DNA from: Lineus longissimus
Lineage: Eukaryota; Nemertea; Pilidiophora; Heteronemertea; Lineidae
NCBI RefSeq assembly: GCF_910592395.1
Contig: NC_088311.1
Span: 5,768,501 to 5,832,500 of the forward strand
Length of the DNA stretch: 64,000 nt
Direction of reading: 5' to 3'
Below, one piece after another: positions 1-64,000 of the stretch (within the stretch, counting starts at the first letter, position 1; each line of letters starts with the position of its first letter). The position numbers were made by a program, and so were the translations under genes. The notes under the pieces were generated by a model, which was given only the letters and a program-made list of their open reading frames with translations, made no database searches and was not told the origin of the DNA.

Positions 1-284
1 GCCCTAAGTTGTTTTGAAAAGCTTTTCGAAATAAATGTAACAGAAATACGATTGACTGGACGGCTAATAATTCGTTGTTATATTTTTATACGAGTATGCA
101 AGTATGTGAAAGTTGACTTCCCACTTTGGTTTCATGGAATCTGTGCTCATTAGATACTAATTAATCATACTGAGACCGATGGTACAATTACCCGGATATT
201 ACCATTTATTGCAAAATATTGTGAGATAGAGAAACGTCCCTTTTTACTTCACAATAGATTGGTGGATGTTATAAAGCGGCACGC

Positions 285-3200
285 ATGGCTCGGCTGAAGA
301 GTGCAGGATTTGCGATTTTACTTCTCATTTCATCATTCTGCGGAATCATCGGTAAGTTGAAGTTGCAGATGACATAACTGATAATTTGAGGCCTTATAGC
401 CTAGTTGTTACACGCTGTTGGCTGCCACCCAATAGGATCCGGGTTCGATTTTGGGGAGAACCGCACAGAATTCTATTTTTGATTAAAGCGGCGTGGTTTT
501 CAAGAAATAAAATTCCTTGCTCACAGATTTTAGAGTCTCAGACGGATAAGACTTGAAGCCGTGGTCCCTTTGTACGTGAATATCTCTGCCTAGACAATTT
601 AAATATCCCATGCAGGTGGACAGTCCATAGGGTTTTAATAGGACCTCGGTAAATCTGGCATTTCGTTTTTGCCAATGACCATTCAGTATTTCAGTATGAG
701 GATTTCGTATATTGGCCAATGTGAATCCAGTATTTTTAAGATTTCGTTCCCATGCATGACGATATATGAACACACCAATCTGTCAAAGCTGAAAATGGTG
801 GAAAACCTTTTTGTACTATTCTTTTGAGATTTTATATAGGCTTATTTTTATGTTGCTTGATATTATCTCTGCCGATACTTAAATTAAACGTGACTGGGTG
901 TTCTTGATGAGGTCAAGTCGTGCCTGGACGACTGATGCTAAGTTCAATAATCTTTGACTACACATTTGATCAATTAAAATGACTTAGACAAGTTCTCATT
1001 AGAACGGAAGTCGATACTTTATAATGCATGCAGTGTATCAATCTAATTGAATAAATGTATTGTTATCGCTAAAAAACAGTGGCCTTTTTCAATTTCATTT
1101 GTTAAAGGAGTTTGTCGGAAGAGGAAATGATTGGCGTTTCATCTTTAAATCATTACTTGTACCTCATTCGACGAACGCTGCATATAACTCCATGAAAGGG
1201 TATCTGCTGCAGTAGCTGGCGGATGAGTGTTCGTCCTATACTGGCATAGTGAACTATCTTGAGGTCCCGTATAGACTTGAGCTATCTCAATCAAACTCAA
1301 CAAACATAGCTGGTGTCTCTTGTTAACCCGACTTTACGGGTAACTCTTGTTCCAGAAGCGGACTATCCCTGGCCGTGTAATCGAGACGGCTACTTCGGAC
1401 GATCTTGCCACTTCCAGTGCCACTGTAAGAGCGGCATCAGCTGTGAGAAAGAGACGGGAAAATGCCCTTCATCTGACTGTGCAGATGGTTACTGGGGTGA
1501 CCATTGCCTGCTGAGTAAGTATTATAAGCCTGTATATAGGCCTAATAAAGTAGAATGATATCTGAATCTGCAGGGAACCCCCCTTTTAAATTACCATGAT
1601 AGCTATACGAGTTACCAATGTTGCGAAATATGAGGCTAATACACCAGGTACATGTGCCTTTGAATAAGAATTCGTCTTGCTGTGCTGTTTTTCTGAGTGT
1701 CAACCTGAAACAGCATTTTCATGCGCTTTGAAGCTGTAATCTGTTTATTTGTGCTACATAAATGGCTGAGTGAAATACATTCACTTCGTGCTTAGGATGA
1801 CACCCGATCATGTCGATCCATCGCCGCCGTACGTTGGCCGGTATTCTTCCTTGAACGAGGAGATTTAGGATGCATGATGCACAACGCCAATTTTCAACAG
1901 CTTAAACCCTTTGCGTGTAAGAGTGTAAGTGAGAGTAAGTGATAAGAAGTAGTTTGATGCCTATATATATCTAGTGACTTTGAATCCCCTACAGCATCAC
2001 AGTGCAGTTACAATGACGGAATTACCTGCGGTCATGGTAGTGGCACATGTACTGGTGGCTACTATCTTGGCAAGCTTTCCCAGGCGAATGGAGTCCAATG
2101 TGAGAACTGGTCCGACCAAGATATCTACTCTGACAGTGAGTTCTTCAGGTTGGATGGTAGTCGAGCGGCTGCTAAGAATTACTGCAGACATCCTCGACAT
2201 AATGATGCTGTTCGCCCTTGGTGTTATGCCCAGATTGAAGGATCTCATTGGGGTCTGTGTGCAGTTCAGCCATGTGGTAAGAAACAGTGTTTTTGGTATT
2301 CATCTTTATTGTTCCTCTTCAGAAGAGTAGATGCACAACATGATAAGAAACCGAATCCTGGAAAACCTGTAAAGATCAGTCCACGTTCGCAAGGGGAAAA
2401 GAAGGCAGTTGTGCTTTTACTGCATGAAAGAAGCTTAGCCGCAACAGTGTGTATTGGATGACACTTCCACCTCATCAATATATTTCTATCATAACGCTAT
2501 TGAAGATCGATCTGCAAGACCGAGATGACTGCGCTAAACGTATTTCATCTTCATTCATTATTTCTGTACATTTGTAGATTGTCCGAAATACCGATATGGC
2601 AGGAACTGCGAAAAGGAATGCCTTTGCTATGATGTAGATGAAGAGTGTGATGGAGCGACTGGGGCATGTTCAAATAGTGGGTTCTGTTGGAAGGGGTTAA
2701 CTGGCCCCGACTGTAAAACAGGTAGGCTTTCTCATTAAGGGAGAACACTCTTTCTCCATCAGCAGTCCATTCACTTTTTTCCTTGGAATTGTTATATTCC
2801 GTTTCCCATGTTCTTGAACCTAAGTTCGATTTTCTCAAACAGTGTTTTACTTACTTCAGCGTGCCGGCCTGGGACGTTTGGGGTCAACTGCGATTACACA
2901 TGTCACTGCAGAGATTCGGCCGAGTGCGATAAGGAGACAGGGGTTTGTCCAACACCAGGATGCGAGTACGGATGGAGCGGGGAGGCTTGTCAAATAGGTA
3001 AGCATTGAGGACGGGATGACGATCGTCAACTGGATTATGACGCTAGTACATGTAAGTTAGCCCACGGCACCCGCGGCCAGATGCGCCTTATCAACATTTT
3101 GCGGCCCTTTTTAGCTTACGTGTCCGTCCCATCCTTTCCAAATCATGAAATGAGATAAGATTGGACCAATAATTCATGAATTCTTGACTGGACGTATCAA

Positions 3201-6200
3201 TGATTTGCGTTTTCGCTTGAACATAGATGCCTTCCACCACTGAATGTTCATCACCAATGACGTGATTAGAAATAAACACAAATGATGTTGGGATGCTCAC
3301 TGAATTGGTGTAGTCTTCTTGTGTTATCTGTTCCACATCTCTTAGGCAAACTAAAGCTTTGTGCGTGTGACTCCATGAATGCGCAAAATTGTTCATAACT
3401 TTTAAGTGATACATCTCTGTAACGTAACTGTGTGGATGTGTGTGGGTTTTTTGCTGACATCAATGAATCTTGCATTTCAGGAAACGGTGCACAAGGCAAA
3501 AATGCTGCACAGAGTTCAACTCGTCAGTTCGGTACTGGTGTAAGGTTGAGCGCAAGCCTTGCAGTGGACAACAACACGAATCAGGGTCTGACAACTGGAG
3601 GGAGCTGCTCCTGTACTAACACTGAAGATAAACCATGGTGGAGAGTAGATTTGGGTCATCGACATGTGCTCTTTAACCTCACTATACATGATATTGGTAA
3701 GGATTTTTGGAAGAGGACTTTGTGATTATGTCAACCATGTCATGTTGATTTCTCCCAAGGTCCATTTGCCACCTTCCTCAAGCAGAAATCATGTAGGACT
3801 TCCTGTCAGCTGACAGGTTTTTTAGTACCGGTCAGGAAGTCCCAAATGGCTGCTTTAGAAAAGTGGCGAATGGTTTGACAAAGTCTTCCCACTTTCCAGT
3901 AGGAAGAACTGACTTTCACAGAATCATGCCATTAAGATTTTATTAAAAGACAAACACGTTTCGCAGAATTATCTCAAGAAATCATCCCACAATAAGAATT
4001 CCATGCATCATCTTTCAGTGATTCGATTGAAGGAAATCAAGATCTGGATGACCGATGAGGATAAGGTCCCAACAATAGACGACAATCTGTGTCATCATTT
4101 TGGAGGCTTCGCCAAATCTTTGGTGATATTCTGTACCCGACCAGTGATAGGGCGTTACCTTTTCATTCAATCGCAGAACGACAATGCCTTTTTGTATATC
4201 TGCGAAGTGGTGATCCGAGCAGTTCTATATAGAGGTATAATACTGAACCATTATCGCCATAAAACTTCCTTTTCTCCTTATCTTGACAGTTGTTTCTAAT
4301 AATTGTGTATTCCTATCTGAAATCTTAAATTGGGTGCACAAGCACAGCAGTGGGAAAAGACATAAGATGCCCTAAAGTTTGCCGTGTGAACAGGCAACTT
4401 TCTAAACAACGAAGAATACTTTGAATGGAAAGTTTTGAAAACACATTTGGAAGCACGTATTATAGAAAGATGGTCCAGACTGAGTTGCAAAATTTTATAT
4501 AACAGTGGCGAAAAGGAAAGGAAGAATAGAGAGGAGAGTAATAGAAAGGGGACGTCGAAGGAAAAGGAGGTGGAAAGGGGATGGTTAAAGTATTATGATA
4601 CCACTAACCTCTTCTTAGAAGAGTGATTTTTAAGTTTCATATGTATACATGTATTTTTCCCGAGGTGCCGTCTTTAGCCCACTGATTGAATCCTAATTTC
4701 AGAATGTCCGTACAAAGAACATGGTCCGAACTGTAATATGAAGTGTCAGTGCAGAGATGTGACTGAGAAGTGTGACGTCATAACAGGGAAGTGTCCTCGG
4801 TCCGGGTGCAATGACAAGTACGGAGGTGTAAACTGCCAAACGGGTAAGAGCAATTTTTACCTTAGATAAATTTAAAGGGTGGAGTGTTGCGTCTAGTGCT
4901 TTAGCGTGGTGTAGTATACATGTATAAGACATTAAATAACCAATATTGGAAACAACTTTTATTTTATGAATTGTTGATGTTACAATTCTTTCACTTTAAG
5001 AGATCTTGTGCGACAAGCCTCAACTGAGAAATGGTACTGCAATCACAACTTCTCTGAAGGTTGGGGACTCGGTTCGGTTCAGATGCATTGAAGGTTTTGT
5101 TGTATATGGGAAGGCAAGTTCCACGTGCATTAAAGAGAGAACTGGCATCAAGGGGACCTGGCGTGACCCAGCGCCGACATGCACAGGTATGGGATTGACT
5201 TCTAATTCGGAATATTTGGAATGTAAATACATTTGTGTGGAAGAGACTCCGACTAATAAGTTGTTTCGTTCAGACCTGAAAAGATCTGATCGAAACTAAG
5301 GTACATGTACGTTCCATTCCCTTTACTCCCACGTCCCTATATCCAAAGCATTTGGCGCTGAGACAATGTTCTTAAACTGAAAAGCGTTTTTCGTTTCCAT
5401 TTATATAGAGATTACCTGTGAATCGCCACGTTTGCCCAATGGTAATGTGAGCCTAGCCTCATTGATGTTTGGCGAAACCGTTGACTTCATATGTAATGAT
5501 GGTTACGTTCTTGAAGGAAATATGAATTCAACCTGTATCAGTAATGGTACTGGAAATCCTAGAGGAAAGTGGACAGACCCGACTCCCAGCTGCATTGGTA
5601 AGGCATTGTACAACTTACAACAATACTCACCTGGTAAAGCCTTTGATTTCATGGTTTGAAGATAATTTCCCGGTTAATTTTTTGTCTAAATAAAGATCGA
5701 GTGACCGGTTGCTGGAGTTGTTGACTCGATTTTATCCTCATACTAAACTGCGATTTCTCATTTTAGAGATAACTTGCGAGGAACCAACCTTGCTTTTTGG
5801 CAACGTTAGTTCGTCCTCATCGACGTTTGGCGATACAATTGACTTCATGTGTAGCGAAGGTTACGTTCTTGAAGGAAATATGAATTCAACCTGTATCAGT
5901 AATGGTACTGGAAATCCTAGAGGAAAGTGGACAGACCCGACTCCCAGCTGCATTGGTAAGGCATTGTACAACTTCCAACAATACTCACCTGGTAAAACCT
6001 TTGATTTCATGGTTTGAAGATAATTTCCCGGTTAATTTTTTGTCTAAATAAAGATCGATTGACCGGTTGCTGGAGTTGTTGACTCGATTTTATCCTCATA
6101 CTAAACTGCGATTTCTCATTTTAGAGATAACTTGCGAGGAACCAACCTTGCTTTTTGGCAACGTTAGTTCATCCTCATCGACGTTTGGCGATACAATTGA

Positions 6201-9200
6201 CTTCATATGTAATGATGGTTACGTTCTTGAAGGAAATATGAATTCAACCTGTATTAGTAATGGTACTGGAAATCCTAGAGGAAAGTGGACAGACCCGACT
6301 CCCAGCTGCATTGGTAAGGCATTGTACAACTTACAACAATACTCACCTGGTAAAGCCTTTGATTTCATGGTTTGAAGATAATTTCCCGGTTAATTTTTTG
6401 TCTAAATAAAGATCGATTGACCGGTTGCTGGAGTTGTTGACTCGATTTTATCCTCATACTAAACTGCGATTTCTCATTTTAGAGATAACTTGCGAGGAAC
6501 CAACCTTGCTTTTTGGCAACGTTAGTTCATCCTCATCGACGTTTGGCGATACAATTGACTTCATATGTAATGATGGTTACGTTCTTGAAGGAAATATGAA
6601 TTCAACCTGTATCAGTAATGGTACTGGAAATCCTAGAGGAAAGTGGACAGACCCGACTCCCAGCTGCATTGGTAAGGCATTGTACAACTTACAACAATAC
6701 TCACCTGGTAAAGCCTTTGATTTCATGGTTTGAAGATAATTTCCCGGTTAATTTTTTGTCTAAATAAAGATCGATTGACCGGTTGCTGGAGTTGTTGACT
6801 CGATTTTATCCTCATACTAAACTGCGATTTCTCATTTTAGAGATAACTTGCGAGGAACCAACCTTGCTTTTTGGCAACGTTAGTTCATCCTCATCGACGT
6901 TTGGCGATACAATTGACTTCATGTGTAGCGAAGGTTACGTTCTTGAAGGAAATATGAATTCAACCTGTATCAGTAATGGTACTGGAAATCCTAGAGGAAA
7001 GTGGACAGACCCGACTCCCAGCTGCATTGGTAAGGCATTGTACAACTTCCAACAATACTCACCTGGTAAAGCCTTTGATTCCATGGTTTGGCGATATTTT
7101 CCCGGTTAATTTTTTGTCTAAATAAAGATCAATTGACCGGTTGCTGGAGTTGTTGACTCGATTTTATCCTCATACTAAACTGCGATTTCTCCTTTTAGAG
7201 ATAACTTGCGAGGAACCAACCTTGCTTTTTGGCAACGTTAGTTCATCCTCATCGACGTTTGGCGATACAATTGACTTCATGTGTAGCGAAGGTTACGTTC
7301 TTAAAGGAAATATGAATTCAACCTGTATCAGTAATGGTACTGGAAATCCTAGAGGAAAGTGGACAGACCCGACTCCCAGCTGCATTGGTAAGGCATTGTA
7401 CAACTTACAACAATACTCACCTGGTAAAGCCTTTGATTTCATGGTTTGAAGATAATTTCCCGGTTAATTTTTTGTCTAAATAAAGATCGATTGACCGGTT
7501 GCTGGAGTTGTTGACTCGATTTTATCCTCATACTAAACTGCGATTTCTCATTTTAGAGATAACTTGCGAGGAACCAACATTGCTTTTTGGCAACGTTAGT
7601 TCATCTTCATCGACGTTTGGCGATACAATTGACTTCATGTGTAGCGAAGGTTACGTTCTTAAAGGAAATATGAATTCAACCTGTATCAGTAATGGTACTG
7701 GAAATCCTAGAGGAAAGTGGACAGACCCGACTCCCAGCTGTATTGGTAAGGCATTGTACAACTTACAACAATACTCACCTGGTAAAGCCTTTGATTTCAT
7801 GGTTTGAAGATAATTTCCCGGTTAATTTTTTGTCTAAATAAAGATCGATTGACCGGTTGCTGGAGTTGTTGACTCGATTTTATCCTCATACTAAACTGTG
7901 ATTTCTCATTTTAGAGATAACTTGCGAGGAACCAACCTTGCTTTTTGGCAACGTTAGTCAATCCCCATCGACGTTTGGCGATACAATTGACTTCACGTGT
8001 AGCGAAGGTTACGTTCTTAAAGGAAATATGAATTCAACCTGTATCAGTAATGGTACTGGAAATCCTAGAGGAAAGTGGACAGACCCGACTCCCAGCTGCA
8101 TTGGTAAGGCATTGTACAACTTACAACAATACTCACCTGGTAAAGCCTTTGATTTCATGGTTTGAAGATAATTTCCCGATTAATTTTTTGTCTAAATAAA
8201 GATCGATTGACCGATTGCTGGAGTTGTTGACTCGATTTTATCCTCATACTAAACTGCAATTTCTCGAGATAACTTGCGAGGAACCAACCTTGCTTTTTGG
8301 CAACGTTAGTTCATCTTCATCGACGTTTGGCGATACAATTGACTTCATGTGTAGCGAAGGTTACGTTCTTAAAGGAAATATGAATTCAACCTGTATCAGT
8401 AATGGTACTGGAAATCCTAGAGGAAAGTGGACAGACCCGACTCCCAGCTGTATTGGTAAGGCATTGTACAACTTACAACAATACTCACCTGGTAAAGCCT
8501 TTGATTTCATGGTTTGAAGATAATTTCCCGGTTAATTTTTTGTCTAAATAAAGATCGATTGACCGGTTTCTGGAGTTGTTGACTCGATTTTATCCTCATA
8601 CTAAACTGTGATTTCTCATTTTAGAGATAACTTGCGAGGAACCAACCTTGCTTTTTGGCAACGTTAGTCAATCCCCATCGACGTTTGGCGATACAATTGA
8701 CTTCACGTGTAGCGAAGGTTACGGTCTTAAAGGAAATATGAATTCAACCTGTATCAGTAATGGTACTGGAAATCCTAGAGGAAAGTGGTCAAATATGGCT
8801 CCCAGCTGTGTTGGTAAGAAACAAACAGAACTTCCGCTTTTCCCTTCCTTTCCCATCCATGTACCTGCTTGAAAGTAGTCAGACCCGCCGCTAATTAATA
8901 CCGGTAAGGAATCGTCCCCGGTTACCTTCTCCTTTTCCATCTACGTTCTCTTTCCACTGCCCCATCTCCGTTGTCTACCTCCCCTTTCCAATTTCTACCT
9001 GCTCCAACGCCCCTTAACCCTTTCTCAAAATGTATCATGTTTCTGAGTCTTTATTAGTTTGTTAAAACGCCAGGCAGCTTATTCATTAATTCATTTCTAT
9101 TGATAGAGATAACGTGTCAGCAACCATTTCTGCTAAATGGTAACGTCAGTGAAACCTCCGCAAAGTTCGGCGCAACCATACATTACACGTGTAATGATGG

Positions 9201-12200
9201 CTATGTTCTGGAAGGAGGGGCGAATTCAACTTGTCTTCATAATGGCACTGAAAATCCGCACGGAGAGTGGTCAGATCCGACCCCCATCTGTACTGGTAAG
9301 ACCAAAAGACACATTCTTTCGAATTTTGATCTCAACGTAACTAAATTTGTTTCTAATGTTGAGTTCAACTTCGTGAACTAACAAAGGAACCTAAAGCTTT
9401 TAATGTCTCCAGTATCACTATTGAAATAACTATCATTTTTCTGTTTTTAGAGATCACCTGTAACCAAACACAATTACCTAATGGGAATGTAAGCGTCTCC
9501 AACAGAAGGTTTGGTGCTACTATACAATACATGTGTAACGATGGCTATGTTTTGGAAGGAAAGCTGAATTCAACGTGTGTCCATAACAGTACTGGAAATC
9601 GACAGGGACGGTGGTCAAACCTGACCCCAACCTGTGTCGGTAAGGAACCTAGCGAAAGTCCTCATCGTGCTTTACCTTTTCCTCATCGGTGCCCTTCTCT
9701 TGCTCCGTCCCTTCTCAATAGCCGTAACCAACTGCGCAATCATTCGTTACTCAACATAACCCTTTCCTACTCCTTATACCTTAATAATTCCATCTCAACA
9801 CACAATGCTCGAGATGGCGAAGTCTCTATAAGGAGCTCAGAAGGGACTACCTGATAGGGATTGGACTTGTTGGGGCGAGATGATAATTTGAGGACACGCT
9901 GTTAAACGCAGATTGTAATATTTGATTTCTTTCTCTTCATAGAGATAACATGTGAGCTCCCATCGTTGCTGAATGGTAACGCTAGTTCAACTTCTACAAA
10001 GTTCGACGCCACTGCATCGTACAAATGTAATGAAGGTTATATTCTTGAAGGACAGATAAATGCAACCTGTGTCAATAACGGTACTGAAAACCAGAAAGGA
10101 ATGTGGTCGAATCCTCTCCCGACATGCATTGGTAAGGATTGGAGCTTTATCAAATTGTCTCTCCTTTTTCATCTGCAGGCCATTAAGATGTTTTGTTCAA
10201 ATTTCCGCTCGCCAACCCCCTGAAGAAAGTAATATATCGTCTCACTGAGCGCATATTTTGGCATATTGGATGTTTCTCAGATTGAACCTTCTTCTATTTT
10301 TTTTCAGCGATAAACTGTGAGCAACCAACTTTGCCGAATGGTGACGTAAATTCAACATCTACGGCATTTGGCGCTACGATCCATTATTCATGTAACGATG
10401 GCTATGTTTTGGAAGGAAGTGTAAATTCAACATGTGTTCACAACGGTACTGGAAATCGGCAGGGAAAGTTGTCGAATCCACCACCCACCTGTACTAGTAA
10501 GGAATTGTCTGAAACCTCTCCTTGGCCTCACCCCTGCTCCATACCGTCGGCTTACCGGGTAGCGTCATTCCTCCTTTTCCTCTCACGCCCCCGTCCCATT
10601 GCTCAAAGATATATCACGTTCCTGTCTGATCCGCTGTAACTGACTGAGCGTGTCTTATCTTTTTATTTTATCTTTCTATCGGCAGAAATAACCTGTGAGC
10701 GACCGACTGTGCAGAATGGAAACGTTACTGTAACATCCATCAAGTTAGGTTCTGTTATCCAGTATACGTGTAACGATGGCTACGTTTTAGCAGGGAAGAT
10801 GAATTCAACTTGTGTCCATAACGGTACTGGAAATCGGCAGGGACAATGGTCAAACCCTTCCCCTAACTGCATGGGTATGTACATCCATTGTGTTTTCACT
10901 CATTTTTTTCGTTAAAACATTTGACTTTTTCACATCTCCATTTGTGGAGAGGAGAAGCGTGCTGCGATAAAAACACTCGAAGTTTGGACTAGGCACGACA
11001 TGTGGGCAGGTATCTATCTTATCGCAGACAGTATTGCGTAATGTGTATGGCTGTATTTTTGTAAGAAGTTCATATTCTTTCAGAGATTACCTGCCTTCAA
11101 CCACTCTTCTCAAACGGAAGAGCAATCACTGATTCTCTCAAGTTTGGTGGAACTGTAAGATACCTCTGTAACGAAGGCTTTGCCTTGAAAGGCAAGACAA
11201 CTTCAATCTGCATTTCCAGCGATGTTGGAAAGAGGACGGGGAGGTGGTTAGACCCTACTCCGATATGCTCAGGTAATGAAGGATGGATTAAAATCAGAGG
11301 CAGATTGTAACTGGAAGTGTAAGGAAGGAAGAATCAACCAACCACTACCATGACTACAGAGTGCCTTCAATGTCCAATCCCATATCAAACACAAACGACG
11401 CTAGGAAACTGCAATGACCTCTGGTTTCCTTCCTAAGTAGTAGAACTTTTTTCAACAAATGTTTATTTCAAACATTTCATTGAACATTTAATCTTGTTCT
11501 TTCCAGAAATAACCTGTGAGCCGCCAATCCTACGAAACGGAAGTGCAACCGCGGATTCCTTGAAATACGGCGGAACTGTAAATTACGCATGTGACGATGG
11601 TTACATACTTGAAGGGGAATTCAGAACAATCTGTGGGCGAAAGGGGAGTGAGGAAGGGAAATGGCAAGACCGGAAACCAATTTGTATAGGTAATGATTCG
11701 GAACTTATCTTGCAATGCCGTAAGAGAAAGCAAACTGAAATTGATTGTTAACATTTCATAAAAATACCAACTATTTGGTACCATATGTGAGATCCTGGTC
11801 TCATTAGTTTAGATTTCCGACTCGTTTGATAATTGCTGCCACTGGCAAAACCTAACAGAATAATTTGATTAACAGAAATTACGTGTGACATACCAACTCA
11901 TCCCGACAACGGAGTTGCGGTCGCCGATTCCCGGAAATTGGGTGGAAAGGTGCGCTACTTCTGTCGCAAAGGATATCTCCTGAATGGCAACAAAGATATT
12001 GCAACATGCGTTAGAAATGGAACGACGAATGCAAGAGGAGCGTGGTCAAATCGGACACCGATCTGTTCACCAGTCACGAAAGGTAACGCTATTTTTCCCG
12101 CAGCTCCCCGCGCGGTGAAGAACAGAATGCCCCCGCACCCACTGGGGTCAAATTTACTGGTCGTATGCGGGCGACTGCGATTGCTGCATCGACCATTACA

Positions 12201-13470
12201 AGTAGGATAAGATCAAAATAAGCAAATTTACAATATGCAAACACAACAGTTGATAAAACAGGTACAACTAAATACGTGTGTCGATAAATGACTTTTAAAA
12301 TATCGACTCCTGTGGATTGACTGTTGTGTTGTCAATATCTTTCAAAAGTCCTTCCATTTTCATTTTAGGTTATAGTCCTGTCCGTAGTTTAGAAAGTAGT
12401 TCTCCAGGAAACGATGATGGTTTTGGTAGCGGCGTCGGGTGTGGAATAGGCATAATGCTTTTAATCGCATTGGTAGTTGGCGGTATATGTATCCTTATCA
12501 AGAAAAGGAAGTACATGTAAGTTATCAGTACCAGCAGAGGGCGATATATCAGAAGGATTTTCACTTTTGCGACCCTTTGGCGTCGTATCCTTATACTGCT
12601 ATATACGACCTTGATGTAACCCGACTTCCTTTCCTTCCCTTCCCTTTCTCAATGTCCTTTCACATCTTCGAGTTACTCCTCTTTCGTCACCTTTGCCTTT
12701 CGTCTCCACCTTTTCCTTGTACGTTCCCTCCTAGTTAATCGTTCTCCTTCTTTACCTTCCCCTGTCCCTTCCTCCATTGCCTTCTTAGGCTCGTGTTGCC
12801 CTCTTCCAACACATTTGCCTTTCGTCTCCACCTTTTCCTTGTACGTTCCCTCCTAGTTAATCGTTCTCCTTCTTTACCTTCCCCTGTCCCTTCCTCCATT
12901 GCCTTCTTAGGCTCGTGTTGCCCTTCTTCCAACACATTTGCCTTTCGTCTCCTCCTTTTCCTTCTCCGTCCCCTTCTAGTTAATTATTATTATTCTCATT
13001 TGCCTCCACTTATCTCTTTCTCCTTTTCACCTCCTCAGTCAACCTGAGCTGAAGCTCAGAACATTTACTTCTATAGTTATAATTATATTTTGATCAACAA
13101 ACTCAGGGAAATGCTTTACAAAATAAATGGGTATGGAACTGCCGGGCTCGAGAGCCTGGCACCTTTAGCGAAAAAAACGCGATACAACTGATAAACCAGA
13201 CATTGTCTGCTAAATCCGGAAATGGCAACTAAATAAAACGATGTTCGGTAAATCCGGTGCTATATCCAATTAAATCTGGCGCCGTATCTAGTTATATACC
13301 GAAATACACATATGCTAACACTGGCTAATTCATTCTTTTACCACAGTGCCAGACTCCATAGTTTGGGTAGTCTAAACCCAAAACAACCCGAGGAGGAAAA
13401 AGAAGTCCGAGATTTCAATAATCCTGTTTATGGCATGGACGAAACTGAATCATATGGACAACGAGCCTAA
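285..13470 (+). CDS. Kringle/EGF/fucolectin/multi-sushi transmembrane receptor
   Basis: Probable cell-surface adhesion or recognition receptor; no established name. Exons: 285-351 (signal peptide, start MARLKSAGF), 1356-1514 EGF, 1995-2276 kringle (NYCRHPRHN, PWCYA), 2578-2721 EGF, 2860-2997 EGF, 3481-3696 and 4019-4234 fucolectin/F5-8C-like lectin (WWRVDLG, then CEVVI), 4703-4843 EGF, sushi 5001-5186, 5409-5597, 5767-5955, 6125-6313, 6483-6671, 6841-7029, 7199-7387, 7557-7745, 7915-8103, 8267-8455, 8625-8813, 9107-9295, 9451-9639, 9943-10131, 10308-10496, 10686-10874, 11084-11272, 11507-11689, 11876-12082, membrane exon 12369-12516, tail 13347-13470. All joins up to the membrane exon are phase 1; the last is phase 2. 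The total is about 1744 aa, with TM near residues 1674-1698 followed by KKRK. The tail contains NNPVYG, an NPxY-type endocytosis/PTB motif. Most sushi modules keep four cysteines and carry N-glycosylation sequons. Ligand unknown. Exon 8267-8455 lacks a normal acceptor and may be skipped. Confidence 0.85.
390..475 (+). repeat. tRNA-like SINE fragment (possible)
   Basis: In the first intron of the sushi receptor, TAGCCTAGTTG (from 397) resembles a Pol III A box and GGTTCGATTTT (442-452) resembles a B box, about 35 nt apart, as in tRNA-derived SINE heads. No cloverleaf is obvious, so it is not called a tRNA. Part of the left flank (GATAATTTGAGG) and the ACACGCTGTT string recur together near 9886-9912. 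Confidence 0.35.
3762..3873. repeat. Fold-back hairpin element in lectin-domain intron
   Basis: The two halves are imperfect reverse complements. CCATTTGCCAC at 3762 pairs with GTGGCGAATGG ending at 3873, the internal GGACTTCCTG (3796-3805) pairs with CAGGAAGTCC (3833-3842), and the arms extend about 45 nt each. A perfect 14-nt palindrome, CTGTCAGCTGACAG (3803-3816), lies near the loop. The structure fits a small MITE or snap-back element inside the intron that divides the fucolectin domain. Confidence 0.6.
5480..8790 (+). repeat. 358-bp tandem array of sushi exon + intron units
   Basis: Ten consecutive sushi exons share almost the same sequence. Each unit is a 189-nt exon plus a 169-nt intron, period 358 bp; one unit is 352 bp because of a 6-nt intron deletion. 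The acceptor AG falls at 5766, 6124, 6482, 6840, 7198, 7556, 7914 and 8624. Introns are as conserved as exons, so the copies arose by recent unequal crossing-over or are kept uniform by gene conversion. Homology to the first copy (exon 5409-5597) starts only in mid-exon, near 5480. The last copy diverges at its end (8790-8813). Confidence 0.95.
8267..8455 (+). other. Sushi exon copy with damaged splice acceptor
   Basis: Coding sequence is intact and matches its neighbours, but the preceding intron reads TTTCTCGAGATAAC where other units read TTTCTCATTTTAGAGATAAC. Six bases including the consensus acceptor are lost. The only nearby AG is 2 nt inside the old exon and would shift the frame. Because the exon is symmetric (phase 1-1, 63 codons), skipping it would keep the protein in frame. 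Confidence 0.75.
12690..13020 (+). repeat. Pyrimidine-rich 122-124 bp tandem repeat
   Basis: In the last intron of the sushi receptor, about 2.7 copies of a C/T-rich unit follow one another; the string CGTCTCC recurs at 12701, 12823 and 12947. Related pyrimidine-rich tracts occupy the introns after the sushi exons ending at 8813, 9639 and 10496. Confidence 0.8.
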
Positions 13471-13926
13471 CGTCAGAGTCATTTTATACAAAGCGTATTA
13501 AAGGAACAGGCACATGAGGTAGCCAGAAGTTACGTGACTGACAACCGCACTATGCCGCCACTGCAAGCAACAACAATAAGATTCTCTTGTACTGACCTCA
13601 TTCTTGTGCATGCATAACGGGTATTCTGCTTCTTCTTCATCTTTCCAACCGTTATCATGGGGTCGGAACAGCCAGCTGGATCTCGCAAGGAACTTTGTAT
13701 GGGTGCAAATGCACGTAATGCACAGGGCACATTCAAAACTCGGAATAAAGTGTTCCATTCGCCGAGTTTTTCAACACTTGAGTCTGTGATAAAGGATAAT
13801 TCGTCTTGTCGGCGCGTGGCATACGCAGTTCCATCATCAAGGTGAAATATTATCACCAATCAAGGTCACACTTTTCGGGTAGTCGTTCTTTCTGAACGTA
13901 GAACGCTTGCAGCCTGGATCTCTTTA
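13471..13926. other. Intergenic stretch between convergent genes
   Basis: This lies between the stop of the sushi receptor (+) and the stop of the GPCR (-), so it should hold both 3' untranslated regions. A 109-codon open frame on the minus strand (13530-13859) shows no family signature and is most likely fortuitous sequence in the receptor 3' UTR. I see no RNA gene or clear repeat. Confidence 0.5.
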
Positions 13927-14904
13927 CTAGCCACCCCCGTTGCAAAGAAGAAGACGCTTCAAATCAGACCTAAACTTTGAACTACTGGCTAAGTATAGAA
14001 AGAAATTCGATGCGTTGTTTGCAACTGCCCATATAAATGCCAACTCGAACGTGAAAATCCGAAGGTTAGGTTCGGAGACCATGATGTTCTCGAGGCAGCA
14101 ATACCAGGCTATAAAGTCGACTGTGTATGGTAATAAAAATATCATCAGAGATGTTGCCACGACTATCAACATGACAGTCATGGTTCTTTCCTGCTTTTGG
14201 CGCGTTTTCACGCCACCAAGGGCCTTTTCTTTAACTTCCGAGCTCTGCTTCTTTAGACTGAAAATGATAGCTACATTCAGAATGAACAAGAGTCCAAGGG
14301 GGAGAAAAACGTCTACACAAGCGTTAATTACCTCAAATCCGACGCCATACCACCTAAAGTATTTCGGGAAGACACATTTGGAGTACAACCCGTCGTCATC
14401 TTGTTGGGCACTCCAGAAACTATTCGGAAAATAGATCACCACGTGCGCAATAACGTTCATAGCAACATGTATTTTAGCTTTTCTCATTGTACACGACAGC
14501 GCGGCTTTCAGGGGAAATACAACAACTATGAATCTATCAAGCGCAATGATCAAGATCTGCCAGATTGAAATATTGTATAAATAAAGAACGGCAGTGAACA
14601 ATTGACAATTCACTTCCCCCACTGTGCGGGATTCCAGAACATCTGGTTTTATATTGATAATCAACTTAGGCAGAAGGTAAAAGACTAAAGCAAAAGTGTC
14701 GGTAACAGAAAGGACTTTGAGATGAAAGCACATTACGTTATTGCGATTCGAAGGCTGGTTCATGATTAGGAAACTCAAGGTGTTCCCTGCAACACCCAGC
14801 ATTATCATAATGGGGTTGGCGACGCGCTGCATGATATTGACGTACAGCAGGTAAGGAGAGATTTCCCCCTGGCTGTCCAAGCGAAAATCCGATGTCACAA
14901 TCAT
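13927..14904 (-). CDS. Class A (rhodopsin-like) G-protein-coupled receptor, intronless
   Basis: One uninterrupted 325-codon frame encodes a seven-helix receptor. Landmarks: TM1 with the conserved Asn (GVAGNTLSFLI), TM2 Asp (LSVTDTF), the pre-TM3 cysteine (EVNCQL) that normally pairs with a loop-2 cysteine (YSKCVFP), DRF instead of DRY at the end of TM3, a TM6 proline without the usual tryptophan (FLLPYTV), and NNASNFFLYLAS in place of NPxxY in TM7, followed by a basic helix 8 and a membrane-proximal cysteine (LLLCNGGG). This pattern resembles invertebrate peptide-type orphan receptors; the ligand cannot be inferred. The extracellular N-terminus is short (about 20 residues). The intronless state suggests a retrocopy or a lineage-expanded GPCR family. 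It converges on the sushi receptor. Confidence 0.9.
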   Translation of the reverse strand: MIVTSDFRLDSQGEISPYLLYVNIMQRVANPIMIMLGVAGNTLSFLIMNQPSNRNNVMCFHLKVLSVTDTFALVFYLLPKLIINIKPDVLESRTVGEVNCQLFTAVLYLYNISIWQILIIALDRFIVVVFPLKAALSCTMRKAKIHVAMNVIAHVVIYFPNSFWSAQQDDDGLYSKCVFPKYFRWYGVGFEVINACVDVFLPLGLLFILNVAIIFSLKKQSSEVKEKALGGVKTRQKQERTMTVMLIVVATSLMIFLLPYTVDFIAWYCCLENIMVSEPNLRIFTFELAFIWAVANNASNFFLYLASSSKFRSDLKRLLLCNGGG

Positions 14905-14907
14905 GAT

Positions 14908-15177
14908 TTATCCAAGAATATTACGGATTCCTTCACGTCCAGGTGGATAACGTCTCGTCCAAATGGGTGAATTCTTGTTCTGATAGATGGAAAACTTCCC
15001 TCCAGATGACTTCGGCGACAATAGTAACTCAACGAAACTCTTGATCTCACCATGTTTACAATAGATTCCATAATTTCCCATCACAACACACCGATATCGC
15101 AAAGTCTCCCTGACGAGCTGTATTGCCTGCCATGAAGGTGGGTGGGATTCAATAGGGAAAGTGTGCCACTGGTGCAT
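14908..15177 (-). other. Upstream ORF in phase with the GPCR
   Basis: An 89-codon frame ends in TAA (14908-14910) three bases before the receptor ATG and lies in the same frame. It has no hydrophobic segment or recognisable domain. It may be a uORF in the 5' leader, or chance sequence. I do not claim it is translated. Confidence 0.25.
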
Positions 15178-15492
15178 ATTGAAACGATGCTGATCTTACA
15201 ATGTTTTCAGTCCCGTAAAACGATCCGTACGCTTTTCTACCGAATGTCTCCTGTTATATGAGCTCATAATGGTCGGAAATTATCAGAACTCATTGCTGAG
15301 AAAATTCTATTTCGAGGGAAAACGCGATTACTCTGGTGTCAGCCGATACCTACCATCTACTATGTCATTAAGAATAATGGCAGGCGTACAATAACAAAAT
15401 GATACTCTCAATGATTGGCATGTTTAGCTTTTGTGGCGTTTCTATCCACGATGTGACGTCTTCGGAGTTGGTATGACTTGCACACTCAGTCT

Positions 15493-15530
15493 CCTGCAGG
15501 ATGTGACTATCCTGCAGGATGTGACTGTCT
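15493..15530 (+). repeat. Short tandem repeat, TCCTGCAGGATGTGACT
   Basis: Two adjacent near-identical copies; the palindrome TCCTGCAGGA occurs in each. Confidence 0.8.
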
Positions 15531-16273
15531 CCAAGCAACACGAGACACCATGATCACAGACTAGTATCATCGGACCAACAGTCCGGACAGGTGGGGTCCT
15601 TGTTTATGTCCCATGAGGCCAATGTGAGGTTAACAAAACTTTGGACGGGCTTGTTTGACAATTATATATTAGTGAGTGTCAAAGCAACATATTAGTGAGT
15701 GTCAAATCTGCCAGGAGTCGTCATAACCCCTAGACGTCAGTTCACAATATTTCCGTCAAGCTTATATATTCACTAGGTCTGAAAAGACTTGGACACACCG
15801 AAAGTAGTGATGACTCCTGATCCTAACTGGATTTGCAGTTTAGAAATCTTTAAGTACTGGAATCTTTAGACAAAGATACTTCTTTTTGAAAAAATTTGGT
15901 CAGGGACCTTTCAAAAGCAAGGATGTGAAAGTCTGTCTACCTTGGTGTCAGCAGACCAACCATATTCAAAGTTCCTGTTTCAGGACAAGGGCAACCATCA
16001 TTCTCATTATCCAAGTCAGATAAAATATCCCTCAAAAACAAGATGTCTCATTTGAAATAATCCGAAGCAATCTCAAGAGGTTGTCACCATCACAACCTGT
16101 ATAGTGGCAGGGGTGACAGTTTTATAATTCATGACATGAACAGTGGTGGCATCACAATGTTGTAAGAGGAGACGAAACTCACAACCAAGTGAGAAATGGT
16201 CACAACATCGTGAGCTTATCAGAATTGCTGATAAGATCAGAATCAATGTCTCAATCTATTACGCAACTGTCTT

Positions 16274-16650
16274 AGAGACAAAGTCACAATCATACAGGAC
16301 AGGCTCACAGCCTCAGCTTTTCCCAATGTTCAGCATATGAACATACAGCACAGACATTGACACAATCTACTGTATGACCAGCACACAGTAGCTCAGAGAC
16401 AAAGTCACAATCATACAGGACAGGCTCACAGCCTCAGCTTCTCCCACTGTTCAGAATATGAACATTCAGACATTGACACAATCTACTGTGTATAACCAAC
16501 ACACAGTAGCTCAGAGACAAAGTCACAATCATACAGGACAGGCTCACAGCCTCAGCTTTTCCCAATGTTCAGAATATGAACATACAGACGTTGACACAAT
16601 CTACTGTATAACCAACACACAGTAGCTCAGAGACAAAGTCACAATCATGT
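16274..16650 (+). repeat. 116-121 bp tandem repeat, three copies plus a partial
   Basis: The string AGAGACAAAGTCACAATCAT recurs at 16274, 16395, 16513 and 16629. Copies differ by a few substitutions and small indels, giving periods of 121, 118 and 116 bp. The last copy breaks off after about 20 bases. Non-coding. Confidence 0.92.
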
Positions 16651-17758
16651 GGGACAAACAAACGACTGAAAGGTAGTTTAACATATACAATTTAATAGCT
16701 TATTACATCATTATGTACAAGAATTATGACCACAACATCACAATTTTATAGAACTGGCTCTGACACATTTTTACAAGCTTTTTACATTTACAAGTCCGAC
16801 TAATTTTTGATTTTGGTTGGGACTTTTGCTGTTCTAATATTCATCAACCCTTCATGAACCTGCTCACCTGCAAATGTGACAAGCGACTATACATGAACCA
16901 TTTTCGCACTAATTTAATGATTTTGTGTTTGAAACACCACAATGTTTGATTATTACAAAGACAACCCAAGACGTCACTTCAAGTTCACTACAAGTTCACT
17001 ATCCCATTTGCCTCAAGAAACCAGACTAAGCAATATTAGATCTAGATCCACAAATTTCTACATGGAATTGCGGGGACATCAAGACTTCAGTAATACAGTG
17101 CGGAGTTACACATCCCTGTTTAACAGGTAATACCACCAATGCTAAAAAAGCAATTTAAAGCTCACTTTTTTAAATTAAGCACTCGAATATACATGACGTG
17201 ATGAGTATAGTTTTCTGTCTCCTCTTCTCAGGAGAATGAATTCCTGATTTTGAAGGTCTTCCTTTCAATGCTACACAGATTGTTTTGTAGCAATGATGTC
17301 AGCTCTAAGGATCCAGATCAGAACGATCAATCCTAGCCTTTTTCAATGATTATGCACTGGGCAAGACCCAACATTCCTGGCCATCTTGCAATGTATCAGC
17401 ACAAAATAGTGCAACGTGGTCACCAGCTGAAACTTGGAGGTAGTCAAACTTGGAGGTTCAAGAGTTTATAATGTTGGTATACTCATCAGGGTAGTGATCT
17501 CCACTGAAAGAATCATCGAAGTTATTATTAGGACATAAACAAAGACCAATGGCATCAAACTATCACTTGTTGAAGGGTCGTTTCCTCACAAAATCTCCAG
17601 AACTTGGAGGATTTCTAGCCATCTGGAACCTGCATCAAGGACCAGCTTTACTGCTGTGACCAGGACGCATTAAGACAGACGACAGCATTCGTCTCAAGAA
17701 CAGGACTTTCCATCCGAGACTGAGAATGCAGAAGACACCACATCTTTATTGAAAATAC

Positions 17759-20700
17759 TTACGATCTGCAGCAAGATTCAAAGCATGGCAACATGCAACA
17801 GATGCAACCCTTGTTATGGCCGGAGTCTGAGCGGTAAAGTGGAGAATCAACATCCTCAGAATGTCGGTCGATGAACTCCTGTATAATACTCTTAGGGAAA
17901 CCCTCTGTGTAGTACCCCTGCAAGTAAAGACAAGGGCAAAACTTCACTGGCCAAATTTATGTGCCAGCTCTTTGAAAACTTCCTCTCTCCAAAGCTATGG
18001 GAAGTTTTAGTAAAAAGGATTTCTTTTGACCGAGCTGCCCATGTGCCTTAACCAAGTCTGGGTGAATCAAGGAGCAAAGCAAAAAAGCATTCGTAAAGTT
18101 TCAATAGAGTACTCGATCTGCCATCTGACCCCAATGACATCTGAATCAGGTCTTCAGCCTACTGAAACTATAAGCATGACTTGTTGCCCTATTGGAGGTT
18201 AGGGGTTGTGTTAGAGTTAAGGAACCATGCTAGAGTTAAGGAGCTGTGTTAGGGTACAGGCGCCATGGTTGTCTAGCGGCTAATGTCTCTGGCTTGTTGC
18301 AAGAAGTCCATGATCGAATCACACAATCGGCGGGTAGGTCCTTCAGCCAAACATGCTTCCCACCGCCCAGGTGTACATTGTTTAAAGGGGTACCGGTATA
18401 ATATACACCACTGCATATATAATTTCTCCAGTTGTAGTGCTGCATGAACAGCTCATCTGAGTTTAACTGAAAGATTTTTGGATTGACAAAGGGTCAAAGT
18501 GTTAAGATGGAAGATCATCTCTACCATTATTGATATCAGACTACATGCTTACAAACTAAGACTATTACCTTAATAGTATCATACGTATTGATGATGATTG
18601 ACGTGAACAGACTGTAGACCACATACATGAATAGACTAATGAATACGTATAGGTAGATACGACTGTAGATGTAGATTACACTTTTCTCGCGCTCAATGGC
18701 GGAGAATGTTACAAACATGTCGTCACCATTCACCAAAGAGAATAAGCATTCAGATGCTGTGCCAATCTCGCGGAACTGAAATACGAAAGTTTCAAACATG
18801 TTATAACCAGAACCATTACCTTGATTGTATCATATGTGTTGATGATGATGGACGTGAAGAGACTGTAGACCACATACATGAATACACTAATGAATATGTA
18901 TAGGTAGATACGGCTGTAGTAGTAGATGTAACTGACGCTGTTCTCCAGCTGAATAGCGGCAAATGTTACGAACATATCGTCCCCATTCACCAGGGAAAAT
19001 AAGCATTCAGATGCTGTCATAATCTCACGAAACTGAAAATTACAAAAAGAAATTACAATCACCATGTTTTGTTCTTGATTGAAATCATTACAACACAGGT
19101 TGCAGAAAATTGTGCTGAGCCACAAAATATCCAAGCCAAGAACAGAAATATGTACATCAGCACACTTCCCCATGATTTTCAAGCTCCCTTTTGCATTGGT
19201 AGTTGAAGTTCAACCAGCTCACATTGGACAAGATCCCAACAGAACAGTCGGCAACTTGCCTCAATTGGTCCATCCCAGAAAGGAATAGTTTCCCAGCCAT
19301 CCAGAGATTGGACATTGAATTCATTAAGAAGAAGAAGCAGATATGGGAATATCATTCGAGTGCCTTATTTACCTTAATGTGGTAGGGTCCGAGCACCACC
19401 CAGCCACAGAAAGTGAAGCCAAGGTACAGCACGGCCGCACAGATGATGAAACGAGTAATATCTGGCAGTGACTTCTTCATCGTTAAAATGAGAATCTGAA
19501 AGAGATGGAATACATTAGCACAGTAACTCGTGGGTTCCACTTCAATTTGCTCTCTCCATAGTCCAGGTTGAAACAAAATGGGATATTTTTTTCTTTCAAC
19601 GTGTTTTTTAAAACTTATTGCAGGCCTGAGTCTACTCAAACATTTCCACTTCTGTTAGAACAATTTTTCTCCATCCCGAAAGTGAAACAGTTATCTAACT
19701 TACATTGTAGTGATCGAAGAAGGATAGATATCGTAGTACTCCTATCCAGACAAGGAGATTCCCTGTACCAAGCAGAAGACTACACACGTCATAATTCTGG
19801 CTGTTCTGAAAGGAAAGAGGCATCAAGAATAAAACTCTACTACATGAATGATGCTTTAACAAGAGGTGGAAGTGAAAAATGAGAGTGAAATTCTGAAGGT
19901 TTCTTTGCGGCACTTTATACACCTTTCCAGAAATGGGGCGCTGAGTGTCCGAAATAGTGATGTCATAAGGGGAAACTAGGCCTTATGGTGGAGGGACAAA
20001 GGAGATAGTCATGGTTGACAAACACACTTGAATGCCTTAATGACGGACAAGGGGGAAAAAGTTAGTTCCAATGCAAGCCACCAATTTCGGGAAGCATGTA
20101 TAATGTGCAACAGTCTCGAAGCACTTTTCATTCCTTCCCCAGGCTAATCCAGAAACCAAGAAGCACACATACACGTACTACGCCACACTTTCCCATTTCA
20201 GATCAGCTAAGAATACCGAGTACCATTGATCATGATGAGAGTGTGCCACACTGCCTGATATGACACCAAAGATTCTGACTTTAAGTGGCTACGAGTAGAC
20301 GTACCTTGCTCTCAATTTGTATTTTGAGCGACGAGCCAATCACTGTCAGAGTATCGTTGATCAGAATGAGAACGTGCCATAGATTCAGGAACTCAGACGT
20401 CTCGTAGAAATTCAAGCGTCTATTCTCTCGATGAAAGAAATACTTCACTGTTAACTAAAAAAAGGAAATTAAGGGAATGCTGTCATTTGCATTGTTCAAC
20501 AATGTAAAGGTCTTGGATCTCTTCTTGCATGTACATTTATTTGTCACAACTTTTTCCTTTTTACTTACTACTTTGAACACACAGTCACTATTAACATCAA
20601 TATACCCCAAGTTTATTCACAATGCCACTGGAGGACATGGATCTTATCTGCCAGCCACTGAAGTCAAACACCCCGACCAACTCACCTTTTTGAGTTGCTC

Positions 20701-23700
20701 TGCTCTGATGAGAGAACGGAAACATAGTATGAAGGAGGAAGCGCTGATGAAAATCACCAAAACATCAAGAACTGTTGTACCAATTTGTTTCAAGTAGTTT
20801 TCACCTAAAGAGAAAGAGACCATGATAATTGGTCTTGGTTTTCTCAGATTGGAACCGCACTTCTTTTCAATACTGCAGTCACAGTGACGATCTACAATGA
20901 CCCAGAAACTTCTGAGCGGATTTCAGATCAGACAATGCCTAATAAGGGCAAACTTGTGTTGTTTTGCCAAGGTAAAAACAAGGTAGCTCTCTATAAAGAA
21001 ACTCAAAATAGAAACATGACCCATGGACACCCAAGGCCAAAAAACCCCACCAGTGTCCAACTGCCCAACATCGCTCCTTGGCCAAAGGTATATGGAATGG
21101 CACCTTTATTTCCAAGTACAAGCTATCTTTCATCTAAACTTACTTGCATGAATAACATTTGATTCTTTGCTGCACTTCAATGGATCTACAACACTTTTAA
21201 GGGTAACCGGACACTGACCAGAATGACCGCTATTGTCATAGAGAATCTGAAAGCATTAAAAAAGTATACATTACATGAGCTCCATAACTTAACAAGGCAT
21301 TCGGACTCAAAGGCTATGAAAGACACTGCACAAGAGTTCACAAGAGAAACATTCTTAGTCAGGGAGGTCGCATCTCATGGATACTGGGCCTCTTCCCAAA
21401 ATCTGCCCTAAGTAAATCCAGAGAGTTGACAGGCAGCGCAACTCTTTTACAAACAAAGATGTAATCTGAGGATATTGCTGTTATCCAGAGAAAGTGACCA
21501 AAACCTTTACTTGAAAAAGGGAACAGTACAGACCTAGACAATTTGAATGCATTCATTGTTATGTGTAAATTACAGTAAATATTGTGGCACATAGCAACAC
21601 GCAACATAATACATCACTTACAAGAATATTGAACTCAAAACAGTCTGGTGAGGAGACCTGTGTCAGCCGTTTCAAGTGGATCGATTTCAAGGAAAAGGAG
21701 ACTTTGATTGATACAATGCTGGAACAAGAATCACATACTGTCTGTCATGTTTCACAAAGGCATTTTTACTATCAACAGACGGCTTTTCAATAAACAAACA
21801 ACCTTAAACCGTGAAAAGGACAGATTAATTACATGTACCAGTAAGCTTCATTAGTGATATACTAACACCACCCATACAATCTATATGCATTCCTTTCCAG
21901 GAATTTAAGCTATGATACATGTCTGTGTCCAGGAAGTTGGTACTGTTGAAATAATAACATGCATTGTTTTCATTTTGATTAGTTTTATCAAGGAAGTTTA
22001 AATCACTTGGGTTTTATTGAGTTGTCAGGTCTCATGTAGCAGAAGAGCAACTGTAGCTGTTAATGACACAAGCTTGGTATAAAAATGGCTGAGCACAGTA
22101 TATAAACTTCGACAGCTATCAGATGTGATGAGTCTTCCTAATTAGTTCATATTCTACACTTTTAAAGAACGCTGGTATTTTTATCCAATGGCACTGTGTC
22201 AAACCAGAGAGTTGTAATAATTCATCAATCAATCAATAAATCAATCAATCAATCAACTTACTTGTCCAGATTTAGCGTACTGTTGTGCTCATCAAGAAAT
22301 GCGATGATATCAAACACGAAACATGGCTCTGTTGCATTCCCTTTACATTTGTTCACTGCAGTTAAGTTGGCACACTCTGTAGAAATTAAAATGATCAACA
22401 TCAAATCAATGTTGGCCTAATTAAAGAGTTATCTATTTTATCTCAATAGAATTTACAAAGGGGGTCCCAAAAAATCAAATGGTAAAAAACTAATATTTTC
22501 AATCCACTCTCAGCAGACGCACTGCCATGAATGCTTCATTTCTTTAAGAGAAATACAAGCTAAGTGGGGAGGGGTGCACAAATTGATGATCTGACTGCAA
22601 CTTTTTGTGAAGAAACTGGAAAAGAGTATGACCTCGCCAAAGGATCAGAACCTCAAATAGGTCAGCAACTGATTCAAAATGAATCTGATTTTCCGCAAAT
22701 AAATGTCATTAACATCAGAAACATGCCTCAATCCTTTACCTGTCATTATTCCTGCATCGAAATGATATGTCTCATTATGAGCGGAGATCTCTCCCAATTT
22801 GTAGCGATCAAAACAGATCTTCATTGGAGGTTTGGAGCCATCTTCCTCTGAGAAATCGTATGATCCAATGGCCAATGTCCTAGTCTCATTATACTGGAAA
22901 GAAGCGGATGGTAAAAAGTTACTTTGAAAGAAGAAAGGCAACCATTTCGATTAACTTTTATGGAAATCTGTCCACAGTAACGTAACTCACTTTCCTTACT
23001 TCTTTCATATCATCATAATATTATACTACTTGAAGAGTCATTCTTGAATTTTGATTAAAGGACATAGTCAATAAGTCTTTGAACAAACTCATAATCCAAG
23101 AAAATCTAATTAAATTCAGTTGGTAGGAAGATATAAAATAGATAAAATAGAGATAAGATATAAAAGATATAAAACTGTTTGACATTTGAAATCATCCAGG
23201 ATTATTCTTAATTTTTGTTTGAAATACTAGGTATTTGGAGGTCACGAGAGCAGGTTTTTTCAAATTTGGTCTTTCTAAGATCAGGTCTCGCTCTATTACT
23301 TACTCGTTTCATGATGTAGTTTATTGAATTGGCCAACTCTGGTATCGTGTACACAGCAAACGGCCCATTCGTTGGCGGGTAGGGCATAGTTTCAAACGTT
23401 GTGTCCCAATTTTTCAAAAAGAGATGTTTAAATGCGACTGTGTTCTTCTCTACAAAACTGACATGGCTGGCCCTGTCTGTACCAAATACTGTTAGCTGGA
23501 ATAACAATGAGAAATATCACACAATGCCACACTTATAGCAGCAATTTATCAAAATGAAGATTGTATTATTATTGTTATGTTATTAAATACTTCTGTGAGG
23601 TTAATTGAAAATAAATACAAGTTTTTGAAAATTTGAATATGTTTTCTTTGATTTTCTCAAAAGTACAAAAAGTGAGTTAGGCACTTATGTTATTAGTGCG

Positions 23701-26486
23701 ACGTTATCATATATGAAGTTACGTGACAAAAAGGGTTATACCTGAATCGTTACTATGACTATTTTGAAAATCTGCAACACCAGTTTCCATGGGAATCTCC
23801 GCCTTGCTCGCCACTTCTCGCAGGGATTCATGAAGAAGAACCTCAAACGCCTTCGTAACTTGTCCTCCATAGCTGGTGTGAACCTCGTCCCACAGTTGCA
23901 GGCTCCATAACTAGCCTGACTAACTCTACTGGGTTGGCGGGCAAAGTTCCTCATTTCTGGAAAAACATGTGGAAGAAAAAAACTGAATGATGGGCAGTTT
24001 TTTTCACAATCATACCAACAATATTAACAGGGTATCTTTTTTTGTAATTTGTGAGCACACAAGTTTAATACGCAATAATCAATCTAGGTCAATATACATA
24101 CATTGGCTTGATTGCCATAATTACATTATACCTCCAAAGGCATGTAATTATAACTACAGGATTGACCCAGAGAAGTAAAATACTACTTTAACTGTGCATT
24201 CCACTGTTCCTGTGTATATTGTCATGGCCTTTAGGTCAAGTACATACAATTCTAGCAATTGCACATGGACATTACTACTGTTGTCATCCCATGCTGTAAA
24301 TCAAAAGATCACTTGGCATACCATGAAGTGTATCATTTTTCCACCAGTTCATAGCCATTTTGACTGACAAACAAGGTAAATGTTGAACCAAACACCAAAA
24401 AAGAACAACAATGTCCAATTCAAGTCAACTCCAAAAGTGTTAATCCAGTTCAAGTTAACTTTAAAAGTGTCAGCCAGTTGAAGCTAACACCAAGTGTCAT
24501 TCATTTCAAGTCAAGTGTTATCCTTTTTAAGTCAAGACCAGGAATGTTATCCAGTTCAAGTCAACATCAAAAGCATTAATATCCATTTCAAATCAACACC
24601 AAACGTGTTCTCCAGTTCGAGTCAACTCGAAGAGTGACTGCGAGAGCATTTAGAAAACTCTCATAGAAAGTCACTTGAGCCTACATGTAGATGTAATTAA
24701 ACAGAACCAGGAAGTTTTGATCAGGTCTTTCCAGACATATGACTGAACTGAACACTTGAGAACCCCAGTAGCACAGAGTGTTGAGCACTCAGGATACATG
24801 AAGAGCTTTCCCCGGATTGCCTTGGTTTGATTTAACAAAGAGACATGATGTCACTGCAAAATATGCAGCCTGAAGTCATTAGCATGGTTACACCATCAAA
24901 CCAGTATATTGAACTTGCAGCCATGGGTCAGTCAGTGATGATCAAAGAGACAGTGGGTTTTTGGTTCAATCCATAAGAAAATGTGGTGGAGAGAATCGGA
25001 ATCACTGTCATGACCGACGAAGTGTAAACTGTAAAAAAACCTACCTGGCTTGTCAACAAATGTCACCTCCTTCACATTCTCTGGATCTTCAAGCCTGAGG
25101 CGATCAGCCCTTTTCAAAGATGCACTTAACTCAGTCAATTCCTTTTCCATTACCGTCTCCTGGATAATCTCAGTAGGTGTTTCACCTTCCCCAGTCATTT
25201 TTATGATCAGCACAAATCTAAGTCACAAAAAGTCTTGACGCCACGAATTAGTCAATGACAAGTTTGACGGCCTTAGAGCATGCAGAAAGAGTCGGAGAGT
25301 CACTTAATCATAATTCACATGCAGAAAGTCACAAACTGGCCCATACCAGACAAATTAAAGTTCAAATTTTACATACTGTATCAATGTACATCATTTTTCA
25401 CCTTGCTATGTATAAGTTGACCAACAGAGTCACCTGTCTCAATGTAGAAATCAGGCCAGGCCTGAACACTCGTGACCAAAGTCTTTTATCTTTGTACCGA
25501 TTAGAATCAAACAATTGATATCGAAAATCAAATTTTGAACAGAACAATGTCATCTCAAAATTTACAAAATAAAGTAACCAAATCTTAAGACTTTTATTTC
25601 AAAAGTGTGTAGTTCCCCAACACAACCAACTTGTGTCCAAAACTACTTTCTCTAACAGAGAGAGTGTCCTTGATAGAGAGGTGTGCGCTAAGGGCATCCT
25701 GACATAACCAGTAATTTACAATACACTCCGCCTCTCGATACGAACGAGGTAGGAGTATCAATAACCTGATCTCAGGATGCGCTAAGAGATGCTCCACTGT
25801 ACTCACCTTCTGTGTTGATTACATCTGTTGGCTGTACCATCATCAAAATCTCCTTTAATATGGGTGGATTAGCTTAAAGATATCTCTTTTTATATCACAT
25901 GTATATCCAACTAACTTGTATGTCCATACAGTACTCACCTCCCGAGTTGATAACATCTGTACTATCATAAACAATCTCCCCCATGATGGATTGCTTGGCA
26001 TTAGTCACTCAAAGATATTGTACTTCTAATGCCTTTTTGAGCCATATATTAACTGTCTCTATATAATTGCCAGAAATCATGCACCAACTAAAGTGACTGG
26101 TAAATTTCCCCTTATTTATAATTAATGACTGTATTTGAGTTGACCAGCATTTATTTCAATATTCATCATCATGTTATAAAATACTGTGCTTAATCGATTC
26201 AGTTGGCAAATCATTTTTACTCAAGAAATTTAGGTTATAGGCCTAGGCCTAAATAATAACCAATTGGCATTGCGCATGCGGTCTTTTGTTTGCTGTAGGC
26301 CTATATTTGTTGTGGCCTGGTGTGAAGTTTATCCGGATTTCAAAAGTACACAAGTCCCGACACTATGTCCGAAATTAGGAACCATAGGCATAACACACTT
26401 CTGATTATTTTTATGCCAAAAATCTACGTGCCACAAAGCTTCTTACCATCACTAGACTGGTCAGAATCGTCTAAGTTGTCACCCAT
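17759..26486 (-). CDS. TRPML: Mucolipin (TRPML) cation channel
   Basis: Endolysosomal non-selective cation (calcium) channel. Exons in transcript order: possible first exon 26486-26447, then 25185-25045, 23956-23742 ([21 protein letters not shown]1), 23495-23304, 22893-22740, 22376-22262 and 21718-21622 (luminal domain; SPDCFEF), 21246-21144, 20804-20686 (TM2), 20454-20305 (TM3), 19805-19704 (TM4, [13 protein letters not shown]), 19495-19373 (TM5, [11 protein letters not shown]), one of two pore/TM6 exons (19032-18820 or 18775-18569), and 17917-17759 (C-terminal CICCM and SCCRS cysteines, as in the palmitoylated tails of the family). All junction phases close. Length is about 640 aa, against 580 for human TRPML1. 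The start is uncertain: the acceptor at 25186 has a poor pyrimidine tract, and alternative first exons exist. It is divergent from SMC6. Confidence 0.95.
18262..18335 (+). repeat. tRNA-like SINE fragment (possible)
   Basis: In the last TRPML intron, GTCTAGCGGCTAATG resembles a Pol III A box and GATCGAATCAC about 35 nt downstream is a weak B box. No clear tail or target duplication is seen. Confidence 0.3.
18569..18775 (-). other. TRPML pore/TM6 exon, version B
   Basis: 69 codons, phase 0-0, about 61 of 69 aligned residues identical to version A. The selectivity filter NGDDMF is unchanged. Differences lie in the pore-to-TM6 linker ([10 protein letters not shown], two residues shorter) and a few positions in TM6. 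The gap from version A's donor to this acceptor is 44 nt (18776-18819), too short for normal splicing of A to B, so use should be mutually exclusive. Confidence 0.9.
18820..19032 (-). other. TRPML pore/TM6 exon, version A
   Basis: 71 codons, phase 0 at both ends. Contains the pore signature NGDDMFVTF, a linker with [12 protein letters not shown], and the TM6 segment ending in INTYDTIK. Flanked by a good acceptor (TTTTCAG) and the donor GTAATG. First of two tandem copies in transcript order. Confidence 0.92.
22225..22256 (+). repeat. (AATC)n microsatellite
   Basis: Short ATCA/AATC tetranucleotide tract immediately beside the donor of the TRPML exon ending at 22262. Confidence 0.85.
24410..24640. 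repeat. Degenerate ~38-bp tandem repeat in TRPML intron
   Basis: Variants of CCAGTTCAAGTCAACxCCAAAAGTGTTA recur about six times with many substitutions. Non-coding, inside the intron between the exons ending at 25045 and starting at 23956. Confidence 0.6.
25807..25984 (-). other. Tandem pair of candidate alternative first exons of TRPML
   Basis: Two short blocks begin with ATG and end in a strong donor (GTGAGTAC) in phase 1, the same phase as the candidate first exon at 26447-26486. Block 1 is 25984-25939 (peptide [15 protein letters not shown]). Block 2 is 25843-25807 (peptide [12 protein letters not shown]). They share TDVIN and flanking sequence with a 132-bp offset, so they are a local duplication. 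Each would give the channel a different cytosolic N-terminus. Confidence 0.55.
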
Positions 26487-26576
26487 TTCGTTAGAAGTAC
26501 ACTGGTTTGGAAGGATAGGCCCTAAATTGTTAGAATTGGCCATCAAATTCAAACACGTCAAATGCGATCATAAATA

Positions 26577-26684
26577 TGGCGATTTGTTACATTCTCGATA
26601 TACCAATTGATATAACATCGAGGGATGTCGGAGTTCTTCTCGAAATGGCAGGTGCCGCCACCATCCTAACGCGGGAAATACGAA
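26577..26684. promoter_or_regulatory. Upstream repeat with E2F-like GCGGGAAA motif (TRPML side)
   Basis: This about 108-bp block matches, in inverse orientation, the block just before USP14 (55833-55940). Its end holds AACGCGGGAAATACGAA (26668-26684), also found before the NADAR gene. GCGGGAAA/TTTCCCGC is an E2F-type core. It lies about 90 bp upstream of the candidate TRPML first exon. Confidence 0.5.
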
Positions 26685-27223
26685 GGCTATGACTTTTGAA
26701 CACACCATTTCACGATTTTCCCGATAGAGGCGCCACTCTAGCCGGCATTCTCCAAGCTTCGTCAATGGTGACCACTGTCGCCAGGTCTCACTCGACCTAC
26801 CGTGACAATTTCAGCGGGTGCAAGTAAATTGGACATTTGGCCCGGCGCCCGGGAGATTGTCAGCCGGTCGAGGAGGGTAGCAATAAAACACGGAATATGG
26901 CCCGGAACGAAAGTTACTGACATGATTCGGGAAAAGTGCGCGCACTTTACCTGGTATCTAGGAAGTCGAATCACATATCGTACCAGTAACAAATCAGTAC
27001 AATTCGATTCGAAGGAACAGGGTTGTCATCAACGTATCCATTGTGCCCTGTACATGCTGCATGTATACTGGTAAACCATGTATACTTTGTTCCTCAATAC
27101 ATTTTCGTTAATGTTTTGACAAAAACAAGTGTTTAAAGCTGCTGAGAGCGATGATGTGAAGTCTGTGAAGAACCCTGTTCGTTTTGAGTAGAAACTCGAC
27201 GTCATTTAGCTATCGTTTTATTG
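26685..27223. promoter_or_regulatory. Divergent promoter region between TRPML and SMC6
   Basis: The stretch is richer in CpG than its surroundings (for example CCCGGCGCCCGGGAG near 26840) and lies between the 5' ends of two divergent genes. A strong donor TTG|GTAAGTC at 27223/27224 probably ends a non-coding first exon of SMC6. No TATA box is evident. The transcription starts cannot be fixed from sequence. Confidence 0.5.
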
Positions 27224-27851
27224 GTAAGTCAAACTCCAAGTGATGAAGAAGTGAAAATCAACATTGACAACAAAAAGACAAAAATCTTCATCTAGGCTAG
27301 GCTATTATTATGAGTATTATAATTCTATTCAATCAATCTGCAATCATCATCCTCATCCTGTATATCACCATTGAGTAATTGACATTGGAATTGCATCAGA
27401 TATTTTAAGATTTGATTTAGAAAAAAACCTATTGATTGGGACATGTTTGTTGTTGGTCTTGTTATGTGACAACCTATAAGCCTATGGTTCCTTCGGGATG
27501 TTGTTAATGTATGTTGCAGCGAGAGGAATCGCTGTCTGACATTGACACGACTGACTATGCTGACGGTAGTATGATAATCATTAATTCATTTATGTAGACA
27601 TGGTAAATGTTGAAACGAGCCAGCCAAACTCTATTAACGATCCAAGACCAAGTAATGAAGTAGCCATAATAATAGGGCTTAATCAAACCTGAACTGAATG
27701 GTCAAGGCTTCGTGTATTATTCATTGCAGGATGTGGTCAAGTATGTTTATGTTATAAAATATCATATGTATACAGTCCACAGGATTGCCTGGTGAATACC
27801 CTTGTACTTAGCAGTCGGATAGCAAATTCTAATCTAGTACTCCAATTACAG

Positions 27852-30800
27852 TTCCAATTTAGACATTGTGGGTGTGTAGTGAAGTGCAAGCCCCAAGATG
27901 TCCAAGAGGAGGTCAAGTGGCAGTAGCCGTCCTACTGCTGGGCCTTCCAGCAAACGGTCTCGGGGCGAAGAAAGTGATGAAGAGTGTATGGAGATTGATG
28001 AGTCCCAGTGTCCCGACTTCTTCAACCCTATAACAATGGGTGTAAGTTTTTTGCTATGTTTTGTGGAATTTACTAACTTGGCCATTGTCATAGGAGCTGC
28101 AGGAGGACTTGGCAAGTTACCCTGCCCTTTTACCTGACCTATGTCATGTACACTTAACTTGTACCCATCAATGCTGAAGTATGAAGTGCATCAATCAGTG
28201 TCAAATTGAAGATTTCAGAATGGATTAGGAATGTGTTGTGGTTTGTGTTACTTGAACAATGATTTATATTCATTTCTTAACGTTTTCAGAAAGAAGCGGA
28301 AGTGGGCATTATTGAGCAAGTTTCGATGAAAAACTTCATGTGTCACAACCGACTGGATTTCAAGTTCTGTCCTCATGTCAACTTCGTTGTGGGACGAAAT
28401 GGCAGTAAGTTTTTTCTTATGTCCGTTTTGTAAAGAGAGACATTTCAAGACTTATACTTATAGAGACATTTCTCATTGGTTCCTGGAGAGATAATATTCA
28501 AAACTATTCTCTTATTCAGGTGGAAAGAGTGCTATTCTGGCAGCCCTTGTAGTTGGATTGGGTGGCAAGGCCAGCATGACGAACCGTGGAACCACAATTA
28601 AGAACTTTATCAAAATAGGCAGATCGTAAGCATATGATTGATGCAGGCATTAAAAAGTTGCTTACAGTGATAAGTTGCTAAAAATTGTTCCATCCTTTTC
28701 CTCAAAATCATGGTCATTGGTTGAAATCATTCTTAGCTATCAAGGTAAGTGATACCACAAAGCCGGATGAGATGGAAGTTATTCGAAACTTTCAAGGCAA
28801 TGATTCATCATAACATTTTGAATGCCGCTTTGGTTATCCATGATGTTGTGGTTGACATGAGCCACCCCATGAGTGACTGAATTTCAAAGCATGAAATAAT
28901 TACCGCTACACTGTTACTTTAGAAATCAAAATGCCTTCACAAACCAGCGTACTTTTATGTGTCCTACATGAATATCAAGAACCTTTGAATCGCTTTGCAG
29001 GAGTGCTGAGACTATGGTCCGTTTGCGAAACAGAGGCACCGATGCGTTCAAGCCGCATGAGTATGGCGACTCAATTATCGTGGAGAGAGTTCTTCGAACT
29101 GATGGCTCAAGCTCGTACAAGCTCAAGAGCAAAGATGGTATGTACCTTCAAATTTGCTTTAGCTCTGTCTGTACCTTTTAAATGAAGGCAAGCTGGTCTT
29201 GGAGGCTGTTGACATTTGGAACGATGGCAGTGACACTGATATGAGCCAATAACTTCCAAAAGAAGAGAAGGGAGGAATTAAAGCTGAAGCTTTCTGACAC
29301 CACCCCTAAATGTGACAACCATAATCATGTTTAGTACTGTACTGTAAGTAATGTCATAAAATCACCTTCCTGTGTTTTTCTTTCCAGGTCGCTTGGTATC
29401 ACAGAAAAGAGAAGAGCTTGTCCATATTCTTGATCAGTTCAATGTCCAGGTTGAGAACCCAGTAGCCATACTGAATCAAGATACAAGTAAAAACTTCCTA
29501 CATTCAAGTAAACCGCAAGACAAATATAAGGTAGGTCACCAGAGTACAAGATGTATTTGAAGATCTCTGCATTCCCAATTGAAATGACTTGACTAACCAT
29601 TTCAACGAGGGGGTTCATAAGTAATTGGAAGCAGTCTAAAGTAGTCGTTCCTTTGTATTGGACAATGTGTTGACGCTTTATTTTCAATTCTTTCCAGTTT
29701 TTTCTGAAGGCAACGCAATTGGAGCAGATGAAGTTGGACTACGCCTATGCCAATGACCAGAGAGAGAACACCATGGAAATCATCAGTCGGAAAGAAAAGA
29801 TGATTCCCCAGTTGGAGAAGGAAGTGCAAGAATGGCAGCAAAAGTTCAAGGCGGTTTTAGGACTGGATGAACTGCGTAAGAAAGTTGAGGAACTGAAGAA
29901 AGAGATGGCTTGGGCCCTTGTGGCTAACAAGGAAAAGGTAGGCCTTTATTATCCCGCATATGAGCATTTAGATCACTGTTCCTTGTGCCAGATTTTGAAA
30001 AAAGAGCAGTCTGGTGTAAAGCTATTTGGCTCTGACACCTCTGCCACTTTTTTGGCAATAAAGCCCCCAATTAGGCAAAGCTAGCAGCTACTTGATTGTG
30101 TCAACAAAGTCAATAGTGCCACTGTCGATGTCTCTTCGTCTGTCCTACCTATATCAAAATGGGTGCAAGCAGAAATAGGACTAGGTCAAATCATTTCTAT
30201 TGTAGGAGCTTGAACCGTTCATGAAGCAGCTGAGAAACCAGGAAGCCAGGACGCCAAAATTTGAAAAAAAGGTGCTAGAATCTCAGGAGAAAGTGAATGA
30301 GTGTCTGAAAAGGAGAGAGGAGATCCAGAAAAAACTGCAGGAACTTAGCAAAGAGGTGAAGGAACTTGAGCCCCAGCATGAGCAAACCAAGCGTGCGGTC
30401 AACGAGAAGAAGAAGATCTATAAGAATGCTGTGATGGAATGGCGTAAGGTGGAGAGCGATTGCAGAAATGCCAATAACGACAGAAAGCAGCTTCTCGACA
30501 AAATTTACGAGATAAAACACTCTGAGCGCCAGGATCAAACTGACAAGATCCGCAGAGAAGAGCAGATTGGCCGTCTAAAAGACGAACTTAAGGCGCTGAT
30601 GGAGGAGCGTCATACTCTGGAACATCAGTTGGAGCAGCACAGGAATGCCAATGGCAAGATGAAGGAGGAGCAGTACAGAATAAGGTCAGTATTTGGTCGA
30701 TATTGCTCCATTTAACAGTATAAAGGGTTCGATTATTATATTGCAGTGGGTCTTGCTCAGTGTGATACGCAGCCGGAATCTGGAAAATCATGTTGTAAAC

Positions 30801-33800
30801 GTGTGTTCATGATTTCAGAAATGATGACAAAGAACTCAAGATGTTGATAAGTAACAAAGTGCGGGAAAAAAAGGAGGTTGAGGCATCAAGGAATAACAGT
30901 CTCAAGAAGTTTGGCCAATTCATCCCAGATCTAGTCAAGAAAATCGAGGTGGCTCACAAGCAGGGAAGATTCCATCAAAAACCCAGAGGTCCCATTGGTG
31001 AGAAACATTTCCTTTCTCAAACCTTTGTTTGGGTCACTTAGTTTTTCACACGTTTTGGGACATAAAACCACAATGCAGGGTCTCTACTTGAGAGTATCCT
31101 TGTGGCTGATGTTGGGCACAACTTTTGCAACTCGGCTTTCCTTGGATTGGGCTAGGTGGCCATTGATTGAATGAACAAAGATTTGGTATTCTATAACCTG
31201 GGACTATATGTAGGTATTCAATTGATTCCTGATAAAAATGCACATTTGACATCTTTATTTTCATAATTCTGTAGGAGCTCATATCCACCTGCGAGACCAG
31301 AATTGGGCCGTTGCTGTCGAGGGGTCCCTGAAGAACCTCCTGCTGTCATTCTGTTGCAATGATCATCAGGATGAGCGAGTCCTGGAACAAGTCATGAAAG
31401 AAACCGGCATACCTATGGGAAGGAAGCCAGCCATCATATGCAGCAGATTTCTGGTGAGTCCTCTAGAACACGCTCTTCTTCTGGGTTTCAATTTCTGCAT
31501 CGGTCCGTAATGCTGAGGAGTCGTATTAGAAAGGACCTGTGATGAATATCAAGATTAAGCCTTTTAGGATTTGTCATTACTCATTTGTTCAATTGAGACT
31601 TTTTGGCTTTCTAATAGTATGGCTCTCTCTTTTCAGCCCCACTTTCATGATGTGTCCAGAAGCGTAAGTACATCTTAAGCACATAATTAATCTCATCACC
31701 CTTAAGAAATGATAATACATGTACTATGTCTCTTGAAAGTCTCTTGAATAGAGGTAAAGATCTGTTAGACAACAGATTATGATGATGTTGATGTTATCAA
31801 TGGTTGTGATGGCACATCGATTGTTCATTGCATTCATTTGTGATATAATATTAACTGATTACTGTCTCTTCATGTCTTCCTACCAGCGAGCAACGTGCGA
31901 GTTCCCTACAATTCTTGATGTTCTTGAGGTGGAGGATTCAGTAATTGCAAATTGTCTAGTCGATCAGGTAATTCAACTTTGATTTGAATAATGTGCTTCA
32001 TTCAGTACTGCCACCTAGGATTTAAATTATGACAATGTTCTTTCATTTAAGATCAGTAGACAGGACTGTCTAGTTACAATTGATTTCAATATATCTAGTT
32101 TAAGAGTGACAACTTTTGCGGGAACTTCTGTTTTTTGTAAGCACCATAATTATCACAACAACAGCATTTTTACTCTGCCCCGAAATTTTGTCACGAATTC
32201 AAAAACTCGAGACCCTTTTAAGATTTGGCCTATGGCGTGTAGAGACTTAGGTTGAAGAACTTGCTTCTGAATCACAACACTCCTTTTTTCAGAGGAACAT
32301 AGAAAACATCATTCTCATCCGTGATCCAAAAGTTGCCCGTAATATCATGATGAGAAATGTGCCACCAAATGTCCGTGAGGTAAGTCTAGTTCACCTTTTG
32401 AAAGTTTCAAGATTAAGGGGAGATCCAAGAATGTGGTTACAACGTGGTATTACAATGCACTCAAAACATACAGTAATAATAATTTGTTATTAATAACCAT
32501 ATTTTGTGTTGACTATATCAAATAAATATGCTCAACTTCACCTTGCAAACACCTTTAAATTACGACACAACACAGTATGCCGACACTGACACTGATGATG
32601 TTTATGGGTTTCCTTTCCAGGCTTTCACACCAAAAGGTGATCAACTGCTGCATTCTCCCACCTTCAGATATTATTCAGCCAAAGATGAAGGGTCAAAGTA
32701 CCTAAGTGTAAATGTAGAGGAAAACATCAAGTGAGTTGAATTATTTCATTACTCTGGTTAGTGGAGCAACATTGTTTGATTTTTGATACCCGGTGTATCT
32801 CCACCACCAAGCCATGGGTATGAACAAAGGCGAAGCTGTTGAGTCAATACAGTGCAGACAATGCTGTAGGATGGGAGCATTGGCTTTCGTACCAGTCTAA
32901 CACATCCAACAGACTTGTTGGTCAGATATGTGAGTTCAACTGTCTCTGCACTTGCTCCAACACAATCGATAACTTCTGGCAAAATATCTTATGGCAGGCA
33001 CTGTCGGTGGGAATATGGCTGATCATTTTAGTTGGACTTTGTATTGGTATGATTGAAGGCATCAATTGGGCTAAAGACTTCTGAACTGGGGTGCATTTTC
33101 CCATTCTGCTGCTGTGTTTTATTTTACAGTATGTTCTCTCCTCTTCAGAACACTCACTCAGGAGATCAAGGAGTATCAGAACCAGCTGCACATTGTCTCA
33201 AACAGGCTCGCAGAGGTGGACGGGCATATACGTGATTGCAAGCAACAGGAAAACGCCACCCAGACCCGCCTCATGAAGATCAGAGAGAAGAGTAGCAAGA
33301 TACAAATGGCAAGTTTTGTTTCACCCCTCGCCTTGTCCCTTCACCAGTCATCCTGTTTTCGAGGAAATATTTGAACATCCAGAGTTATTTTAGAATATTA
33401 AGATTGAAATATAATCAAGCTTTGCTTCCCAGTTGGGATGATTATAGACTGTTGTATTGTAAGCCTACTGACCGAAACCTTAAAAATGTAATGGATGTTT
33501 CCCATCAAAAATGGTAGTTCTGCAGTAAAAATATTACCAGTCAGCCATTTAATGACCAGGGTGTGCTTGATAGCTGTCACATGTTCTTTATATTCTTTAG
33601 GAGATCGACGAACTGGTTAACATCGAAGAGCCAGAAGCTGTTGACATCATAACGTTGGAAGAGGAGGTTCAGAAGTACGATGAACAACTTGAGACGCTGA
33701 ACGAACATGTCCAGGCTGGCAAAGACAAGTGTGAGGAAGCTAAGAATGCCATGGAGACAGCCGAGCAGACGTACAAAGAGATAGATCAGAGGATACGAGC

Positions 33801-36800
33801 AGTCGCCGATATGGCAGACCCATTGAAAGTAGGCGCCTTATCTGTCAGCGCATTCAATAGTCAGTTTGGAATAGTCATGTATAATTGGTGGCAATAGTTG
33901 TCACAGGCAATGTAAATAGTAAATGAAAATAGTATGTTTATGATGGTGTGATCGTCAGTTGCTATCAGCTCACCTTGTTATGATAGTTGGAATGTATCAT
34001 AACCCAAAGACAAAAGAGATTCTGAATTTTGTTGGTTTTTCATATTTTTATCAGCGTTGGGTTTCCGAGCTGAATCATCAAGCATGCGTTTGATAATTCC
34101 CATGATGTTAGTCAAAAGCTTTAAAAGAATGATAGGCAGCTTAATCTCTACTCAAAACTGTTGTTTTTTCCAGGATGACCTTGGCCAGATTGATGGGCAG
34201 ATCGAGTACGCCCGAAGCAACAAGCAGCATTATGATATCAAGATGAAGGAGCATGTGAAAAAGATCAAGGAGATACAGAAAGATCTTGATGATGCCAAAC
34301 AAGATCTAGAGGTAAGAGTAGAACTGCTCTTAAAATAAGGGAGGTGCTGTTATTGATTTTGATAGAGAGGTGTCCTGATCAGAGTAGTCAAATATATGGA
34401 AACAAGTGATTTGGTATCAAAACTAGTGTCCTTAGTAGAGATATTTCAGCCGCGGAGTTGTCATGTAGTTGTCAATGGTCAGCCTAAGTTTCAACTAGGT
34501 TTCATCATCCGTTAGCCAAGCTGTTAGTGGGCACGAGGGGGACCGAACAAGAGAAGTGGATGTTGCTAAATATAGAAGTATTTAACTGGATGAAAATAAA
34601 GTCTGTCAATTAACCGTGTGCATAACATTGATTACAGGAGAAGGTCAAGTGGGCTGAGGAAATATGCGACCGCATTAACACACGCAGGTCGCCACATAAT
34701 CTCGAGAGTGAAATCCTGCAGATAGAAAAGCGCATCAAAACAGAGGAGAAAAAGTAAGCATCTCAGGTAGCTGTAGTATGTTGTCGCCAAGCATGGCCCA
34801 TCCAATAACAAAAAAATGTATTTTCTCGAGATACGGGTACTCATAAATACCTGCAGGGATATCAAATGTTTTCTGAAGAGTTTGCATTCTGCAGTTTCCT
34901 GTTTAAGTTCTAGTATACATCATAGTTGATTTTTTTCACATTTTTCACTCATTTTGCAGTCGTGGCAACAAAGAAGAAATCACCAAGAAGTACTATGAGA
35001 ATTTGAACAAATTCAAAAAGATCAGACAGGAGGTCAAGAACTGCAACAAATTTATTCAGGTATTGTATTGACCGCAAAAAAATTTCGACATTATAAAGCA
35101 GTTAAACACATGAAGGATATCAATAGTATATGATCACTTTCTTGTATTGCTCTTGTGATAGTATTCTTTAAATTAACCAGAAGTCTCATCTACATGTAGT
35201 CCCCGAATTTTACCCACAAAAGCATGGAAATAGAAATGTTGGCAACTTTCTGTATACCCCCATCATATCGACTATCATGGTGACTTCTTGATAAAATGGA
35301 CATGAAGAAAATGCCAATTGGTTGACATGGTATTAAATAGCATATAATGTGCATGAGATCTGTTATTTGCAGATACTAAAAACTGCCATCGCGCTCAGAA
35401 ATAAGCAATATTGTCAAATGCAGCAAGACCTTTCCTTGCGAGTTAGAATACTCTTTATAAATTTACTGAACGTAAACAAATACAGTGGGAAGCTGGACTT
35501 CAATCACTTCCGTAAAGAGGTGGTCCTCAATGTAAGTACTCTGCCTGATAAATGGTGTGGTTACTTCCTAATCTGGGGATGCTAGTGGTATTGAAATTTA
35601 CAAAAAGAAACAGTTGGACCAGTTGATTAATTGTTGGTCAGTGCTCACGACCTTTTAAAACGTAGGACTTCGGAAAGTGACCACAATCAGCATATCCCTA
35701 AGATCACGAAGCAACCACCTTTGTTACATGTTAGCCTTTTGGCTTTTGATGCTTTAGCCCTCTAAATACTGAGACTACATAATGTGAACTGAATTCATGG
35801 ATGTGTATTTAGGGTGGTTGAGCATTGAAGGTCATCTTGTTTGTGAGGTAGTATAGGGAAACCCGCTGTGCTTTTCTAATAACTATCTCCTCCTTGCAGA
35901 CCTTAAAGGATGTCATGAATGATCGCCAGCGTCAGTACTTTGAGTTTCGGCGCTTGATTGCCTTGAGAGCTCGCCATTTCTTCATAGTGATGCTCTCTAA
36001 CCGCAACTACCAGGGCAAAATTAACTTCAACCATCAAAAAGAAATGCTAACATTATGTGTAAGTTGATGAGTCCACCCTAAATGTGTTTTTTTTAACTGC
36101 TCACTTGTCGTTCAAGTAAAACTGTGGCTTATTCACAAACACTTTTATGTGGTCGCTTTTTATTTTACAAATGTGTCACTGTTAACATTTGAGTGTCTAC
36201 TTGGGGACAAGATTTAGAGATGTACTCACTCTAATGTCATTTATTGTTGCCATATTGAAATTCAGTCTGCCTTGCCGCAATATGATGATTCTGATGAGGC
36301 CACGCTGTTGGTAGAAATAAAATGACCATGATTCAGCTACCATGCCCACAATATGGTATTATTAAACAAGGCCCTTGCCTTTACCAGGCTAAATTTTTAA
36401 GGTTTGTTTAGTACAGGTCGGGTTTTCTGCAAATTTGACAACTGGTACATATTGCTCGCCTGGGCAGTTTGCAGTATGGTGTTTGAAATTGGTATGAATA
36501 TAACACTACAGAGTCCTGTCGACATACCTTTATTCATGTCACAGGAGACCACACGTCAATACACAAACTAGCTTATGGCTCGTCACCTCCCTGCTTTTCT
36601 TGCACGCTTTTTTTTCTGGCTGTATCACATGCACTTTCCAAGATTTGTGAAGTACATACATGTATGTGGCCCATCACCCCCGAATCGGTAGTAAGTCGCA
36701 TTTGAGGCAGTTGTCCACATGTTCATATAGCTCATCAGGTCTGCCGAGTGGCTTTAGACGACATAATGGTAGGATTCTTCTCGGACAAATGATGGACACA

Positions 36801-38057
36801 GAACAGTTTACAATCTTCTTGTTCTTGTTGATTCTTCTTGAGAAGATTGTTTCTCATGATTAACATTGAACCTAATATCTTCAGGTGCAGCCGTTGTCAG
36901 CAGAGGATGGAGGTGGAGCACGGGATGGAGCTGGAGCAAAGGATATGAAGTCGCTGTCTGGAGGCGAGAGATCATTTGCTACAGTCTGCTTCATCTTGGC
37001 TCTGTGGGATGCAATGGAATCTCCATTCAGATGTCTCGACGAGTTTGATGTCTTCATGGTAAGCTCCACTCATATCACAAGAAGTCTTAAGTAATGCAAC
37101 CTTGGTAATAATAAACATATTTTCATATTCAAGACATAACTACTGATAAACTTCGACTGCAGAAATTGGCAGTTTTTGCTTGGCCTTGCCCTGTCTGTGC
37201 TAGCTTGTTGTTTATCATCACCGGAATGTGCCTGGAACACATCTATGCGCTTGTTCATTGTTTGATACAGTGACTTGTGATGTAAAATTGTCGCGGCACT
37301 TTTAAAGAAGGCCAGGTGTTGTGGATGGAATCATAACGTTTTTTCTGCTGACTGTGGATAAAAGATCTAAAAGAGCAACAAGAACCCAAATCAATAAGAT
37401 GCACACTTCTTCAAGCTGATACATTCATTTCCAGGACATGGTGAACAGACGCATCAGCCTGGACATGATGCTGAAAGCTGCCGAGCAGCAGAAAGGACGC
37501 CAGTTCATCTTCCTGACACCACAGCACTTGAGGTAAATCGAATTGAGTCATCTTTTATTTGGTCATGAGTCACCACATGTACAAAATGGACTTTGCTATC
37601 AAAAATATTTTAAGCTGGGAAATGTATTTCAGTGAAGGCATTGGATGTAGAAAAGATCTGTTAGGAGATCGATCTGGCACTTCAAAATCAGCGATCTCTG
37701 TGCTAAGGAGATGTCAGCTCCCGCCAAATTGTTGACAGTTATGAGAGGGTTCTTTTGTGCATAACATATACATGTACATGCATCACTCAGTGTTGGCACT
37801 TCAACTCAATTCTTCAGAACTCAGGGTGTAGATGCGAAAAAACTGAGAGTAGATATTCGCTAAACATGCTGTCAGCTCAGCTTAGTGATGACTCGGAGGT
37901 TTAGGAAAGTGAGTTCTATGAAACATCCAAATCTGATGATCTCATCTATCTCTTTTTCAGTCGAATCAAGTCCAAATCAAACATTCGAATCTACAAGATG
38001 CCCGACCCCGAGAGAGGTCAACAGACTCTGGATTTCACAGGTGGTGGAGACGCTTAA
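27852..38057 (+). CDS. SMC6: Structural maintenance of chromosomes protein 6 (SMC5/6 complex)
   Basis: ATPase subunit of the nuclear SMC5/6 genome-stability complex. ATG at 27898; an acceptor at 27851 suggests a spliced 5' leader. Coding exons: 27898-28041, 28290-28404, 28520-28625, 29001-29137, 29388-29530, 29698-29937, 30206-30684, 30819-30997, 31275-31453, 31637-31663 (27 nt), 31887-31967, 32293-32379, 32621-32730, 33149-33308, 33601-33828, 34174-34311, 34638-34753, 34960-35059, 35373-35531 or 35900-36058, 36885-37058, 37435-37532, 37961-38057. Walker A GRNGSGKS near residues 83-90, coiled coils from about 216, hinge around 460-700, signature LSGGERS near 1000, Walker B CLDEFD near 1026. 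Length is 1098 aa with one of the two alternative exons (human about 1091) and 1151 aa with both. One intron begins with GC (33309). Confidence 0.95.
35373..35531 (+). other. SMC6 alternative exon, version 1
   Basis: 53 codons, phase 0-0, with a good acceptor (TTATTTGCAG) and donor (GTAAGT). Encodes the end of the C-terminal coiled coil and the start of the head; [10 protein letters not shown] and YSGKLDFNH match the SMC6 pattern LRxxxxFxxLLxxxxYxGKxxFxH. Confidence 0.85.
35900..36058 (+). other. SMC6 alternative exon, version 2
   Basis: Exactly the same length and phase as version 1, 18 of 53 residues identical, and again matching the SMC6 family pattern ([18 protein letters not shown], then FNH). 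It covers the same segment of the protein, so a functional SMC6 should use one or the other. The separating intron is 368 nt. Confidence 0.85.
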
Positions 38058-39632
38058 ACTATAAGGTGTGGAACATCGTGATGAAAGATGTGGAAATTGA
38101 CAATACAAGGAATGAATGTTGTGCTATGCAAACGCTTGGAACTGTGTTAAACTCTTTGTGTTCGTATACATGTATGATCGTTTGTGGTTTGCTCCCGTTT
38201 TAATGATTCAGACCTTTTATAATAACAAGTTAATGATTAGATAATTTTTTTAATTTGTCAAAAGAGGTATCTGCATAATCATATGCAAGGCTCAATGCCA
38301 GAATCAAAGTAAGTCCAAGTGCAAAAGATGGCAATGTGTTGTGTGTTCCAGATGAAGGTGCATGTATTTTCATACCGTGATAGTAGTTATAGTAAACAAT
38401 ACATATATTTTAAAGAGAGGTAAAAAATAACTATAGTTGAAGAGATCGTTTTTATATGTAGAATATTGGCTGGTATATGTTTAGCAGAATTGGACCAGCA
38501 TCTACATGTGTTATAGTTTGATCATTTTCATTCATACCGACACGCATTTATAAGGAAAATCTTTTTGAATAATATCAATATATTTTGTAAAATAAAATCT
38601 GTTCTGCTACGTGTTGTTTTAGTGTGACTTTTGCAACCACCCAGCTACACAGGCCATACAGCGACTACATTGGGTTATTTTGTGACAATTCATCTATTGT
38701 GTGCTTATGGCGGGACAACAGATGACCCTTTGCAAAACGCAATTCATGAATTGTAGTCTGCTTGTGGCATCAACTATCCCTGAAAGATATTGCCACAAAT
38801 TGATGACCGACGATGCAAGGCTTTCTGCCTGCCGCACCACAATGGGAAGGCCGTTCCACAGAACGTCTGCAGAGAAGGAATTTTGGTGCGGGGCCTTGGG
38901 ATCGGGAGTGTACCAGTTTGTTTTACAATCTATTTGTATACAACTAAGGGATGACTGGTCTGCATCTTGACAAAGGACACTTCATGCAGCGGTTCTGGTA
39001 GACATTGGACCCACTATTTTCTTCAGCTCTATAATGACCAAGCTCGGTCATCATCGGTCATGCACTCGAGCCAAAGCTGCACTAAAATCAGTGAGTGCTT
39101 TTGCATATGCAAGTTGAATTCTTCACCCAGATTCCTCGTCTTATCGGACAATGGTCAAGCGTTGTCAATTTGGAGCATCTTCATGACATATCAATGGATG
39201 TGTTCTACACAGCAGTAGATTAACACGTTAGTGTCCAACTCCAGTGGAGGACTTTCAAACTGACGACCTGGGATGAAGGTGTCCTGGGTTCAAAGAAGAT
39301 GAATCAGACTTCAGCCCTCTACAAATCACACGCAGCGTACAACTTCCCAATTCAGAAAGTGGATTTCTTTTTCAGCTTCATTCACCTCGACTGCAAAGAG
39401 GAGTCTCTTCAGCACAATTTGTCTCAGTCTGTGAATAAAGCTGCCAAATTGAACTGAACATGATCAAGAAGAAAAAATATGCTTGAATTCTGAATTGAAA
39501 TGTTACAGTGTGATGATATCAACACAAAGTATCTGGAGGCAAAACAGGGTTGTTAAAAAAACACAAGATGATAATATCAGTTTTACATTTTTATTTATTT
39601 TGTTAACTCCATCACAATGCGGAAGATAACAT
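38058..39632. other. 3' untranslated / intergenic region, SMC6 to RPS20
   Basis: SMC6 3' UTR probably runs to the AATAAA at 38591-38596. Beyond it, an open frame at about 38701-38970 (+) shows no known domain and is not called. TTTATT runs near 39590-39599 read as AATAAA on the minus strand, suiting the RPS20 3' end. Confidence 0.5.
38591..38596 (+). terminator. Polyadenylation signal, SMC6
   Basis: Consensus AATAAA 534 nt after the stop codon, the first clear one downstream. Confidence 0.6.
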
Positions 39633-40250
<618 letters not shown>

Positions 40251-41010
40251 CTGAAAAATTGAAATCAAGACATTCACAAAAAGAGAAAAGAATCTGTCAA
40301 CCAATTCTTTTGCTTTAGTTTGTTTATACGGCAAAACTGGATACTCATCTTAATGCATATGTACTACTATTTGTTGCTATGCTAGCGCAGCTAGGGCTGG
40401 ATCAGACTTCTAGCTGCTTTTGACCACTCCAAATCCCCTTTTGAACGCCGAATTGGGTATTTTGGAGATAGTCAACTATCTTATTACGTGTATCTTCACT
40501 TTCATATTAGAACTATTTACCATTTTTATTGTATTCTGGCCGACTTAATCAGTTTAGAACAGCGGTGAGCCAGAGAGCTTTGAAAAAGCACCTTCTTGCC
40601 CAAAATTTTAGATCAGAGAGGCCATGCTTGATTCTCGGCGGGGTTATTCTATTTCATTTAGGGGTGTTCTTATTCTTTAAAGTAGTCAACTAATTGTTTT
40701 CAATGAAAACTATAGATTCTCTTTAATTGAAATACATATAAGTGGGGAAGGTATTGTCACTTATCTGAATTCAGCTGATATCTTATACCAAGGAGAACTT
40801 ATCAGCTATTTTTGCTTAGCTGTTAACCCTAGTAGACGAGTCTATTCTAAATCCCGGAAAAACGCGAATTAACGTAAAATTACTCCTTTATTTATATGCT
40901 GTTTATATTCTTAATTAATTGATGCCAATAGTATTACTAGGCCTTTAATTTGATTTAAAAGCGTATTATTATAATTATTACCAGTAATTCGAGTTTCATG
41001 GTTCATTTCA
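40251..41010. other. RPS20 5' region, no certain exon
   Basis: This AT-rich stretch must contain the missing first exon and promoter of RPS20. No snoRNA with clear C/D or H/ACA boxes was recognised, although ribosomal-protein introns often host them. Confidence 0.4.
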
Positions 41011-41018
41011 TGACGTCA
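41011..41018. promoter_or_regulatory. CRE palindrome TGACGTCA
   Basis: Perfect cAMP-response-element palindrome 20 bp upstream of the candidate TM9SF4 ATG at 41039, in the divergent interval with RPS20. It could serve either gene. Inference from sequence only. Confidence 0.5.
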
Positions 41019-41038
41019 CCACCAGTCCACGTACCAAA

Positions 41039-44000
41039 ATGGCTTCTGAGGTGAGACGCTTGTTAAATATTTTCTTGACCTTTGACGGTCATCTTTGGTG
41101 CTTTTCAAATGACATTTCTCGATTTTGACAACGGTGTTGAAATAACAAGATATTTAACTTGCGATAACATTTAAATTTATTTGGATGAGTTAAATCCCAA
41201 GCACTGACAAATAAGAAATAAGAGAGGCATTACAATCGGGTTTCTGCAGAAATTGTCAGAAGTCGTGTACAAAATGTACAGGAGAATGCATTTCGTGTAC
41301 GTTGATGCACATCATCAATCCATTTGCAATCGTGTGAGGCCTACACACAGTCACACCATTCACTGTCATTAATATTACTACCGAAAATTAAGTAATGTCA
41401 TTAGAGTAGTGAATGTGAATTATAATTTATAGTCTATGCAGTGCCTGCAGCCTGCCGCTGGCCCTGTCTGACACTGACAGTGACAGTCACTCACTCACTG
41501 TCAGTGCCATGGCCGAGTGGGCATGCAGTGACATGTCTGTGCCTGTATGTGGTCTGTCACAAGCGACAGTGACGGCCGTAAAACGACATGACATCAAGAC
41601 AACACAGGACAGTGGATGCAGTCGTATCGCAGTCTGTCAGATTGTTCGTCACATGATGGTTAGACTCAACCGACAGCAAACAAAAGTCTGTGTAGTGTAT
41701 GGTCACATAGGCCTACCGAATGTAAACACTTTTGTGGTTGAGCTCTATCATGGGCGACAAGATATAAACTCAACTGACTTTCTGTGAGTGTATACAAAAA
41801 TGACCCAAAGGCCTGCTGTGGGAGAATGGGATGATGGCGTCGGCGATGATTTATTGATTGTCGTCAATGTGTGCTTTGTTTTTCAGGTGAAGATGCTGGG
41901 CTTTATCTATGCAGTTTTAGTTCTAGTTCCAATGCCAATATGGGGTTTCTATGTCCCTGGTGTTGCCCCAGTGGAGTTCAAGAGAGGAGATGTGGTGGAA
42001 GTGAAGGTAAGTGTTGAGCCTTTTCGAAGAGTGTGAATGTAGTTGGGAAGTAAGTGCGGGTGCCACCTATGTCATGTATGTGGGTATAATTCAAATGTGA
42101 TATATGAAGGTTGCTCTGGTAAGATTTGTTGACAAAATTGGTTTTGTCAAAAAAGTAGTAGTAAGTTCAGGTATCGAGGCTACTTATTTTTCCTGATAAC
42201 CATCTTTATATGTTCCCAGTAAGCAGTTACTTTTCAGTTTCATGATGTTGTTTATAAAATTCTTTTCTCCAGGCTGTTAAAATGACAAGTGTGAAGACTC
42301 AGCTTCCATACGAATACTATTCTTTGCCTCTTTGCTATCCGCAAGCTGGCATTTTTTACAAAGCAGAAAACCTTGGTAAGTACCAAAAAAAACAATTTGC
42401 AAGCTACTTGTAATGGCTGTCTTAGTTCTGACTTTTATTTCATCATTTGAGCAATTACCCAAGTAGTATGTGATGCTGACACAAGGGTTTTTCTGATGAT
42501 TTGACTGTCTGGAAAGAACAGAGACTAGTCCAAGTGGTGTTGCTGCCAGTTCAAATACAAAGCTCTAGGTATCAACGGAACAATGAGAATAGACAGCCCC
42601 AACAGTCAGAAGAAGACCTATCAGCTTGGTAACAACAATTCATTGTGTTCTTTGGCATGAGTAATCCAGTTGAAAATATTTGATTCTTTTATTGAGACAA
42701 CGTCATTAAACTTTCTTTCAGGGGAAGTCCTGAGGGGTGACAGAATTGTCAACACACCATACCAGGTTCAGATGGACATCAACAAAGGATGCGAAGTTCT
42801 GTGTAATCTTCCTGATCAGCCTGTTTCCATCAAAGAGAAAGACAGCCACACTCTCGCTAGTCGTATCAGGAACCAATACTACGTTCATTTGTATGTATAT
42901 CTTCACTGACATTCACAAGGAGTTAATTTGGTAATGACTTTCAGCAGGCATTGTGAGCTTGAAGGCATGAAGCTATGTTGCATGTCACTGAATTGATCCT
43001 TCTCTCTGTTCATATATCCCCAGCTGTCAACTGTTGCCTTGCAAAGTGTTATCTTTTGTTAACCTGGTTAAAGCAAAATCATAGTCGTGGTCTCTGATGC
43101 AGATTATTATGTTGTTAAAGGAAGTGATGAAAGCTTGAAAATTGGTCACACCTCTGCTTAACCACTTATTCTACTGCATGTAATGCAGCTCAATCAAATC
43201 TGTGTGGTCTTGATCTTTCAGACTTGTCGATAACTTGCCAGTTGCTACAAAGTTTCAACTCCTTGATACCGGTGAAGTGCAGTATGAGCACGGCTATAAG
43301 ATAGGCTTTGTCAAAGATAATAAAGTAAGTGCTATTTTCATAATATTTTGATTTCAACGTAAAAAATAGGGTTTTAGACGATAATGCACTAGATTAAAAT
43401 GACTGTGTTGAAGAGTAGTTGAGGTACTAGCAATGCCTGCTGGAACGAAAGAGCAGGCACATCATCAGATTGATGATGATGTTTTGTTTTCATGATGTAT
43501 CCATCTTCATTTTGTAGGTTTATATCAATAATCATCTCAAACTGATCCTGAAATACCACACCGAGGACTCTGAGACTTTCCGAGTTGTTGGATTTGAAGT
43601 TGAACCAAAGAGTATCAAATATGGAGAGCTAAAAGTCAAGGAGGGAAAATGTACAGTTGACCCTCCAACTAAGGCTATTCAGCCCCAGGAGATCATTGAT
43701 AAAGGTAGGTATCTGATATTGATAGCCTTCTGGCTGCGACTTTGTCCTAATATGACAAATTTGAGATGAATAAAAATGAAAGCTCTTTCCTTGCTACATT
43801 CATTACATGAATGACTTTTTGGGGTTTCCAGCACAAAAAGAGTCATGTTGTGCTCACGAGGCCCACTGTTGATAGAAATGAATAAAAAGGATGTGTGGGT
43901 ACATTTTTATAACTTTCGTTTTGTCGAAAAGGTGATTTCTTTCAAAGTTATAACTTTCTTTTCCAGCTGAGAACAAAGTAATGTTCTCATATGAGGTTGA

Positions 44001-47000
44001 GTGGCGACCAAGTAACATCCGCTGGGCTTCTCGATGGGATACCTACCTCGCCATGAGTGACGTACAGATTCACTGGTTCTCCATCATCAATTCCGTGGTT
44101 GTCGTTTTCTTTTTGGCTGGTATGTACTTTCCAAATTGTTATGAATCTTACCCTTGTGAGCTATAATCCTATGCTGGGGTCTAGTTGTTATGAATGTTAT
44201 GGTTTGGGTGATGATCTGTGACAGCTGTGAGTGTATATTTTGAAAGACCGCGCCCCTATGAAAAAAAACCTCGTTTGAAAGTTATTCTTTCTGAAAGCAA
44301 TGCTTAGTAGTTCTGCACTGTTCTGATTTCTGCTCTGTATCCGTGTACTTTAAGGTATCTTGACCATGATCATTGTGCGCACACTGAGGAAAGATATTGC
44401 CAGATATAACAAAGATGATGATATTGTAAGTAAATTTGCTTGTTGCATCTACATTAAAATTGTTTGCCCTGTTGAGTCAGTTAACTTCAGACAAGTTCCA
44501 TAACCAATGGTGCAAGAAAAACTTTCGAAAAGCTGTAGACTTGGGCATCAGAAGGAGATCAAACTAATAATCTTTGGAACTATATGTCCAAACCTGTAGT
44601 GTTGAATAGTGGAATATGACACTGATGTAACTTTCTATTCTTGTAATTCCTTGGAAACAATGAGCCTTTTGGGTGACAATAATATGCCTCCCATTGATTT
44701 TGCTCCTTGAAATTCCTTTTGCAGGAAGACACGCTCGAAGAGACTGGCTGGAAACTGGTTCATGGAGACGTTTTCAGACCACCTAGGAACAAGAAGTTAT
44801 TTGTTGCCATGATTGGTGCTGGTCTTCAGATCTTCTGTATGGCATTTATCACGATCAGTAAGTCCTGAAATTTGCCTACTCTACGACACAACCGCTCAGC
44901 ATTTTACGTTATATCCGTGCATCTCACAGGCGCTGTACCGAAGCAAGGTTGAAGATTTTCACAACTCCCATTGACCTTCAGCAGAAATACGTTTCCCCTT
45001 ACTCCAACAAGAACTACCAGATGTATTGACTTTCAGTGTGCACTTGTTATTTCTCTCATCTCAGTTTCATACTTCTTGCCATTTTCAGTGTTTGCTATGT
45101 TGGGCATGTTATCGCCAGCCTCGAGAGGAGCCCTTATGACAGCTGGACTTTTCCTTTTCGTCTTTATGGGGCTAATTGCTGGGTACTTTTCTGCACGATT
45201 GTACAAAACACTGAAAGGACTTGAATGGAAGAGTGCGGCACTCTGGGTAGGTTTAGTGAGCATTCCTGCCACCATTTTCAAGGTTTTGTCTACTGTCAAA
45301 ATTAATATCTCTGAGTACGGCCAACTAAATATTCAGCAATACCAGTCTCGCAACTCCATGAATGACGTTTTTGGTGTCTTGTTAAAAATAGATAACTAGT
45401 ATTTCAACCAAGTTCTTAGTCCTAGAGAAGTCAAATGAAATATCAGTTGAGTCGATCTAGATAATTACAACTTTTTTCATTCAAGGTCTCATTTTACATT
45501 TCTCTTTCCAGACTGCTACTCTGTACCCATCGTTTATGTTTGGATGTTGTCTCTTCTTAAACTTTTTCATCTGGGGAAAACATTCTTCTGGAGCTGTAAG
45601 TAAATTTCTTTAAATGTTATTATGAAACTGATGCCTTTATTCTAATGACTTATTTGGCAGTACACTTTTTCTCACGAGAACTGTTGCCAAGTTACTAACC
45701 TAGGCTACTGAATTGGACATGTTTGAAAGACCCAACAAAGTAATTACCTGCCACTGACTGGCTGAGAGTACCATTTCAGACAAAATTTAAAATTTAAGTC
45801 AAGTTAAAAATGTTCTCTCTATAAATCATGAAACAGCAAATTTCATCATCTGCCAGTGAATGCCCATGAGAAGAATCTTTAAATTCCTGTGATTGTTGCC
45901 TTTACATCTGATGCTTGTGAGATTGCAGCGGTCAAGTTCAATGTGCAGAAGAACTATTGGTTGTTATAAAACACACATTTCTTTTTCTTTTATTCCAGGT
46001 ACCATTCACCACCATGCTGGCTCTACTTTGTATGTGGTTCGGCATCTCTCTACCACTAGTATTCCTCGGGTATTTCTTCGGCTATAGAAAGCAGCCGTAT
46101 GAACATCCTGTGCGAACAAATCAAATTCCGAGACAAGTACCAGATCAGATGTGGTACATGAGCCCTCTCTTGGGGTAAGTTTTGGCCAAGAATTGAAAAC
46201 TCACATGAAAAACCCTTCTATTAATTCTATGGAAAACATGTTGAAAAGATTCATGGCGATGGAGCTGGACAAAAAGCCACTGAGGCAGTTTCTACATCAA
46301 TTTTTGGATAGGATATGGCTGGAAATGGATCCTGGTACATTGGACAAAGAAGAAGGACTAGTATAACCTGTCGTGTAATGTTATTGAGCGTATTGTTACC
46401 AAAATAACGCCATCGCGACATGATGTCATCAGCTATAATATGCAACCCTTCTAACATCAGAGGTGAAGTCTGCTCTCCTCTAGATTCCTCTAGATTCCTC
46501 TAGATTCATCAGAGGTGAAGTCTGCTCTCCTCTAGATTCCTCGCAGCAAGCAAACTTGCATATCATATGTACTTCTTTTCTTTTTTCAGCACTCTCCTCG
46601 CTGGAATTCTACCATTTGGAGCAATGTTTATCGAATTATTTTTCATCTTTACCGTAAGTTAAACATGCTCCCTGTGCTCCTTTTGAACCAAATGCTTCTG
46701 GCCTAACCCAAGCACTAGCAGAGCCTTCGTTGAAAGTGTATGGCGTAGTAGTCTGCTGTCAGTAGCCGAAGCTATTCCTGATGCACAGTTGATGTCAGTG
46801 TACAACTGTAGCTGTTCAAGATCACTTTGAGGCAATTTCACCCTTGAGCTGTTCAAGGTCCTTTGGAGGCTATCATTTACCCTGGATAAATGTGATGTTC
46901 ACTGCTCATGATACATGTGGGACAAGATGTGATGGAATATCATGGTCTCATATTATGAGTTTGTGATTTTTGATTTCGATGTCTTTCTTTTTTTAGGCTA

Positions 47001-47851
47001 TCTGGGAGAATCAGTTCTACTACCTGTTTGGTTTCCTGTTTCTCGTCTTCATCATCTTGATCATCTCCTGTTCTCAGATATCAATTGTTATGGTCTACTT
47101 TCAACTATGTGGAGAGGTAAGTCAAATAGATGGTCATTCAGACTCTCCTCTTCCTGTCCCTTGTCAACAGTGTTTCATTTACAACTGGACCTGTGGCTAT
47201 GATGTTTGTGGCATGATGTGGTAAATCTTATAAGCTGCAGCAGACTTCCTATTGCAGAAATCAACATATCTTTTGACGAAATATTGCAAAAGTGTTTGTC
47301 TTACCTGGTGTTTCATCTTAAACCTAGGGTTTCATCTTAAACCTAGAGTTTCAAGTTGTTATATTCTATTTTGCAGGATTACCACTGGTGGTGGCGATCC
47401 TTCATTGTATCTGGCGGATCGGCATTCTATGTGTTTGCGTATTCCATATTCTACTTTATAACCAAGGTAAGTTGATCAACAAGCATAGTTGTTCCCTTAG
47501 ACGACTGTTGTGACATCATATATAACATTGATGAATTCTCGTCATGTTGTTTGGAGAACAATTCGTAAAGAGCACCTAGCCTGTGGGGGGTAGGTCAGTC
47601 TCAGCCTGATTGCGCTTGGTCATGTGCAGAAGTGGGTGGCATCTTTTGTGTACTGAAATATTTTACTTACTGTTTAGGGCAAGTTTCCTTTTTCGTTTCA
47701 GCTCGAAATCACAGAATTCATTCCAACACTGCTCTACTTTGGCTACACATTGATCATGGTTTTCACGTTCTGGTTGTTGACCGGCACTATAGGCTTCTAC
47801 GCGGCGTACTTCTTCATCAGAAAAATCTACGCCGCAATCAAGATTGACTGA
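41039..47851 (+). CDS. TM9SF4: Transmembrane 9 superfamily member 4 (nonaspanin)
   Basis: Nine-helix endosome/Golgi membrane protein involved in sorting of transmembrane cargo and in phagocytosis and cell adhesion. Exons: 41039-41050 (MASE), 41887-42006 (signal peptide, then [11 protein letters not shown]), 42273-42375 ([11 protein letters not shown]), 42722-42890 ([16 protein letters not shown]), 43222-43324, 43518-43704, 43967-44119 ([20 protein letters not shown]), 44355-44425, 44725-44857 ([13 protein letters not shown]), 45089-45246, 45512-45595, 45999-46174 ([12 protein letters not shown]), 46590-46653, 46997-47116, 47377-47466, 47702-47851. The total is 630 aa (human 642), and all phases agree. 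It ends in IKID, the KxD-type Golgi-retention tail of the family. The 4-codon first exon is inferred from phase; translation could instead begin at the in-frame ATG at 41893. Confidence 0.95.
41472..41506. repeat. 12-bp perfect inverted repeat
   Basis: CACTGACAGTGA (41472-41483) and TCACTGTCAGTG (41495-41506) can form a hairpin with an 11-nt loop. Located in the first TM9SF4 intron inside a locally CAGT/CACT-rich stretch. Confidence 0.7.
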
Positions 47852-48216
47852 TTCACAGGACATGATATTGGATGTGTTTGAACTTTATGATGGATTGAGA
47901 TGCTAGTCCAGTGGGGCGCAGGTTGTTTAAGTGAGTTGTGATTGCGTACGTCGCTCTAGCAGTCGAGGAACAAAGAATAATCAATATAATAAAAACATGA
48001 TTTAACCTGTGTAGGAAGTGTCATCGTTACCGAGGAGAAGGGACAGCACGGGGCCAGTAGTAAATGGTTGTGGGACTGGACATAGGGACCTAGGCAAAAT
48101 ATTAGATGAATCATTGAGGAGTCTGAGCTATCCATCAGTAAAGATGGAACTAACACTTTTTAGATAGTGGTCGGGTCATCTACACTTCTTCTGGGAGATG
48201 TATTTTTTGCTCTATG

Positions 48217-48222
48217 AATAAA
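48217..48222 (+). terminator. Polyadenylation signal, TM9SF4
   Basis: AATAAA 366 nt after the stop codon. Confidence 0.55.
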
Positions 48223-48694
48223 GTTAGGCCAAACCATAGAGATTCTCTGCTAATATTATCCAGTCCGAGATTTTCTATGAGATGTAATCTCTATTTTTTT
48301 CTCTAAGTCCGAAGCTTAAGTTATTTGTATTTATTGTGCAGAATTCACTGGTAAAGCAACCGAACAAGTGGCAAGGGTGGAATCAATGTCATGCTGACAT
48401 ACCTGCGTAATGTTTGGATTCCTAGTTGGCTGTTGGGTCAAAAGTTGTCAAGCCTTTCGAAATTCACTTTTAGAATAATTTTTCAGGGAAAATGACAATT
48501 GAGACAGCTTGGCCAAATTATCCGGACCGTAAAGGTAGCTTGTTAAAATAAAATTGTACTGTTGTGTTATAGAATTGACTAATGATCTGATCCACCACTT
48601 GACAAATGTCTTGCTTGAACTATCTTGTGTGTCCAATGTCTGATAAGGTTGGTGTTTTCTTTTATTGCTTCCTGTATGGTATTTCATTGCAGAC

Positions 48695-49300
48695 TTTGCT
48701 CCTGTGATTTGGAATGGATTGTAAATGAAGCAATGTCATTGCAGGCAATGCTCCTGCCATTAGGAATGGACTGTGAATGAAGCTATGTCATTGCAGGCAA
48801 TGCTCCTGCCATTAGGAATGGACTGTGAATGAAGCTATGTCATTGCAGGCAATGCTCCTGCCATTAGGAATGGACTGTGAATGAAGCTACTTCATTGCAG
48901 GTCATGCTCCTGCCATTAGGAATGGACTGTGAATGAAGCTACTTCATTGCAGGTCATGCTCCTGCCATTAGGAATGGACTGTGAATGAAGCTACTTCATT
49001 GCAGGTCATGCTCCTGCCATTAGGAATGGACTGTGAATGAAGCTACTTCATTGCAGGTCATGCTCCTGCCATTAGGAATGGACTGTGAATGAAGCTACTT
49101 CATTGCAGGTCATGCTCCTGCCATTAGGAATGGACTGTGAATGAAGCTACTTCATTGCAGGCAATGCTCCTGCCATTAGGAATGGACTGTGAATGAAGCT
49201 ACTTCATTGCAGGTCATGCTCCTGCCATTAGGAATGGACTGTGAATGAAGCTACTTCATTGCAGGCTATGCCCCTGCCATTTTGAATGGATTGTAATTGA
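48695..49300 (+). repeat. 52-bp tandem satellite, about 12 copies
   Basis: The unit start CTCCTG recurs every 52 bp at 48699, 48751, 48803, 48855, 48907, 48959, 49011, 49063, 49115, 49167 and 49219, with a diverged copy near 49271. Inner copies are almost identical; outer copies are diverged. Most units hold two possible hairpins: AATGAAGCTACTTCATT (7-bp stem) and GCAGGTCATGCTCCTGC (5-bp stem). Confidence 0.95.
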
Positions 49301-50761
49301 ATGTGTGCTCACAGTATGTGGCGCCTACAGGCCTTTCAGCTTTCATTCAGTTCTTTTCACTCAAGTGACTTTTAAAGAAATGGCATTTAGATTCTTCCTA
49401 GTCGGCACCAATGTACTGTTTCAAAGTTTCTACACAGGGTAGTTCTTCGACACTAAAAAATGTGACCTAACATTCAAACAGCATTTTGTGTACAGTTTTG
49501 GATGTGTATTTGTATGGCCTTCTCAACAGGCACTCTGAAATATTTATTAGTAACAGTTAAGCAGAATAAGGGCTCAAACATGTAACTTGATGTAAATAGA
49601 ATAATGTACACATGTATGTATTGTAAATAGTATGACAAATATATATATGCTGCAGCTGATTAAAGGAGGCATCTGCCCCAACATACAGCGAGTGCTCAAT
49701 TAAGTGAGGGACAGAGCCATTTCTACCAAACCAGACTTTGAGTAAAAGCCAATCTGGCACTTTAGCAAAATGCTTCTGTAAGTCGTTAATATTGTGCCAG
49801 AAGAGAAGACTTGGCCTTACCAATTTTCCTGTCTTGAAGTGAATAGGCCGTTGCAGGCACTAATTCAACCAAAGATCAAATCCAAAGCTAACTTGGCACA
49901 TTCTGTATTTTGAAATCTGGTGACGACAGTGTCATTATCTGTAACACAGGTTGTCACTGATATGTACTACTCACTTACTGTGGCACAGTTTTGTTAAAAG
50001 ATCTCTTTGTCACCTGCATTGGTGTTGGAAGTTTAATGAGCAGGAGAGGATAAGAAAGGTCAAATTCTCAAATCAGAGTTGACCATGTATAATGACTTTC
50101 CCTGCGATTTCTTCACAATGACCAGTACTGAACCATATCTTGTTACAGCTTACTGTTGCTCATAGTATTCAATACAATGTACATGTATGCACTGATTGAA
50201 AAGTGTCGTTTCTTCCATTGTTTTATGGGATTGTCTCCAAAAAGACTGTATTAGATGTTTTGTTAACTAACGTTTGGGAATTTGTTCAACAATATCTAAT
50301 TGTTTGAGTTTGTATTGTAATTATTAATCTCAAGTAATACCAGGTAAGTTGTTATGACTGCAGTAGCTTTTACTGTTCCTAAGTCTCTTTCCTTCTGTAA
50401 CTTCCTTTGTTCCTCTGCAACAACTTGAACTTTTCAAGGTAGATAACTATAAATTGGTATAAAGGTATCTGGTTCAAGTGCAAGCATTTTGGAAATGATG
50501 TACTGTACACACGTGTACTTAATAATTAATGATGCAGGACAAATGCTTTATTCTGTAGAAGTAAAGTCGATGTGCACGAAGTTCGTATAAAGGTCAAAGC
50601 ATTCCTCTATATGTTTGTTCACTGTCATGAACTTCAGGCCTTGTAATACCAGATGTAGGATTGTTACAGATGTCAAATTAATGGTCGTTAGCGTGCTACA
50701 TGTAGATCCAGATAAGTAGGTTAGTACTTGTGCAATCATGTTTAGGCGGCATAATTGCCTT

Positions 50762-51183
50762 GGTGATCCCTTGTGGTTTCAGTTCTCAGTAATGGCTAGT
50801 GGTTTTCCTTTTCCATTTTGTTGTACAATTTATCAAATATGTGAATCAACCTTGGGATCTGGCAAGCTACATACGTGTACTTGTACTTACGTGTATTCAC
50901 TGGTTGTTCCATGGTTAGCTGTTCAACCAACACATGCTTATTCTACAGGTCGAGATGAATAGCTGTTGTAGATTGAACATTATTTGAAGTTGGTGCCATG
51001 ATGTTTTGAACTGATAATCGTGTCTAGAAGTTCTGTTATTTCATACATGTAGGAAAATGGTCTGAAATAGTTACTACCAGTTTCTCTTTAGGAGACTCTG
51101 TAAAGTAATGAATACTGTAACCCAGTATTGGCGATCTCTTGTGGTTTCAGTTCTCAGTAATGGCTAGTGGTTTTCCTTTTCCA
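50762..51183 (+). repeat. 54-bp direct repeat pair
   Basis: 50762-50815 and 51130-51183 are near-identical (two mismatches seen), offset by 368 bp. The sequence starts GGTGATCCCTTGTGG and ends GGTTTTCCTTTTCCA. Confidence 0.9.
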
Positions 51184-51275
51184 CTGGCCAGTTCAATACT
51201 CCTTTTCCACTGTATTTTGCAACAGCTTTTTTTGGTGGAAAAGCAGTTTTCCCCGCAAAATAACAAATTTGTGTG

Positions 51276-51379
51276 TTTTAATTTTGCGGAACTGCAGGAT
51301 CTGTAATGCATAATGAATGGATGAAGTTACATTTTGCACTCGTTAATTTTGCGGATCAGGTCGGACCGCAAAATTAAAA
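51276..51379. repeat. Inverted repeat of TTTTAATTTTGCGG
   Basis: TTTTAATTTTGCGGA at 51276-51290 and CCGCAAAATTAAAA at 51366-51379 are inverted copies; partial copies of the TTTTGCGG core occur between and beside them. Confidence 0.7.
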
Positions 51380-51450
51380 CGTCTGCAAAATTTTTCCTGG
51401 GTTACAGGATTTGTATTGTGCAGGATTCCTTCTTTCCAGTGAAACGTCTT

Positions 51451-51465
51451 GGGGGGGGGGGGGGG
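51451..51465 (+). repeat. Poly-G run (15)
   Basis: Uninterrupted G15, comparable to the C12 at 55108-55119 and G15 at 55641-55655. Confidence 0.95.
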
Positions 51466-51934
51466 CTACTGATTTTTCGGTCTCTCCGAGTGGTCCAGTG
51501 GATTTATTTCCAAACTTCCAGAGGTATTTGCTGTGTCATGACCTTACTTGCCAATATTTTGCAAGAAAGTACGAGGACATGGGAGAATTACTTGTATGAT
51601 CTGGGGATTGATTCCAAGAAGTAGCCCCTCGGACAGAAAGGACGTCCACAGTAATTTATCTACTTATTAACATTGTATAGACTTGGAACTTCTATATACG
51701 GTGTAGACGCTATTTAGCCTGTACAAAAGGCCCGTTTGTGTGCAATAGATCTGAACAGACGCACCAAAACTGGCTTTATAGTAAACACAGTATATTTAAG
51801 AACCAGAATAACAAATGTCTGGACAAATTGGTTGAGTGTAAACTGTAACATACTTTCTAGTAAAATGGTTGATAAAAAAGCTAATATGGTTTGTTTTTGT
51901 TATTATCTGAATCTGTTTTATACTTCAGCTTTGC

Positions 51935-52767
51935 TCATACATGTTGAATAATTTCTTCAGTCGCATCCAATGACTGCAAAATCTCCTCACGAACATCTGT
52001 AAGAATATAACCAAGAAGATTTCTGCCATTCCAGGTGGCCTTGTTCCAAGCTCTTGGATCATCAGCAGCCAGTCCAATACCCCAAATTGTGTCGAGAGGA
52101 CTGGCTTCAACAAGGGTAGTTCCAGCAGTCTTCAGAAGGATTTTTTGGAGGTCTTTATTTTGAGAAAACTTTGCAACATTTCCTTTGTGGACAATGTTCT
52201 GGCACTCCTTGTTCCATAGGTCATCATTCCAGTTTTTTACTTTCCTTCCGAGCATCTTTTGTTTCCTTGGACTAGAGGTTCCCAGGATTGCATGGGCTGA
52301 TTCGTAGTCACCGAATAAAACTGAAATGTAATCTGACAATTAACATTTGAGTTTTGTTATGTTTGTTTGAAAAGAGGCAAGATCGAAATGTGAACACAGC
52401 AAAGATACAATGACAGCTATCACCTTCCTATAATTATAACTCCCCTACAGTAGCTGTTAATTTATCAATTGAGATTTTAAGACCATCAGGATTGATAATA
52501 TGATTCTTTTCTACAACTGTATCAATACAACAAGGAAGCACCAATCACCAATGCAATTGTTGGGTATCTGGCTCAGGAGCAAAAACTGGCAAATCGACTT
52601 TTTGAATACAAACCTGCCTTCTCGTGCATCATATACTGCTCTGCACAGTTGTACAACTGGCCATCGACGGTGAATTTACTTGGATGCCACTGACTGAATG
52701 GAGAGTCACTCTTCCAGAAAAAGGTGTATTTTTCGGTGACATCCGTGCTGGCGTTGGCCTCCGCCAT
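51935..52767 (-). CDS. NADAR-domain (YbiA-like) N-glycosidase family protein
   Basis: Exons 52767-52614 and 52320-51935 (phase 1 join) give 179 aa. The family acts on N-glycosidic bonds in riboflavin-pathway intermediates or NAD/ADP-ribose-derived substrates, with a proposed damage-control role. Motifs in order: FFWKSDSPFSQWHPSKF, the EQYM motif of the active site (CAEQYMMHEKA), LFGDYE, a small AxxILG block, LGRKV, KFSQN, LVEASPLDTIWGIGL, and WNGRNLLGYILTDVR. These are the full set expected for the domain, so the gene looks intact. The donor GTTTGT is weak but preserves phase. The start MAEANAST is the only ATG in frame before the domain. Probably cytosolic; no signal or membrane segment. Confidence 0.93.
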
Positions 52768-52806
52768 ATTTCTGCAAGGCCGGGAAAAGTCCGAGTGGAG
52801 TTCCTA

Positions 52807-52823
52807 AACGCGGGAAATACGAA
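52807..52823. promoter_or_regulatory. Shared 17-mer with E2F-like core (NADAR gene)
   Basis: AACGCGGGAAATACGAA, identical to 26668-26684 and to the reverse complement of 55833-55849. It lies about 40 bp upstream of the NADAR start codon. Confidence 0.5.
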
Positions 52824-52919
52824 TACGTACTCTGAGGTTAAAGGGATAACCCGCTGTAGGATTTGTGAATGGGGGTCCGGGGGGGGGTCCCAGCCTTGGG
52901 CTTCTGTTAGCCAGGATTC

Positions 52920-53430
52920 ATACTGGTGATAAACCATTCAGTGGGAACTCAACTCGGGTGAATGTGATCATCCGAGAAATCGGAAATGGATTCATACTGG
53001 TGATAAAAATGTAAACTCAAGTGACTATGGTCATCTGAGAGATGTGGATTCATCATCATCATCATGTCCCGCAGCCATGCGGCCACTGGGGCCTGGGCGA
53101 CCCTAAGCTGTTAACGATGCGACATCACACGGTTCTGTCCTCGGCGAGGCGGATCAGGTAGGTCACTGGTCTTTCTTCCAGTCCAGTGCGTACTGGTGAT
53201 AAACCATGAGAACTCAACTCGGGTGAATGTGATCATCTGAGGAATCGGATATGGATTCATACTGGTGATAAAAATGTAAACTCCAGTGACTGTGGTCATC
53301 TGAGAGATGTGCATTCATCATCATCATCATGTCCCGCAGCCATGCGGCCATTGGGGTCTGGCCGACCCTAAGCTGTTAACGATGCGACATCACACGGTTC
53401 TGTCCTCGGCGAGGAAGATCAGGTATAGAA
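52920..53430 (-). repeat. Tandem duplication of retroelement 3' end (~265 bp period)
   Basis: Two copies, about 52920-53160 and 53190-53430, share ACTGGTGATAAA, CAACTCGGGTGAATGTGATC, an ATC trinucleotide tract, and the block starting GTTAACGATGCGACATC (53110 and 53375). On the minus strand this looks like the 3' end and ATG/GAT microsatellite tail of the element described next. Confidence 0.8.
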
Positions 53431-53439
53431 CACTCAAGG

Positions 53440-53700
53440 TCTTATAGTCCAGTGCCTCACGTCAACCATCCAAATTCTCTTTGGACGACCGCGCACCACT
53501 GTGCCCTGCAAGATGGTATTTGCTAGTGAACTCGGTGATCCGTTCTCTTACTTGGATGTTGGTGGTGAGGGATTAATATGGTGTATAGTGGATGTTGAGT
53601 AGTCTCCTGTAGCAGTTCAGTTCAAATGCGTTGATCCGTTTCTCGATCTCGGTGTTCATGGTCCACGATTCTGCCGCATGAGAACACTGAGATCACCAAA
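53440..53700 (-). mobile_element. Degraded non-LTR retrotransposon, C-terminal fragment
   Basis: Minus-strand frames hold pieces typical of the last part of LINE-encoded reverse transcriptase proteins: EIEKRINAFELNCYRRLLNI, then RERITEF, then after a frameshift RGRPKRIWMVDVRHW. Stops and frameshifts show it is inactive. The clade (RTE- or CR1-like) cannot be set from this fragment. The 3' end continues towards 53300. Confidence 0.75.
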
Positions 53701-53745
53701 TTCTCTTCAAAAAAAAAAAAAAAAAGGCGCGCCAAATTCTCTTCA
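53696..53745 (+). repeat. Poly-A/GGCGCG insertion flanked by 14-bp direct repeats
   Basis: CCAAATTCTCTTCA occurs at 53696-53709 and 53732-53745. Between them are about 16 A residues followed by GGCGCG. This looks like a target-site duplication around a minimal A-tailed insertion, or an assembly or library artefact. Confidence 0.7.
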
Positions 53746-55832
53746 GTCTGGTTAGGGCAGCCGCAGCTTTGGCTAAAGGCCTACGCGTGTTTACCTCGTT
53801 TTTCAAGCTGCCTATGATTCTCGCACAATACCCTGAGGTTGAATATCAGGGCCCGGTTTCACAAATATTCACGGAAACCGATGTGGATTCATATTGGTGA
53901 CAAACCATTCAATGTAGAGGGATGTCCAAACATCGCGTTATTAGTATTTTATGATTCTGTATGTTGAAGGACTTTATGTTTATCAATTCATGTAATGTTG
54001 GTCAACTTCTGTTGATTGTTATTCAATTTTTGTTTGGCGTTGGTCTCAAGCTTCCAGACCTAACGGGGCTCATGGTCATGATATTAACCCCATTATGATA
54101 TCTAACTCCATCACACTCCCTACCATCCTGACGAAATCAGGGGTTAATGTTCTCTTTTCCGGCCCTGCACACACCTACATGATATCATCACATGAACAAT
54201 CCATGTCTGGTTGAATGATAGTAAGAAAAGAAAGTAAGAGATTATTGCCATAAAGAAATATCTTAGACAGTCATTTCAGTCAGTTTGATTTATGAACCTC
54301 ATTGTTTTTGGAGGTTGTTAGGCCAAAAGATAATAAGATGTTTCTCTGTCCTTTAGGCTATGCCTTTATATCTACCATCTAAAAACTATATAAGAAGAGG
54401 ATTTTCCTAACTGTCACTTATTGTCCGATGGAAACAGAGGAATCTGGTGTGCCAACCAGTACGACTACATGATGTCACTCTTCTTCACCACAATCTGGCT
54501 TATACTATGAACCCCGCTTTGGGAGGATTCACCAATTCGGGGGTGTATTGCACTTCACACCCGCAGAAGTATCCAAGTCGTGTCCGCCATTGCTCCATTT
54601 ATGAGTAATCTAGGAGCATGGGAGTGTCTTTTCTGAAATAAAGGTTTGCTCGAAAAGCACACATCTGCGCATGTCTTTGTTGTTTCTATTGATGAACTTC
54701 CAATTTACTCTGTCAATTGGGTTAACGGGGGTAGTTGTAATGTTGAATATTTTTTCATATATAATTGTTTTTTTTCCTAAAACTTCTTACAATAAAAACC
54801 AAAAGGAAAAATGGTGCAAACCTGAATGCGTCTGTGTCTGAGTAAACTAGTACTGCTTTAAAAAAACAGCATTTTAAGAATCTGTTAATGAGACACTCTT
54901 GCATACCTGAAAATTATGCGTAGGTGTCTTTAAATTTCACCTAGGGTGGCATGATGGGGACAATGTCACAACCTATAATGGACACTAATAAGTGTGATAT
55001 GCGGAGCATTTGCACAAAGCCTTAGTGGTAGATGCCACAGGGAGGGACAATTCACAACCTGTGATGATGGTCCAGGGTAAAGTTGATGTGGATGCATGAA
55101 ATCTCGACCCCCCCCCCCCTGGAGTGTACATACTAAAGGAGTAGTCCTTCGTGCAGCTAAACTGTTCAAGCAATGCTGAACACGTGCAAAAGAAGTTTGT
55201 GATATCCCTGCTCCTGATCAAGACTTGATAATCCACGCAAGGCCAATGGTAGGCCTACAACCTGTGCCAATGCTGGTGTTGAACAGATTGTGACATTGTC
55301 CCTAGGGGGTTTTGAAGCCCCTTGTCCTTCACGTGGAAAGAAGAGATGAGTTCAGCACCCGTTTTTTGAAGTGCTATTAATAATCAGCTTCAAACATGCC
55401 CTCAGAGTTGCAATTACAGCAAGATTTCGCTTCTCCGGCCTGAGTACTGTACTAGCGAACACTAACAATAGCAATTTTATTATACATATATTATACATAT
55501 TACAATTCATGTTCAGAGTTAAAGAGGTACGCCGTTCTTAATAACAAGTGGTCCAGGAAAATAGAAATTCAGCATACACACACCAGTCAGTCCTGGTATA
55601 CTCATGTGTTAGAGAGGGCGACTCTTGCTTGTTGGTCAGTGGGGGGGGGGGGGGGCTGTTGAGCTCTTATTTTCACATGCCTGTGCATTCATCATGAATA
55701 GCGGGATGAATAAATGGTTGTTACATTGCCTTTTGATGACAGTAAAGCCAATGTTTTGCTCATCCAGGAAGACAAGATACCTGATTTGCCTCGAGTGAGG
55801 ACAGAATTTTGGGGTAAGCGGATCGAGGCTAA
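53746..55832. other. Intergenic region without a recognised gene
   Basis: Mixed AT-rich sequence with a C12 run (55108-55119) and a G15 run (55641-55655). A plus-strand open stretch of about 65 codons ends near 54606, shortly before an AATAAA near 54637, but I recognise no domain and no splice pattern in it. No tRNA or rRNA is seen. Confidence 0.5.
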
Positions 55833-55940
55833 TTCGTATTTCCCGCGTTTTGAACTAATGGTTGCGTCACCTGTTATTTCTAGAAGAACTCCGACATCTC
55901 TCGAAGTGTACATCGAGGATGTAACAAATCGCCACTTCCG
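55833..55940. promoter_or_regulatory. Upstream repeat with E2F-like TTTCCCGC motif (USP14 side)
   Basis: Reverse complement of the block at 26577-26684, sharing TGGCGATTTGTTACAT, AGATGTCGGAGTTCTTCT and the 17-mer (55833-55849 here). It ends 24 bp before the USP14 ATG, so it is in the promoter or 5' leader. Confidence 0.5.
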
Positions 55941-55963
55941 GTGAATTTTTCAAACTTGGAAAA

Positions 55964-58614
55964 ATGCCGACTTTTAAAGGTGAGTTTATTGCCATTTTGG
56001 TCATTCAGATATTACTTTGTTGCGTATTTATCGAATGCTTGTGTATGTTAGATTTATAACAGGTGATCGGTTTACCCTTTTACAATGAGTTACATGCGTA
56101 GAATCGCTTTAGTTGGGAGGTTTTGTTCCAGCTCCTTTGGCCGGCAGCGGGGATGTACACATGTTCACTGTACATTGTGTAGTGTAGCGCATCAAATGCC
56201 ATCATACAGGATGCTTCAAAAAGTAATCAGTGAGGCCTACGTGTACGTGGAGTTTGTGTAGGCTTGTAGTACATTGTAATGACCAAACAAAATATAAAAT
56301 TTGGCAAGACTAAGTGCAGTTTTTCATGGATTTATTAGTATTACCGCACGGTAGCCTATCTCAGATCTTACACTTATGACTTGCAGATTTAGGCCTTGGC
56401 CTGAACATTTCTCTAGGCCTACTACGTCATTACGTGTACCTGTAGGTAGTGCTGCACATCCTAAGTATCAGATAGTGGTAAACTGGTAATTAAGTTCTTA
56501 TTTCCCGCCTTCATTGTATTTCTAGTGAACGTCAGGTGGGGCAAAGAGAAGTACGAGAGCGTTGAATGCAACACAGATGAACCGCCGATACTGTTCAAGG
56601 CTCAGCTGTTCGCCTTGTCGGGGGTGATGCCTGAACGTCAGAAAGTCATGATCAAAGGCATCACTTTGAAGGTAAACTATAAGTTTTTGCATTTGGTTCT
56701 TTCAGCAGCTAATTGAAGTGTTCAAACAAGAAGTCAATAGCGCTCCATTCTCAGGCTTAATGTAAAACTGGCAAAGAATATGTGATGATGGAACATTTCT
56801 TTAACTTCTGTCTCAAAGAAGGTGACAACATCTTGTTCTGTAAATCATGGTCGACGTCGTTTGCCTGGAAATTGGGAGGTCTGGTAAGATGGAAGCATGT
56901 AAACTAGTCCACTTTAGAAGTCATGCAGACGTGTACTTCAACTACTTCTGAAGCCAAATGAATCGATATTTCATAAGTCTAGTTCTATCTTTCTTGTTAC
57001 AGGATGATGATAACTGGGGAACATTCAAAATAAAGAATGTGAGTATAAAAAAGTTATTTGATGCGCAGTGGTCATATACATTAACTGGGCTTGAAATTTG
57101 TCCCGATTTTCCTACATGTCTTACAAAGGCAAAGTTTTTGCTCTTCAGATCTGAATTCCATAGAATATCACTGACTGACTAAATGAGTACATGTACATGT
57201 TGTTGAGTATTCTTGAGAATTTTTTGCTTTTGATCAAAAGTTTCGATATCCTTAATCATTCACATCAGGTGAGGTAGTTTCCTTGCAAAATCCAACTCGC
57301 CCTAAACAAACCAATAATTTATAATCACCGAATGATTCACTGCCAGCTATCATAAATGTTGGCGTTTTCTGCTTGCTAAATCACCAGCAGTTGATAAACC
57401 TACTACCCTGTTTGCCATGCAAATGTTTAATTGTGAATAGCATCTGAAAACTAGGCAAGTGTCTTTATACCTGGTCATAAACATGATAGACAGGTATGTA
57501 CCTGTTCAAATATCCTGCAAAAAAGGCAAGGAAGTGCATTACAGCAAAGTGCTGTGATTACTTGATTGTACATGTAATTCAGTGCATTTTGCGATATTCT
57601 TATCAATGATCAGCAACAGATATAAATAAATGGACCGCCACTTTTATTATTTTAATTTTTATTATATTAGTCTGTAATCAGTTACAGTTCAGTCCCTGGC
57701 TTGTTAAGGTGCCTTTCACCATGTTACAATTCTTGTACTGCCAACCAGGTAGATATTAGCTGTTGGGAAAACTTCATTAAGGTGATATTCTCTCTCCGAT
57801 ATGCTTGCCTTACATGTACCCGTTGGTTTTAGATAGAACTCTGCAAAATATCTGTAAGAAAATAATCAGAGAACTGAAGGCGGCCAGAATGGTTGATATT
57901 GATAAGGTTATATCTGCAAATCATAAACCAAAAAGATGAATGTGTCATTGTCAGTAATGTCACTATTAAAAAAATGGATACTGATACAAGTAAATAAAAA
58001 ATTAACTTGTTGTCTCGCTCTGTAGAATAACCAGCTGTGTTTAGCAACATGCATTACACTTTTTTACATCTTAACATGTTTTCCCATTGTAACATGTAGT
58101 GTTTAATAGAATTTCTTGTTTGAATGTTTTAGGGTGCCACTCTAATGATGATGGGAACTGCGGAGGAGAATGCTCTTAAAGAGCCTGTGGAGAAAACGGT
58201 TTTCCTTGAGGATATGTCAGACTCCCAGAGGGCAGCAGCTGTAAGTTTTCAATGGTTTACAGACTTAAATCAAACTGGTGTGGTGTATCTTTGTAAAATT
58301 TGCTTTGACTTGTCTTCCAGTGTTGGTTGCGTGAGATGACTGGATTTTAGAATCAAGTTACTTTTGTAATGTTGGTGCCCAGTGGTCAATTTGAACTGCT
58401 TGAATCATAATCATGGCAGCTTTAGTTGAGTTTGTACACATGTTAACTTTCCCAAACATAATTTGGTGTTCAGACAGATAATCCCAACATGTAGATTTGA
58501 GAGTATGAATGAGTGCAAATAAAAAGTGTTAAATTTTATTGATCATTTTAGATTATCCTCTTTAGCTCACCTCTTAGCAGAGGTGAGCTTATCCCATACC
58601 GTGGCGTCTGTCGT

Positions 58615-58649
<35 letters not shown>

Positions 58650-61600
58650 CGTCGTCGTCCGTCGTCCGTTAGCAGAGCACGTTTCGTAACTGTTAGAGCT
58701 ATTGAGTTGAAACTTGGTACACATGTACCCTTATGTAATGACACCTGAGAGACCAAGTTTCGGTCTGATTCGTTTCATGGTTTGGCCACCAGGGGGCCAA
58801 ACGTTAAAAGTGAAAATATGCAATATCTCCCTTAATAGTAGTCGGGAAATTTTGAAAAAAATATGGTAGGTACTTCTAGCAAAGGTGCATCATATATCCC
58901 CCGGGTTTTTGATTTGACCTCCTTTTCAAGGTCACAGAGGTCAAATGGTGTAAATTGGCCATTAGGATGTAACGATGGCACGTTTCTAAACTGCAATGAC
59001 TATTGATACCAAATTTGGTACACATTTACCCCTTAGTCAGGTGATCTCAGGGACCGAAGTTTGGTCCAATATGATTCACCACTTGACCACCAGGGGGCAA
59101 AATCCAAAAACCTTAAAAATGTGATTATTCCTTAACTTCTTGCCCGATTGCCACCAATTTGATATCATGGGTACATCTAACCACCATACAGTATATGTCA
59201 CACAGGTTTTTAATTTGACCTTCTTGTCAAGGTCACAGAGGTCAAATGGCGTAAATTCGCCGTCAGGCCGTAACTATGGCACGTTTCTTAACTGCAATGA
59301 CTATTGATCACAAATTAAGTACACATGTACCCCTTGGTCAGGTGATCTCAGGTACCGAAGTTTGGTGCGATCTGATTTGCCGTTTGGCCTCCAGGGAGGG
59401 GGCCAAATCCTAAATTCTTCAAAATGCCATTATTCCTAGTAATGACTTGCCCGATTGGCACCAATTTTTTATCATAGGTACATCTAATTCTAACAACCAT
59501 TCAATGTGTCACCCGGGTCTTCTTTGATTTGACCTACTTTTCAAGGTCACAGAGGTCGAATGTACTGTAAATTGGCCATTTTGGGGAAATTGTAATTGCT
59601 TGGACCTACATCAAACCTAACACTACATGACACAAGACCATGCTCTTTATCCATCTTTCCTCCACATGAGGTGAGCACAATGGCCCTGGCCATTTCATTA
59701 TGTTTATGATAGAATTTTTAGCTGAGATAAAGCTCAGAAGTTCATGCCCCAGACCTTTCTTGTCAATACTGCTCCTACATGAAGTCGCTGTTGTCTGTTT
59801 CAGATGGAGTTACCAGCCGGTCTTACTAACCTTGGAAATACATGTTACATGAATGCAACGCTACAGTGTTTTAGAGCAGTACCTGAACTGAAAGAAGCCC
59901 TCAAAAAGTAGGTCCGAAACAAAATACTGACTGTCACAAAATTGGCAGAGAAGCTGAATAGTTGTCAACTCTGTAAATTTTGTGTATATTTTCCAAGGGA
60001 GAATTTGGTGATTGCATCAGGTTGTCCAAAATATTTGGTGGTTGGTGGCATCTTGCGTCACGAATCAGGTCTTGTTTGTTGGCCTTGATGCAGACTCTTT
60101 TGCTCCCTGGCATCCCGGCCAAGAACCTGAACGTTCCTCTTGTTTACCTCGTGGCCAGGACAGTCTCTGTCGAGATGTTCAGACTAGAGTCTTCAGAGGA
60201 AACTAAGCCTGGTCATCTGTGTTTGACGAATCTTGTCTTTAAAGTCGATCCATTTCCTGGTTTCCCTGATGCCAATCGACCCCATGAAGTCCCTTCACAT
60301 TGGATGTGATACACCAGCGGACACACATTTATTCTAACCAGCTTTTGTTTGTTTTTATAGCTACCAGGGGTCCATGTCATTATTGGGTGGTATGGATGAA
60401 CAAATGGACCCGCAAAAACAGATCACTGTAGGTAAGTATTTCGTCAAAGTTGTGGGTGTAGGTTGATGAGACCTTCTGCAATTGGACCTTAGTTCAATGC
60501 AATGCTCGTGTGAACATCTGATCAGATGTGAGATGAAACTATAGATAAAAGTTGGTGGAATATTTTCATTTTCTAATACATCCAATGACCATCTCGGCAA
60601 TAGTGACAGCCAGCACTATCACCTCTTTCCATGCCTGCTACTCCTCTCGTCGAAATACAAAAAAATCTGTTTATTTTCTTCAGGTATGCGAGATGTGTTC
60701 GATATGATGGACAAAAGGTCTGAACCCATTCCACCATTTATATTTCTACGAATACTACATACAGCATTCCCGCAGTTTGCGGAAAAAACTGACCAAGGAG
60801 GTTATGCTCAACAGGATGCCAATGAATGCTGGACACAGATGATGAGATGTTTACAACAGAAGCTGCCTACTGAGAATGTGGTAAGTTTGCGCACCATTTT
60901 TGAAACAAGATTGTACCTATTTATGGTGATATTTCTTAAAATTGGAGTGAGATGTACACCTTCATATGTATGGTATGCGAGGGGTACTTTTTGTGGCACC
61001 AACCGTGGAAGATTTGACTACATCAAACTGGCACTGCATTTTGCGCATTGTGTTGTAAAGGCTTGAATTTGTTCTCACCTCTTGGTTTCAGGGGGACACT
61101 GCATTAGTTGCCTCAGCCTCAGGGGGAACGTCAGGATTTATTGACAAATATTTTGGCCTCGAGTTGGAGACTACGTATCCTTTTCCATTGTAAAATGTCA
61201 GAACATGTTTTAAGGGCACGTACACATTCTGAGATTCCTGAATAAGATTTTTCAATAACATAAACCTCTGAAACTGAAATAACTTTTCTTCATAATCACA
61301 CCTTCAAAAATGCCTTGGGAAGGCATGATAATTGTTCATGAAAGTTCAAACTTTTTAATAATTACCTCGCTGCCCTGACATGGCTTGCCCTTGAAGAGTT
61401 AGTTGATAAGTTGTAGTGTTAATTTTTGAAAACTTAACCAACGGCAGTATGAAATGTGTGGAGAGTGAAGAAGAAGAACCAACACATTCAAAAGAGATAC
61501 AGTTCCAACTTAGCTGTTTTATTGAACAAAGTAAGTCTGATCATGCTCTATAATGAAATTGTGCTTATGCTAAATTAGATTCATAGTGTAAGTTGACTGC

Positions 61601-63956
61601 AGTCTTTATTATGTACTTTGAGTGATCTTGCTTTTCGATGAAAATGAGTTGCAGAAGTTTATACGTACAATTTGCCCATGGATGGGAAATGTTTCAGATT
61701 GAATTAACAAAGTACCCAAAATCAAAATCCGTCAGAACATCGTTTCTTTTCCAGATGTGAAGTACATGCATACAGGATTAAAGTCAGTGAGTACATGTTT
61801 ATTCTCTTTCCTGTTCTCTGTCTATAAAATCAAAATCGATTTTCAATACAGTAAGAATTTTTGTTCTTTAGGCGTTGTGTGGTTTTCTTAACTCTTTTTT
61901 AAGCCGAAACATTCAAAATGACTTCTGCTTCGTTTCAGCGATTACAAGAACACATTACAAAACATTCACCGTCATTAGGAAAGGATGCTGCATACCTCAA
62001 ATCTGTAAGTTACAAGATTTTTTTTTAAATTGTGTACATTTTTGTATGGAGAGACCTGGTGATTCTCTGTAGAAATTACACAAAACTCTTGTATGGACAT
62101 ATATTTCAAGTTGTAAAGTCATTACTGGTTGGCCAGATAGGTAAGGTTAAAAATCACCCTCTGCCATCCAGCCAGTGCACATGCCCTGATTAGCATAACT
62201 AGTTCCTGTATCTCATGTAAAGTCCCGCTTTAAGTCAGTTATTGCTGGGGCAATCTCGGTAACACAACAAGTGTGCCACCTGTGGCTTCTGTGCTTGTCT
62301 TAAAGCACCTTGTCTTGATTGCGTTGTTTCGTTCTTCTCTTTCAGAGTTTGATATCAAGATTACCCAGCTATTTGACAATACAGTTTGTGCGATTTTATT
62401 ACAAGGAAAAAGAAGCGATTAATGCAAAAATATTAAAGGTAAGGACTCACTCTCAAGGATCATGGCATGATTAGCTGTTTGATGGGCTATTCAGAGAATT
62501 TCCATGAAAACGCTCCGGCTGGTGCTTAAAGACTGCCATTTTTGTGGCCAGCGTATAATTCTTCCTTCAAAAATGTGCACCAAAAGCAGATCGTTTCCCT
62601 CATTTGGTAACAGATGTCACCACCAGTACTTCAAAGTTGATACTTCGTTCGTGTGATCAAGTTGACTGTTTCCAAATATTTTTGCTGGTTGTGTTTCAGG
62701 ATGTGAAGTTCCCGATGATGTTGGACATGTATGACTTATGTACGGAAGATTTGAAGAAGAAATTGGTACCTGTTCGGAATATAATGAAGGAGGAGGAGGA
62801 CAAGAAGTTGGAGAAAGTCAGAGAGGTGAGAACATTTTGTTCCCTTTTCTGCTGCTTGCAAGGCTAATGAATATGCAAGGGTTAAATGAATATTACCAGA
62901 AGTACGTAAAGACGGTATGTCCTTGGTATTACTGATTGAGACTGATGGCTTATGACTGATTGATTGTAATGCGTACGCTACTGTACTTTTATTAGGCCAA
63001 GGACAAAGGCTTGACTGAAAAAGAAAAGAAGACAAGAAAAGAACCTTTCGCATTCGCAGATGGTGAGTACATACAACGTTCAGAAAATTTTGCTACAGTT
63101 AAATTCATGGTGGCAGATCTGCTTTGATGTTAAAAATTTGAAAGGGAACCTTACTCTCATGAAACAGACAGATTCACATCTCGTGCTAAAATGAAACCAT
63201 CAGCGTGGGACAGGCTATAATACAAGACCATTCAAGATGACAGTCATTGGTCAATCCCAAAATGATTTAAGATATCGACTATCTCTTATATTTCAGATCC
63301 CGGCTCCAATAACAGTGGTTACTATGAACTGACTGCCGTGTTGACCCATAAGGGACGATCAAGCTCTGCCGGACATTATGTGGGTTGGGTCAAGAAGAAA
63401 GGAGGTATGTACAAGTACATGTATGCGTTATTTTTCCGTAGTTGAAGAACATGACAAACCTCTATATGATAGAAGTGGAAAGATTGAACAGACTTAGGAT
63501 GTTAAAATCCAATCCAAACATGATAGAAGTATTATGAGCTGTTTTCTCGATATTGAACTATGGCTGTTAATTAACACTGTGAATATTGTCATTGCCTCCA
63601 AATCATCTTCATGACATGCTCTGACCACATATTGTGTCATGTTTGAACTTTTATAAGCACTATGGTTGCATTGTGCTGATGTATACTGCTTGCATGGTCT
63701 GAGTTCTTCCCTGGGCAGGGTGGTATTATTAGCCACACTGAACAGAAGAGGAAATTGGCAAATTTGAAACGTTGATTCCCATTTTATACTTCTAGATGAA
63801 TGGTTGAAGTTTGACGATGATGTCGTGTCTCCTGTAAGCGCTGAAGAGATTCTTAAGTTGTCTGGCGGTGGCGATTGGCATTGTGCGTACGTTCTCCTCT
63901 ACGCCCCACGGGTGCTGGAAATTGAAGAGGAAGACGCCCCAATGGAAACGTCGTAG
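55964..63956 (+). CDS. USP14: Ubiquitin carboxyl-terminal hydrolase 14 (proteasome-associated)
   Basis: Deubiquitinase that docks on the 19S proteasome through an N-terminal ubiquitin-like domain and trims ubiquitin chains from substrates. Exons: 55964-55979, 56526-56671, 57003-57038, 58133-58240, 59804-59907, 60361-60431, 60684-60880, 61092-61174, 61448-61530, 61755-61786, 61939-62004, 62346-62438, 62700-62825, 62996-63062, 63297-63404, 63796-63956. The total is 498 aa (human 494). UBL spans about residues 1-75. The Cys box GLTNLGNTCYMNATLQC puts the nucleophile near C116; QQDANECW follows; the His box GRSSSAGHYVGW puts the base near H436; KFDDD supplies the acidic residue. Ends LEIEEEDAPMETS. 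All phases agree, so it appears fully functional. The stop codon lies 44 nt before the window end, so the 3' UTR is cut off. Confidence 0.96.
58562..59700 (+). mobile_element. AGGTGAGC-hairpin repetitive element in USP14 intron
   Basis: It begins with a hairpin, AGCTCACCTC-TTAGCA-GAGGTGAGCT, then a (GTC)n tract (about 58605-58670), then three consecutive ~301-bp units, each starting CACGTTTC (58678, 58979, 59280) and each containing AAGGTCACAGAGGTC. It ends near 59675 with GAGGTGAGC, the inverse of the starting GCTCACCTC. It has no coding capacity. Similar hairpin-plus-CGTC elements are common in marine invertebrate genomes. Probably a non-autonomous DNA element. Confidence 0.75.
58616..58651 (+). 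repeat. (GTC)n microsatellite
   Basis: About ten uninterrupted GTC triplets inside the intronic element. Confidence 0.9.
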
Positions 63957-64000
63957 TTCTGACTTGTGTTTTGTGTTATCATAACTGACACTGGTTGAGG

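Follow-up and report, generated by a model that had tools for sequence, protein, structure and literature searches.

A single TRPML (mucolipin) channel gene of the nemertean Lineus longissimus contains two homologous exons, A and B, which each encode the pore and TM6, are separated by 44 nt and have diverged from one another with a low dN/dS. We consider it likely that the two exons result from an old tandem exon duplication and are mutually exclusive, with exclusivity enforced by steric hindrance across the short interval between them. The window analysed, meaning the whole stretch of DNA under study, covers 64,000 nucleotides. The features on which the argument is built are as follows, coordinates being those of the window.

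17458..25198, minus strand: TRPML (mucolipin) gene, with its ATG at 25198 and its stop at 17458; 15 coding exons including A and B
19373..19495, minus strand: upstream exon E11 (S5), phase 0 at its 3' end
18820..19032, minus strand: alternative pore exon A, 213 nt, 71 amino acids; pore helix 1, NGDDM filter, pore helix 2, a turret longer by 2 residues, and TM6
18776..18819, minus strand: A-B interval, 44 nt, GT...AG
18569..18775, minus strand: alternative pore exon B, 207 nt, 69 amino acids; the same segment with a turret of TRPML2/3 length
17763..17917, minus strand: downstream exon E14 (C-terminal tail), phase-0 neighbour of the pair, with a GTAAGT donor starting at 17762
17458..17503, minus strand: putative last coding exon E15, taken from the splice model without homology confirmation

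The exons of the TRPML gene were placed by hand, using splice sites and the reading frame. Translation of the resulting splice models gave an isoform A of 645 amino acids and an isoform B of 643 amino acids, neither of which contained an internal stop. A protein search with isoform B returned Mucolipin-2, -3 and -1 as the best PDB matches (E ~1e-134); the Mucolipin-2 chain was matched over residues 77-619 (E = 1.4e-134), and Mucolipin-3 and -1 followed closely. The Pfam domains MCLN_ECD, PKD_channel and Ion_trans were all found above their cut-offs in the full isoform B. PF21381 MCLN_ECD, the mucolipin luminal (extracytosolic) domain located between TM1 and TM2, was detected at residues 135-334 with a score of 131.1 bits (cut-off 27.1). 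Judged by this domain, by near full-length similarity and by the NGDDM filter, which together define TRPML membership, the predicted protein identifies the gene at 25198-17458 as a TRPML/mucolipin channel. A six-frame search of the whole genome (391,118,348 bp, 30 contigs) with the exon A peptide, in which four candidates were scored, detected only the A and B loci, with E = 4.5e-38 and 2.6e-30; the count of one TRPML gene in this genome refers to this exon A search alone. A family search of the genome with MCLN_ECD gave zero matches and its control also gave zero, the domain being split over several exons.

The 3' end modelled here differs from the one proposed in the original prediction, which had ended the downstream exon at 17759; translation continued through the E14 donor runs into an in-frame TAA whose last base is this position. 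The GTAAGT donor at 17762, together with the putative exon at 17503-17458, would provide an alternative C-terminus to this read-through stop. The in-frame TAA (17761-17759) falls within the E14 donor (17762-17757, minus strand), and a transcript retaining the last intron would encode a shorter C-terminus.

The TRPML gene lies among genes of other families, assigned from predicted proteins and open frames. On the plus strand we take the neighbours to be SMC6-like (~27898-38000), TM9SF-like (42000-47851) and USP14-like (55714-63956); on the minus strand they are presumably a rhodopsin-type GPCR in one exon (14904-13927) and an RPS20-like frame (40022-39633). A tandem exon array occupies 5388-10879 on the plus strand, where a 358-bp unit is repeated ~9.4 times with 96% match (5457-8818) and is followed by five diverged units. 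Both translated units contained one exon-like open stretch bearing a cysteine pattern that we assign to the sushi/CCP family, and the array has the appearance of a recently expanded exon series in a cell-surface or complement-like gene. A minisatellite with a 52-nt unit repeated 11.9 times was found at 48683-49301, and additional tandem repeats at 12688-12984, 16274-16648, 52945-53425 and 58904-59579. Rfam returned zero matches within the 64-kb window.

The coordinates originally proposed for exons A and B and for the 44-nt gap were exact, and the claims that both exons are phase 0-0 and that each encodes NGDDMF and TM6 were borne out by exon lengths that are multiples of 3 between the phase-0 exons E11 and E14, and by the translations. 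Either exon yields a full-length open channel frame, and A and B are interchangeable in frame. They are adjacent homologous exons of interchangeable phase, as expected for a mutually exclusive pair, with 61 of 69 aligned residues identical. Within the window, tblastn retrieved B from A with E = 1.2e-34 and A from B with E = 6.8e-28, and no convincing third or decayed exon copy was found there (next-best match E = 0.082 with tblastn and 0.44 with blastn). The existence of further copies elsewhere was rejected, the whole-genome search with exon A having returned the pair only. An 85-codon open stretch in the intron between B and E14 was considered as an alternative terminal exon and rejected, this length being reached in 16% of base shuffles; for its 76-residue portion downstream of a TTTCAG, Pfam gave zero matches (E <= 0.1).

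Residues are numbered here according to human TRPML1, anchored on 469-NGDDM (PMC12753230). The selectivity filter is identical in A and B. The two exons differ (A/B) at positions 458 (M/G), 478 (A/S), 481 (Q/E), 482 (L/R), 492 (Y/I), 500 (I/V) and 504 (V/L); in the turret, they also differ by an N/K residue aligned to position 487 and by two residues in length, A being the longer. Most of these changes are located in pore helix 2 and the luminal turret, with one in pore helix 1 and two conservative ones in TM6.

Across the 69 aligned codons, 31 of 207 nucleotides (15%) differ between A and B; 19 codons differ synonymously and 8 non-synonymously, and there is one 2-codon indel. With 9 of 20 fourfold sites differing, the pair cannot be explained by recent copying, allelic variation or duplication during assembly. 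Assembly errors may arise where tandem copies lie as close as 257 nt, but two haplotypes placed in tandem by mistake would have to account for both the 15% divergence and the fourfold changes, and the Lineus longissimus assembly is described by its authors as long-read and manually curated (PMC8593623); we regard such an error as extremely improbable. The values of dN/dS between A and B were 0.067/0.747 (NG86), 0.066/0.540 (LWL85), 0.070/0.443 (YN00) and 0.077/0.480 (ML), corresponding to a range of 0.09-0.16. Simulations in which all 31 changes fell on one unconstrained copy predicted 21.2 amino-acid changes, and 8 or fewer without a stop were obtained in 0 of 20,000 runs. With half of the changes (16) on the unconstrained copy, 2.8% of the simulations matched the data, and with a third (10) the match rose to 60%. 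Had one copy been neutral ever since the duplication, at least half of the changes would be expected on it; the simulation rejects such a copy (2.8% or less). The codon changes thus indicate that both exon copies have been under protein-level constraint for most of the time since they were duplicated.

The simulated match of 60% at one third of the changes leaves room for one exon having lost its function recently, in which case one copy, most likely B, would be dying or silent and the gene would make a single channel. The B acceptor, the lowest of 14 in the gene, points in this direction, as do two positions at which exon A, unlike exon B, retains the residue common to TRPML1-3: exon B has S instead of A at 478 and E instead of Q at 481. 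The reverse is found at position 504, where A departs (V for L) and B keeps the common residue. Both frames are open, both exons are flanked by AG and GT, and of the 51 residues invariant in TRPML1-3, A keeps 34 and B keeps 33; the dN/dS of 0.09-0.16 is accompanied by changes at 9 of 20 fourfold sites. When each exon was scored alone against Ion_trans, B scored higher than A (21.3 versus 14.4 bits, both below the cut-off of 25), giving no sign of decay in B. We consider it unlikely that either copy is dying or silent. The idea that the A/B differences avoid TRPML1-3-invariant residues was rejected, since 6 of the 8 substitutions fell on such residues as compared with 51 of 69 columns overall (P = 0.68).

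A and B are closer to each other (61 of 69 residues) than either is to mammalian TRPML1-3, with which only 38-41 of 69 residues are common. Unless homogenisation has made A and B more alike, the duplication is therefore probably younger than the divergence from vertebrates. A run of 17 codons without synonymous difference, mostly in TM6 (permutation P = 0.03), is suggestive only of some gene conversion between A and B. Shared intronic flanks were considered as a trace of the duplication. The donor flanks of A and B aligned with a score of 18, within the range of the gene's other flanks (10-22). For the acceptor flanks, in an alignment that is out of register, the score was 21; the other flanks gave 12-28 when compared with A, a range that includes this value, and 10-18 when compared with B, all of them lower. 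A repeat finder extended the A-B match by 15 nt into the donor flank and by 6 nt into the acceptor flank. A search for relatives of the exon pair among viral contigs gave 32 pattern matches, none of which was a relative, as expected for an animal gene.

Both exons had been credited with good splice sites. With a crude score based on general site frequencies, this held for the A acceptor (2.96) but not for the B acceptor (-1.03), the weakest of the 14 acceptors of the gene. The donors scored 2.34 (A) and 1.76 (B), and both have T rather than G at +5. The 44-nt interval contains adenines at 3, 4, 16, 18, 19, 21, 28, 29, 30, 38 and 43 nt from the donor, all of them within 43 nt; candidate branchpoints in better positions lie 16-30 nt downstream of the A donor, the most usable two by a branchpoint consensus being those at 19 and 28 nt. 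Since the whole intron is 44 nt, the predicted sites lie below the donor-to-branchpoint distance of ~50 nt proposed as a steric threshold (PMC7969005). For a human EMD construct, productive splicing was reported to need at least 45-47 nt between donor and branchpoint (PMC11291888), and a distance below 50 was reported for 57 human MXE clusters (9%) (PMC5740500). The original prediction that the interval is too short for spliceosome assembly agrees with the human threshold of 45-47 nt, but does not hold absolutely, as human introns of 43 and 49 nt that share a G-rich enhancer are spliced according to one report (PMC4463651). The A-B interval does not contain any G-triplet, unlike these G-rich human ultra-short introns.

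The other 13 introns of the TRPML gene measure 208-1088 nt. Intron lengths around it were surveyed with our own gene finder, whose codon table was derived from the TRPML gene together with a GPCR frame; it relied on general splice-site frequencies, admitted introns as short as 20 nt and had no exclusivity rule. On the TRPML gene itself it recovered 9 of 15 hand-placed exons exactly, and two runs continued into the neighbouring GPCR; the intron counts are thus rough and refer to predictions made without transcripts. Its predictions for the window comprised 54 distinct introns; apart from the 44-nt interval, the shortest measured 74 and 134 nt, and the 74-nt intron sits inside the intronless GPCR frame and is probably spurious. 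In the adjoining 200 kb, the retrained gene finder predicted 101 introns, one being below 60 nt (a 34-nt intron belonging to a model with a low score) and three below 100 nt.

These data bear on the alternative that A and B are both joined, the 44 nt being removed like any normal, if very short, intron, so that the protein would carry two pore/TM6 cassettes. A+B is in frame and was the combination picked by the gene finder in two overlapping windows; the spliced human 43- and 49-nt introns and the 34-nt intron predicted nearby count against mutual exclusion. Set against joining, 44 nt is below both the minimum of the human construct and nearly all predicted introns around it, and the interval does not have the G-triplets of its human counterparts. 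TM6 of TRPML channels ends on the cytosolic side, and an A+B product, with its second filter and TM6, would place the second pore helix and filter after this cytosolic end, on the wrong side of the membrane, where they cannot form a pore. We consider the joining of both exons very unlikely. Skipping of both exons would remove the pore, and both A+B joining and double skipping keep the frame. As A and B are each divisible by 3, neither of these mRNAs would be removed by NMD, and exclusivity must therefore be set at splicing.

We favour a mechanism in which one TRPML gene body offers two interchangeable pore cassettes in its pre-mRNA and splicing would join either E11-A-E14 or E11-B-E14. The A donor and the branchpoint and acceptor of B lie within 44 nt, so that U1 and U2 snRNPs could not both engage and A-B joining would be blocked. 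Selection of A or B would then depend on relative site strength and on regulators. The A acceptor and, slightly, the A donor are stronger, which makes A the likelier default; B would need help or a shifted balance of splicing factors and, having the weakest acceptor of 14, may be used rarely. Either product would form a whole lysosomal cation channel of six TM segments; the filter would be common to both, with pore helix 2 and the turret differing. The mutually exclusive pair put forward in the original prediction is supported by homologous in-frame exons, an old duplication, low protein divergence and the short interval; the weak B acceptor and a possible recent decay weaken it. That both exons are used, that they exclude one another and that their products differ in function is what we infer from these properties of the DNA.

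Exclusivity might also be imposed by regulators or RNA pairing rather than by steric hindrance, in which case the exons would still be alternative and both-skipped or mixed products would be made too. In favour of this view, spacing by itself leaves the choice of exon unexplained; no sequence element governing that choice was found. On the published thresholds, however, spacing alone is sufficient, and single-sequence folds made without statistical control showed no obvious docking/selector arrangement near the pair. A non-steric mechanism seems to us rather unlikely.

The consequences of exon choice for the channel would follow from the residues that A and B change and from those that they share. 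Residues Y499, S503, F505 and F513, which we take to be part of the ligand pocket, are unchanged between the two exons. So is Y507, which has been described to bond N469 upon agonist binding (PMC12753230). Position 468 is V in both A and B, the TRPML2 state. In the same study, the I468V substitution in TRPML1 abolished Zn2+ permeability and kept Ca2+ permeability (PMC12753230). Both isoforms are therefore predicted to be TRPML2-like in this respect, and exon choice is not expected to toggle between Zn2+ and Ca2+ permeability. The effects of other substitutions in pore helices 1 and 2 were mixed: A479Q M480I was reported to retain both permeabilities, and sets of substitutions that included S458N to lose both (PMC12753230). 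Counted from the N of NGDD to the start of S6, there are 24 residues in A, 22 in B, 22 in TRPML2/3 and 25 in TRPML1. An identical filter combined with differences mainly in pore helix 2 and the turret points to tuned gating or luminal regulation and not to a selectivity switch. The earlier suggestion that exon choice could tune gating or the lipid response is plausible; we would expect the choice between A and B to act on conductance, on ligand-gated opening or on regulation from the luminal side (pH, Ca2+), and to leave ion selectivity alone. Because TRPML channels are tetrameric, A and B subunits might be mixed within one channel.

Mutually exclusive exons, including the steric class, are already well known, and several described systems resemble the TRPML pair in part. 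Exons 8/8a of CaV1.2 (CACNA1C) are mutually exclusive and alter drug sensitivity (PMC3596553). Like A and B, they are two homologous exons for an S6 segment of a cation channel, the CaV1.2 pair being reported as used one at a time; CaV1.2 differs in being voltage-gated and in that the exons encode S6 of domain I, whereas the TRPML cassette comprises pore loop, filter and TM6. In OGDH, exclusivity of exons 4a/4b was attributed to branchpoints too near the upstream donor, in an intron that has stayed short through long evolution (PMC7969005). Steric exclusivity in a short intron is what we propose for TRPML as well, but OGDH is an enzyme and its reported branchpoints, 25-41 nt from the donor, are set apart from the 3' splice site, whereas the whole TRPML intron is 44 nt. 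The nAChR alpha6 channel is ligand-gated and pentameric. Its gene in insects has tandem alternatives for exons 3 and 8 that predate the compared insect orders, with unequal efficiency of exon 8 selection (PMC1919356). It shares tandem alternative exons in an ion-channel gene with the TRPML pair and is distinguished from it by three copies of exon 8 in most of the species compared (PMC1919356). Mammalian TRPML1/2/3 show diversity in the same stretch from the N of NGDD to S6, but achieve it by gene duplication, not by exon choice.

The original prediction knew of no described pore-exon switching in TRPML. In agreement with this, no description of a TRPML pore-exon pair was found in the open PMC literature on TRPML/mucolipin splicing and on mutually exclusive exons in TRP genes, among the matches listed and as far as their accessible text extends. 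The insect TRP papers among them described exons of the mutually exclusive type for Pyrexia, TRPM and TRPL, located towards the beginning of the gene, but none for TRPML in the text available. A survey of cephalopod TRP channels used one representative sequence per locus, as its available text states (PMC13402157), and such exon pairs could be overlooked in this way. As far as these searches reach, the TRPML pore cassette would be a new case of a known class.

Lysosomal Ca2+ release is usually framed in terms of lipids, pH and the choice of paralogue. If the exons are used as proposed, alternative splicing could tune this release as well, and the 44-nt interval would be a very compact case of sterically exclusive splicing. 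The A/B pair is also a natural swap experiment for the region from pore helix 2 to the turret, with the filter unchanged. We advance tentatively, as a possibility about which we have more doubt than confidence, that swapping of a whole pore cassette allows a single TRPML gene to produce two or more lysosomal channels with distinct functions. The turret and pore helix 2 would then be varied by exon choice, and mixed A/B tetramers would provide graded lysosomal Ca2+ channels in which the filter, and hence the exclusion of Zn2+, is held constant.
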